Origin: Clostridiales bacterium
Lineage (GTDB): Bacteria > Bacillota > Clostridia > Oscillospirales > Oscillospiraceae
Assembly: GCA_021205695.1 (NCBI GenBank)
Contig: JAJPXB010000079.1
Location: 5,386-47,581 of the forward strand
Direction of reading: 5' to 3'
Length of the DNA stretch: 42,196 nt
The stretch's first letter is position 1; the number at the start of each line of letters is the position of its first letter. The notes under the pieces are model-generated. The model ran no database searches, was not told the DNA's origin, and saw nothing but the letters and a program-made list of their open reading frames with translations. Both the position numbers and the translations under genes were made by a program. This document shows positions 1 to 42,196 of this stretch, in pieces.

Positions 1-55
1 GTAGATATAATAGCTGGTGGCGCCTGTCACACTGCCCCAGCTCACTGTCAGGCCA
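1..55. repeat. Exact direct repeat, copy A (55 bp seen)
   Basis: Bases 1-55 match 532-586 exactly. Both copies encode the same stretch of a fibronectin-III-like module (modules 8 and 6) of the lysozyme-like protein. The repeat may extend left beyond the window. Confidence 0.95.
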
Positions 56-3000
56 GAGCTTGCAGCCTTTACGCTCTCCAATGCGGGGACGCCCAAATAG
101 CAGAACGTGCTGTTGGATGCAAGTGCGCCGAGGACAGTGGAGCCGCTTAAGGACGTGCAGCCTCGCACAGTGTAAAGATATGTTGTGCCGGAAGTCAACG
201 CATCGGTATCGTCATACTGGGTCTTGGTAGTGGTTGCCAGTAGCTTCCAACTGCCGCCAGTCGTTTTGCGATAGATGCGATAGTTGGCAGCTCCATCCAC
301 ACTGCTCCACTTAATACGAACACCAGTGGCAACAGTTGTCACAGATGCGATTGTAGGCGCAGACAGCCATATGCCGGAGATTCCAGCGGTATTATACCAA
401 CTCAGGCATCCATCCTTGACTGCGCGTACAGTATAGATGTAGACAGTTCCCGCTTTGGCAGAGGCATCCGTCCACGAGGTTCCGCTGCTGACGGTACCCA
501 CCCTGGACCAGGAGCCGCCACTCACCTTACGGTAGATATAATAGCTGGTGGCGCCTGTCACACTGCCCCAGCTCACTGTCAGGCCATTGGACGAGCTTGT
601 CACCCCTGTCAAAGTGGGCGTTGCCAAATCAGTAAGGAGAATGCCATCCGACTGATAGCCTCCCATAACAGTTTTGCCATTATAAGTGGCAAGCCCGCGA
701 ACCGTGTAATAATACTTTTCGGTGGAGCTCAGTGTTTCTGTTTCAGAATAGGAGGTCGTTGTAACAGTGGCTACCCTTTTCCAACTCCCAGAAATTCCCG
801 TTTTTCGGTATACAGCATACGTTGTAGCCCCAGATACAGCATTCCATGTGACGGTAATCCCAGAATCTATACGAGAGGCATACTTAAGGCTGACTGTACC
901 CAGATACAGACCAGAAACACCAGACTCGTCATACCAGCTCATATTGCCAGAAACGATGGCACGGACGGTATAGGTATAGACTGTGCCGCTGGTAGCTGTA
1001 GAATCCAGATAAGAGGTGGCTCCGCTGGAGGTTGTGCCGATTTTGGACCAGCCAGAGCTGGAGGTTTTGCGGTAGATGTAATATGTCGTAGCACCGCTGA
1101 CCGCATTCCACTGAATTTTCATGCTGCTCCCGCTCATGCCGGCACTGATCAGCGTAGGCGTAGCGACCCGGGTGCCAGAAATACCGGAGCTGCTATATGG
1201 GCCAAGGATGCTGCCCTGATAAGCCCGTACCGTATAGGTATAGGAGGTACCAGAGGCAGTGGCATCACTGTCATAGTAGGAGACGTTGCTGCTTCCGGTT
1301 ATGACAGAGAGCAGCGTCCAGCTGCCATTCACCCTTCGATAGACCCGGTATCCGTCAGCTCCTGACACAGCACTCCAGGTCACCTTCATGCCCGTCTTAT
1401 AAGAAGAGGCGGAGACCAGCCCTGGCGCGCCGATCCAGGTCAACTGAATGCCGTAAGTGTCGTAATCATCCTTTGCCCCGTTGCTTACACCTACAATGGT
1501 GTAGGAATAGAGCGTCCCACTGGTCAATTCGGTGGTATCCAGATAGGACGTCTTGGACACATCTGTAATAGTTGCGACCGTTGTCCAGCTACCGGAGTAT
1601 CCGCTCCTGCGCAGGATCTGATAGGAATCATAGTCGGAGGATGCACTCCAGGTGAGCTGGACTCCACTGCTGGTTTGCTTTGCCGAGGCGAGGGAGAATT
1701 CCGGCTCGTAATCGACCTCTGTTCCCGTCCGCTGATAGGGAGAGAGAATGGAACCATCGCAGGCACGGACAACATACTCATAGGTCGTCCCTGCCACTGC
1801 GGTTTCATCCAGCCAAGTCCGTTCATCACTGCTGCTGACAGTGCCCAGCTTTGTCCAGGCGGTTTCTCCGGAAACCCTTCGATAGACGACATAGCTGTCC
1901 GCCAGAGATACATTGCTCCAGGCCAGCCGCACGCCCGTAGCGGCACAGTAGGTCAGCGTGATAGTGGGCGAGGGCAGTTCATAGCGATAGTCCACATCCA
2001 CTCCGCTGGAAGGAGAGCTGATGCCGCTGACAGAGCCGCTGTCAGAATACTGCCAGTAGGTATAAGTACCGGAATAGGTCGCGCTGGACCGCCACTGAGC
2101 CAGCCATACCTCATAGCCTGCGTCCACGATCTGCTGGGCATAGACATCGTCCTCCAGCATACTCTTGTTGGCATAGACCATGGCGCCGTAGCCTGCGGCA
2201 TCCACCGTATCACAGAAGGCCAGGCAGATATTGGTTCTCTGGGTCTTGGTCAGGCTCGCCGTTGCCAGGCGACCAGAGGTAGTCGTATAGTACTCATAGT
2301 CCAGAACGATGGGAAGCGTAAAGGAATAGCCTGCGCACATTTGGAGCGCGAGATTGGCTTCCGCCTTGGCCTCTGATGTGGTGATGGCCTGAGAATAGAC
2401 GTAAACGCCAACCTCCAATCCGGCTGCAAGGGCGCCCTTGATGTTCGTCTCAAACATACTGTCCGTATACAAAGTACCATCGCTGGCTCCCCGATAGCCG
2501 CAACGGATTATAACAAAGCTGATACCGGATGCTTTGACCTTGGACCAGTTGATCGTTCCGTTCCACTTGGAGACGTCAATGCCCTTTGTGATGGTATAGC
2601 CGTTAAACCGGCTGCTGTGGGAATAAGAGGCAGCGGTAGAGATGCCATCGTCCTCGCTTTCCTCAAAAAAACCGTTCTCCAGCAGCTGAAGAAACTGGGG
2701 ATCGTTATAATCCGCCTCGTTTCCGTTGTATAGAGCGTCGTCATCCTCAACGGCATCAGCGACATTATCTGCAGTATCCTCTGACGATTCTTCCTCCGAA
2801 TCATCGGAAATAGCTACCGCCTCATCCGCTGCCTCTGCATCGGCAGTCTCTTCCGCTTTCTCAGATTCTGCGGCAACAGCAGCTTCGGCCTCGTCTGCTA
2901 CGGCTTCATTCGCCTCGTCGCTTCCATCAGCGGAGGCGGAGGCGTCTTCTTCGTCATCGGCAGATACCTCACCCGACGTGCTCACATCGTCTGTCACGTC

Positions 3001-3084
3001 TGTCGTGGTCATTACCGCAGAGGCAGGAACACAGAGCTGCAGGCAGAGCACGGCAGTCAGGAGCAAAGCGATTATCCTTTTCAT
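1..3084 (-). CDS. Secreted GH25 lysozyme with fibronectin-III-like repeats (partial, runs off the window)
   Basis: The frame is open for 1028 codons from ATG 3084 to base 1, so the C-terminus lies outside the window. Residues 1-23 form a Sec signal peptide (MKRII, hydrophobic core, VPASA). An acidic Ala/Glu/Ser/Asp-rich linker follows to about residue 140. Residues 165-368 are a glycoside hydrolase family 25 (muramidase) domain: GIDVSKWNG holds the first catalytic Asp (about D170), and LDYEYY holds the Asp-x-Glu pair. From about residue 370 there are seven complete fibronectin-III-like modules of 85-95 residues plus part of an eighth, with repeated W/Y-YR and YTVRA motifs. It probably cleaves peptidoglycan outside the cell, the modules acting as spacers or binders (inference). 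It starts 19 nt after thiN, behind an AAGGAAAG ribosome site, so it is probably the last operon gene. Confidence 0.9.
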   Translation of the reverse strand, partial: MKRIIALLLTAVLCLQLCVPASAVMTTTDVTDDVSTSGEVSADDEEDASASADGSDEANEAVADEAEAAVAAESEKAEETADAEAADEAVAISDDSEEESSEDTADNVADAVEDDDALYNGNEADYNDPQFLQLLENGFFEESEDDGISTAASYSHSSRFNGYTITKGIDVSKWNGTINWSKVKASGISFVIIRCGYRGASDGTLYTDSMFETNIKGALAAGLEVGVYVYSQAITTSEAKAEANLALQMCAGYSFTLPIVLDYEYYTTTSGRLATASLTKTQRTNICLAFCDTVDAAGYGAMVYANKSMLEDDVYAQQIVDAGYEVWLAQWRSSATYSGTYTYWQYSDSGSVSGISSPSSGVDVDYRYELPSPTITLTYCAATGVRLAWSNVSLADSYVVYRRVSGETAWTKLGTVSSSDERTWLDETAVAGTTYEYVVRACDGSILSPYQRTGTEVDYEPEFSLASAKQTSSGVQLTWSASSDYDSYQILRRSGYSGSWTTVATITDVSKTSYLDTTELTSGTLYSYTIVGVSNGAKDDYDTYGIQLTWIGAPGLVSASSYKTGMKVTWSAVSGADGYRVYRRVNGSWTLLSVITGSSNVSYYDSDATASGTSYTYTVRAYQGSILGPYSSSGISGTRVATPTLISAGMSGSSMKIQWNAVSGATTYYIYRKTSSSGWSKIGTTSSGATSYLDSTATSGTVYTYTVRAIVSGNMSWYDESGVSGLYLGTVSLKYASRIDSGITVTWNAVSGATTYAVYRKTGISGSWKRVATVTTTSYSETETLSSTEKYYYTVRGLATYNGKTVMGGYQSDGILLTDLATPTLTGVTSSSNGLTVSWGSVTGATSYYIYRKVSGGSWSRVGTVSSGTSWTDASAKAGTVYIYTVRAVKDGCLSWYNTAGISGIWLSAPTIASVTTVATGVRIKWSSVDGAANYRIYRKTTGGSWKLLATTTKTQYDDTDALTSGTTYLYTVRGCTSLSGSTVLGALASNSTFCYLGVPALESVKAASSGLTVSWGSVTGATSYYIY
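532..586. repeat. Exact direct repeat, copy B
   Basis: Second copy of the 55 bp repeat at 1-55. The sequences diverge straight after base 586. Identity at DNA level, while other modules of the same gene have diverged, points to recent duplication or gene conversion between modules (inference). Confidence 0.95.
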
Positions 3085-3103
3085 TTCAGTCTTTCCTTCT
3101 TTC

Positions 3104-3760
3104 TCATAAATCGGCGGATTCAGGCTGCGAGCGGATTAAATAGATATGACCCGCTCGAATGGTGAGTACAGCGGTGGTTCCTGGCAATATCTCATTGCTG
3201 ACTGACCGGGTAGAGCCGCGGTGAAGCGTGAAGCTTTCCAACGGATAGCGAACACCGGTCAGCGTGACACCGGTGACAGTCATATCCAATGGGATTAAGC
3301 CCAGATAGTGGTATGCCGGTCGGTTTTCGATCTGATAGCTGCCTGGCCCCAGAAAACGCACCTCATTTACCCCATCCAGCAAGGTGCCGCAGCCGCCCCG
3401 CTGGTCAATCTGCTCCAAAAGGCCCAAGTTGGCCAGGTGATGGTCGCTCCTGCCACCGGTGCAGCCCAGGAGCAGCAGCTCCCTGTAGCCCAGTTTGAGG
3501 GCCTGGTCAACAGCCATCTCCATGTCAGAGACATCCTTTTCCGATGGCAGAAGAGTGGCTGGCAGCCCCTCCGGCCGTCCACCGGAGTCATTGTCTCCTA
3601 CATACCAGTCCGGCCGCAGGCCCAAACGCTCTGCCAACCCCCGTCCACCGTCGGCACAGATGATGAAGTCATCCGGATGTACCCGCTCCGCCAATTCAGG
3701 CGGAAGGGAGTCAGATGCCGCGCCGATCAGAACGGCCCGTTTTTTCCGTGATTCTCCCAC
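3104..3760 (-). CDS. thiN: Thiamine diphosphokinase
   Basis: 218 residues. It transfers pyrophosphate from ATP to thiamine, giving the cofactor thiamine diphosphate in the cytoplasm. The N-terminal catalytic half shows the family pattern CADGGRGLAERLGL followed by DWYVGDNDSGG, and the Asp/Ser-rich GCTGGRSDHHLANL segment that binds substrate and metal. The C-terminal part is the beta-rich vitamin-binding domain. The start is GTG at 3760, supported by AAGGAG nine bases upstream; it overlaps the end of rsgA by 34 bases. RsgA followed by ThiN is the usual Bacillus/Clostridium order, but rpe, normally between them, is missing. The usual GDFDS motif reads GDNDS here. Confidence 0.93.
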   Translation of the reverse strand: MGESRKKRAVLIGAASDSLPPELAERVHPDDFIICADGGRGLAERLGLRPDWYVGDNDSGGRPEGLPATLLPSEKDVSDMEMAVDQALKLGYRELLLLGCTGGRSDHHLANLGLLEQIDQRGGCGTLLDGVNEVRFLGPGSYQIENRPAYHYLGLIPLDMTVTGVTLTGVRYPLESFTLHRGSTRSVSNEILPGTTAVLTIRAGHIYLIRSQPESADL

Positions 3761-4623
3761 GGCCGAAACTCCTTTGCCTGTTGATAGAGCCGCACATAGC
3801 TATCATGGCGGCTTTTGGATACCTTCCCTTCCTCTATTGCGGCCAGCAGGCCACAGCCCTTTTCCTTCACGTGAGCGCAGTCCGCAAAGGCACAGTCGGA
3901 CAGGTAGGGCCGAAATTCCGGGAAATCGTCGGCCAGCGCCTGCGTATCCATCAGCTCCGGGGTCTGGGCATCAAAGGCGGCAAAGCCTGGCGTATCCGCT
4001 ACCAGAGCATTTCCCGGAAGGCGAAACAGCTCTACCATCCGGGTGGTGTGTCTCCCCCGTCCCAGCCTGGCGCTGACCTCTCCGGTGGCCAGTTCCAAGC
4101 TACTCTCCAGGGCATTGAGCAGGCTGGACTTCCCCACACCCGAATTTCCGGTAAAGACGGAGATGCGATTCTGCAAACAGGAGCGGATCGCCTCCACCCC
4201 CTGGCCGGTTCTGGCACTGCACGGAATGACGGTAAAACCGGCATTTCCATAGATCTCTGCCAGCTCCGGGACAGGCACCAGATCCCATTTGTTGAACAGG
4301 ATAATCGGCTGACAGTCCACGGCAATGGCCAGGGCGGTGATTCGGTCGATCAGGAATGGGTCTGTCACGGGAACTGCACCGGAGGCTACGACAAGGATTT
4401 GATCCATATTGGCCACAGCAGGGCGCTCCAGGGCGTTGCGCCGGGGAAGAATGGCGTCCAGCGCACCCTCACGCTCGGTGAGCCGGGTCACCTCTACTTG
4501 ATCTCCAACCAAGGGTTTCTGCTTCTGATATCGCAGCTTGCCCCGGCCTCGGCAACGGAGCGTCTGCCCCTGGACATCCACATCGTAAAAGCCGCTGAGA
4601 GAGCGGATAATGACCCCCGTCAC
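3727..4623 (-). CDS. rsgA: Ribosome small-subunit biogenesis GTPase RsgA
   Basis: 298 residues. A circularly permuted GTPase that checks late maturation of the 30S subunit. The motifs come in permuted order: G4 (LFNKWD), G5 (CSARTG), G1 P-loop (GNSGVGKSSLLN), then G3 (DTPGF). An N-terminal OB-fold and a C-terminal zinc knuckle of the C-x4-C-x-H-x5-C type (DCAFADCAHVKEKGC) frame the GTPase core. The start is GTG at 4623, sharing GTGA with the prkC stop, so translation is probably coupled. Linkage to the Ser/Thr kinase is conserved in Firmicutes, where RsgA (CpgA) is a known PrkC substrate. Confidence 0.96.
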   Translation of the reverse strand: MTGVIIRSLSGFYDVDVQGQTLRCRGRGKLRYQKQKPLVGDQVEVTRLTEREGALDAILPRRNALERPAVANMDQILVVASGAVPVTDPFLIDRITALAIAVDCQPIILFNKWDLVPVPELAEIYGNAGFTVIPCSARTGQGVEAIRSCLQNRISVFTGNSGVGKSSLLNALESSLELATGEVSARLGRGRHTTRMVELFRLPGNALVADTPGFAAFDAQTPELMDTQALADDFPEFRPYLSDCAFADCAHVKEKGCGLLAAIEEGKVSKSRHDSYVRLYQQAKEFRPWENHGKNGPF

Positions 4624-6713
4624 TCAGAGATGTCCTCACAGGTAAAGACGTTGGTCTGTACCCCGTCGATCAGGACAATGATGTCGCTGATCTCTCCGCT
4701 GTATACGGTGGATGCCTGAGTCGCATCTGCGGAGTAGGTCATATTCAGAATGACCTCCCCGTTGATCGTCACAGATACGGTGGGAGTGGTGCCGGCATCC
4801 TCGTCCGATGTGTGAAGGGGGATGAGGATTTCATAGACCGGCGTAGTGGATGTCTGTTCAGCAGAGCTGTCATTGGAAGAAGCATCGCTTCCCCCTGTGC
4901 TGCTGTCGGCATCGTCTGAGCTGTTTCCAGAGCTCAGGGAGCCGTCGCTGATTTGAACATGAACCTCCGTGCCCGGGTCCACCTCGCTGCCGTATTTTAC
5001 GCTCTGATAGATGATCTCGCCGGCAGTCCGGCTCCCGGCAACGGTTACGCTATCGCCCAGGGTCAGGCCGATGCTCTCCAGCGCCTCCCGGGCCTCTTCC
5101 AGATCCATCCCCACCAGATTGGGCATGGATACTGCCCGGGTTTCAGGGCCCTTACTGACGTAGAGAATGACAGTCTGCCCTTCCTCCAGCACCGAGCCGG
5201 AAACCGGATCGGTAGAGACGATCAGTCCCTCGTCAATGATATCGGAGTAGACCCTGTCTCCATAGGTGACTACCACACCATAATCATTTTCCAGCTCTGC
5301 CTCGGCAGTACGGTAATCCTTCCGAATCAGATTGGGCATATAGATACTGTCATCCTCCAACACACCGGAGCTGACGACAACGCTGATTGTTGTCAGGTCG
5401 CTCTTGGTCGTGCTGCCATAGGAGGGTGCCTGAGAAATGATATCTCCTGCCTCCACGGAGTCGTCATATTCCGTGGAGGATATGACCACCTCAAAATGTC
5501 CGCCGAGCTCGGTGGCAATCAGCTCCTTGGCTTCATCCACCGTCATGCCGGAGAGGGAGGGCACCTCATAGACGTCCCCTGTGTCCAGAATATCTTCCAG
5601 AAAATTCTGGTAGAGCATAAAGCAGATGGCAATGATAACGCCCACAATGGCAACGATGGCACAGGTGTAAATGATGCGCGCCTTTTTCCGCTGCTGATCC
5701 TCATAGGCCTCCAGCGCGGCAGTATTTTCGAACTCCAGCTCCCCGTCTCCTGGCTCCTGCTCTGCCTGGCTCACAGTCCGCACAGAGCTTACCGGAGCCG
5801 CAGGCTGTGGGTGGTCAGAGTTGGGCGAACAGTCGGTAACCTTCGTCTTTGCGTCCCACGGATCGGCATAGGGGAACACAATATTCGGGTTCCGGCGGAA
5901 TTCCTCCAGATCCTTCAAAACCAGCTTGGCGTCGGCATATCGTAGCTCCAGCCGGGCGCACATACACTGCTTACAAATCTGTTCCATGCCCTCGGGCACC
6001 CGGGGATTCAGCTTCCGGGGCGGTGTGGGCGTGGCGTTTATGTGCTGGAGCGCGATGGAGACGGGCGTATCCCCGTCAAAGGGCAGCTGTCCGGTGAGCA
6101 TTTCATACAGGACGACACCGGCGGAATAGATATCGCTCCGGGCATCCACCGAGAGGCCCTTTGCCTGCTCCGGAGAGACATAGTGGACGCTGCCAAAAGC
6201 CTCTGTAGTCAGCGTTTTCTGGCTGTCCATAATACGGGCAATGCCAAAGTCGGCCACCTTGACGCTGCCGTCCCGGAGAACCATGATGTTCTGTGGCTTG
6301 ATATCCCGGTGGACGATGCCCCGGCTGTGGGCATGACGAAGGGCCTGCATGATCTGCGTTGTAAAGTGAAGCGCCTCCCGCCAGTCCAGAACGCCGCCGC
6401 GCTTCTGCATATACTCCTTCAGGGTGATCCCTTCGATCAGCTCCATGACGATATAGTCTGCGCCCTCGAACTGACCGACATCGTAGACACTGACGATATT
6501 GGGACTGGAGAGCATGGCGACCGCCTGAGACTCGTTGTGAAACCGGCGGCGGATATCGTCGTCTAGCATCATGTTGGGGCGCAAAATTTTGACCGCAACC
6601 AGACGATTCAGGCGATGGCACCTGGCCTTATAGACCACAGCCATGCCGCCGCTGCCGATCTCTTCCAGTATCTCATATCGATCGTCAAGGTATTTTCCGA
6701 TGTATTGATCCAT
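4620..6713 (-). CDS. prkC: Membrane Ser/Thr protein kinase with three PASTA domains
   Basis: 697 residues. Hanks-type kinase that senses muropeptides or lipid II outside the cell and phosphorylates proteins inside. Residues 12-270 are the kinase: glycine loop GSGGMAVVY (20-28), Lys42, HRDIKPQN (135-142) with catalytic Asp137, and DFG (155-157). A basic stretch precedes one membrane helix near residues 345-366. Three PASTA domains follow (about 378-585), then a Ser/Asp-rich linker and a beta-rich C-terminal region past residue 620 that is not PASTA. The start ATG has AAGGAAGG upstream. It lies just after its phosphatase prpC and overlaps rsgA, the classic arrangement. Confidence 0.97.
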   Translation of the reverse strand: MDQYIGKYLDDRYEILEEIGSGGMAVVYKARCHRLNRLVAVKILRPNMMLDDDIRRRFHNESQAVAMLSSPNIVSVYDVGQFEGADYIVMELIEGITLKEYMQKRGGVLDWREALHFTTQIMQALRHAHSRGIVHRDIKPQNIMVLRDGSVKVADFGIARIMDSQKTLTTEAFGSVHYVSPEQAKGLSVDARSDIYSAGVVLYEMLTGQLPFDGDTPVSIALQHINATPTPPRKLNPRVPEGMEQICKQCMCARLELRYADAKLVLKDLEEFRRNPNIVFPYADPWDAKTKVTDCSPNSDHPQPAAPVSSVRTVSQAEQEPGDGELEFENTAALEAYEDQQRKKARIIYTCAIVAIVGVIIAICFMLYQNFLEDILDTGDVYEVPSLSGMTVDEAKELIATELGGHFEVVISSTEYDDSVEAGDIISQAPSYGSTTKSDLTTISVVVSSGVLEDDSIYMPNLIRKDYRTAEAELENDYGVVVTYGDRVYSDIIDEGLIVSTDPVSGSVLEEGQTVILYVSKGPETRAVSMPNLVGMDLEEAREALESIGLTLGDSVTVAGSRTAGEIIYQSVKYGSEVDPGTEVHVQISDGSLSSGNSSDDADSSTGGSDASSNDSSAEQTSTTPVYEILIPLHTSDEDAGTTPTVSVTINGEVILNMTYSADATQASTVYSGEISDIIVLIDGVQTNVFTCEDISE

Positions 6714-6725
6714 GAAAAACCTTCC

Positions 6726-7484
6726 TTACCTTTCCGCGCTGTTCTGCAGATCCATAAGGACTGCCGTCACATTGTCGTGCGCTCCACGGAGCAGGGCCGC
6801 ATTGAGCAGTCGCTGACAGCCCTCTTCAATAGGCCCATCCTGCTGTACCAGCTCATAGATCTCGCTGTCTGTCAGTTCATTGGTCAGCCCGTCGGAGCAG
6901 AGCAGAAGTCGCTCACCGGACTGAAGTCTGTGGACGAACAGGTCACCGGCGATATGGCGTTCGGTTCCCAGCGCCCGGGTGATTATATTTTTCCTGGGGT
7001 GATTCCTCGCCTGCTCCGGCGTGATGCGCCCCGCCCGGAGCAGCTCTCCCACCAGGGAATGATCCTGGGTGATTTGCCGGATTCCGCAGCCTCGAAGCGC
7101 ATAGGCCCTGCTGTCTCCCACGTTGAGAATATAGGCCGTTGATTCGAGTACCAGGGTGGCCACGATGGTCGTACCCATGCCCCGACATTCCGGGTGCTCC
7201 CAGCCATAGCAGTAGACCGACTGATTGGCCCGCTCCAGGGCATAGCGCAGCTGTTCCTCTGGAGGACACTCACTTCCGCCTGCCGGTGCAGAGAGTGCCT
7301 GGAGCAGCGTCTGCGCGAAGCTGTCTATGGCCAGCTGACTGGCGACCTCTCCCGCGTTGGCGCCGCCCATGCCGTCGCAGACGATGCCCAGGCTCATATC
7401 GTCCTCCACACAGGTGAAACACGCGTCCTCATTGTGAGCGCGCACACAGCCCACATCGGTTTTTTTCCATGCAGCGACCTGCAC
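6726..7484 (-). CDS. prpC: PP2C-type Ser/Thr protein phosphatase
   Basis: 252 residues. It removes phosphate from PrkC and its substrates and needs two Mn2+/Mg2+ ions. Metal-binding PP2C motifs are clear: RAHNEDA near the N-terminus, VCDGMGGANAGEVAS, LLCSDGLTNEL, and GAHDNVTAVL at the C-terminus. The start is GTG at 7484 (family proteins begin just before KTDVG), with only a modest GGTGAG ribosome site. The stop is 12 bases before the prkC start, so the writer and eraser of phosphorylation are cotranscribed. Confidence 0.96.
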   Translation of the reverse strand: MQVAAWKKTDVGCVRAHNEDACFTCVEDDMSLGIVCDGMGGANAGEVASQLAIDSFAQTLLQALSAPAGGSECPPEEQLRYALERANQSVYCYGWEHPECRGMGTTIVATLVLESTAYILNVGDSRAYALRGCGIRQITQDHSLVGELLRAGRITPEQARNHPRKNIITRALGTERHIAGDLFVHRLQSGERLLLCSDGLTNELTDSEIYELVQQDGPIEEGCQRLLNAALLRGAHDNVTAVLMDLQNSAER

Positions 7485-7519
7485 TTTCTCACCGGCTTTC
7501 CCGCAGACCTGTCGGTCTG

Positions 7520-8551
7520 TTATTCTGTATCTTTAAGACCCAGGGTCTTTCTCCGAAGCTGACCGCAGGAGGCATCAATGTCGCTGCCCAGTCTCCGCCG
7601 GACCGTGGTGGTGACCCCCTGCTGCTCCAGACGATGCTGGAATTGCCTCGTCCGGGTGCTGGGCTTTAGAGGACTTTCCCGCACGTTGTTCAGTGGGATC
7701 AGGTTCACATGACCAGGGATCCCCTTCAGGCGGCGGGCCAGCAAATCAGCTTGCCAGTCGTGGTCATTGACCCCGTCCACCATGGCATACTCGTAGGAAA
7801 TGCGCCGCCCGGTGGTTTCAAAGTACCGCCGGCAGCAGTCAAACAGCCTGTCCACCCCCACTGAACGGTTGACCGGCATCAGCCGGGAGCGAGTTTCGTC
7901 ATCCGGGGCATGGAGCGATACTGATAAAGTTAATTGTAACCGATAACCGGCAAGTTTGTCAATTTTTTCTGTTAGACCGCAGGTAGAAAGAGAGATGTGT
8001 CGCATCCCGATATTGACTCCGTCCGGATCGTTGACCAATTCCAGGAAGCGCATGACTGCATCGAAATTGTCCAGCGGCTCTCCGATCCCCATCAGAACAA
8101 TGTTAGAGATTTTTTCCCCTGATTCCTTCTGAACAAAAATAACCTGATCCAAAATCTCTCCGGCGGTCAGGCGACGAACCAGGCCGCCCAGAGTGGAGGC
8201 GCAGAAGGCGCAGCCCATGAGACAGCCCACCTCGGAGGAGACGCAGACGGTGTTCCCATGCCGATAGCGCATCAGCACCGACTCTACGCAGTTGCCGTCC
8301 CCCAGTCTCCAGAGATATTTGATCGTCCCATCCAACCGGGAGACCTGTTTTCGCTCTACATGGGGAACAGTGAGAGTGCATTGGTCTGCCAGCTGCTCCC
8401 GTAGTGCCTTTGGCAGGTCGGACATCTCCTCAAAAGATGCGACGCCCCGGTGGAGCCACTGAAAGACCTGCTTGGCCCGAAATTTGGGCTGTCCCAATCC
8501 AATCATCAGGGCCTCCAACTCGGCGCGGGACAGGGATTTAATGTCGGTCAT
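7520..8551 (-). CDS. rlmN: Dual-specificity 23S rRNA/tRNA adenine-C2 methyltransferase (radical SAM)
   Basis: 343 residues. Methylates C2 of A2503 in 23S rRNA and A37 in some tRNAs. The radical-SAM cluster motif is Cys110-x3-Cys114-x2-Cys117 (CLMGCAFC), followed by the GxGEP-like MGIGEPLDN. A C-terminal Cys in SDIDASCGQLR corresponds to the Cys that carries the methyl intermediate in the family. I chose ATG 8551 because it forms an ATGA overlap with the rsmB stop and has GAGGAG upstream; a longer in-frame reading to 8608 adds 19 residues unlike the family. Confidence 0.96.
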   Translation of the reverse strand: MTDIKSLSRAELEALMIGLGQPKFRAKQVFQWLHRGVASFEEMSDLPKALREQLADQCTLTVPHVERKQVSRLDGTIKYLWRLGDGNCVESVLMRYRHGNTVCVSSEVGCLMGCAFCASTLGGLVRRLTAGEILDQVIFVQKESGEKISNIVLMGIGEPLDNFDAVMRFLELVNDPDGVNIGMRHISLSTCGLTEKIDKLAGYRLQLTLSVSLHAPDDETRSRLMPVNRSVGVDRLFDCCRRYFETTGRRISYEYAMVDGVNDHDWQADLLARRLKGIPGHVNLIPLNNVRESPLKPSTRTRQFQHRLEQQGVTTTVRRRLGSDIDASCGQLRRKTLGLKDTE

Positions 8552-9873
8552 GTCTCTCTCCTCAGCTTTGCCATAAAGAATCCGTCCGTCCCGTGCAGGT
8601 GAGGCCAAAGGGTCTTCATCCCGTCGCAGTCTCCCACTCCGGGCAGAGTGAACGCCTCCGGATGAAAACCGGGGTGTCCGGAGAGAAATGCAGAGACGAC
8701 CTCCTGATTCTCCCGACGCAGAACCGTGCAGGTGGAATAGAGCAGCGTTCCGCCGGGGGCCACGTACCGGGAGACGTTGTCCACAATGGCCCGCTGGATC
8801 TCCGGCAGACGATCCAGCGACGCCGGCTCTTTATATCGGATATCTGGTTTTTTACGGATAATGCCCAGGCCGGAGCAGGGGACGTCCGCAAGCACCAGGT
8901 CAAATTTCTCTTCCAGCTCCGGTTGAAATACCCGTCCGTCCATTGCCCGGGTGGTGATGCAGCCGATGCCCAAACGGTCTGCCCCCTCACGGATTCGGGA
9001 GAGCTTTTTGGCCTGGAGGTCGCAGGAGAGGATGGAGCCCCTGTCACCCATCTCCATGGCTGTCTGAAAGCTCTTGCCGCCCGGGGCGGCGCAGGCGTCC
9101 AGCACGTCCATGCCAGGCCGGGGCTCTGCAGCTAATACGGCCAGACGAGCGGCGGCGTCCTGAACCTGAAACAGTCCCTCCCGAAAGCTCGCCAAACGGC
9201 TCAAGTCCCCCGTTCCGGACACCTGGTAGCAGCCCGGCAGGAATGGATGGGCCTGCGCAGTGACCCCCTCCCCTTCCAAACGGCGCAGCAGCGTCTCTCC
9301 ATCCGTTTTCAGAGGGTTGACTTGAACGACGGTGGCCGGCTGGCTGTTATTCGCCTGGAGCAGCGCTTCCAGAGTGCCATCGGGAACCTCGTCCCGCAAC
9401 AGCTCTACCAGCCACTGGGGATGACTGTAGCGGACAGAAAGGGATTCGGGAGCGGAGAGCGCGCCCTTTTGGCGCAGAAAAGACCGAAGGACGCCGTTGA
9501 CCAGACCGGGAGAACGGGGATTCCTGCTCCACGCCCGGGCCAGTTTGACGCTCTCATCCACTGCGGCGTGGGCGGGGACGCGATCCAGAAACGCCAGCTG
9601 ATACAGGCCCAGCTCCAGAATCAGACGGATGGGCAGCTCCAACTGCTCCACAGGAGTTCGGCAGAGCTGCTCCAACCAGTAGAGGAGGAGCATTTGGTTC
9701 TGCTGCACCCCATAGCACAGGCGGCTGGTCAGGGCGGCGTCCCGGCCGGAAAGTTCCGCCCGACGGATCGCCGCAGACAGTGCGCTGTCCGACCACGCAT
9801 GGCGTTTTTCGCAGGCGACCAATACCTCCAGAGCCACCGCCCGAGAGGATGATGCAGAGTTGTTCTTCTCCAT
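8548..9873 (-). CDS. rsmB: 16S rRNA m5C967 methyltransferase RsmB/Sun
   Basis: 441 residues. Makes 5-methylcytosine in 16S rRNA using SAM. The first 140 residues are a NusB-like RNA-binding domain (SRAVALEVL, LYQLAFLDRVPAHAAVDESV). The Rossmann methyltransferase domain has the SAM motif DACAAPGGKS, motif IV with Cys (ADVPCSGLG) and motif VI with Cys (YSTCTVLRRENQEVV), the two cysteines used in m5C catalysis. Its ATG sits at the TGA of the small upstream ORF with little ribosome site of its own, so coupling is likely. fmt-rsmB-rlmN order is typical for Firmicutes. Confidence 0.95.
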   Translation of the reverse strand: MEKNNSASSSRAVALEVLVACEKRHAWSDSALSAAIRRAELSGRDAALTSRLCYGVQQNQMLLLYWLEQLCRTPVEQLELPIRLILELGLYQLAFLDRVPAHAAVDESVKLARAWSRNPRSPGLVNGVLRSFLRQKGALSAPESLSVRYSHPQWLVELLRDEVPDGTLEALLQANNSQPATVVQVNPLKTDGETLLRRLEGEGVTAQAHPFLPGCYQVSGTGDLSRLASFREGLFQVQDAAARLAVLAAEPRPGMDVLDACAAPGGKSFQTAMEMGDRGSILSCDLQAKKLSRIREGADRLGIGCITTRAMDGRVFQPELEEKFDLVLADVPCSGLGIIRKKPDIRYKEPASLDRLPEIQRAIVDNVSRYVAPGGTLLYSTCTVLRRENQEVVSAFLSGHPGFHPEAFTLPGVGDCDGMKTLWPHLHGTDGFFMAKLRRET

Positions 9874-9874
9874 A

Positions 9875-10054
9875 TCAGTTCAACAGAGTGTAGGCAAACA
9901 GTTCCCAACGCAGCCGGGACCCCACCTCCAGCCCCTCCGGCAGCAGCGCCAGCGCCACCTGATTCAGCTGGTCAGAGAGCACATCTGTCCGGCGCAGAAA
10001 GGCATAGTCGCCGGTGATCTGTGCTACCACATATTCCTTGGGAGATATATCCAT
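9875..10054 (-). CDS. Small DUF3006-like protein
   Basis: 59 residues from ATG 10054, which has GTGAGG nine bases upstream; a GTG five codons earlier is possible but overlaps that ribosome site. The sequence (KEYVVAQITGDYAFLRR ... ALLPEGLEVGSRL) resembles the small beta-barrel DUF3006 pattern of a hydrophobic strand, Gly-Asp-x-Ala and Leu-Pro-x-Gly-x-x-x-Gly. It has no signal peptide or membrane helix. It sits between fmt and rsmB with no gaps. Function unknown; the family match is from memory of the pattern and is tentative. Confidence 0.65.
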   Translation of the reverse strand: MDISPKEYVVAQITGDYAFLRRTDVLSDQLNQVALALLPEGLEVGSRLRWELFAYTLLN

Positions 10055-10084
10055 GGTGATCGACCTCACTCTGTCACATTTTCG

Positions 10085-10999
10085 CTATACCAGGGGATGG
10101 CCCCGGAGGTAGTCGGCGGCCTGCATCCGCTTTTTGCCGGGGGCCTGAACCTCCGTTATGCGCAAGACACCGCCGTCGCCACAGGCCATCAGGATGCCAT
10201 GGCCGTCTGTTCCCAGCAGCGTTCCACCCGCTCTGTCGGTCTTATCTCCGGTGACTTCGGTGGCGAACACCTTAAAGGACTGCCCGCCCACCTGGGCTGT
10301 GGTCGCGGGCCAGGGGACCAGACCTCGGACCTGGTCGTGTATTGCCCGGGCGCTGCGGTTCCAGTCGATAGGGGAAAGCTCCCGACTGAGCATGGGGGCA
10401 TAGGTTGCAAGGGAATTGTCCTGAGGTATCCGGTGAACCGTCCCGGCATCGATCCGGTCCACTGTCTCGCTGAGCAGGTCGGCACCCATCTCTGCCAGCC
10501 GATCATGAAGGGCCTCCGCCGTCTCATCGGCGTCGATGGGGGTTGACGCCTGAGAGAGGATATCCCCCGCGTCCAGCGCCTCTGCGATGTCCATAATGGT
10601 CACGCCTGTCTCCCGCTCACCGTTGATGACCGCCCAGTTGATGGGGGCGGCCCCCCGGTATTTGGGGAGCAGAGACGAGTGTACATTGATGCAGCCCAGA
10701 GGGGGCAGCTCAAAGAAGGGACGGGGCAGAATTTTGCCGTAAGCCGCCACGACCATCAGCTCGGGCTGAAGTGCCGCCAGCGTCTCCAGTGCCCCCTCCT
10801 CCCGGAGCTTCTGGGGCTGGACGACAGGTATCCCATGGGCCAGAGCGACCTCCTTCACCGGGGAGAAAGTCAGCTTCATCCCACGGTTTTTGGGCTTATC
10901 CGGCTGCGTGTAGACGGCGGCAATCTCATGGCCGTCGGCAATCAGGCGCTTCAGCGAGGGGACGGCGAACTCCGGTGTCCCCATAAAGACGATGCGCAT
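10085..10999 (-). CDS. fmt: Methionyl-tRNA formyltransferase
   Basis: 304 residues. Formylates initiator Met-tRNA using 10-formyl-tetrahydrofolate. It starts MRIVFMGTPEFAVPSL, the classic N-terminus. The catalytic Asn-His-Asp set is in INVHSSLLPKYRGAAPI and ALDAGDIL. The C-terminal domain binds tRNA. I chose ATG 10999, which overlaps the def stop (TGATG) and has GAGG upstream; a longer in-frame reading to 11071 is inside def and is not homologous. Def, which later removes the formyl group, is encoded directly upstream. Confidence 0.97.
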   Translation of the reverse strand: MRIVFMGTPEFAVPSLKRLIADGHEIAAVYTQPDKPKNRGMKLTFSPVKEVALAHGIPVVQPQKLREEGALETLAALQPELMVVAAYGKILPRPFFELPPLGCINVHSSLLPKYRGAAPINWAVINGERETGVTIMDIAEALDAGDILSQASTPIDADETAEALHDRLAEMGADLLSETVDRIDAGTVHRIPQDNSLATYAPMLSRELSPIDWNRSARAIHDQVRGLVPWPATTAQVGGQSFKVFATEVTGDKTDRAGGTLLGTDGHGILMACGDGGVLRITEVQAPGKKRMQAADYLRGHPLV

Positions 11000-11499
11000 C
11001 ACTCTGCCTCGCTCTCGTTTTTGGCGGCCTCCATCTCGTCCAGCTCCTCTGTGGAGTAGGTTCGGTCGCACAGCTCGTCAAACAGGTGCCCGTCCAGATG
11101 GGCCAGCTCGTGACAGAAGCATCGAGCAGTGAGCCCCTGATCCTCCACCTCGAACCAGTCTCCGTTCCGGTCCTGGGCCCTGACTCGAACTGTCATGGGC
11201 CGGGTGACATAGCCGTACTGCCCCGGAAGGGAGAGACATCCCTCCAGCCCCGTCTGCTCTCCGGAGGAGGAGACGATGACAGGGTTAATCAACTCGTGGA
11301 TATGCTCCTCCTCGTTCATGACCAGAACGACCCTGCGGAGAATGCCTACCTGAGGAGCGGCCAGGCCGACGCCGTTGGAATCGATCAGCGTCTCCCGCAT
11401 ATCGTCCAGCAGACGGTGGAGCTTAGGATCAAATTTGGTGACAGGGTGACAGACCTTGTTCAGAACAGGGTCTCCCTTTTTGACAATGTTTCGAATCAT
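10999..11499 (-). CDS. def: Peptide deformylase
   Basis: 166 residues. A metal-dependent (usually Fe2+) hydrolase that removes the N-formyl group from new proteins. All three family motifs are present: GVGLAAPQVG, EGCLSLPG (metal-binding Cys) and HELAHLDGHLF (two metal-binding His and the catalytic Glu). In place of the common HEIDHL the sequence is HELAHL, seen in some class members. The start ATG 11499 (MIRNIVKKGDPVL) has AGGAGAG upstream; a longer reading to 11526 is less likely. It overlaps fmt and follows priA closely. Confidence 0.97.
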   Translation of the reverse strand: MIRNIVKKGDPVLNKVCHPVTKFDPKLHRLLDDMRETLIDSNGVGLAAPQVGILRRVVLVMNEEEHIHELINPVIVSSSGEQTGLEGCLSLPGQYGYVTRPMTVRVRAQDRNGDWFEVEDQGLTARCFCHELAHLDGHLFDELCDRTYSTEELDEMEAAKNESEAE

Positions 11500-11525
11500 A
11501 GCACTCTCTCCTATCGTTATCCGCA

Positions 11526-13997
11526 TTATCCATCCATAGGATTGACATCTGCAAAGACAGCCAACCCCCGGTTTTGTTTATCCGCTGACGCCGCCCGCAG
11601 CAGTTGGGCGACCATCTGCCGCATGGAGCGGTCGTTCCGTCCGGTGACGGTGAGATGGTAGCGGTAGCGGCCGTTTACCTTGACCACATTGGCAGGGGCA
11701 GGCCCCAGCACGGAAAAGGGCGTGTCCTTCATCAGAGTGCTTCCCTGCCAGGCTACAAGTCCGTCCCGTAGCCGCATACTGCTCCGAAGAACGGCGCCCT
11801 CCTCCGGACCGGTGACGGTCAATACGATCAGATCCCGATAAGGGGGCAGCTGCCGCATATTTCGGAGGTGAATCTCCTCGGCATAAAAACTGTCATAGTC
11901 CTGCTTTGCGGCGGCATTGATGATGCTGTTCTGGGGGTGAAAAGTCTGTATGACTGCTCTCCCCTCTCGCAGCCCCCGTCCGGCCCGACCGACTACCTGG
12001 GTGAGCAGAGAGAAGGTACGCTCCCCTGCCCGGAAATCGTCCATGTGGAGCGTCATATCAGCGTCGATCACTCCCACCAGGGTCACATTTTCAAAGTCCA
12101 GGCCTTTAGCCACCATCTGGGTGCCGATGAGAATGGGAATTTTCTCCCGCTCAAATTTTTGCAGCAGTTGTCGGTGGGTGTGGGCGGCGGAGACGGTATC
12201 CGCATCCAGACGCAGGACAGGTGTGCCGGGAAATTGCTCCGCCAAATCCTCCTCCAGTCGTTGGGTGCCGTATCCCACAAAGACCAGCGGCCCGCCGCAG
12301 ACCGGACAGCGGCTGGGGAGCGGCTCGCTGTGGCCGCAGTAGTGGCACATCAGCCGTCCGTTGGCCCTGTGATAGGTCAGGTGGATGGAGCAGCGGCTGC
12401 ACTGAGGGGCCTCTCCACACGCAGCACAGATGACCATCCGGCTGGCCCCACGGCGATTGAGCAGCAGGATCGACTGTTCTCCCCGGCGAAGGTTTTCCGT
12501 CAGCTCATCCCGCAGTACGGCGCCGATGGAGGAGTCATTTCCCTGCCGCAGGTCCTCCCGGGTGTCGGAGAGAAGCACCCGGGGCAGCTCCCGGCCGTTG
12601 TACCGCCGCTCAAGACGAAACAGGTGATACTTTCCGGTCTGGGCAAGATACATACTCTCCACCGACGGGGTGGCAGAGCCCAAAACCAGCAGGGCGTTCT
12701 GCTGGGTACAGCGGAACTTTGCCACCTCCGCCGCATGATACCGGGGCAGGTTTTCCGACTTATAACTGGCCTCCTGCTCCTCGTCCAGGATAATGAGGCC
12801 GATGTTTTCCAAGGGCGCAAAGACCGCCGAGCGGGTTCCGATGACCACACCGGCCTCTCCCCTTTTGGCGCGCTTCCACTCATCATATCGTTCTCCGGCA
12901 GAAAGGGAGCTGTGCAGTACCGCCACCCGGTCACCAAATTGGGCGATGAACTGACGCATCATCTGCGGTGTCAGGCCAATCTCCGGCACCAGCACCAGGG
13001 CGGAACGCCCCAACTGAAGGGTCAGGTGAATCAAGCGGATATAGACAGAGGTCTTTCCCGAGCCGGTGACGCCATAGAGCAGGCCGCAGGCGGGCTTTTC
13101 CTGTTCCAACAGAGCGGAGAGCCCGTCAAAGGCGATCTGCTGTTCCCGGGTGAGCTGAGGCGGCTCCTGGTGGGGAACGGACTCTGTATCAGGCCGGCGA
13201 AATACCTCCCGCTGAAACAGGGTGACCAGACCGGCTTTTTCCAGCTCCTTCAGGGTACGACGGCTGGTTCCGGTAAAATAGGTCACATCCTTGGCGGAGG
13301 CAGAGCCGACGCTGCACAGCAGCTCTACCACCGCTTTACGGGCCTTGGAACGGCTCTTGGCGACTGCCTCTCTGGCAGCCTCCTGAGGGACGGCCAGAAC
13401 GGCCACCTCCTCACTCTTGTCTCCCACGCCCCGCTGAGCACTGGTCTCCAGGATCAGTACGCCTTCCTCCATCAGATGCCGCAGCGCCCTGGAGGGATTG
13501 GTCTGGCCGAAGGCCTCCCGGAGCGCTTTGCGCTGGATGCTGCCCCCTTCGCCGGAGATCAGAGACAACACCCGCGTTTCCAGCTCCGTGCAGCGGTGCT
13601 CTTCCTGCCAGACAGCAGGATCTATATCCGGGTTCAGGCGATAGCTGTCCTGGAGGTCGTAATAGAGTCCGGCGGGGAGCATCGCCTTGACCGCGTCGTA
13701 GACAGTACAGAAATACCGCTCCCGCATCCAGAGTGCCAGGCGGATGCCGTCAGCATCTACCACCGGCTCCTCATCCAGAATGGCACAAAGCCATTTCAGA
13801 CGGGGCGCAGGAGGCTCTTGCATCAGGTCAAGGACCAGCCCTTCAGACCGGCGGTTGCCCTTCCCAAAAGGGACGATGACGCGCATTCCGGGCCGCAATG
13901 ACCGGGAAAAACCATCCGGGACGAGGTAGGTATAGGGCTTGTCGATGGCATAGGTGGCCGAGGCCACAGCTACTTTGCAGCACAGCACCGGTTCCAA
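11526..13997 (-). CDS. priA: Primosomal replication-restart helicase PriA
   Basis: 823 residues from a proposed TTG start. A 3'-to-5' superfamily 2 helicase that reloads the replisome at stalled forks. It has an N-terminal DNA-binding domain (ASATYAIDKPYTYLVPDG), Walker A (YGVTGSGKTSVY), a Walker B region DEEQEASYKSEN (family normally DEEH), and the zinc-binding insert with paired cysteines (CAACGEAPQCSRC, CHYCG, CPVCGG). The only good ribosome site, AGAGGAGG, is eight bases upstream of TTG 13997. An ATG two codons before would be in another frame, and extension to 14039 would bury that site. Confidence 0.95.
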   Translation of the reverse strand: MEPVLCCKVAVASATYAIDKPYTYLVPDGFSRSLRPGMRVIVPFGKGNRRSEGLVLDLMQEPPAPRLKWLCAILDEEPVVDADGIRLALWMRERYFCTVYDAVKAMLPAGLYYDLQDSYRLNPDIDPAVWQEEHRCTELETRVLSLISGEGGSIQRKALREAFGQTNPSRALRHLMEEGVLILETSAQRGVGDKSEEVAVLAVPQEAAREAVAKSRSKARKAVVELLCSVGSASAKDVTYFTGTSRRTLKELEKAGLVTLFQREVFRRPDTESVPHQEPPQLTREQQIAFDGLSALLEQEKPACGLLYGVTGSGKTSVYIRLIHLTLQLGRSALVLVPEIGLTPQMMRQFIAQFGDRVAVLHSSLSAGERYDEWKRAKRGEAGVVIGTRSAVFAPLENIGLIILDEEQEASYKSENLPRYHAAEVAKFRCTQQNALLVLGSATPSVESMYLAQTGKYHLFRLERRYNGRELPRVLLSDTREDLRQGNDSSIGAVLRDELTENLRRGEQSILLLNRRGASRMVICAACGEAPQCSRCSIHLTYHRANGRLMCHYCGHSEPLPSRCPVCGGPLVFVGYGTQRLEEDLAEQFPGTPVLRLDADTVSAAHTHRQLLQKFEREKIPILIGTQMVAKGLDFENVTLVGVIDADMTLHMDDFRAGERTFSLLTQVVGRAGRGLREGRAVIQTFHPQNSIINAAAKQDYDSFYAEEIHLRNMRQLPPYRDLIVLTVTGPEEGAVLRSSMRLRDGLVAWQGSTLMKDTPFSVLGPAPANVVKVNGRYRYHLTVTGRNDRSMRQMVAQLLRAASADKQNRGLAVFADVNPMDG

Positions 13998-14104
13998 GAC
14001 GCATACCTCCTCTCCGGCGCAGAACATGACGCAGGGCAAGGGACGTCAGAGGCACACTGTCCCCGACGCCTCTTGCCCTGCAGATTGGTTTGCCGGTTGG
14101 CGGC

Positions 14105-14317
14105 TCACGCCTCAACCGCATCCTGCTGTATGACAGGCCGCTGAATCAGACCCGCCCGGGCCTCGTTAAGTGCGATAGTCACCGGCTTTTCTGTCAGCGG
14201 CTCATCGGCAGTCTCTGTAGCTGCAATCTCACGGGCCCGGTGAGCCACCAGGTTGACCAATTCGTATCGACTGTTGATGTCGTTCTTCATCAGCTCGTTC
14301 ATGGGATAAAGAATCAT
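14105..14317 (-). CDS. rpoZ: RNA polymerase omega subunit
   Basis: 70 residues. Small subunit that helps assemble and stabilise RNA polymerase. The family core NDINSRYELVNLVAHRAREIA is close to other omega proteins (seen across residues 11-31), followed by an Ala/Glu-rich tail. I chose ATG 14317, which shares ATGA with the gmk stop and has AAGGAGG ten bases upstream; ATG five codons later is also possible. The gmk-rpoZ-priA order is typical; coaBC, usually between rpoZ and priA, is missing. Confidence 0.94.
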   Translation of the reverse strand: MILYPMNELMKNDINSRYELVNLVAHRAREIAATETADEPLTEKPVTIALNEARAGLIQRPVIQQDAVEA

Positions 14318-14931
14318 AATACGATATCCTCCTTTATCATATCCAGCCGGGCGGAGACCCGGCAATCCTGTGCTTTTAGAATGGAGAGCACTTCGTCGGC
14401 TGCCTGGGGCACCTTATCGTTGACCACCAGAAAGTCGTAGGAGGGGATCTCCTGATATTCCTCCCTGGCCCGCTGGAGCCGCCCCTGGATGACCTCCTCG
14501 CTCTCGCTCTGTCTGCCGTGAAGCCGACGGGAGAGCTCGCCAAAAGAGGGGGGGATCACGAAGATTAGGGTCGCTTCCGGGCAGAGATGCCTCACCTGGG
14601 CGCCGCCCTGGACCTCGATATCCAACAGTACATCGTGGCCCGATTGGATCAGGGCCTCCACATCCGCCCGGGAGGTGCCATAATACTGGCCCTGATAGCA
14701 GGCATATTCCAAGAATTCCCCTGCCTCGATCATGCGGGAGAAAACCTCCATGTCCACAAAATGGTAGTGGACGTGGTTCTCCTCTCCGCTTCGGGGTTGA
14801 CGAGTCGTGTAGGAGATGGAGAAGGTGAGACTTTGCCGTTGATTACGGACCTCAGAGATAACAGTGCTCTTGCCCACACCGGAAGGGCCGGAAATGACAA
14901 CGATCTGTCCCTTTTTAGCTCTGGTATTCAT
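14314..14931 (-). CDS. gmk: Guanylate kinase
   Basis: 205 residues. Phosphorylates GMP to GDP with ATP. The P-loop is [10 protein letters not shown], and the GMP-binding region shows [18 protein letters not shown]. The lid and C-terminal helices match the family length. The start is ATG 14931 ([13 protein letters not shown]), with AAGGAGG upstream inside the end of remA; the reading to 14976 adds an unrelated 15 residues. It overlaps remA by 17 bases and rpoZ by 4. Confidence 0.97.
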
Positions 14932-15187
14932 CCTCAGCCTCCTTACCGTTCTCTCGTCCTTCCACCCGAACCGCAATGACCTCTGGCGTCAGAGCAGAGA
15001 GAATCACATGCCCGGTATCAGCGACCAGCACCGACCTGGTCCTGCGTCCATAGGATGCGTCGATGAGAACGCCCCGTTCCCGTGCCTCCTGGACGATTCG
15101 TTTGATGGGTGCTGAGTCCGGACTGACAATGGCCACGATACGGTCGCCGGCGACCATATTGCCATAGCCGATGTTCAGCAGCAGCAT
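14915..15187 (-). CDS. remA: RemA-like (DUF370) regulator
   Basis: 90 residues. Matches the RemA/DUF370 family, known in Bacillus subtilis as a DNA-binding activator of matrix and osmoprotection genes. Family features seen are the N-terminal [26 protein letters not shown] and [21 protein letters not shown]. The acidic tail ([10 protein letters not shown]) overlaps gmk. Its ATG has AAAGGAGG upstream. The yicC-remA-gmk-rpoZ order is conserved across Firmicutes. What it regulates in this organism cannot be told from the sequence. Confidence 0.93.
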
Positions 15188-15210
15188 CCTGCCGCCTCCT
15201 TTGCAAGCTG

Positions 15211-16089
15211 TTATTCCACGTTCTGTACCTGCTCCCGGAGCTTCTCCAGCTCTGCCTTCATATCCACTACAATGGTAGACAGCTGCAGGTCATTGCACTT
15301 GGAGCCAGTAGTATTGGTCTCCCGGTTCATCTCCTGAATGAGAAAATCCAGCTTCCGACCGATAACGCCGCCCTGCCGAACCATATTCCGGAACTGGTTG
15401 ATATGGCTGTGAAGGCGAACCGTCTCTTCGGCCACGGCTACCTTGTCTGCAAAAATAGCCGCCTCGGTGAGAATGCGGGAGTCATCGATCTGGCGATCCT
15501 CCAGCACCTCCCGCAGCTTGGCGGTGAGTCGCTCCCGATAGGCGGCTACCGTCTCGGGGGAACGGGACTCTACCTGGCAGGTATAATCCTCCAGCGTGTC
15601 CAGACGTCCCAGCAGATCCTCCGCCAGCTTTTCTCCCTCCCGGGCGCGCATGGCGTTGAAATCGGCCAGCGCCATCCGTGCGACCTGGCGGATGTCCTCT
15701 GTGAGCTGCTCCAGATTTTCCGGCGTTTTTTCTACCCGGAATACATCGGGAAAACGAGAGAGCAGGGACACGGAAACATCGTCCCGGAGTCCGAAAACCT
15801 CCCCCATCTCCCGCAGAGCCCTGAGATACCCGGCGGCCACAGGCTGATTCAGGGTGACAGAGACTGCGTCCGAACCGGAGGCGTCTACGGTCACGTTGAC
15901 TTCTACCTTGCCTCTGGATACAGCAGCCTTTACCTCCGACTGAACCGCATCTTCTGCACAGGCATAGACCCGGGGCAGCCGGACGCTGCAATCTAAATAG
16001 CGGTTGTTGACACTGCGAAGCTCCACCACGATGGCGTGCTGATGCAGCACAGCCTCGCCCCGACCATAGCCGGTCATACTGTTCAACAT
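15211..16089 (-). CDS. yicC: YicC/YloC family endoribonuclease
   Basis: 292 residues. The family is described as an endoribonuclease acting in RNA turnover. The N-terminus [13 protein letters not shown] and SVNNRYLD are hallmark segments, as is the C-terminal [16 protein letters not shown] motif (read here as [16 protein letters not shown]). It is the first gene of the long minus-strand operon: AAGGAGG precedes ATG 16089 and a full promoter lies 40-70 bases upstream. Confidence 0.95.
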
Positions 16090-16127
16090 TGGGCGCCTGT
16101 CCTCCTTGTTTGCAGCTTCAATAAATC

Positions 16128-16156
16128 ATTATACCAAAATATTCTGGTTCTGTAAA
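16128..16156 (-). promoter_or_regulatory. Promoter of the yicC-to-thiN operon
   Basis: On the minus strand the -35 box TTTACA (16156-16151) and -10 box TATAAT (16133-16128) are separated by 17 bases. It lies in the only gap before yicC and probably drives the whole run of about 15 genes, as no other clear promoter was seen before 3084. Confidence 0.85.
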
Positions 16157-16175
16157 GCGATTCCAGCCGGAGAAA

Positions 16176-17522
16176 TCAGTTCCCTGTCTCGCCGTCGTCA
16201 GTGCCGCTGTCCGAATCGGCCTCAGTGGTATCTTCCTCGGAATCTGTTGTCTCCTCTTCAGTCGTCTCTTCCTGGATGAGGGTAGTCGTGACGCTGACAT
16301 TGTAACTGCCTAAAATGCCCAGATCGGAAACGCCGGAGAGCTCCACCGTGGCCGGCACAGAAACCGTCTCCCCGTCCACCAGCTCCACACCTTCCAGATC
16401 CACTGTGACCTGGATGTCGTCATTGATGAGCAGATCAAAGTCCTCCGTTTTCCCCCGGAGCCTGATCTCTACATTCGCCACCTGGTAATTCCATCCGTCT
16501 GTCTTGTTCTCCAGGACGATGTTGCTGGTGGAGACAATCCGGATCTCCAGGCCGGTTATAGTGACCTGGACCTTAACTGTCGTCTCGTTGCTCATCAGGC
16601 TCACGCCGTCGGGCAGAGCGTCCTCAATGCTGAACTCATATTCGCCGGTGGTGGCGATCTGGCCCAGGTCGACCTCGCCCACCGTCAGAGTCTCCAGATC
16701 ATCCAGGTTGATACTCTGCCCCACGACGGTGACAGACTCCACTGAGTAGGTGCACTCGGCGTTTTCTGAGGTCGCCCCGCCGCCTGAGATCAAATCGACC
16801 GTGAGCGTCAGTTCCCTGATACACTGGACGTAATAGGTGACTGAGATGGCCTCCGTTTCAAGGGTCAGGTCATCGGTTGAGACCTCATTTCCGTCTTTGT
16901 CGCAGAGGACGATGCTCAGCCAACCCGACCAGGTATCCGTCAACCCCGTATCGCTGAGAATCACCTTGGCATAGCTCACCGAGTCAACGACGCTCTCCTC
17001 TCCGCGGATCTCCAGCTCCTTCTGTTGCAGGACAAAGCTCTCATCGTCCGAATAGTAGCCGTCCGCCACGGAGCCGGTAAATTCCGGCGTGATGGTCACC
17101 GTCTTGCTGACCATTTGCACAACCGTCACATCCACCGCAGAGGCGCTTCTTGAGACGATGCTGACATCGCTGGAGCTGGAACTGGTGACTGAGCTGGGCA
17201 AATTGATGCTCAGGTCAAGGGTATACACCCCCGCCTCTGTGATAGAAGCGGTGGTGGCAGTGACGATAATGTTGCTGTTGTTGAGCTGCGTGATAATGCT
17301 CCTGGGCCCTTTGACCACCACGTTGATGGTCGGGGTCTCCCCGGTTATGAGCAGTCCTTCCGATTCCAGGTTCTCCTCGCCGATGAAGGTCACGGGGATA
17401 CTGTTGATGGTCACCTGGGCGTCCGGCTGCTGGGCCAGATCCACATAGAGCCAACAGACAACAGAGAGCAGAACGGAGAGAAGAATATAAGAAAGGCGGC
17501 TGTTCCTGATCTTATTCCACAT
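16176..17522 (-). CDS. cdaR: CdaR-like YbbR-repeat regulator of c-di-AMP cyclase
   Basis: 448 residues. An N-terminal membrane anchor (about residues 10-28, SYILLSVLLSVVCWLYVDL) is followed by several YbbR-type beta repeats on the outer side of the membrane, then a Thr/Glu/Asp-rich tail (from about residue 415). In Firmicutes CdaR binds CdaA and tunes c-di-AMP synthesis. It overlaps the cdaA 3' end by 11 bases. glmM, usually third in this operon, is not next to it here. The acidic tail probably spans or projects from the surface (inference). Confidence 0.9.
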   Translation of the reverse strand: MWNKIRNSRLSYILLSVLLSVVCWLYVDLAQQPDAQVTINSIPVTFIGEENLESEGLLITGETPTINVVVKGPRSIITQLNNSNIIVTATTASITEAGVYTLDLSINLPSSVTSSSSSDVSIVSRSASAVDVTVVQMVSKTVTITPEFTGSVADGYYSDDESFVLQQKELEIRGEESVVDSVSYAKVILSDTGLTDTWSGWLSIVLCDKDGNEVSTDDLTLETEAISVTYYVQCIRELTLTVDLISGGGATSENAECTYSVESVTVVGQSINLDDLETLTVGEVDLGQIATTGEYEFSIEDALPDGVSLMSNETTVKVQVTITGLEIRIVSTSNIVLENKTDGWNYQVANVEIRLRGKTEDFDLLINDDIQVTVDLEGVELVDGETVSVPATVELSGVSDLGILGSYNVSVTTTLIQEETTEEETTDSEEDTTEADSDSGTDDGETGN

Positions 17523-18420
17523 GATCCCCGTCCTCCTTTTTCCAGATGGAATCCAAAAAAGTTCTCAGCGAAGGGATGACGCTCTTTTTGTTCTCCTCCT
17601 CTGTCAGCAACTCATTGCGCAGAAGCTGCTCCAGCGTCTCTGCGGACAGGTGCCGCTTGAGCATACCGTCGGTGGCCACGGAAATGGAGCCGGTTTCTTC
17701 TGAGCAGATGACGACAACGGCATCGGTATGCTCGGTGACACCCAGCCCGGCCCGATGACGGGTCCCCAGCTCCTTGCTGATGTTGGTGTTCCCGGACAGG
17801 GGCAGCACACAACCCGCGCCAACGATTCGCCCCTCTCGAACAATGACAGCTCCATCATGGAGAGGCGCTTTGGGATAAAAGATATTTTCCAGCAGCTCGC
17901 TTGAAACCGCCGCATCCAGAGCAGTTCCGGTATGCAGGCAATCGGTCAGCAGACTGTTGCGCTCGAAAACGGTGAGCGCGCCCACCTTCTTTTTGGACAT
18001 ATCCCGATAGGCGGCGACCGTCTGAACAACGGCATCCTCCACTGCGCTGGTCTCCCCTTGGCGGCCCAGGTAGTGCCGCAGGTTTCCGGTGCCTACCTGG
18101 GTGAGAAAGTGGCGTATCTCCGGCTGAAAGACGACGATCAGCGCCAGGAATCCCACCTGAACCACGCTGTTGAGCAGGAAATTCAGCACATGAAGATTGA
18201 ACAGGTCAGACAGCCACAGCAGGACGACCACAAAGGCTACGCCGCGAAATACCTGCCCGGTCTGGGATTTCCGGACAAGCTTTATCGCATAATAGAAAAT
18301 AACGGCAATGATGGCCACATCCAATAAATCGGACAGGCCGATGGTCTGCATATACATACCCAGCTGCTGAAATGGGTTGAGCTGGGAGGAGCTTAGGGCT
18401 ATGGGAGTTATCGTCAGCAT
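17512..18420 (-). CDS. cdaA: Diadenylate cyclase CdaA
   Basis: 302 residues. Makes c-di-AMP from two ATP at the membrane. Hydrophobic helices fill the first 100 residues (LLDVAIIAVIFYYAIKLV; VAFVVVLLWLSDLF; GFLALIVVFQP). The DAC domain follows with its active-site motifs DGAVIV and GTRHRAGLG. I chose ATG 18420 (MLTITPIAL), with GGAGGAA upstream; the reading to 18477 crosses the predicted transcription start region. cdaR follows in the same operon. Confidence 0.95.
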   Translation of the reverse strand: MLTITPIALSSSQLNPFQQLGMYMQTIGLSDLLDVAIIAVIFYYAIKLVRKSQTGQVFRGVAFVVVLLWLSDLFNLHVLNFLLNSVVQVGFLALIVVFQPEIRHFLTQVGTGNLRHYLGRQGETSAVEDAVVQTVAAYRDMSKKKVGALTVFERNSLLTDCLHTGTALDAAVSSELLENIFYPKAPLHDGAVIVREGRIVGAGCVLPLSGNTNISKELGTRHRAGLGVTEHTDAVVVICSEETGSISVATDGMLKRHLSAETLEQLLRNELLTEEENKKSVIPSLRTFLDSIWKKEDGDHVE

Positions 18421-18487
18421 GGCATTTCCTCCACAGGATAGAACACGCCTGCCAAATCTGGGCAGGAGGCTATTCATTCACAAAAAT

Positions 18488-18516
18488 AGTATACTCCCAA
18501 AGCCCGGGAATGGCAA
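18488..18516 (-). promoter_or_regulatory. Promoter of cdaA-cdaR
   Basis: Minus-strand TTGCCA (18516-18511), 17-base spacer, TATACT (18493-18488), about 70 bases before the cdaA ATG. Confidence 0.8.
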
Positions 18517-18792
18517 GCGTATCTACTTCTATTTTTCCCGTGTAATGTAGGTTCGTCAAACACACTTTACACACAGGGAGAGCAGAAAGAACGTCTTTAA
18601 GAGAGCACTGGTACGGAGGGCGCATAGGGATGTCCGTATCCTCAGATCATGGCGAGCAGGGTGTCGCCTGTCCTTCGTCCTGTCTTTGCAACGCAGCCTT
18701 TTCACTGCCCGCTCCTGTTCGCCGCCTCTTATGCCCTGTATCACATCGTTGCAACACCTGCTGCGCGTTTTCGATTTTTTCCGCTCTTTTTC
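18517..18792. other. Intergenic region between divergent cdaA and aldolase genes
   Basis: No convincing gene here: short ORFs on both strands lack ribosome sites and family features. A small inverted repeat (TACGGA at 18612-18617 and TCCGTA at 18633-18638) is the only structure noted. I cannot recognise a riboswitch class. Confidence 0.5.
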
Positions 18793-18821
18793 TTGACAGC
18801 GGCATTTAAGGGCGGTATTCT
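18793..18821 (+). promoter_or_regulatory. Promoter of the aldolase-family gene
   Basis: Consensus TTGACA (18793-18798), 17-base spacer, TATTCT (18816-18821). Transcription would start about 45 bases before the ATG at 18874. Confidence 0.8.
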
Positions 18822-18873
18822 ATTAAAGGTCTGCGTCCGGCAGGCCCTAACGAACTGGAACGAGGTGCCGACT

Positions 18874-19851
18874 ATGAACCCCAATCTGATCTCCTATGTG
18901 CCAAACCTGAGAGTGCTGGACTGTACCCTGCGGGATGGCGGACTGGTCAACGATTCCCGATTTTCCGACGACTTCGCCAAAGCGCTCTATCTGGCCGACC
19001 TGAAGGCCGGAGTGGACTATATGGAGTTTGGCTATAAGTGTGATAAGAAGATTTTCAGCCCCGAACGATATGGCAAATGGAAGTTCTGCGATGAGGCGGA
19101 CATCCGGGCCATCGTGGGGGACAACGACACTGATCTGAAAATTTCCGTCATGGCGGATGTGGGCCGGTGTGACTACAAGAAAGACATTATCCCCAAGGCG
19201 GACAGCGTCATCGACACCATCCGCGTGGCCACCTATGTAAACGCCATTCCCACTGCCATTGAAATGGTGGAGGACGCCAAGAAAAAGGGCTATGAGGCCA
19301 CGGCAAACATTATGGCCGTTTCCAAGGTCGACGGAGAGGATCTGAAAAACAGTCTGGAGCTGCTGGGACAGTCCTGCGTGGATGTGATCTATCTGGTGGA
19401 CAGCTTCGGCTCCTTCTACCCGGAGCAGATCCGCCGACTCACCGACCAGTATATGGAAGTCGCTGTCAAATACGGCAAAAAGGTGGGCATTCACGCCCAC
19501 AATAACCAACAGCTGGCCTTCGCCAACACCATTGAGGCCATGAACAAAGGAGAGGGCGCCACCTATCTGGATGCCACCGTCAACGGCCTGGGACGCGGGG
19601 CGGGAAATTGCCATCTGGAGGGACTGCTGAGCTTTCTCCGAAATCCCAAGTACAAGACCATCCCCATCCTGAAATTTGTGGAGAGCTATATTCTTCCCCT
19701 GCGGGAGGAGGGCCTGACCTGGGGATATGACATCCCCTACCTCCTCACCGGACAGCTCAACGCACACCCCTCCTTTGCCATCAAGTTTATCAAGGAAGGC
19801 AGAAAAGACTACTATAATTTTTTCCATGAGCTGCTGGACGACACGCTGTAG
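18874..19851 (+). CDS. HMGL/DmpG-like TIM-barrel aldolase, substrate unknown
   Basis: 325 residues. The barrel begins with the family signature VLDCTLRDGGLVND (Arg and Asp used in catalysis and metal binding), and the metal-binding His pair appears as GIHAHNNQQLA; GLGRGAGNCHLE near residue 245 matches the conserved GxGxxxGN loop. It resembles 4-hydroxy-2-oxovalerate aldolases and related HMG-CoA lyase/isopropylmalate synthase folds. The acetaldehyde dehydrogenase partner of DmpG is absent, so it may act alone on another 2-oxo-acid. The start is ATG 18874 with GAGGTG upstream; the frame stays open back to 18649 but this crosses the promoter. Monocistronic. Confidence 0.85.
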   Translation: MNPNLISYVPNLRVLDCTLRDGGLVNDSRFSDDFAKALYLADLKAGVDYMEFGYKCDKKIFSPERYGKWKFCDEADIRAIVGDNDTDLKISVMADVGRCDYKKDIIPKADSVIDTIRVATYVNAIPTAIEMVEDAKKKGYEATANIMAVSKVDGEDLKNSLELLGQSCVDVIYLVDSFGSFYPEQIRRLTDQYMEVAVKYGKKVGIHAHNNQQLAFANTIEAMNKGEGATYLDATVNGLGRGAGNCHLEGLLSFLRNPKYKTIPILKFVESYILPLREEGLTWGYDIPYLLTGQLNAHPSFAIKFIKEGRKDYYNFFHELLDDTL

Positions 19852-19908
19852 GCCACAGACAGACGGAAATGTTTTACCGCACGCTCACCTCATATTTGCC
19901 ATATGAAA

Positions 19909-19945
19909 CAGGCCGCAAACGCTGGAAATCAGCGCTTGCGGCCTG
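19909..19945 (-). terminator. Hairpin terminator between convergent aldolase and buk genes
   Basis: A 16-base inverted repeat (19909-19924 with 19930-19945, one mismatch) around a 5-base loop. On the minus strand it is followed by TTTCAT, so it best fits termination of ptb-buk; on the plus strand there is only a weak T-rich tail, so it may also slow transcription from the aldolase gene. Confidence 0.75.
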
Positions 19946-19980
19946 TACGTTTCAGGGTAAGGCGGCAGCCAATCTCTCTT

Positions 19981-21072
19981 TTAACGGGAGAGCCTGGAGA
20001 TGCTTCCATATTCCTTTGCCTCTTCCTCGCCGTTGAGTACCCGCAGGCCGCCCTGAGCCAGCGCCAGCAGCTCGTCCTCACCGGGGTAGACGGTGAAGGG
20101 AGCGATCCAGCCGATCTTCTCATACAGCTTTTCCCGGGTCAGCGGGGAGTAGGCAATGCCGCCGGTGAGGATGATCTGATCCACCTTGCCGTCCAGCACG
20201 GCGGCCATAGCGCCGGCGTCCTTGGCGAGTTGATAGTAGAAGGCGTCCAGCACAAGAGCGGCTTGGGCGTCGCCCGCCTCCGCCCGCTTCTGCACCTCCT
20301 GGGCGCTGTTGGTTCCCAGATAGCCGTTGAAGCCGCCGTTGCCACAGATTTTTTTGTAAAGCTCTTTCTCGGTGTACTTTCCGGAGAAGCACAGCTTGAT
20401 GAGATCGCCCACCGGAACAGTGCCGGCCCGCTCAGGAGAAAAGGCGCCCTCGCCGTCCAGGATATTGTTTACGTCTACGATGCGGCCCTTCCGATGTGCG
20501 CCTACGGAGACGCCGCCGCCCATGTGGATGACGATCAGGTTCAGCTCCTCATAGGCAAAGCCGTTCTCCCTGGCGAATCGCCGGGCTACCGCCCGCTGAT
20601 TCAGGGCGTGGAAAATGCTCCGCCGGGGCAGCTCTGGCATACCGGACAGCCGAGCCACGTCGGTCAGCTCGTCCACTACAACCGGGTCTACGATATAGGA
20701 AGGCACGCCGATCTCGTCTCCGATCTCCCGGGCCAGGATGCCTCCCAGGTTGGAGGCGTGCTGGCCCTGTACTCCCGCCTTCAGATCGGCCAGGAGAGCA
20801 TCGCTGACGGCGTATGTGCCGCCGGGGATGGGCTTGAGCAGTCCGCCCCGGCCCACGATGACGTCGAGAGAGTGGATGTCGCAGTTTTTCTGCTTCAAAA
20901 CGTCCAGAATGATCTCCTTGCGGAAATCCTTCTGATCGATGATGGAGGCATAGCGGGAGATCTCCTCCGTGGAGTGCCGGAGCGTCTCTTCAAACAGCAG
21001 CGTCTCATCTTCAAAGACGCCGATCTTGGTAGAGGTGGAGCCCGGGTTGATAATCAGGCTTTTGATCGACAT
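19981..21072 (-). CDS. buk: Butyrate kinase
   Basis: 363 residues. Converts butyryl phosphate and ADP to butyrate and ATP, the last step of butyrate fermentation. It belongs to the acetokinase/ASKHA fold: [15 protein letters not shown] (phosphate 1), [14 protein letters not shown] (phosphate 2) and LTGGIAYS (adenosine site) are visible. The length and N-terminus fit Buk rather than acetate kinase (about 400 residues). GAGGAGG precedes ATG 21072. It is 16 bases after ptb. A branched-chain fatty acid kinase is a close alternative. Confidence 0.94.
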
Positions 21073-21088
21073 GATGTTTCCTCCTCTC

Positions 21089-22009
21089 TCAGTTCTGCCC
21101 CTTCATGGCCTCGGCCACCACTGCCGCCAGGGCAATGGAATTCACCTTGGTCTGGAAGGAGTCAGAGCGACTGGTCAAAATCACCGGGACCTTGGTGCCG
21201 GTGAGGATGCAGCCATTTTCCACCTTTGCCGTGTGTACCAGACACTTGTATACCAGGTTGCCGGCATGGATATCCGGGAACAGCAGCACATCGGCGTCCC
21301 CGGCGATTTTCCGACCGGTGGCCCCCTTGTGGGCCGCTGCCTCCGGGTCGATTGCAATGTCCAGGGAGAGGGGGCCATCCACGATACAGCCGGTGATTTT
21401 GCCCTCCTCGTTCATCCGGGTCAGCTCAGCGGCCTCCACCGTCACGGGCATTTTGGGGTTAACTACCTCCACGGCGGCCAGAGGGGCCACCTTGGGATTT
21501 TCAATGCCGCAGGCGTGGCAGACAGCCACCGTATTCTCGATGATATGAACCTTGTCCTCCAGAGTGGGATAGGTCATAAACGCCACGTCGGAGAGAAACA
21601 GGAGCTGCCGGATGCCCTCCACCTCAAACACCGCCACATGGGACAGGGGCTTGCCGGTGCGCAGGCCCACCTCCTTGTCCAGGACGCTTTTCAGAAATCC
21701 TCTGGTGTCCAGCAGACCCTTCATATACATATCTGCCACCCCATCGTGGGTCAGCTTCACCGCAGTTCGGGCAGCCTGGGTATGGTCCGGCTCATTGATA
21801 ATGCGGTACTCGTCCGGGTCGATATGCAGGCCCTTTGCAATCGTCCGGATCTTCTCCTCGTCTCCTACCAGGATGGCATCCGCAATGCCCTGCTTCCGGG
21901 CGGCGTGAACTGCCTCCAGGACGGCCTCATCCTCCGCAACTGCCACGGACACGGTCTTTTTCCCGCACCCCTTCACGTGGGAGATTAATTCGTTAAAGCT
22001 GGTAATCAC
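21089..22009 (-). CDS. ptb: Phosphate butyryltransferase
   Basis: 306 residues. Exchanges CoA of butyryl-CoA for phosphate, feeding Buk. It is a PTA/PTB-family enzyme: [17 protein letters not shown] at the N-terminus, [27 protein letters not shown], and a C-terminal [19 protein letters not shown] segment with the family's SRSD motif. The start is GTG 22009 with GAGGTG eight bases before it; an ATG nearby at 22016 is out of frame. First gene of ptb-buk, with its own promoter. Leads into substrate-level ATP formation. Confidence 0.94.
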
Positions 22010-22088
22010 TGTCCATGCACCTCATATCTGATTTTGAATATTCTGTGATGATTCGGCAGGGAAATCCTTCTGCCTGCCGACTGTTAAA

Positions 22089-22117
22089 ATAATAACACTT
22101 CCCCTGAGGCGGGTCAA
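22089..22117 (-). promoter_or_regulatory. Promoter of ptb-buk
   Basis: Minus-strand TTGACC (22117-22112), 17-base spacer and TATTAT (22094-22089), 80 bases before the ptb start. Confidence 0.85.
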
Positions 22118-22280
22118 GTACCGACATCCTTTTCTCCCGGGCAACCGTGTGCAGGCCAGTCGATCATGTTCTACACTCGATAGGAAAAAGAAAACTGTTC
22201 CGCTGACTCCCGGCGCCTGCCAGACCTCCCCTACTGCTGAGTTTCACATGAGTTTTTTCCAATTGTTCCGGCTTATGCTA
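22118..22280. other. Control region between ptb-buk and hydrogenase promoters
   Basis: The gap between the two gene starts is 392 bases; this is the part between the two promoters. No ORF is supported. No clear Rex, CRP/FNR or NikR-type palindrome was found by eye. Confidence 0.5.
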
Positions 22281-22309
22281 TTGACCTTTTTCCCATAAAT
22301 CTATATAAT
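22281..22309 (+). promoter_or_regulatory. Promoter of the Mbh-type hydrogenase operon
   Basis: TTGACC (22281-22286), 17-base spacer, perfect TATAAT (22304-22309). The leader to ATG 22402 is about 85 bases and ends in a strong GGAGGAGG ribosome site (22389-22396). Confidence 0.9.
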
Positions 22310-22401
22310 TGTGACGTATGAAAAAAATTTCCTGTAGAAATCGCAAATGAAAACGTTTCGGCTGTGGTTGCTCAGACTACTGCCGTACGGAGGAGGTTAA
22401 T

Positions 22402-23484
22402 ATGAGCTATACCATCCCCATCGGCCCCTATCATCCCGCATTGGAGGAACCAATCCACGCCCGCCTCACGGTGGACGGAGAGGAGATCACCGACGCAAGT
22501 GTGTTTGTGGGGTACAATCACCGGGGCATTGAGAAGCTGGCCCAGGAGCGGAATTTTATCCAGACCCTTGTGCTGGTGGAGCGGGTCTGCGGCATCTGCT
22601 CCCACTCCCATTCCCTGACCTATGCCATGTGCATCGAACACATTGCCGGGATGGAGGTTCCCAAGCGGGGACAGTATATCCGGGTCATCATCGAGGAGCT
22701 GGAGCGTATCCACTCCCATCTGCTGTGGCTGGGTATCGCCTGCCACATCGTGGGCCATGACAGTATGTTCATGCAGATCTGGAACGACCGGGAGCGTACT
22801 ATGGACACCCTGGAGGCCCTTACCGGCAACCGGGTGAACTATGCCATGAACACCATCGGCGGCGCCCGCCGGGATCTGGATGACGACAAGCGGCGACTTC
22901 TGCTGGAGGCCATGGATGACCTGGAGCAGAAGATGGGACCCATCACCCGGTTCCTCACCACGGACAAGACCCTGGCTATGCGTACCAAAGGGGTGGGCGT
23001 GCTCACCCATGAGGACGCTATCCGGCTGGGGGCTGCCGGCCCTCACGCCCGGGCCTCCGGAGTGGACGCCGACGTCCGCCGGGATGCCCCATACTCCTCC
23101 TATGAGGACTTTGAGTTCTCTGTCCCCGTCCAGCAGTCCTGCGACGTCTACGCCCGGGTGGTCATACGGGTGCAGGAGATCTACGAGAGCATCAAGATCA
23201 TCCGTCAGGCAGTGGACAATCTGCCGGAGGGCCCCATCAACCTGGGCAACAAGATCCCCAAGGTGCCTGCCGGAGAGTTTACCGCCCGGCATGAGGCGCC
23301 CCGCGGCCCTCTGGTCTATAAGGTGGTCACAGACGGCGGCCTCACCAACTACCGGCTGAGCCTCCACGTCCCCACCTTCCGCAACGCCCCCACCGTTCCC
23401 ACTATGCTCAGGGGAAATACTGTTGCCGACGCGGGGCTGATCGTGGCGTCCATCGATCCCTGCTTCTCCTGCCTGGACCGGTAA
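22402..23484 (+). CDS. Group 4 [NiFe] hydrogenase, catalytic large subunit (MbhL/NuoD-like)
   Basis: 360 residues. Carries the NiFe(CN)2CO site where protons are reduced to H2. Both Cys pairs are intact: RVCGIC (Cys63, Cys66, with His70 in SHSH) and DPCFSCLDR at the extreme C-terminus (Cys354, Cys357). The protein stops three residues after the last Cys, so there is no C-terminal peptide to remove. IEELERIHSHLLWLG and GGARRD resemble MbhL/EchE/NuoD. It is first in the operon, ahead of hypA and hypB, and far from the small subunit gene. I place it near Mbh (group 4d) from its Mrp partners; the exact subgroup needs a tree. Confidence 0.95.
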   Translation: MSYTIPIGPYHPALEEPIHARLTVDGEEITDASVFVGYNHRGIEKLAQERNFIQTLVLVERVCGICSHSHSLTYAMCIEHIAGMEVPKRGQYIRVIIEELERIHSHLLWLGIACHIVGHDSMFMQIWNDRERTMDTLEALTGNRVNYAMNTIGGARRDLDDDKRRLLLEAMDDLEQKMGPITRFLTTDKTLAMRTKGVGVLTHEDAIRLGAAGPHARASGVDADVRRDAPYSSYEDFEFSVPVQQSCDVYARVVIRVQEIYESIKIIRQAVDNLPEGPINLGNKIPKVPAGEFTARHEAPRGPLVYKVVTDGGLTNYRLSLHVPTFRNAPTVPTMLRGNTVADAGLIVASIDPCFSCLDR

Positions 23485-23485
23485 G

Positions 23486-23827
23486 ATGCACGAGCTGGCC
23501 ATCACCCAGAGCATCCTGGACATCGCCCAGACTGCCGCCCGGGAGCATCACGTCTCCCGCGTCCGTGAGGTGCGTATCAAGCTGGGAGAATACTGTGGGG
23601 TCGTTCCCCAATGCGTTCAGTATTATTTCGACGTCATCAGCAAGGGGACCGTCGCCGAGGGGGCGGTTCTGACCATGGAACGTCTCCCCATCCTCATGCG
23701 CTGCGAGGACTGCCGCTGGGAGGGACAGATGGACAAACGGCATATCGTCTGTCCCAGCTGCGGGAGCACCCACCTGAAGCTGCTTCAGGGCAGAGAATTT
23801 TATGTAGAGAGTTTGGAGGTAGATTAG
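23486..23827 (+). CDS. hypA: Hydrogenase nickel-insertion protein HypA
   Basis: 113 residues. Delivers nickel to the hydrogenase large subunit with HypB. It begins Met-His-Glu, the nickel-binding N-terminus needed by the family, and has the zinc site Cys73-x2-Cys76 and Cys89-x2-Cys92 (CEDC, CPSC). Its ATG is one base after the large-subunit stop, so the two are translationally linked. Its place inside the structural operon suggests it serves this enzyme. Confidence 0.97.
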   Translation: MHELAITQSILDIAQTAAREHHVSRVREVRIKLGEYCGVVPQCVQYYFDVISKGTVAEGAVLTMERLPILMRCEDCRWEGQMDKRHIVCPSCGSTHLKLLQGREFYVESLEVD

Positions 23828-23833
23828 AGCTTT

Positions 23834-24508
23834 ATGGAAATCAAGGTCATGCATCAGGTCATGGAGTGGAACGAGGATGTCAGCGACGCCGTCAAAGCGG
23901 AGCTGTCCTGCCATCAGGTGTGCCTGATCAACGTGCTGGGTTCTCCGGGGGCGGGAAAGACCAGCACCATTATCTCCCTGATCGACCGCCTCCGGTCAAA
24001 ATACCGGATCGGCGTCATCGAGGGGGACATCACCGGACAGATCGACGCAGATCGTATTCACGCCCTGGGGCTGCCGGTGGTTCAGCTGGATACCGACGGG
24101 GCCTGCCACATTGAGGCCATGAGCATTCAGCACATTCTGCCCCATTTTGACCTGGACAGCCTGGATGTGCTGTTTGTAGAGAACATCGGCAACCTGGTCT
24201 GCCCTGCTGAGTTTAACATCGGCGAGAACTTCCGTTTGGCCATCCTCAGCGTTCCCGAGGGGGACGACAAGGTGGAGAAATATCCCCTTATGTTCTCCAC
24301 CTCTCAGGCGCTGGCCATCAACAAGTATGATTTGAGAGATTACTTCGGCTTCGACGATGAACGGGTGGAGCATAGCGCCCGGGGAATCAATCCAGAGATC
24401 GTCCTCTTCCGCACCTCCAGCCGGGACGGGCTGGGACTGGACGAGCTGGCGGATTGGATCGACCACCGTATCGAGGCCACTCTGTCACCGGAAGATAAGG
24501 AGGGATAA
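23834..24508 (+). CDS. hypB: Hydrogenase nickel-insertion GTPase HypB
   Basis: 224 residues. SIMIBI-class GTPase that powers nickel delivery. P-loop GSPGAGKT (36-43); the metal site of the G domain is DGACHIEA (Cys91, His92); VENIGNLVCPAEF and LAINKYDL (G4-type NKxD) are also clear. The high-affinity N-terminal CxxCGC motif and the His-rich stretch of some HypBs are missing, so it is the short form. GGAGGT lies upstream of the ATG. Confidence 0.97.
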   Translation: MEIKVMHQVMEWNEDVSDAVKAELSCHQVCLINVLGSPGAGKTSTIISLIDRLRSKYRIGVIEGDITGQIDADRIHALGLPVVQLDTDGACHIEAMSIQHILPHFDLDSLDVLFVENIGNLVCPAEFNIGENFRLAILSVPEGDDKVEKYPLMFSTSQALAINKYDLRDYFGFDDERVEHSARGINPEIVLFRTSSRDGLGLDELADWIDHRIEATLSPEDKEG

Positions 24509-24510
24509 CA

Positions 24511-25047
24511 GTGGGAAAACCGTCGAAATTTGCCGTCTGGCTGTCCACCTTCCTGTTCTGTATGCTGTTCTGGCTGCTGCTTACCTGGTCGGTGGATCCG
24601 TTGGAGCTGATCCTTGGAGCAGTCGTCAGCGCCATTGTCGCCGCATTCTCCGGTCGGTTTCTCATCCACAACCGGGCGTTTTACCTGTATAATCCGGTGC
24701 GGCTGGTGATGCTGCTGGTTTATAATATCTTCATCTTTTTCTGGGAGATTATCAAAGCCAACGTAAACATGGCCCGCATTGTGCTCAGCCCCAACCTGGG
24801 GAACTATCAGGCGGGTATCATCCGTATCCCCGGCTCTCCGGATATCAAGAGCGATTACGGACAGGCCATGGTAAGCAACAGCATCACCCTGACGCCCGGC
24901 ACCATCACCATGGATGTGGCTGAGGACGAGGAGGGCCACACCTACTACTACGTTCACTGGATCAACGTGACCGAGACCGACCGGGAGAAGGCTGGCGAGG
25001 TCATCAAGGGCCGGATGGAGCGTTGGATCGGGAGGATTTGGAAATGA
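24511..25047 (+). CDS. mrpE: Mrp-type antiporter subunit MrpE (MbhA)
   Basis: 178 residues. Membrane subunit of the ion-translocating module. Two or three N-terminal helices (AVWLSTFLFCMLFWLLLTW; LELILGAVVSAIVAAF; LVMLLVYNIFIFFWEII) precede a cytoplasmic domain with the MrpE pattern VNMARIVLSP, GII and SNSITLTPGTITMDV. It starts with GTG 24511 behind AAGGAGG, two bases after hypB, and overlaps mrpF by ATGA. In Pyrococcus furiosus MBH the equivalent is MbhA. Confidence 0.94.
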   Translation: MGKPSKFAVWLSTFLFCMLFWLLLTWSVDPLELILGAVVSAIVAAFSGRFLIHNRAFYLYNPVRLVMLLVYNIFIFFWEIIKANVNMARIVLSPNLGNYQAGIIRIPGSPDIKSDYGQAMVSNSITLTPGTITMDVAEDEEGHTYYYVHWINVTETDREKAGEVIKGRMERWIGRIWK

Positions 25048-25298
25048 TTGAATTTTTGATTGCATCTATCATCTGTGTGATACTGGATCTGTTCCTGCTC
25101 TATCGCATTTTCAAAGGCCCCACCGCCGCCGACCGGATATGCGCCGCCGACAGTCTGGATCTGATGTCTGCACTGGCTCTTGCGCTGTACTCCCTGTATT
25201 CCGGCCGGGCCATTTACATGGACATCGCCCTGGTTGTCGCGCTGCTGGGCTTCATCGGCACGGTATTCGTAGCCCGCTATCTGGAGGGGAGAATCTAA
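25044..25298 (+). CDS. mrpF: Mrp-type antiporter subunit MrpF (MbhB)
   Basis: 84 residues with three membrane helices. The family segment YRIFKGPTAADRICAADSL is clear. I chose ATG 25044 because it shares ATGA with the mrpE stop and has GGAGG upstream; an earlier TTG at 25023 lacks a ribosome site. Part of the small E-F-G subcomplex at the end of the ion-pumping arm. Confidence 0.94.
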   Translation: MIEFLIASIICVILDLFLLYRIFKGPTAADRICAADSLDLMSALALALYSLYSGRAIYMDIALVVALLGFIGTVFVARYLEGRI

Positions 25299-25642
25299 TG
25301 GCTGTCAGAATCGTTGTGGATATCCTCCTGGCCATCGGGCTGTTTTTCCTGATTATAGGCACTCTGGGCTACATCCGTATGCCCGATGTGTTTGGCCGTC
25401 TCCAGGCCTCCACCTGCATCGCCACTCTGGGGACCATTGCGGTGGTTCTGGCCGGGATCGTCTATGCAGTGGTGGACGGCAGTGAGGTCATCGCCTATGT
25501 CAAGCTGGGACTGATCCTGGTTCTTATTATGGGAACCAACCCTGTGTCCAACCACGCCTTATGCAAGGCCGCCTACAAAATGGGCGTCAAGCCTGCCAAG
25601 GATCTGGTGATGGACGACTATAAGGAGGATGAGGTGGAATGA
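25298..25642 (+). CDS. mrpG: Mrp-type antiporter subunit MrpG (MbhC)
   Basis: 114 residues. Three helices with the MrpG pattern GTLGYIRMPDVFGRLQASTCIATLG and MGTNPVSNHALCKAAY (PhaG/MnhG family; first segment seen over residues 20-44). It starts at ATG 25298 in a TAATG overlap with mrpF; longer readings toward 25139 are in a frame inside mrpF. Completes the E-F-G trio. Confidence 0.94.
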   Translation: MAVRIVVDILLAIGLFFLIIGTLGYIRMPDVFGRLQASTCIATLGTIAVVLAGIVYAVVDGSEVIAYVKLGLILVLIMGTNPVSNHALCKAAYKMGVKPAKDLVMDDYKEDEVE

Positions 25643-25902
25643 ACGGAGTGCTTGTATTTATCCTCAACACCCTCGCCATCGTCGGAGCTGTAGCCGCTGC
25701 CGCTATCGCTGTTCACGCAGTCAGGCTGGTGGATTCGGTGATCGCTCTGGCCGCCACCGGCTCCTTTATCTCCCTGGAGTTCATTCTGCTCCAGGCCCCT
25801 GACGTGGCTATCGCAGAGGCCAGCGTGGGAGCGGTGCTGTCTACCATCCTGTTTATCATCGCTCTGCGGCGGGTCAACGCCCATAAGGAGGATCGAAAAT
25901 GA
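25639..25902 (+). CDS. Hydrogenase subunit MbhD (MrpA C-terminal, DUF4040)
   Basis: 87 residues, three helices. The DUF4040 core is visible: LVDSVIALAATGSFISLEF, then LLQAPDVAIAEASVGAVLS. This domain corresponds to part of the C-terminal portion of MrpA; in MBH it is a separate protein, as here, and contributes to a likely Na+ path. ATGA overlaps at both ends tie it to mrpG and mbhE. Confidence 0.93.
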   Translation: MNGVLVFILNTLAIVGAVAAAAIAVHAVRLVDSVIALAATGSFISLEFILLQAPDVAIAEASVGAVLSTILFIIALRRVNAHKEDRK

Positions 25903-26315
25903 AGCTGAAAAAGATCCTGTTTGCCGCCTCTCTGGCCGTCCTCATGGTCTGCGGCGTCTATGTGGCGGTGCTCATGGGAACCAGTGAGCCCACCTATGAC
26001 GGCTCAGATACCGACCTCCTGGCCCTATACGAAGACCCGGAATCTTACGACAACTCTGACGCTGACGGCGTAGCCGCCGTTATCGTCAACGAGAACCTGG
26101 ACAAGACCACTGCCCTGAATGTGGTGTTCAGCGTCGTCTTTAACTTCCGGGGCTATGACACCATGGGCGAGAGCTTTATCCTCATCGCCGCCATTGCGGG
26201 CTGCCTGGTCATTCTCCGCAAGGCGGCAAAGTCTGTCCCAGTCCCTGCACCGGAGACTGATGGTGGTGCGAAAAGTGAGACAGAAGAGACAGAAAAGGAG
26301 GGAGATTGCGAATGA
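25899..26315 (+). CDS. Hydrogenase subunit MbhE
   Basis: 138 residues. An N-terminal helix, an acidic outer loop (about residues 28-65) and a second helix after the family motif VVFNFRGYDTMGE, which matches MbhE/MrpA C-terminal proteins (fDfRGxDTxGE type). A charged Glu/Thr-rich tail ends the protein. ATGA overlaps with mbhD and mrpB. The outer loop seems long but a family alignment would be needed to judge this. Confidence 0.9.
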   Translation: MKLKKILFAASLAVLMVCGVYVAVLMGTSEPTYDGSDTDLLALYEDPESYDNSDADGVAAVIVNENLDKTTALNVVFSVVFNFRGYDTMGESFILIAAIAGCLVILRKAAKSVPVPAPETDGGAKSETEETEKEGDCE

Positions 26316-26800
26316 CACCGGAAACCAGTAAGCCGAAAATCCGCCGGAAGGATGTGATCGTCCGCTGTGCTGCGGATGTGTTCCTGCCCCTGGCCTGTAT
26401 GTTTGGCTGCTATGTGGTATTCCATGGCAGCTCCAGTCCGGGAGGCGGCTTCCAGGGCGGCGTGCTCATCGCCAGCGCCATCCTGCTGGTCTTTCTGGGC
26501 CATGGCGGCAGCCAGGTGAAGGACTCCTTCAGTTCCCGACTGCTCCACAGCAGCGAGACGATTGCGGAAATCATGTACGTGGTCATCGCTCTTCTGGGTA
26601 TTTTTACCGGGCTGAATTTCTGCTTCAACTTCGTCTTTGCCGGATATGAGATGGAGACCAGTCTCCTGATGAATGATGCGGTGGGCTACCACGTCATGGC
26701 GGGTATCGCCCGCCTGCTCATCCTTATGCTGGGCACTCTGGATCCGGAGGACGAGAGCGGCGATGTGCCCTCTGACGGAAAGGAGGATGTCTCCAAATGA
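26312..26800 (+). CDS. mrpB: Mrp-type antiporter subunit MrpB (MbhF)
   Basis: 162 residues, four helices. The MrpB signature FHGSSSPGGGFQGGVLIASA is clear (residues about 36-55), as are ETIAEIMYVVIALLG-like segments. ATG 26312 shares ATGA with the mbhE stop behind AAAAGGAGGG; a TTG two codons earlier is less likely. A short charged C-terminal tail runs into mrpC, again with ATGA. Confidence 0.94.
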   Translation: MTPETSKPKIRRKDVIVRCAADVFLPLACMFGCYVVFHGSSSPGGGFQGGVLIASAILLVFLGHGGSQVKDSFSSRLLHSSETIAEIMYVVIALLGIFTGLNFCFNFVFAGYEMETSLLMNDAVGYHVMAGIARLLILMLGTLDPEDESGDVPSDGKEDVSK

Positions 26801-27147
26801 TGATCGTAAACTACATTGGGGCCTTTGCCCTGATCGTACTGGGCATTTACTGCATGGTGGTCAAACACAACCTTATCAAGGTGGTCATCGGCATCGGCCT
26901 GGTGGACTACGGCGCCAACCTGCTGATCGTCTCGGCGGGCTTCAACGACGGCGGAACCGCCCCCATCTTTAACCTGGAGGAGCTGACCCGGTCCAGCTTC
27001 TTCGTGGACCCGGTGCCCCAGGCCCTGACGCTGACCTCTATCGTCATCGGCGCCTGCACCACTGCCATGAGCCTATGCCTGGTCATTATGCTCCATGAGC
27101 AGTACGGCACTCTGGACACCCGTAAGATCAGGAGGTTGAACGGCTGA
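26797..27147 (+). CDS. mrpC: Mrp-type antiporter subunit MrpC (MbhG, NuoK-like)
   Basis: 116 residues with three helices. NuoK/MrpC features: NLIKVVIGIGLVDYGANLL and the near-invariant VDPVPQALTLTSIVIG. It couples the NuoH-like and antiporter-like parts of the arm in related complexes. Two adjacent ATGs (26797, 26800) could both start it. It overlaps mrpD by one base. Confidence 0.95.
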   Translation: MMIVNYIGAFALIVLGIYCMVVKHNLIKVVIGIGLVDYGANLLIVSAGFNDGGTAPIFNLEELTRSSFFVDPVPQALTLTSIVIGACTTAMSLCLVIMLHEQYGTLDTRKIRRLNG

Positions 27148-29081
27148 TGGAAAACCTTCCGATTCTTGCTATTATGACCCTGTTTGTGGGCGCTTTCGTT
27201 GCCTCCCTGGTGGGCCGCCGCAATGCGGTGGTGCGCAATGTGGTGGTGACGATCGCTGTCACCGTCCCCCTGGTCATGATGCTTTGCCTCATTCCAACCG
27301 TCTTTGTCAACGGGGAGACCATCGTCTACTGGCTGGGCAACTGGGAGCCGGAGGCCGATTGGGCCATCGGTATCTGCCTGGAGGTGGACGCTCTGAGCCT
27401 GTTCTTCGGCCTGATCGTCACCGTGGCGGTCTTTGTCTCTGGGCTATACTCCTTTACCTACATGAACCACGATGACAGCCTGGTGAACTATTACACCCTG
27501 TTTCTCATGCTCTCCGGCTCGGTGCTGGGCCTGGTGCTCTCCGGCGACCTGTTCAACATCTTCGTCATGGTGGAGATTATGACCTTTACCGCCGTGGCCC
27601 TTACCGCCTTCCGCAACACCTATGAGGGCGCGCTGGAGGGAGCGTTCAAGTATCTGGCGGTAGGCTCTCTCGGCTCCACCTGCGTTCTGTTGGGCGTCGC
27701 CATGCTCTACTCTCAGCTTCACACGCTGAATCTGGCCCAGGTCTCCGCCCTGCTCTCCAGCCAGGGGACCAACCCCGTGACCATAGCCGCCTTCGCCTTC
27801 CTGTTTATCGGCTTTGGCAGCAAGGCGTTCCTGTTCCCCTTCCAGCCCCTGGCGGCGGACGCCCATGCTGTGGCCCCTGCCTCCATCTCTCTGATGATCT
27901 CTGGCGTGCTGACCAAGTGTGGCGTCTACGGCATTATCCGTCTGGTCTACATCCTCTACCAGAACTATGATCAGCCCATCGTTCAGTATCTGGTCACCGG
28001 CTTCGGGGCGATTAGTATGTTCGTCTGCGTCACCATGGCCTTCAATCAGCACAATTTCAAGCGGCTGCTGGCCTTCCACTCCATCTCTCAGGTGGGGTAT
28101 GTCATCACTGCCGTGGGCCTGGGTTCCATCCTGGGAGTCGGCGCCGGACTGTATCACGCCATGAACCACACCATTTTTAAGGGTCTGCTCTTCCTTACCG
28201 CCGGCGCTGTTCAGCACCAGACCGGGAGCCTTGACCTGGACCGCCTGGGAGGGCTGGGCAAGCGGATGCCAAAGACCTGTCTGCTGTTTCTCATCGGCGC
28301 CGCCTCCATCAGCGGCCTGCCTCCCTTTAATGGCTTCGCCTCAAAGTGGATGATTTATCAGGCTGCGTTTCTCCACGGCGTCACCACCGGAAATTTCTAC
28401 TTCATCTTCATCTGTATTGTCGCCCTTATCACCAGTGTCCTGACCCTGGCCTCCTTCATCAAGGTGGCGCAGAGCGTCTTCTTCGGCCAGCTGCCGGAGG
28501 AGTACAAGGACGTAAAAGAGGTTCCCCTCACCATGCGGCTTCCCATGTGGATTCTGGCGATCCTCTGCATCCTCACCGGACTGTTCCCGGACTTCATTCA
28601 GGAGAAAATCCTGACTCCTGCGGTAAATGCGGTCTTTAATGTGGTGGGCTACGTCGATACCGCCATGGGCTCCGGCTATGCCGCCTCCAATGGCGTCACC
28701 GCAGCGGGCATCGAGGGCATCGCCGTCACCGGCACCTGGTCCCCTACCTCCTGGCTGATGCTGCTGTTCTGCATCACCTGCGCTGTGGCTATCGTGTTCC
28801 TCCTGGCCAGCCCAGACGACAAGCAGAAGGGCAGCCTCCCGGTCTCCTCCGCCGACGAGACCGCGCAGGCGCTGGATGCCAAGTACGAGCCGTTCTTCTC
28901 CGGTGAGGAGGCTGTCTATTCCCAGGTGGGCGGCAGCGACCTGTTCTGGGGCTTCAAGCACAACTGGCGGCGTTACTTCCACTTTATGCACAACTGGCAC
29001 AGCGGCATTGTCAACGATTACGCCCTCTATGGAGCGGTGGCCATCGCCTTTGTCCTGCTGTTCTGTATCGTGCTGCTGTAA
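27147..29081 (+). CDS. mrpD: Antiporter-like subunit MrpD/MbhH with MbhI-like C-terminal extension
   Basis: 644 residues; MrpD proteins are usually near 500. The first 490 residues are the 14-helix antiporter core: MVEIMTFTAVALTAF (key Glu), GAFKYLAVGSLGS (key Lys), FGSKAFLFPFQPLAADAHA, and HAMNHTIFKGLLFLTAGAV. The extra 150 residues hold a helix (WLMLLFCITCAVAIVFLLA), a loop with a DLFWGFKHNWRRYF segment, and a last helix after HSGIVNDYALYG. That last part resembles the C-terminal elements of NuoL/MrpA and the separate MbhI protein of archaeal MBH, suggesting a fusion (inference). Likely main ion-translocating subunit. Followed 15 bases later by the NuoH-like gene. Confidence 0.92.
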   Translation: MENLPILAIMTLFVGAFVASLVGRRNAVVRNVVVTIAVTVPLVMMLCLIPTVFVNGETIVYWLGNWEPEADWAIGICLEVDALSLFFGLIVTVAVFVSGLYSFTYMNHDDSLVNYYTLFLMLSGSVLGLVLSGDLFNIFVMVEIMTFTAVALTAFRNTYEGALEGAFKYLAVGSLGSTCVLLGVAMLYSQLHTLNLAQVSALLSSQGTNPVTIAAFAFLFIGFGSKAFLFPFQPLAADAHAVAPASISLMISGVLTKCGVYGIIRLVYILYQNYDQPIVQYLVTGFGAISMFVCVTMAFNQHNFKRLLAFHSISQVGYVITAVGLGSILGVGAGLYHAMNHTIFKGLLFLTAGAVQHQTGSLDLDRLGGLGKRMPKTCLLFLIGAASISGLPPFNGFASKWMIYQAAFLHGVTTGNFYFIFICIVALITSVLTLASFIKVAQSVFFGQLPEEYKDVKEVPLTMRLPMWILAILCILTGLFPDFIQEKILTPAVNAVFNVVGYVDTAMGSGYAASNGVTAAGIEGIAVTGTWSPTSWLMLLFCITCAVAIVFLLASPDDKQKGSLPVSSADETAQALDAKYEPFFSGEEAVYSQVGGSDLFWGFKHNWRRYFHFMHNWHSGIVNDYALYGAVAIAFVLLFCIVLL

Positions 29082-29096
29082 AGGAGGCGGGATACG

Positions 29097-30071
29097 ATGA
29101 ACGATTTATTGCTCAACCTGTTCTATGTACTGGTCTTTCCCGGTCTTCTGTTTTGTATCCTTATGGGCGTCCTTCTCTCCGGCCTAGATCGGGTTTGGGT
29201 GGCCCGGATGCAGCGGCGGGTAGGCCCTCCCCTGCTCCAGCCCTGGTATGATTTTCTGAAATGCTGCGGCAAGGAGACCATCGTTCCCCGTCACGCCAAA
29301 AAGGCGGTCTATTTCGCCGCCCCGGTGATCGGTTTTGTCGCACTGATGACCATCTCGCTATTTCTCCCGGTGGTCAACGGAAGCGCCGCCTTCTCCGGTA
29401 CGGCCGATTTGGTAGTCATTCTCTATCTGCTCACCCTGGTCAGCGTATGCATGATGGTGGGCGCCTCCGCCACTGGCTCCCCCTTTGCCGGGGTGGGCCT
29501 GAGCCGGGAGATGGTCGCCATGATCTCCTATGAGCTTCCCTTCGTCTTGGTTATTCTGGCGGTCAGCCGGGCGACCCTGTCCTATGACGCCGGAACCGGT
29601 ATGCCCCTGACCTTCTCCCTGCAGGCCATTATGGATTATCAGGAGTCCTACGGTCCCCTCATCACCCATTGGAGCCTGATCCCCGCCGCCATCGCCATGC
29701 TGTTTGTCATCCCCTGTGAGGTGGGGATGCACCCCTTTGACGTGTCCGAGGCGGAGACAGAAATCTGCGAGGGCACGCTGGCGGAGTACAGCGGGCCTCC
29801 CCTGGCGGTTTACAAGCTGACCCACATGGTCAAAATGTACATTATGACCGCTCTGTTCTGCGTTCTCTTCCTGGGAGGGCTCACCACCGGCATTCTCTTT
29901 TTTGACGTGGTGATCTTCGTCCTGGTCTGCGCCCTGCTGACCTTCGTCACCATGAGCCTGCCCCACGCGGCCTGCGCCCGGTTCAAGACGGAACAGGTGT
30001 TCAAATTCTACTGGACCGTGGTGGCCGGTCTCGCCGCCATCAGCCTGATTTTGGTCTGGCTGGGGCTTTGA
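29097..30071 (+). CDS. Membrane anchor subunit MbhM (NuoH/EchB-like)
   Basis: 324 residues, about eight helices. It links the catalytic arm to the membrane arm. NuoH hallmarks are present: RRVGPPLLQPWYDFLK near residue 40, and the acidic loop FDVSEAETEICEGTLAEYSG, whose Glu residues are needed for proton or sodium coupling in complex I relatives. AAGGAGG precedes the ATG. Followed by the NuoB-like small subunit. Confidence 0.95.
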   Translation: MNDLLLNLFYVLVFPGLLFCILMGVLLSGLDRVWVARMQRRVGPPLLQPWYDFLKCCGKETIVPRHAKKAVYFAAPVIGFVALMTISLFLPVVNGSAAFSGTADLVVILYLLTLVSVCMMVGASATGSPFAGVGLSREMVAMISYELPFVLVILAVSRATLSYDAGTGMPLTFSLQAIMDYQESYGPLITHWSLIPAAIAMLFVIPCEVGMHPFDVSEAETEICEGTLAEYSGPPLAVYKLTHMVKMYIMTALFCVLFLGGLTTGILFFDVVIFVLVCALLTFVTMSLPHAACARFKTEQVFKFYWTVVAGLAAISLILVWLGL

Positions 30072-30083
30072 GGAGGGGTATCT

Positions 30084-30530
30084 ATGTTTGAAAAAATGAT
30101 TGATAACAGCATGGCAAAAAGCCCCTGGATATTCCACATCAACGCCGGCTCCTGCAACGGCTGCGACATCGAGCTGGTGAGCGTGCTGACCCCCCGATAC
30201 GATGCAGAGCGGCTTGGCTTCAAGCTCACCGGAACGCCCCGGCAGGCGGATATCGTTGTGGTCAGCGGTCCCATCACCGTTCAGACCCGTGACCGCCTCG
30301 TCCGTACGCTGGCGCAGGTCCCGGAGCCCCGGGTGGTGGTCAGCCTCGGCTCCTGTCCCCGCTCCGGCAACGTGTTCAAGGGCAGCTATGCCATCGACGG
30401 CCCCCTGGAGAAATACACCCATGTGGACGTCTCCGTAGGCGGCTGTACCCCGAAGCCGGAGGCCATCATGGCAGCCCTGGCCCAGGCCGCCCAGATCCTG
30501 GCGGAAAAGAGAAAGGAGATGCGCAAGTAA
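30084..30530 (+). CDS. [NiFe] hydrogenase small subunit (MbhJ/NuoB-like)
   Basis: 148 residues. Holds the single [4Fe-4S] cluster that hands electrons to the NiFe site. Its four ligands are Cys24 and Cys27 (GSCNGCDIE), Cys91 (LGSCPRSG) and Cys121 (GGCTPKPE), the group 4/NuoB arrangement. No membrane helix or Tat signal, as expected for a cytoplasm-facing group 4 enzyme. Ends in a TAATG overlap with the ferredoxin-like gene. Confidence 0.96.
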   Translation: MFEKMIDNSMAKSPWIFHINAGSCNGCDIELVSVLTPRYDAERLGFKLTGTPRQADIVVVSGPITVQTRDRLVRTLAQVPEPRVVVSLGSCPRSGNVFKGSYAIDGPLEKYTHVDVSVGGCTPKPEAIMAALAQAAQILAEKRKEMRK

Positions 30531-31030
30531 TGCTTCCCTATCTCACCAAGGCGGTGTCCAACCTGTTTCACAAGCCCAGCACGGAGAAATTTCCCGCCGG
30601 AGACCCGCCCAAGGCCCCGGATGGCTATCGGGGCCGCATCAGCTATGACCCGGAAAAGTGCGTCAACTGCGGCATGTGTATCCGGGTCTGCGCTCCTCAG
30701 TGCATGGAGCGAACCATTGAAAAGCTGGAAAACGGCGATCAGCGGATCACCTTTACCTTTGATATGACCAGCTGCACCTTCTGCTCCATGTGCGCCGATT
30801 TCTGCGCCCGCCATGCCATCACCCTCACCGACGACTATATGATCGTGGGGACCAAGCCGGAGGATTTTCTGGTGACCGGATCCTTTGTCAAAAAAGCGCC
30901 GCCTCCCAAGCCCAAGCTGACCCCGGAGCAGATCGCTGAGATGAAGGCCAAGGCGGAGGCCGCGAAAAAGGCAAAGGCGGAAGCTGCCGCCAAAGCCGCC
31001 GCCGCAGCGGCTTCAGCCGACAATGGCTGA
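30530..31030 (+). CDS. Two-cluster ferredoxin-like subunit (MbhN/NuoI-like)
   Basis: 166 residues. Two complete [4Fe-4S] motifs: Cys44, 47, 50, 54 (CVNCGMCIRVC) and Cys82, 85, 88, 92 (CTFCSMCADFC). It probably takes electrons from reduced ferredoxin. Typical clusters lack the usual Cys-Pro right after the fourth Cys. From residue about 121 there is an unusual Pro-Lys then Ala/Lys/Glu-rich tail of some 45 residues, probably a charged helix. It overlaps hypF by eight bases. Confidence 0.94.
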   Translation: MLPYLTKAVSNLFHKPSTEKFPAGDPPKAPDGYRGRISYDPEKCVNCGMCIRVCAPQCMERTIEKLENGDQRITFTFDMTSCTFCSMCADFCARHAITLTDDYMIVGTKPEDFLVTGSFVKKAPPPKPKLTPEQIAEMKAKAEAAKKAKAEAAAKAAAAAASADNG

Positions 31031-33293
31031 ACGTTTCCGTATTCACTTTGAAATTGAGGGCATCGTACAGGGGGTCGGCTTTCGTCCCTTTCTCCACCGA
31101 CTGGCTCTGAAATGGGACATCTCCGGCTGGTGCCGGAACACTGTCTTTGGCGTGGAGCTGGAGGTCGAGGGAACAGAGGCGTCACTGAGCCGATTCCGAG
31201 CCGGACTGTGGGAGGAGCTTCCTCCTCTGGCCAGGATAGATGCCGTTCGGGAGACGCCCTGCCCTGCCCCTCTTGGGGCGAACGGCTTTCAAATCCGGGA
31301 GAGCCGCCGTGAGGGGCATCCGGACGCCCTCATCAGCCCGGATATCGCCACCTGTCCGGACTGTCTTCGGGAGCTTCGCGACCCGAAGGACAGGCGGTAT
31401 CGCTATCCCTTTCTCAACTGTACCAACTGCGGCCCCCGGTTCACCATTGTCAGGGAACTGCCCTATGACCGCAGGGCCACCTCTATGTCCAAATTTCCCA
31501 TGTGCCCGGACTGTGAGACGGAGTATGGGGACATCCGGAGCCGCCGGTACCACGCTCAGCCGAACTGCTGCCCGGACTGCGGCCCCACCCTGACCTTTTC
31601 CCTGCCAGGGGAAGCTCCCGCAACAGACGACCCAATCGGCCAGGCGTCGGCTCTGCTCCGGGCCGGAAAAATCGTCGCCGTCAAGGGGCTGGGGGGCTAT
31701 CACCTGGCCTGCCGGTGCGACCTGCCGGAGACGGTGGCCGAACTGCGCCGGCGGAAGCGGCGGGATGAGCGCCCCTTTGCCCTCATGTGCCGGGATATCC
31801 CGACGGCGGAGACGCTTTGCCATGTATCCCCTCAGGAGGCCGCACGGCTTACCAGTCCCCGCGCCCCCATCGTTCTGCTCCGCAAGCGGCCCAATGCCCC
31901 CTCCGGGCTCAGCGAGACGGGTGAGCTCGGGGTGATGCTTCCCTATACGCCCCTTCACCATCTGCTGATGGAGGAATTTGACGCCCTGGTTATGACCAGT
32001 ATGAACGTCTCAGACCTCCCAACCCTCTGCGAGCTGCATGAGGGTAACGAGGCGCTGGCGGACGGGGTCCTGTCCCACAATCGGGACATCGTCAACCGCT
32101 GTGACGACTCTCTCCTTCGGGTATTCCGGGGGACTGATCTGTTTTTCCGCAGGAGTCGGGGCTATGTCCCGGAGCCGGTACGGCTCGCTTTCGACTGCAC
32201 CGGCATCCTGGCCTGCGGCGCTGAACAGAAGGGCAGCTTCGCCCTTTCCAGAGGACAGTATGCCTTCCTGGGTCAGCACATCGGAGACCTGAAAAACTTT
32301 GATACCTTCGATTTTTATCGACAGCAGATCAGCCGGTTCGAGGATCGGTTTGGCGTGGCGGTAAACCGGCTGGTCTGCGACCTTCATCCGGACTACCTCT
32401 CCTCTGAATACGCCCGGGAACGGAGCCGCCGGGAGGGCCTTCCCCTGACGCTGGTGCAGCATCACCACGCCCATATGGCTGCCTGTATGGCGGACAATGG
32501 CCTGGAGGGATCCTGTATTGGCCTGATTTGGGACGGTACCGGCTATGGAACAGACGGGACGATCTGGGGGGCGGAATGTCTCACCGGGGGCTATACCGGC
32601 TTTCAGCGCCGGGGCACCATACGGCCCATCCTGTTGCCGGGTGGCGATGTGTGTACCTCGGAGATCGGCCGGATTTCATTCAGCCTCATGTGGGACGCAG
32701 GCGTACTCCCCCGGGAGAAAGCAGGCAGCCCTCTGGCCCGGATGCTGGAAAATGATGTGAATTGCCCCAGGGCCACCAGCATGGGGCGGCTGTTTGACGG
32801 GGTGTACGCTCTGCTGTTCGGACGGGAAACTGTCACCTATGACGGGCAGGGAGCCGTTCTGCTGGAGGCAAATGCCGCCGGGGACGAGACAGGGGCCTAT
32901 CCCGTGACCTGCTACCGCTCGGACGGCTTGACCGTGTGGGATATCCGGCCACTGGTGAAATTGCTCCTGGCAGAATCCAGGGCCGGGACTGCTCCCGACC
33001 GGCTGGCCGCCCGGTTTATGAACACGCTGGTATCCCTGGCCCTGGCCCACTGCCGGGCTGCTCGGGAGGAGACCGGACTGGAACGGGTCGTTCTCTCCGG
33101 GGGGGTATTCCAGAACGGCTATCTGCTGCCCAGGGTGGTGGATGCTCTGGCGGCGGACGGATTCCAGGTCTACAATCAAACCTGCGTCTCCCCCAACGAC
33201 CAGGGCATCGCCCTGGGGCAGACGCTGATCGCTGCAAAAGGAGGCGGCATATCTGATGTGCCTTGCCGTACCACTGAAACTGACAAAAATTGA
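31023..33293 (+). CDS. hypF: Carbamoyltransferase HypF
   Basis: 756 residues. Uses carbamoyl phosphate and ATP to make the thiocarbamate on HypE, the source of the cyanide ligands. Domains in order: acylphosphatase (GIVQGVGFRPFLHRLAL), two zinc fingers (CPDCLREL ... CTNCGPRFT; CPDCETEYG ... CCPDCGPTL), YrdC-like (KIVAVKGLGGYHLACRC) and Kae1-like with VQHHHAHMAAC and IWDGTGYGTDG. Length is standard. It overlaps mbhN by 8 bases and hypC by 38. Confidence 0.97.
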   Translation: MAERFRIHFEIEGIVQGVGFRPFLHRLALKWDISGWCRNTVFGVELEVEGTEASLSRFRAGLWEELPPLARIDAVRETPCPAPLGANGFQIRESRREGHPDALISPDIATCPDCLRELRDPKDRRYRYPFLNCTNCGPRFTIVRELPYDRRATSMSKFPMCPDCETEYGDIRSRRYHAQPNCCPDCGPTLTFSLPGEAPATDDPIGQASALLRAGKIVAVKGLGGYHLACRCDLPETVAELRRRKRRDERPFALMCRDIPTAETLCHVSPQEAARLTSPRAPIVLLRKRPNAPSGLSETGELGVMLPYTPLHHLLMEEFDALVMTSMNVSDLPTLCELHEGNEALADGVLSHNRDIVNRCDDSLLRVFRGTDLFFRRSRGYVPEPVRLAFDCTGILACGAEQKGSFALSRGQYAFLGQHIGDLKNFDTFDFYRQQISRFEDRFGVAVNRLVCDLHPDYLSSEYARERSRREGLPLTLVQHHHAHMAACMADNGLEGSCIGLIWDGTGYGTDGTIWGAECLTGGYTGFQRRGTIRPILLPGGDVCTSEIGRISFSLMWDAGVLPREKAGSPLARMLENDVNCPRATSMGRLFDGVYALLFGRETVTYDGQGAVLLEANAAGDETGAYPVTCYRSDGLTVWDIRPLVKLLLAESRAGTAPDRLAARFMNTLVSLALAHCRAAREETGLERVVLSGGVFQNGYLLPRVVDALAADGFQVYNQTCVSPNDQGIALGQTLIAAKGGGISDVPCRTTETDKN

Positions 33294-33474
33294 CGGCAAC
33301 GACGCTGTGGGCGAGCTGGAGGGCATCCAGCGGCGCATTCGCGTGGATTTTTTGAAAAATCCTCAGCCGGGAGACTACGTCATTGCCCACGCCGGGTTCG
33401 CCATTGAAAAGCTGAACGAGCAGCAGGCCCTGGAAAATCTCCAGGCCCTTCGGGATGTCGCAGATGCTCTCTGA
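33256..33474 (+). CDS. hypC: Hydrogenase assembly chaperone HypC
   Basis: 72 residues. It begins MCLAVPLKL, with the essential Cys2 that binds the Fe(CN)2CO unit on HypD and passes it to the large subunit. Standard length, OB-like beta core (IRVDFLKNPQPGDYVIAHAG). The first 38 bases overlap hypF, and its end overlaps hypD. Confidence 0.96.
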   Translation: MCLAVPLKLTKIDGNDAVGELEGIQRRIRVDFLKNPQPGDYVIAHAGFAIEKLNEQQALENLQALRDVADAL

Positions 33475-34567
33475 AACAGATTTTCGCCGTCTCCCCGGCT
33501 CTGACCGGCTCCTCCGGGCCATCCGGGAGATGGAGCTGCCGGAGGTCCGGCTGATGGAGGTATGCGGAACCCACACCATGGCCATCGCCCAGGCCGGACT
33601 GAAGCAGCTCCTCCCGCCCCGGATTCACCTGCTCTCCGGGCCGGGGTGCCCGGTCTGCGTCACCCCAGCCGGGATGATGGATGAAATTCTGCGCCTCAGC
33701 GGGACGCCCGGTCTCATCCTGACCACCTACGGCGACCTGATGCGTGTCCCCGGTTCCGACCCGGAGGACAGTCTGCAACGGCGCAAGGCCATGGGTGCGG
33801 ATATCCGTTGGGTCTACTCCCCCATGGACAGCCTGGATATTGCCCGGGAAAACCCGGAGCGGCAAGTGGTCTTTCTGGGGGTGGGCTTTGAAACCACCGC
33901 ACCCGGCACGGCTCTGACCGTGCTGGAGGCCCGGCGGCGGGAACTGGACAACTTCTCCCTGCTCTGCCTGTTGAAGCAGACGCCTCCCGCCCTCCGGGCG
34001 CTCATCGACCAGCCGGGATTTCAGGTGGACGGCTTTCTCTGCCCCGGCCATGTGGCTACCATCGTAGGGGCGGAGGCCTTCCGCTTTTTGCCGGAGGAGT
34101 ACGGTCTCCCCGCCGTGGTCTCCGGCTTTGAGGCGGGAGATCTGCTGGTTTCGCTGTACAAGCTGCTCTGTCAGATACGGGATGGCGCGCCGACGCTGGA
34201 AAATGAGTACACCCGCGCCGTCTCCCCTCAGGGGAACCGGGCGGCTCAGACATTGATGTCTCAGGTTCTGGAGCCGACGGACGACCTCTGGCGGGGGCTG
34301 GGCGACATCCCGGCCAGTGGGCTTCGCCTGCGGAGCGAATTTCGGGATTACGACGCTGCCCGTCGCTTTCCCTTCTCCCCTGCTCCCAGGACGGAACTGC
34401 CCAGCTGCCGGTGCGGACAGATTATCTGCGGACAGCTCTCTCCGGCAGACTGTCCCCTCTTTGGGAAACGCTGTCAGCCGGAGCACCCTGTGGGGCCGTG
34501 CATGGTTTCCAGCGAGGGGGCCTGTGCGGCGGCCTATAAGTATGGAGGGATAGACGAGCGTTTATGA
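33455..34567 (+). CDS. hypD: Fe(CN)2CO assembly protein HypD
   Basis: 370 residues. Scaffold where the iron gets its CN and CO ligands. Conserved motifs: EVCGTHTMAI, GPGCPVCVTP (redox Cys pair), FLGVGFETTAP, CPGHVATIVG, and the C-terminal [4Fe-4S] Cys region (CRCGQIICG; DCPLFGKRC; GPCMVSSEGAC). The first ATG, 33455, overlaps hypC; a second ATG three codons later is also possible. ATGA links it to hypE. Confidence 0.97.
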   Translation: MSQMLSETDFRRLPGSDRLLRAIREMELPEVRLMEVCGTHTMAIAQAGLKQLLPPRIHLLSGPGCPVCVTPAGMMDEILRLSGTPGLILTTYGDLMRVPGSDPEDSLQRRKAMGADIRWVYSPMDSLDIARENPERQVVFLGVGFETTAPGTALTVLEARRRELDNFSLLCLLKQTPPALRALIDQPGFQVDGFLCPGHVATIVGAEAFRFLPEEYGLPAVVSGFEAGDLLVSLYKLLCQIRDGAPTLENEYTRAVSPQGNRAAQTLMSQVLEPTDDLWRGLGDIPASGLRLRSEFRDYDAARRFPFSPAPRTELPSCRCGQIICGQLSPADCPLFGKRCQPEHPVGPCMVSSEGACAAAYKYGGIDERL

Positions 34568-35565
34568 ATCAGGACATTATCACGTTGGATCACGGCAGCG
34601 GCGGGAAATGCACCGCACAGCTCATCGAGGAGCTGCTGCTCCCCGCCTTTCACAACGAAGCCCTCAACGCATTGGGAGATGGGGCGGTGCTGGAGCTCTC
34701 CGGGCCGCTGGTGTTCTCCACGGACAGCTTTGTGGTAGACCCGATTTTTTTCCCGGGCGGGGACATCGGCAAGCTGGCCGTCTGTGGTACAGTGAACGAT
34801 CTCGCCATGTGCGGCGGCATTCCCCGGTATCTCAGCCTGTCCCTGCTCATTGAGGAGGGATTTCCACTGGCTGATCTCCGCCGGGTGGTAGACTCCATCG
34901 CCAGAACCGCAGAAGAGGCTGGGGTGGAGATCGTCACCGGCGACACCAAGGTGGTGGAGCGGGGCAAGGGGGACGGAATTTATATCAATACGGCGGGCAT
35001 CGGCGCCCTGGCCTGGCCCGGCCTGTCGCCGGATGAAATACGGGTGGGAGACGAGGTGATTGTCTCCGGCTCCATCGGGGACCACGGAGCTGCCGTCATG
35101 ATGGCCCGAAACGGGCTGTTGGAGGGCAGCACCCTCTCCTCTGATTGCCGCCCCCTCCACGCCCTGGCTGGGGCCGCTCTGGCGTGCGGAGGGGTTCGGG
35201 TGCTTCGGGACCCCACCCGGGGCGGCGTGGCCACCACACTCAACGAGTTTGCGCAGAACCGGCCCTTTTCCATTGAGCTGGAGGAGGACTCCCTCCCAGT
35301 CAACGCCCCGACAGCCGCCGCCTGTGGCCTCCTGGGGCTGGATCCGCTGTACTGCGCCAACGAGGGCAAGCTGCTGGCGGTGGTAGAAGCCGGACACTCG
35401 GATGCGGTGCTGAAGGCGCTGCGCTCTGCTCCCGGCGGCGAACAGGCCGCCCGGATAGGGCGGGTCACCTCCCGTGCTCCCGGCAAAGTGATTTTGAATA
35501 CCTTCCTGGGCGGCGGCCGGGTGCTCTCCATGCTCACCGGCGCACAGCTCCCCAGAATATGCTAA
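34564..35565 (+). CDS. hypE: Carbamoyl dehydratase HypE
   Basis: 333 residues. Turns the carbamoyl group received from HypF into thiocyanate with ATP. PurM/AIRS-like fold with LDHGSGGKCTAQLIEE, VCGTVNDLAMCGG and RDPTRGGVATTLNE. It ends Pro-Arg-Ile-Cys, the C-terminal Cys that carries the ligand. ATG is in an ATGA overlap with hypD. Last of the Hyp set, just before the NuoC-like gene. Confidence 0.97.
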   Translation: MNQDIITLDHGSGGKCTAQLIEELLLPAFHNEALNALGDGAVLELSGPLVFSTDSFVVDPIFFPGGDIGKLAVCGTVNDLAMCGGIPRYLSLSLLIEEGFPLADLRRVVDSIARTAEEAGVEIVTGDTKVVERGKGDGIYINTAGIGALAWPGLSPDEIRVGDEVIVSGSIGDHGAAVMMARNGLLEGSTLSSDCRPLHALAGAALACGGVRVLRDPTRGGVATTLNEFAQNRPFSIELEEDSLPVNAPTAAACGLLGLDPLYCANEGKLLAVVEAGHSDAVLKALRSAPGGEQAARIGRVTSRAPGKVILNTFLGGGRVLSMLTGAQLPRIC

Positions 35566-35578
35566 AGGCGGTGTTTTT

Positions 35579-35962
35579 ATGCAGACGAATACGAAAATTT
35601 CTATCACAAAGGACGAGATCGTTCCCACAGCTGAGAAGATGCGGGCCGATGGCCGGACGCTGGTCATGATCCACGGCCATCTGGACAAGGAAGGCAGACC
35701 GGTCATCAGCTACGACTACTCTCTGGGGCCAGAGCTGGTCTGCTATGAGGTGGTAGGAGAGGATACCGTCCCCTCTATCGCATCCATCTATTCCGCTGCC
35801 GCTGAGTGGCCGGAGCGGGAGATCAACGAGCTGCTGGGCTTCACCTTCGAGGGGTTGGATACCAGCGAGCGACTGTTCCTCCCGGACAGCATGCTGGAGG
35901 GCAAGGGACAGATCATCGTCACCCCCATCAACGTGCTCAAGGAGAAAAATGGACTGCTGTAA
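35579..35962 (+). CDS. NuoC/MbhK-like 30-kDa-type hydrogenase subunit
   Basis: 127 residues, shorter than most NuoC and MbhK proteins. The C-terminal half has the NuoC signature: AAEWPEREINELLGFTFEG then RLFLPDSMLEG. The N-terminal half (VMIHGHLDKEGRPVISYDYS) fits the alpha/beta core. It normally packs against the large and NuoI-like subunits, so it is expected in this complex. It is last in the operon, after the maturation genes, rather than beside the large and small subunits. An AAAGGCGGTG ribosome site is 5 bases upstream, and a terminator follows. Confidence 0.9.
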   Translation: MQTNTKISITKDEIVPTAEKMRADGRTLVMIHGHLDKEGRPVISYDYSLGPELVCYEVVGEDTVPSIASIYSAAAEWPEREINELLGFTFEGLDTSERLFLPDSMLEGKGQIIVTPINVLKEKNGLL

Positions 35963-36031
35963 GGCAGGACAGACCGGGCTGCTGCAGAAGCTCACTGCAG
36001 CGGCCCACGGTCCGCCAAATGACAGCAATCG

Positions 36032-36064
36032 CCCCCATTTCCGATATAGTAAAGGAAATGGGGG
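36032..36064 (+). terminator. Terminator of the hydrogenase operon
   Basis: Perfect 11-base inverted repeat (36032-36042 with 36054-36064, CCCCCATTTCC/GGAAATGGGGG) with an 11-base loop, followed by a T-rich run. A smaller 7-base hairpin (GCTGCAG/CTGCAGC) lies upstream near 35981-36002. Confidence 0.85.
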
Positions 36065-36223
36065 TGTATATTTCTTTGATAAGCCAATGCCGCCCGCAGG
36101 CGGCTGCAGTGCGCAGCTGTGTAAAGCCGCGCGGAGAGGCGCTGTATTGGGTTCGGGCGCCCGCTGTCTTACAACAGGTGCAAGCAGCAGGCAGCCATAT
36201 GGCACCGGCCGTTTTACAATGCG
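36065..36223. other. Convergent intergenic stretch
   Basis: Together with 35963-36031 this is the gap between the convergent NuoC-like and D-hydroxyacid dehydrogenase genes. Apart from the terminator no gene or signal is supported. Confidence 0.5.
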
Positions 36224-37210
36224 TCACACTACCCGCAGAGGACATTCCCGCCCGTCAAAGAACTGACGGGCGGCCTCCAGAGAGTTGCGCACCATGTCGT
36301 CGGCAGCGCTCTCCGTCCAGAAGGCCAGATGAGGGGTCATAATGACGTTTGGCATGGCGTTGAGGATGGCCATGTCGTGGTTCCCGATGACCTGATTGCA
36401 GTGATCCAGGTAATAAACCGAGCGGTCCCCGTCAAATACGTCCAGAGCGGCCCCTGCCAGATGTCCGGACTCCAGGGCCTGGATGAGGGCGGCGCTGTCC
36501 ACCAGGTCGCCCCGGGCGGTGTTGATCAGATAGGCGCCCTGTTTCATCTGCCCCATGGTTTCCCCATTCAGCAGATAGCGGGTCTCCGGAGCGGAGGACA
36601 GGTGGAGGGACACCAGGTCGCTCCCTGCCAGCAGCGTCTCCAGGGAGACATACTGAACGATGCCCGCCAGCTCGGGCCGCCGGTGGCGGCTCCAGGCCAG
36701 CATACGGCAGCCAAAGGCGGCAAATCGGCGGGCGGCCAGACTCCCGATGCTCCCAGTTCCCAGGATGCCCACCGTCATGGTGTGCAGCTCCCTGCCCAGG
36801 AACGGCTCAAATCGGTAGTCCTGCCCCTGATTGCGCAGGAGGGCAGCCTTGGTGTGCCGGGTGACCATGAGGGCCAGCATGACTGTATAATCCGCCACAC
36901 TGGAGGCGGAATAGGTGTTCCGTGTGACGGCCATTCCCACCTGTCTGGCGTGGGCCAGATCGATGTTGTCCACCCCGATGGGCCGTGCATTGATGAGGCG
37001 CGCCCCGCCCGCCTGGTAGACGTCGATCATCCCGGCGGTGATCTGCCGGGCGGCTGCAATGGCGACGGCGTCATAGCCCTGGGCCAGCGCAGCGTTTTCC
37101 GGCAGGGGGCGCTCCGCTGTACAGGTCACCTGAAAGCCAAACTCCGGGCCGAACCGGGCATAGCGCTCCACCTCCTCCGGCCCACAGGAATAGGCAAACA
37201 TTCGCTCCAT
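36224..37210 (-). CDS. D-2-hydroxyacid dehydrogenase, D-lactate dehydrogenase/VanH-like
   Basis: 328 residues. Probably reduces a 2-oxo acid such as pyruvate with NADH. NAD motif VGILGTGSIGSLAARR (about 147-162). The catalytic set is Arg233 (INTARGDLVDS), His294 (TPHLAFWTE) and, where the family has Glu, Asp262 (LDVFDGDRS). The C-terminal layout, with a long segment between DVFDGD and PNVIMTPH, matches D-LDH/VanH rather than glycerate dehydrogenases. GGAGGAA precedes ATG 37210, inside the end of the upstream regulator gene. A VanH role is unlikely without vanA/vanX neighbours. Could be an NADH sink alongside hydrogen formation. Confidence 0.9.
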   Translation of the reverse strand: MERMFAYSCGPEEVERYARFGPEFGFQVTCTAERPLPENAALAQGYDAVAIAAARQITAGMIDVYQAGGARLINARPIGVDNIDLAHARQVGMAVTRNTYSASSVADYTVMLALMVTRHTKAALLRNQGQDYRFEPFLGRELHTMTVGILGTGSIGSLAARRFAAFGCRMLAWSRHRRPELAGIVQYVSLETLLAGSDLVSLHLSSAPETRYLLNGETMGQMKQGAYLINTARGDLVDSAALIQALESGHLAGAALDVFDGDRSVYYLDHCNQVIGNHDMAILNAMPNVIMTPHLAFWTESAADDMVRNSLEAARQFFDGRECPLRVV

Positions 37211-37213
37211 CTG

Positions 37214-37468
37214 TTATTCCTCCAATCTGGCGTAGACCACCTTGGTGGAAACGCCCTCCAGCTTACCCACCTTGCCGGAGAGAGCGGAGATAGCGTCGTT
37301 GGGGGCGTCCAGCATAACGGAGATCAGGCTGACGTTCCGTTTCGGATAGGGCAGTCCCATCCGACCGATGATATAGGGGCTGTACTGGTGGAGCAAATCG
37401 TTGAGCCTTGTCACGGCGTCCGGGTTCTCCACCACAATGGCCAGCAGGGCCACACGGGTATGTTCCAT
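37214..37468 (-). CDS. TM1266-type hydrogenase-system regulator (ACT-like)
   Basis: 84 residues. It matches the small TM1266 family ('putative iron-only hydrogenase system regulator'): N-terminal hydrophobic strand VALLAIVVEN, LNDLLHQYSPYIIGRMGLPY, and the C-terminal NDAISALSGKVGKLEGVSTKVV. The family is usually next to HydE/F/G, maturases of [FeFe] hydrogenase; none are in this window, but a [NiFe] operon lies close by. I chose ATG 37468 with AAGGAGG; the reading to 37528 crosses the promoter. It is three bases from the dehydrogenase gene, so the two are one operon. What it binds is unknown. Confidence 0.85.
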   Translation of the reverse strand: MEHTRVALLAIVVENPDAVTRLNDLLHQYSPYIIGRMGLPYPKRNVSLISVMLDAPNDAISALSGKVGKLEGVSTKVVYARLEE

Positions 37469-37529
37469 AGGGGGCCTCCTTCTCATGAAAAAGGGAACCT
37501 CGGCGAGATGCGAAGTCCTCACAGACATT

Positions 37530-37558
37530 ATTATACCTGTTCAGGGAAAAATTGGGAA
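37530..37558 (-). promoter_or_regulatory. Promoter of the TM1266-like regulator and dehydrogenase
   Basis: Minus-strand TTCCCA (37558-37553), 17-base spacer, perfect TATAAT (37535-37530), about 60 bases before the ATG. The -35 box is weak, which would fit activation (inference). Confidence 0.65.
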
Positions 37559-37601
37559 GTGCTTCCTCAGATTTTTCTCCTGATCTGTCCTGCGGGAGAG
37601 A

Positions 37602-37630
37602 TTGACCTTTCTCTCCCCATCTGCTACAAT
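37602..37630 (+). promoter_or_regulatory. Promoter of ylmH, placed for a leaderless transcript
   Basis: TTGACC (37602-37607), 17-base spacer, TACAAT (37625-37630). The ATG begins seven bases after the -10 box, where transcription should start. Confidence 0.8.
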
Positions 37631-37636
37631 TTGACT

Positions 37637-38425
37637 ATGAACCGATCAGAGCTTTTAAACAAACTGTCCCACACCCCGGAGGAGCGGCTGCTCCTGGGCC
37701 GGACGTGGGATCAAATCCAGGCCGCCGGGCAGCGTTCCGTCCCCCAGGTGACCCATTTTCTCTCTCCTGACGAGCAGAACGTCGTGGGGAGCCTTTTGCG
37801 CACCCTGGGCGACCCACCTCACAAATTCTGGGGCGGCTATGAGGAGGCCCAGCGCAAGGTGTGCGTCCTGCTGCCGGATTGGATGGAGTGGGAGGATTTT
37901 GACGAAACGCCCATCGTCGTACTCCGGGCGGCCTGGTATTCCGGGGACACCCTGACCCACCGGGACATTTTGGGCGCTCTGATGGGCCAGGGCATCAAGC
38001 GGGAGACGGTGGGCGACCTGCTGGTGGCTCAGTCCAGCTGTGACTTGCTGGTGCTCTCGGAGATCGCCCCGTGGTTGCTGCAAAATCTTACCTCTGCCGG
38101 ACGGACAAAGCTGTCCCTGGTTCAGGTAGGTCTGGAGCAGCTCCACATCCCGGTCCAGGAGGTCAAACGGATCCATGATACCGTCGCCACCCTCCGATTG
38201 GATGCGGTGGCGGCGGCGGGCTTTTCTGTCAGCCGGGCGAAGATGGCGGACTACATCCGGGCAGGCCGGGTCTCCGTCAACTGGAAGGAGACGGAGCGAA
38301 CCGACCTGGCAGTGAAAGCGGGGGACGTGATCTCCTGCCGGGGCCTGGGCCGGTGCCGCCTTGCGGAGACGGGAGGACTGTCCAAAAAGGGGCGAATCAA
38401 CATCGAAGTAGAGCGTTATCTGTAA
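37637..38425 (+). CDS. ylmH: YlmH-family S4-domain RNA-binding protein
   Basis: 262 residues. YlmH proteins bind RNA, with reported roles in ribosome rescue and in cell division loci. The N-terminal domain has TPEERLLLGRTWDQIQAA and FLSPDEQNVV, then GGYEEAQRKV and ALMGQGIKRETVGDLL, both typical. The C-terminal S4 domain (about 185-245) has RLDAVAAAGFSVSRAKMADYI and ISCRGLGRC. ATG 37637 gives the usual family start but has no ribosome site and sits at the predicted transcription start. The usual ylmG/divIVA neighbours are missing. The same frame is open far upstream but that is antisense to other genes. Confidence 0.92.
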   Translation: MNRSELLNKLSHTPEERLLLGRTWDQIQAAGQRSVPQVTHFLSPDEQNVVGSLLRTLGDPPHKFWGGYEEAQRKVCVLLPDWMEWEDFDETPIVVLRAAWYSGDTLTHRDILGALMGQGIKRETVGDLLVAQSSCDLLVLSEIAPWLLQNLTSAGRTKLSLVQVGLEQLHIPVQEVKRIHDTVATLRLDAVAAAGFSVSRAKMADYIRAGRVSVNWKETERTDLAVKAGDVISCRGLGRCRLAETGGLSKKGRINIEVERYL

Positions 38426-38438
38426 TTCGGAGGAGCAT

Positions 38439-38651
38439 ATGAACCAGGAAAAGATCGACCGGATCAACGAGCTGGCCCGAAAAGCCAAGTCCGAGGGACT
38501 GACCGAAACGGAGCTGGCAGAGCGGGATGCGCTCCGGCGGGAATATATCGACGCCGTCAAGGCATCTCTGCGGAGCCAGCTGGACAACACCTATATCGTA
38601 GACGCCCAGGGAAACAGGCGTCCCCTGAAAAAACGGGGCGGCAACAGGTGA
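38439..38651 (+). CDS. DUF896 (YnzC-like) small protein
   Basis: 70 residues. DUF896 signature: KIDRINELARKAKSEGLTE, then ERDALRREYIDAVKASLRSQ (residues about 28-47), ending in a basic tail. It forms a helical hairpin in the family; a role in the SOS response has been suggested for Bacillus YneA-YnzC loci but is not established. CGGAGGAG precedes the ATG. Cotranscribed with ylmH, then a strong terminator. Confidence 0.93.
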   Translation: MNQEKIDRINELARKAKSEGLTETELAERDALRREYIDAVKASLRSQLDNTYIVDAQGNRRPLKKRGGNR

Positions 38652-38665
38652 CAGGCAGAGCAAAG

Positions 38666-38704
38666 ACGGGAGCAGACCAGTCCTTCGGTCTGCTCCCGTT
38701 TTTT
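38666..38704 (+). terminator. Rho-independent terminator after the DUF896 gene
   Basis: Perfect 13-base stem (38666-38678 with 38687-38699), 8-base loop, then six Ts (38699-38704). It lies between convergent genes and may also end the cdd operon, though the minus side has only TCTTTG. Confidence 0.93.
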
Positions 38705-38722
38705 GTCCGGCTCGTTTCGCGG

Positions 38723-39118
38723 TCAGTCCATCCCGTCCGGCCCGAAGCCGTCCGGGAGCAGCTGGCTCAGCGTCCGCTCCACATACGCATGCTTTTCGTT
38801 TGCCACCAGCACCCGAAGGCGGGGCGCAAACTCATAGAGCATCTGGCGGCAGGAGCCGCAGGGCCAGCAATAGTCCCTGGAATTTCCCACCACCGCCAGG
38901 GTGACGAAGTCGTCCCGATGGCCCTCGCTGACCGCCTTGACCAGGGCAGTGCGCTCGGCGCAGATGGTGGAGCCGAACGCGGAATTCTCCACATTACAGC
39001 CGGTGAATACGGTACCGTCCCTGCACAGCAGGGCGGCGCCCACCGGAAAGCGGGAGTATGGGACATAGGAGCGCTCCAGCATGGTAAATGCCAGCTCCAC
39101 AAGTTCACGGTCGGTCAT
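38723..39118 (-). CDS. cdd: Cytidine deaminase
   Basis: 131 residues, the tetrameric short form. Deaminates cytidine and deoxycytidine in pyrimidine salvage. The zinc site is Cys53-Ala-Glu55 (CAERTA, Glu55 the proton shuttle) and Cys87-x2-Cys90 (PCGSCRQ). YVPYSRFPVGAAL and GCNVENSAFG bind substrate. AAAGGAG is ten bases before ATG 39118. It is 28 bases after the DUF3810 gene, so probably in the same operon. Confidence 0.96.
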   Translation of the reverse strand: MTDRELVELAFTMLERSYVPYSRFPVGAALLCRDGTVFTGCNVENSAFGSTICAERTALVKAVSEGHRDDFVTLAVVGNSRDYCWPCGSCRQMLYEFAPRLRVLVANEKHAYVERTLSQLLPDGFGPDGMD

Positions 39119-39146
39119 GATAATGATACTCCTTTCAAATCAATAC

Positions 39147-40289
39147 TCAGGGCAGGTAATAGGCCGCCAGCAGGTCGACGCAGGCTCCGTAGCTCTTCAT
39201 AATGTCCTCCTGGCCGTAGCTGCTGGCGAAGGAGGAATAGACTGCCTCTGCGGCATCCGAGGCAGGGGACTCAAATTGCGCCCAATAGGCATTGTTGTAG
39301 GTGAGGTCTGCCAGCACCTGCTCGTTGACGGTGGCCCGTACCTCCCGCCACAGCTCCCTGTCGGCAGAGTAGAGGGCGTTGCCCACATGGATGTACCCCA
39401 TCAACGCAGCGGAATACTGAAATTCCGGGTCATCACTGCTCAGCCCTGCCACGACGGCCAGGAAATTACACTCCGACTCCTGGGCCACGTTCCGCTGGTG
39501 GGCCAGCTCATGCAGGATAGTGGCCGGGACCAGAGCGGCGGGAGCGTCTACGTTTACCAGAGACTCCCCGGTGAAGGGGAAATAGAACCCGGTGAAGCCC
39601 AGCCAGCTCAACAGCCGGGAGTAGAACATGGGCCTGGCCTGGGACTCCTCCAGATCGAGGCAGGGAAACTGGTCATAAAGGGCCTCGTATAACCCATTGC
39701 TCCGCTGGAACAGGGTTTCGCTGTCTACCACACAGACCCCATCTTCATCCCGCTGAACGCCGTCGGAGAGGTCGTTGCAGTACGATGCAAAGAGGCTGGC
39801 CAGATCATACAGCTCGGAAACGGTAGTCCCCCGACCCTCCAGGCCGCTCATCTCCGAAAAGGTATCCCCATAGTAATTGATGCCCCACATAACTGTATAC
39901 CCGGAGTAGATAAGCAGCCCCGCCGAGAGCAGAGCCAGCCCTCGTCGCAGCAATCGCCGGAGGGGATGCGCCCTTTGTCCCCGGAGACGGCAAACCAGGC
40001 TCTTTCCCACCATCCAGAGGGTGCGGAGGATAAAGCCAATAATACCCACCACTGCCACCGTCCAGACGACCTCCGCCAGGGAAAAAGGCAGGTGACTGCA
40101 CAGCCAGGCGATGCCATGCTTAATCGGTGTGGTGACATTCACAATGACCCAGTTGACCAAAGGCCTGTCCGCACACAGCAGCCGGAGCAGCAGGAGCAGG
40201 AAGGAGGGAATGAGTACCGCCAGCAGGAACGGGCCATAGAGGGAGCAGATGCGCCTGCTCTCGCTTCGACCTGCGGCATCTGGTCGCAT
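39147..40289 (-). CDS. DUF3810 membrane protein with HExxH motif
   Basis: 380 residues from ATG 40289. Three N-terminal helices (FLLAVLIPSFLLLLLRLL; LAEVVWTVAVVGIIGFIL; GLALLSAGLLIYSGYTVMWG) precede a large domain with His260-Glu261-Leu-Ala-His264 followed by QRNVAQESECNF, a gluzincin-like pattern, so a membrane zinc peptidase is plausible but unproven. The best ribosome site, AGGAGG (40319-40314), is nine bases before an in-frame CTG at 40304 and 24 before the ATG, so CTG could be the true start. It sits between the large membrane protein and cdd. Confidence 0.82.
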   Translation of the reverse strand: MRPDAAGRSESRRICSLYGPFLLAVLIPSFLLLLLRLLCADRPLVNWVIVNVTTPIKHGIAWLCSHLPFSLAEVVWTVAVVGIIGFILRTLWMVGKSLVCRLRGQRAHPLRRLLRRGLALLSAGLLIYSGYTVMWGINYYGDTFSEMSGLEGRGTTVSELYDLASLFASYCNDLSDGVQRDEDGVCVVDSETLFQRSNGLYEALYDQFPCLDLEESQARPMFYSRLLSWLGFTGFYFPFTGESLVNVDAPAALVPATILHELAHQRNVAQESECNFLAVVAGLSSDDPEFQYSAALMGYIHVGNALYSADRELWREVRATVNEQVLADLTYNNAYWAQFESPASDAAEAVYSSFASSYGQEDIMKSYGACVDLLAAYYLP

Positions 40290-40320
40290 ATCTGTCTGTT
40301 TCAGTGGTGCGCGCCTCCTG

Positions 40321-42000
40321 TCATTCTGTGCCGTCCGATTCAGGCAGGGTGTAGCCGGTGATCTTGACGATGTAAATATCGTTTTCGCACTCCTCGACCA
40401 CCTCATACTCCACCGTGGAGCCTGCAGGCAGGCCCATGATGACCCGCAGACTGTAATCCTTCCGACAGATCAGATAGACGTTGTCTTCCAGAAGGGTATC
40501 CCGATTGATGCCGTCCTCCAGCCCCAGGTACGTCAGTTTCTCCTCGTATAAAGGGCTGTAGGCGATCCAACTGCCGGTGGAGACAAGGTTGACTGGCTGA
40601 CGCGGAAATTCAGTCATATAGGTGCTGGTCTTTGCGCTGCGTGTCTCACGAAAATAGATATTCTCCGGATGCTCCGCGGCATACACCTCATAGTCCACCG
40701 CCACATCCCTGGGCTCCTGCTGGTAGTTCATGGTGTACAGGAACCATTTTCCGGCAGACGCCACACAGACGGCAGCCAGCAGGACAGGCCCCCAGCGGCG
40801 GAGCGGCTTCCCCCCCCAGCGGAGGGGCCGCTCCCGGAACAGGAGAATAAGGCCCGCAAGAGAGGCGGCGATCGTCAGCAGTCGCAGAGAGGTCTGCACC
40901 CGGGATGGGAACCGCCCCATATAGGCAATCAGCAACCAGCTGCACCCGATGCCAAAGAGCAGAAGGAAGGGAAACACAATGTACCACTTTCGGTCTTTTA
41001 TGGAGAGCGCCACCGAGCAGACCAGCAACAATGCCGGCAGCAGATAGGAGCAGGCCACCAGTGCGTTCACCGAGGACAGCTTGGACACCAGATAGTAGTT
41101 CAGTGCCTTTTTCACGGTAGACTTCAGTGTGCTGAACAGCCCGGTGCTCTCCTGGCTGGACAGCACATACTCACTCAGCTCCTCCATCAGCTCCGGGCTG
41201 TATTTCTCCAGCAGACAATAGTCGTAGTTGGCGATCATGTTATATTCGTCCTCGGTCAGACCGTAGGATGAGATTAGATCGGCGCACTCCTCATAGTCCG
41301 GGACGCCGTAGAAATCCTGGAGGTTAGAACGAGCGTCATTGTATTCAAAGTAGCTGTCCCAGTCCAAATAGCCAAGCTGATCGGTGCCGCAGGCCAGGCC
41401 GAACACTAACAGAGCTGAGAGCGGCATTATCCAGCATCTCCGGTTAGAGGTCAACTCTTTCCAATGCTTTGCCAGCCACAACACTCCTACGAAGGGTATC
41501 GTCAAATAGCCGAAGTAATCTCTCAGATTATAGGTCAGGAAGAAGAGAAGAAAAATATTGATAAGATACCCCGGCTTGCAATCCTCTTCCTCTGTCTGAA
41601 GCGCAAAGCACAGGATCGTGCTCGCCATCAGAAAAGCGCTCCCTGTGGAGAAGGTAAAGCGCATGATTCGGAAGACCCACAGCATGGTCACAGCGCTCAC
41701 CACCAGCACGCAGCTCAATACCGGCCGTTCCGGCAGCCGCTGTAGCACTCGCCACAGGATGGAAGCGATGGCGATATAAAAACAGCACATCATCACCACT
41801 TCATACCATCCAACGCTGCTGCAAAGGCTGTACAGGGCGGCGATCAACAGCGAAATGGGGTAACCCAGGAAAATACAATGTGCGTCCGGCGTCCCCGTAT
41901 AGGAGCCGTTGAGGATGGCGATCATAGCCAGATCGTCATTGACCTCATAGGAAAAGCACATCAGGGAGAGGCACACGGCAAGAAATAGCCCGGGAACCAA
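40321..42000 (-). CDS. Large polytopic membrane protein (GT-C-like, unknown function)
   Basis: 559 residues if read from the TTG at 42000, which lacks a ribosome site. About ten helices, an early Asn-Asp-Asp in a first outer loop (FSYEVNDDLAMIAILNGSYTG), and a C-terminal soluble part, overall like GT-C glycosyltransferases that use an early Asp pair. I do not recognise the family for certain. The frame continues upstream to encode basic residues before the first helix, but the only ATG with a strong ribosome site (42041, GAGGAGG) is in another frame; one extra A in the A7 tract would join them into a 573-residue protein. First gene of the operon. Confidence 0.75.
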   Translation of the reverse strand: MVPGLFLAVCLSLMCFSYEVNDDLAMIAILNGSYTGTPDAHCIFLGYPISLLIAALYSLCSSVGWYEVVMMCCFYIAIASILWRVLQRLPERPVLSCVLVVSAVTMLWVFRIMRFTFSTGSAFLMASTILCFALQTEEEDCKPGYLINIFLLFFLTYNLRDYFGYLTIPFVGVLWLAKHWKELTSNRRCWIMPLSALLVFGLACGTDQLGYLDWDSYFEYNDARSNLQDFYGVPDYEECADLISSYGLTEDEYNMIANYDYCLLEKYSPELMEELSEYVLSSQESTGLFSTLKSTVKKALNYYLVSKLSSVNALVACSYLLPALLLVCSVALSIKDRKWYIVFPFLLLFGIGCSWLLIAYMGRFPSRVQTSLRLLTIAASLAGLILLFRERPLRWGGKPLRRWGPVLLAAVCVASAGKWFLYTMNYQQEPRDVAVDYEVYAAEHPENIYFRETRSAKTSTYMTEFPRQPVNLVSTGSWIAYSPLYEEKLTYLGLEDGINRDTLLEDNVYLICRKDYSLRVIMGLPAGSTVEYEVVEECENDIYIVKITGYTLPESDGTE

Positions 42001-42031
42001 TAGCGTCAGAATGAGGTCACGGCGAAAATGC

Positions 42032-42041
42032 TTTTTTTCAT
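42032..42041 (-). other. Out-of-frame start: ATG followed by an A7 tract
   Basis: On the minus strand ATG (42041-42039) is followed by seven A residues. Read as is, it gives 11 codons and a stop. With eight As it would read MKKKHFRRDLILTLLVPGL, joining the long frame. GAGGAGG lies upstream of this ATG. Confidence 0.8.
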
Positions 42042-42085
42042 GAAGTACGCCTCCTCGGAAAATCCTCTGTCAGAACTTATAACCC

Positions 42086-42114
42086 ATTATAATGCCATAG
42101 CTCCAAAATCGCAA
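42086..42114 (-). promoter_or_regulatory. Promoter of the membrane protein-DUF3810-cdd operon
   Basis: Minus-strand TTGCGA (42114-42109), 17-base spacer, perfect TATAAT (42091-42086), about 45 bases before ATG 42041. Confidence 0.8.
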
Positions 42115-42141
42115 GGAGTTTGCCTTTCCTGGAAGAATTTT

Positions 42142-42157
42142 ATTGTAGCATTACAAT
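42142..42157. promoter_or_regulatory. Palindrome upstream of the promoter, possible operator
   Basis: ATTGTA-GCAT-TACAAT, a perfect 6+6 inverted repeat, 28 bases upstream of the -35 box. It could be a binding site for a dimeric regulator; the regulator is unknown. Confidence 0.45.
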
Positions 42158-42196
42158 AGATGTGAGACCAGAGGATAGAAAAAGGCGATTGAGTTT

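Follow-up and report, generated by a model that had tools for sequence, protein, structure and literature searches.

Hydrogenases of the MBH machine type are known from heat-loving archaea, here represented by the P. furiosus complex (PDB 6cfw, HydDB group 4d), while Ech hydrogenases (group 4e) are ferredoxin-linked. In rumen Clostridium, HydDB group 4g has been reported with RNA/DNA ratios exceeding 10 and described as functionally unresolved, and the accessible part of that survey names 4a, 4c, 4e, 4f and 4g as energy-converting classes, 4d not being listed there (PMC6776011). MbhLKJ was sought in 62 rumen butyrivibrio genomes and none was found, according to the portion of the report available to us (PMC4478896). 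As excerpted, a further source gives groups 2b, 2d, 4c and 4e as hydrogenases that mature without cleavage (PMC12134894). At title and abstract level, we found no description of the hydrogenase clade considered here.

The window, a stretch of 42,196 nucleotides from an Oscillospiraceae genome (Clostridiales bacterium, contig JAJPXB010000079.1), encodes what we take, with a probability of about 0.78, to be a self-sufficient membrane-bound, Mrp-linked [NiFe] hydrogenase, forming H2 from reduced ferredoxin with ion export and maturing without a peptidase; donor, direction, ion and closure of the large subunit are the parts that we infer. Its 19 genes lie at 22402-35962 on the + strand, where the initial annotation had placed them. 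Every frame is open and intergenic distances run from a 38-base overlap to a 15-base gap, which bears out the co-directional, tightly spaced or overlapping arrangement described there. The features are:

22281..22309, + strand: promoter-like site TTGACC-17-TATAAT (11/12 consensus positions; consensus match only)
22402..23484, + strand: MbhL, [NiFe] large (catalytic) subunit, 360 aa, Ni ligands RVCGIC and DPCFSC, C-terminus DPCFSCLDR (Pfam, structure match, motif)
23486..23827, + strand: HypA, Ni metallochaperone (Pfam)
23834..24508, + strand: HypB, Ni-insertion GTPase (Pfam, CobW/HypB/UreG family)
24511..25047, + strand: MbhA, MrpE-like (Pfam)
25044..25298, + strand: MbhB, MrpF-like, alternative start TTG 25023 (translation, Pfam)
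25298..25642, + strand: MbhC, MrpG-like (translation, Pfam)
25639..25902, + strand: MbhD (Pfam)
25899..26315, + strand: MbhE (Pfam 25.9 bits, cut-off 27; position conserved in relatives)
26312..26800, + strand: MbhF, MrpB-like (translation, Pfam)
26797..27147, + strand: MbhG, MrpC-like (Pfam)
27147..29081, + strand: MbhH-MbhI fusion, 644 aa, MrpD-like antiporter at 1-510 and MbhI at about 529-641 (structure and profile matches)
29097..30071, + strand: MbhM, NuoH-like (Pfam, structure match)
30084..30530, + strand: MbhJ, small subunit, NuoB-like (Pfam, structure match)
30530..31030, + strand: MbhN, electron-entry subunit, two [4Fe-4S] motifs and an Ala/Lys-rich tail (Pfam, motifs)
31023..33293, + strand: HypF, carbamoyltransferase (Pfam)
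33256..33474, + strand: HypC (Pfam)
33455..34567, + strand: HypD (Pfam)
34564..35565, + strand: HypE (AIR synthase-related families; named from position)
35579..35962, + strand: MbhK, NuoC-like (Pfam; weak, top match 6cfw_K, E 0.0039)
36032..36064, + strand: terminator-like hairpin, perfect 11-bp stem, 11-base loop (hairpin search)

All 19 products matched Pfam families, MbhE being the sole case below cut-off; for the 10 of 19 proteins searched against NCBIfam, no family reached cut-off among the matches listed. The complex I-like NuoB, C, D, H and I homologues correspond to J, K, L, M and N, and the Mrp-type module is complete (MrpE, F, G, B, C and D plus MbhD and MbhE), confirming the earlier claim that all core parts of a group 4 hydrogenase, an Mrp-type module and HypA-F are encoded together. 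The translations led to slightly corrected probable start codons for MrpF (ATG 25044), MrpG (25298) and MrpB (26312). Because the block is conserved in relatives, a chance arrangement is excluded, and with HypA-F inside it the block would be convenient as a heterologous expression cassette. As to the proposed single promoter and single terminator, the region has two promoter-like sites over both strands against 0.7 in shuffles, and the terminator pattern scan gave no match, hairpin included, a single terminator being plausible from the 11-bp hairpin and the TGTATATTTCTTT directly 3' of it. Rfam at gathering threshold gave no match over 15000-42196.

Against solved structures, the top match of the window proteins was repeatedly 6cfw: MbhH at 300.4 bits, MbhM at 140.4, MbhJ at 158.3 (HycG 106.1) and MbhL at 298.6, the last nearly equalled by HycE (283.7), which counts against our reading, as does the weak similarity of MbhE and MbhK to their putative counterparts. 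All 14 subunits of P. furiosus MBH are represented since MbhH and MbhI share one gene. The idea that MbhI is missing was rejected: the C-terminal part of H matches 6cfw_I (E 3.7e-5), and the separate I of an archaeal-order MBH of the same phylum (L144) aligns to positions 534-642 of the HI profile. Residues E143, K226, K257 and K400 of H, which we assume to be channel residues, are invariant across 26 members. MbhL carries four Cys Ni ligands, in an N-terminal CxxC and a C-terminal DPCxxC.

The initial annotation had called the complex an Mbh-type group 4 hydrogenase and proposed a large-subunit phylogeny as a check. Group 4 stands, and the Ni ligands and the 6cfw matches of L, H, I, J, M and, weakly, K speak for the Mbh type; the best tree does not place the window with P. 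furiosus MBH, a point against our own reading too. The window falls in a clade of its own (31/31 rows, 100/99), canonical MBH lies apart (98/94), Azospirillum sequences group with the window clade (98/83), and the window is outside the separate Ech-like clade (100/100). The clade thus appears to be set apart from P. furiosus-type MBH, as judged from the large-subunit tree. We consider it rather unlikely that we are dealing with a standard group 4d MBH, perhaps archaeal in origin, in which loss of a peptide and the H-I fusion were minor changes. This reading would account for the subunit set, which is that of 6cfw, and for the position of window H beside MBH H in the H tree (weak support, 52); moreover, joining the window clade with P. 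furiosus MBH is not rejected at 0.05 by the AU test (p 0.069, and 0.687 against a poorer quick tree), and a single clade of window, Azospirillum and MBH gives p 0.178. It fits poorly with the branch supports above and with the absence here of the tail and peptidase found in two MBHs of the same phylum (L144 and L168). A chimera, in which the membrane arm of an MBH carries a catalytic module from outside MBH, was considered and not kept, as the AU test allows common descent of L. The L tree leans towards such a chimera, and the H tree places H by MBH.

The last Ni-ligand motif is the C-terminal end of MbhL, with no C-terminal peptide, in 80/81 clade loci, the remaining one lacking the motif in its best frame, and RxCGICxxSH was matched in 77 of these 80, some frames being cut by contig ends. 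The HycI maturation peptidase was detected in 0/23 carrier genomes and not found in the window's own genome. Both archaeal-order MBHs of the same phylum have the C-terminal tail and HycI, a pairing that is not known as a 4d requirement. That this clade lacks the peptide and that no peptidase was found in its carriers is new. We hypothesize that HypA-F assemble the NiFe cofactor in a large subunit made without the peptide, which would then close without a HycI-type peptidase.

The host can be read as a butyrate former, as had been claimed, from the phosphate acetyl/butyryltransferase and acetate-kinase-family gene at 19981-22009, which by position we take to be Ptb/Buk. Its genome holds a PFOR-type gene and four ETF matches in two pairs, which could supply reduced ferredoxin. 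No RnfC or RnfA/D/E match was found, an Rnf not being detected in this genome, which is new; because the genome is in 82 contigs, absence of Rnf and of HycI is to be read as failure to find them in an assembly of 99.74% completeness. An [FeFe] hydrogenase is also present, so the window hydrogenase is not the only H2 route. In the mechanism that we favour, reduced ferredoxin, generated by PFOR and, as butyrate is formed, by electron-bifurcating Bcd-Etf, would pass electrons to MbhN. From there they would travel via MbhJ to the NiFe site of MbhL and reduce protons to H2, and the redox energy would drive ion export through the Mrp-like membrane arm (A-G, H-I and M). By analogy with P. furiosus MBH, the ion is probably Na+. 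The host's ATP synthase signatures appear to be of two kinds: the V-type K subunit has the Na+ V-ATPase of E. hirae as top match and keeps PGTQ and the C-terminal Glu, which suggests a Na+ user, and cyanobacterial and chloroplast rings, presumably H+ rings, give the best alignment to the F-type c subunit, which has Met at their Gln position. This H+-like ring counts against the favoured mechanism and makes H+ coupling possible.

Other directions and donors seem improbable to us. Ech-type relatives are physiologically reversible according to the part of the HydDB paper available (PMC5037454), so that the complex might mainly take up H2 to reduce ferredoxin, spending the ion gradient. The gut is indeed rich in H2; yet PFOR and Etf should leave a butyrate former with a ferredoxin surplus, and Rnf, the usual outlet, was not found. 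Slightly more improbable still is that, in place of free ferredoxin, formate, CO or an aldehyde donates electrons by way of a partner enzyme, the arrangement of 4a/4b/4c or of the Azospirillum relatives. In 2/3 Azospirillum stretches (the third is too short) the hydrogenase does adjoin a gene for aldehyde ferredoxin oxidoreductase, but the block and 10 flanking frames contain no family of the formate dehydrogenase, CO dehydrogenase or AOR type.

Across the family, RnfA/D/E is absent from 8/23 carriers and 20/227 other genomes (Fisher p 0.0014), and RnfC and RnfA/D/E together from 6/23 and 8/227 (p 0.0006), with sets tallied by hand and genomes that are not independent, a single genus supplying three of the six Rnf-less carriers. 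This is enrichment only; mutual exclusion was considered, but most carriers have Rnf. A new feature of the relatives is extra tethered ferredoxin domains on MbhN, up to four, giving 2 to 10 [4Fe-4S] motifs in total; the window MbhN is the short, two-cluster form. Such arrays occur in 0/6 Rnf-less and 10/17 other carriers (p 0.019, kinship ignored), contig ends cutting one two-cluster (G247) and one four-cluster gene (G092). That arrays accompany Rnf was considered; seven two-cluster carriers do have at least one Rnf marker. A bolder proposal, to which we give somewhat less than even odds, is that of a separate gut-Clostridia lineage of Mrp-linked hydrogenase combining cleavage-free maturation with MbhN as a growing wire: two-cluster ferredoxin domains in tandem, many of them joined by flexible Ala/Pro/Lys linkers, would have been repeatedly gained or lost (2 to 10 clusters) and, as tethered ferredoxins, would take electrons straight from PFOR and Etf and thereby determine the pump's electron capacity; the window complex would be the two-cluster form of this lineage and the sole ferredoxin-driven ion pump found in its cell. 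The relatives' arrays offer a natural series (2, 4, 6, 8 and 10 clusters) for testing the role of tethered ferredoxins.

A search of relatives, also proposed initially, recovered the conserved block: of 583 confirmed relatives, the best 80 share 59-98% identity and come from records labelled Oscillospiraceae, Lachnospiraceae and Clostridium. The block is thus neither unique nor rare, and this hydrogenase version is common in gut bacteria. Its spread among gut Clostridia was absent from the initial annotation, as were the H-I fusion, the lack of C-terminal peptide and peptidase, and the failure to find Rnf in this genome. That it is transferable, as first suggested, is weakly supported: carriers are patchily distributed within genera and buk-ptb neighbours occur at 1/11 related places (12 loci with about 10 kb upstream sequence), while no mobile-element family was found in 10 flanking frames.

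These observations lay out the full subunit composition of predicted ion-pumping hydrogenases in the Clostridia of gut and rumen. For a butyrate former whose genome gave no Rnf match, they also point to a candidate source of H2 in the intestine and of ATP yield. With its peptide and peptidase missing, an Mrp-linked type would join the excerpted list of cleavage-free groups (2b, 2d, 4c, 4e; PMC12134894). Since the clade includes Clostridium and rumen-labelled records (among the best 80 of 583), and the accessible part of the rumen survey lists 4g and no 4d, its HydDB label is likely 4g, a loose class; it plausibly represents the functionally unresolved 4g enzymes reported in gut and rumen Clostridia. 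With P. furiosus MBH the window shares all 14 subunits, the Ni ligands, the Mrp arm and a two-cluster entry subunit; it differs in gene order, in the hyp genes inside the block and the fused H-I, and in MbhL without C-terminal peptide, HycI not found and a large-subunit clade of its own. The archaeal-order MBHs of the same phylum (L144 in G271, L168 in G549) share a full Mrp module, but run in the order A to N; their MbhL tails are 32 and 39 residues long, each operon has HycI as a neighbour, and L144 encodes I separately (113 aa). Ech likewise lacks the C-terminal peptide (in 25/25 of the Ech-like loci that have the motif), but has no Mrp A-G genes by profile and forms its own clade. The Azospirillum group 4 hydrogenases (L091, L092, L097) are 46-49% identical, tail-less and adjoin the window clade, whereas L091 and L092 have two antiporter-like genes, no Mrp A-G and an aldehyde ferredoxin oxidoreductase beside the hydrogenase.

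The hydrogenase operon in the window is MBH-type but differs in structure from the archaeal form at three points. The window lies on contig 71 (5386-47581) of a genome of 82 contigs and 2,236,337 bases (99.74% complete), and the stretches discussed here are:

22402-35962, + strand: 19 genes for a group 4 [NiFe] hydrogenase with HypA-F
36224-37528, - strand: a D-2-hydroxyacid dehydrogenase gene adjoining a TM1266-like gene (putative iron-only hydrogenase system regulator), convergent with the operon

The genes run L, hypA, hypB, A (MrpE), B (MrpF), C (MrpG), D, E, F (MrpB), G (MrpC), H-I, M, J, N, hypF, hypC, hypD, hypE, K, spaced from a 38-base overlap to a 15-base gap, between a promoter-like site and a hairpin. 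GC content is 60.3% in the operon, 57.7% in the left flank and 58.5% in the right. The 19-gene block of hydrogenase, Mrp module and HypA-F proposed by the initial annotation proves sound: Pfam backs every product, MbhE falling below the cut-off (25.9 bits vs 27).

The full set of MBH subunits is present. When L, H (including its I-like end), J, M and K were compared with solved structures, the top match was always the Pyrococcus furiosus MBH, at 298.6 bits for L (HycE, 283.7), 300.4 for H, 158.3 for J (HycG, 106.1), 140.4 for M and weakly for K (E 0.0039). In the 644-aa H, the part beyond residue 510 matches chain I of that structure (6cfw; E 3.7e-5, next match 0.11), and an archaeal-order operon of the same phylum (L144) has a separate 113-aa I that can be aligned both with 6cfw_I (E 9e-13) and with the H-I profile, there at positions 534-642. 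The I-like end occurs in 27/27 listed relatives, with H-I lengths of 617-658 aa that partly depend on the chosen start. An AlphaFold model of H-I from 26 sequences (pLDDT 80.8) matches MrpD and 6cfw_H and terminates in two helices (533-553 and 623-643) with a low-confidence stretch between them. Residues E143, K226, K257 and K400 of H are invariant across 26 sequences and fit the usual antiporter-type channel. By homology with MBH, reduced ferredoxin would pass electrons to MbhN and from there, via MbhJ, to the NiFe site in MbhL, where H2 would be released, and the Mrp arm would export ions.

MbhL terminates in DPCFSCLDR. The C-terminal motif is found in 80 of 81 clade loci (in L073 it is missing from the best frame), and all 80 stop there; the final residue is R or H in 74 and another in 6. 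Tails of 32 and 39 residues follow in the phylum's two archaeal-order MBHs, L144 and L168, of 29-45 in three-antiporter operons (10/10) and of 32-33 in Hyf types (3/3); Azospirillum enzymes (3/3), the triple-antiporter type (2/2) and Ech-like loci with the motif (25/25) are tail-less. Among 33 chosen genomes, the HycI peptidase (PF01750) was found in none of 23 window-type carriers and none of five Ech-like carriers (G127 and G223 being classed as such by identity alone), next to the operon in both archaeal-order MBH genomes, and in two of three further genomes with other hydrogenase-like matches. In a review of 2025, the sentence on peptide-less hydrogenases names groups 2b, 2d, 4c and 4e and leaves 4d unmentioned (PMC12134894).

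In the large-subunit tree (81 sequences, 358 columns), the window clade is a single group (31/31, support 100/99) that pairs with Azospirillum enzymes (98/83), and canonical MBH (P. furiosus, L144, L168) forms another (98/94). A tree constrained to unite the window clade with MBH is 12.1 log units worse (AU p 0.069); against a poorer quick tree the same constraint gives p 0.687, the forced tree scoring better. Quick J and M trees are weakly resolved at depth, and in the H tree window H adjoins MBH H with a support of 52. The complex is thus built like MBH and may or may not be a 4d member. The HydDB label is likely 4g because Clostridium and rumen records fall in the clade; a rumen survey lists 4a, 4c, 4e, 4f and 4g, without 4d, and terms Clostridium 4g functionally unresolved (PMC6776011). 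Two Azospirillum plasmids (L091, L092) carry a group 4 hydrogenase, 46-49% identical to window MbhL, next to aldehyde ferredoxin oxidoreductase and MoaD-like genes. At L138 (12530-16390, -) and L139 (681-4547, +), a frame of ~1287 aa fusing apparently three antiporter-like modules precedes MbhM, J, N, K and L, giving a hydrogenase whose pump units are fused; Mrp A-G were not found at these two loci.

The window-type operon is widespread in gut Clostridia. Scanning one genome per species, tblastn confirmed at least 583 stretches, the best 80 of which, with MbhL identities of 59-98%, belong to records labelled Oscillospiraceae, Lachnospiraceae, other Clostridia MAGs or Clostridium isolates. Counting the window, A-E are present in 78/81, F in 77, G in 75 and H-I in 72, declining toward contig ends, and hypB in only 31/81; two chief layouts occur, L first and K last as in the window, or hypF-C-D-E-K ahead of L. 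MbhL has matches in 31/250 genomes of the GTDB family, and in 23 the identity is ≥69%; the window's genus (nine genomes) has five with the window type, three with a 39-40% identical type and one with none. Across the phylum, 223/398 genomes match at E 1e-3, including other group 4 and Nuo-like proteins, and just 2/398 reach ≥55% identity. Of the 11 related places whose sequence extends ~10 kb upstream, one has buk and ptb there.

Relatives of the window operon carry growing ferredoxin arrays. Window MbhN itself combines two [4Fe-4S] motifs with an Ala/Lys-rich tail. Of 71 MbhN examined, 68 were complete (four loci enter the count twice because they bear two ids), with two motifs in 33, four in 19, six in 8, eight in 7 and ten in 1; the added units are two-cluster ferredoxin domains linked directly or through Ala/Pro/Lys linkers. 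Tandem tethered domains with 8-10 motifs occur at L029, L031, L038, L063, L066, L080, L162 and L164 (L080 and L164 being one locus); a model of the eight-cluster L029 array has four better-scored stretches separated by pLDDT <50 (mean 70.2, pTM 0.36). Motif number varies even among close relatives, and parsimony gives 15 changes of number and three of array presence on a quick large-subunit tree (64 sequences) in which 23/61 inner branches are open and two genes are cut by contig ends, one of which, L050, accounts for one presence change. The hyp/K-first layout comprises all 33 array loci and 14 two-motif loci; the window's layout has two motifs in 17/17. Outside the clade, at loci with an MbhN-like gene of at least two motifs near L, two is the number in Azospirillum (3/3), 4a (3/3), Nuo-like (11/11), triple (2/2), MBH (2/2), three-antiporter (8/8, of 10 loci) and Ech-like (24/26) types. 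The two exceptions (G030, G090) have eight each. These same-family Ech-like operons, L146 (10512-11564) and L147 (10347-11510), apparently acquired their eight-motif subunits independently of the window-clade arrays.

The host genome encodes a PFOR-type protein (1216-aa open frame), four ETF matches in two pairs and one [FeFe] hydrogenase (523-aa open frame), presumably group B; neither RnfC nor RnfA/D/E was found in its 82 contigs. Rnf is missing more often in carriers than in other family members, although most carriers still have it; in one genus (g45) carriers G045, G096 and G132 lack both Rnf markers, and among the five non-carriers both are present in four and RnfC alone in G227. By analogy with MBH, the coupling ion is more likely Na+, and H+ the less likely alternative. 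The top match of the V-type K subunit is the Na+ ATPase of Enterococcus hirae, and those of the F-type c subunit are cyanobacterial and chloroplast rings. The genome holds a V-type ATPase with Na+-type K subunit (contig C44, L088) and an F-type ATP synthase (C6, L090); the c subunit of the latter carries a long N-terminal stretch and finds its best alignments among H+-type rings.

Clostridial Mrp-linked hydrogenases are already in print, given that two papers report a possible Mrp-Mbh complex in Saganbacteria, closest to Pelobacter and Clostridia (PMC6349859), and an archaeal 4g-5 subgroup that likewise has a Na+ module, in a different gene order (PMC7886697). The window type differs from archaeal-type MBH in having H and I fused, no C-terminal peptide on MbhL, and hyp genes inside a new order, and its relatives add the ferredoxin arrays.
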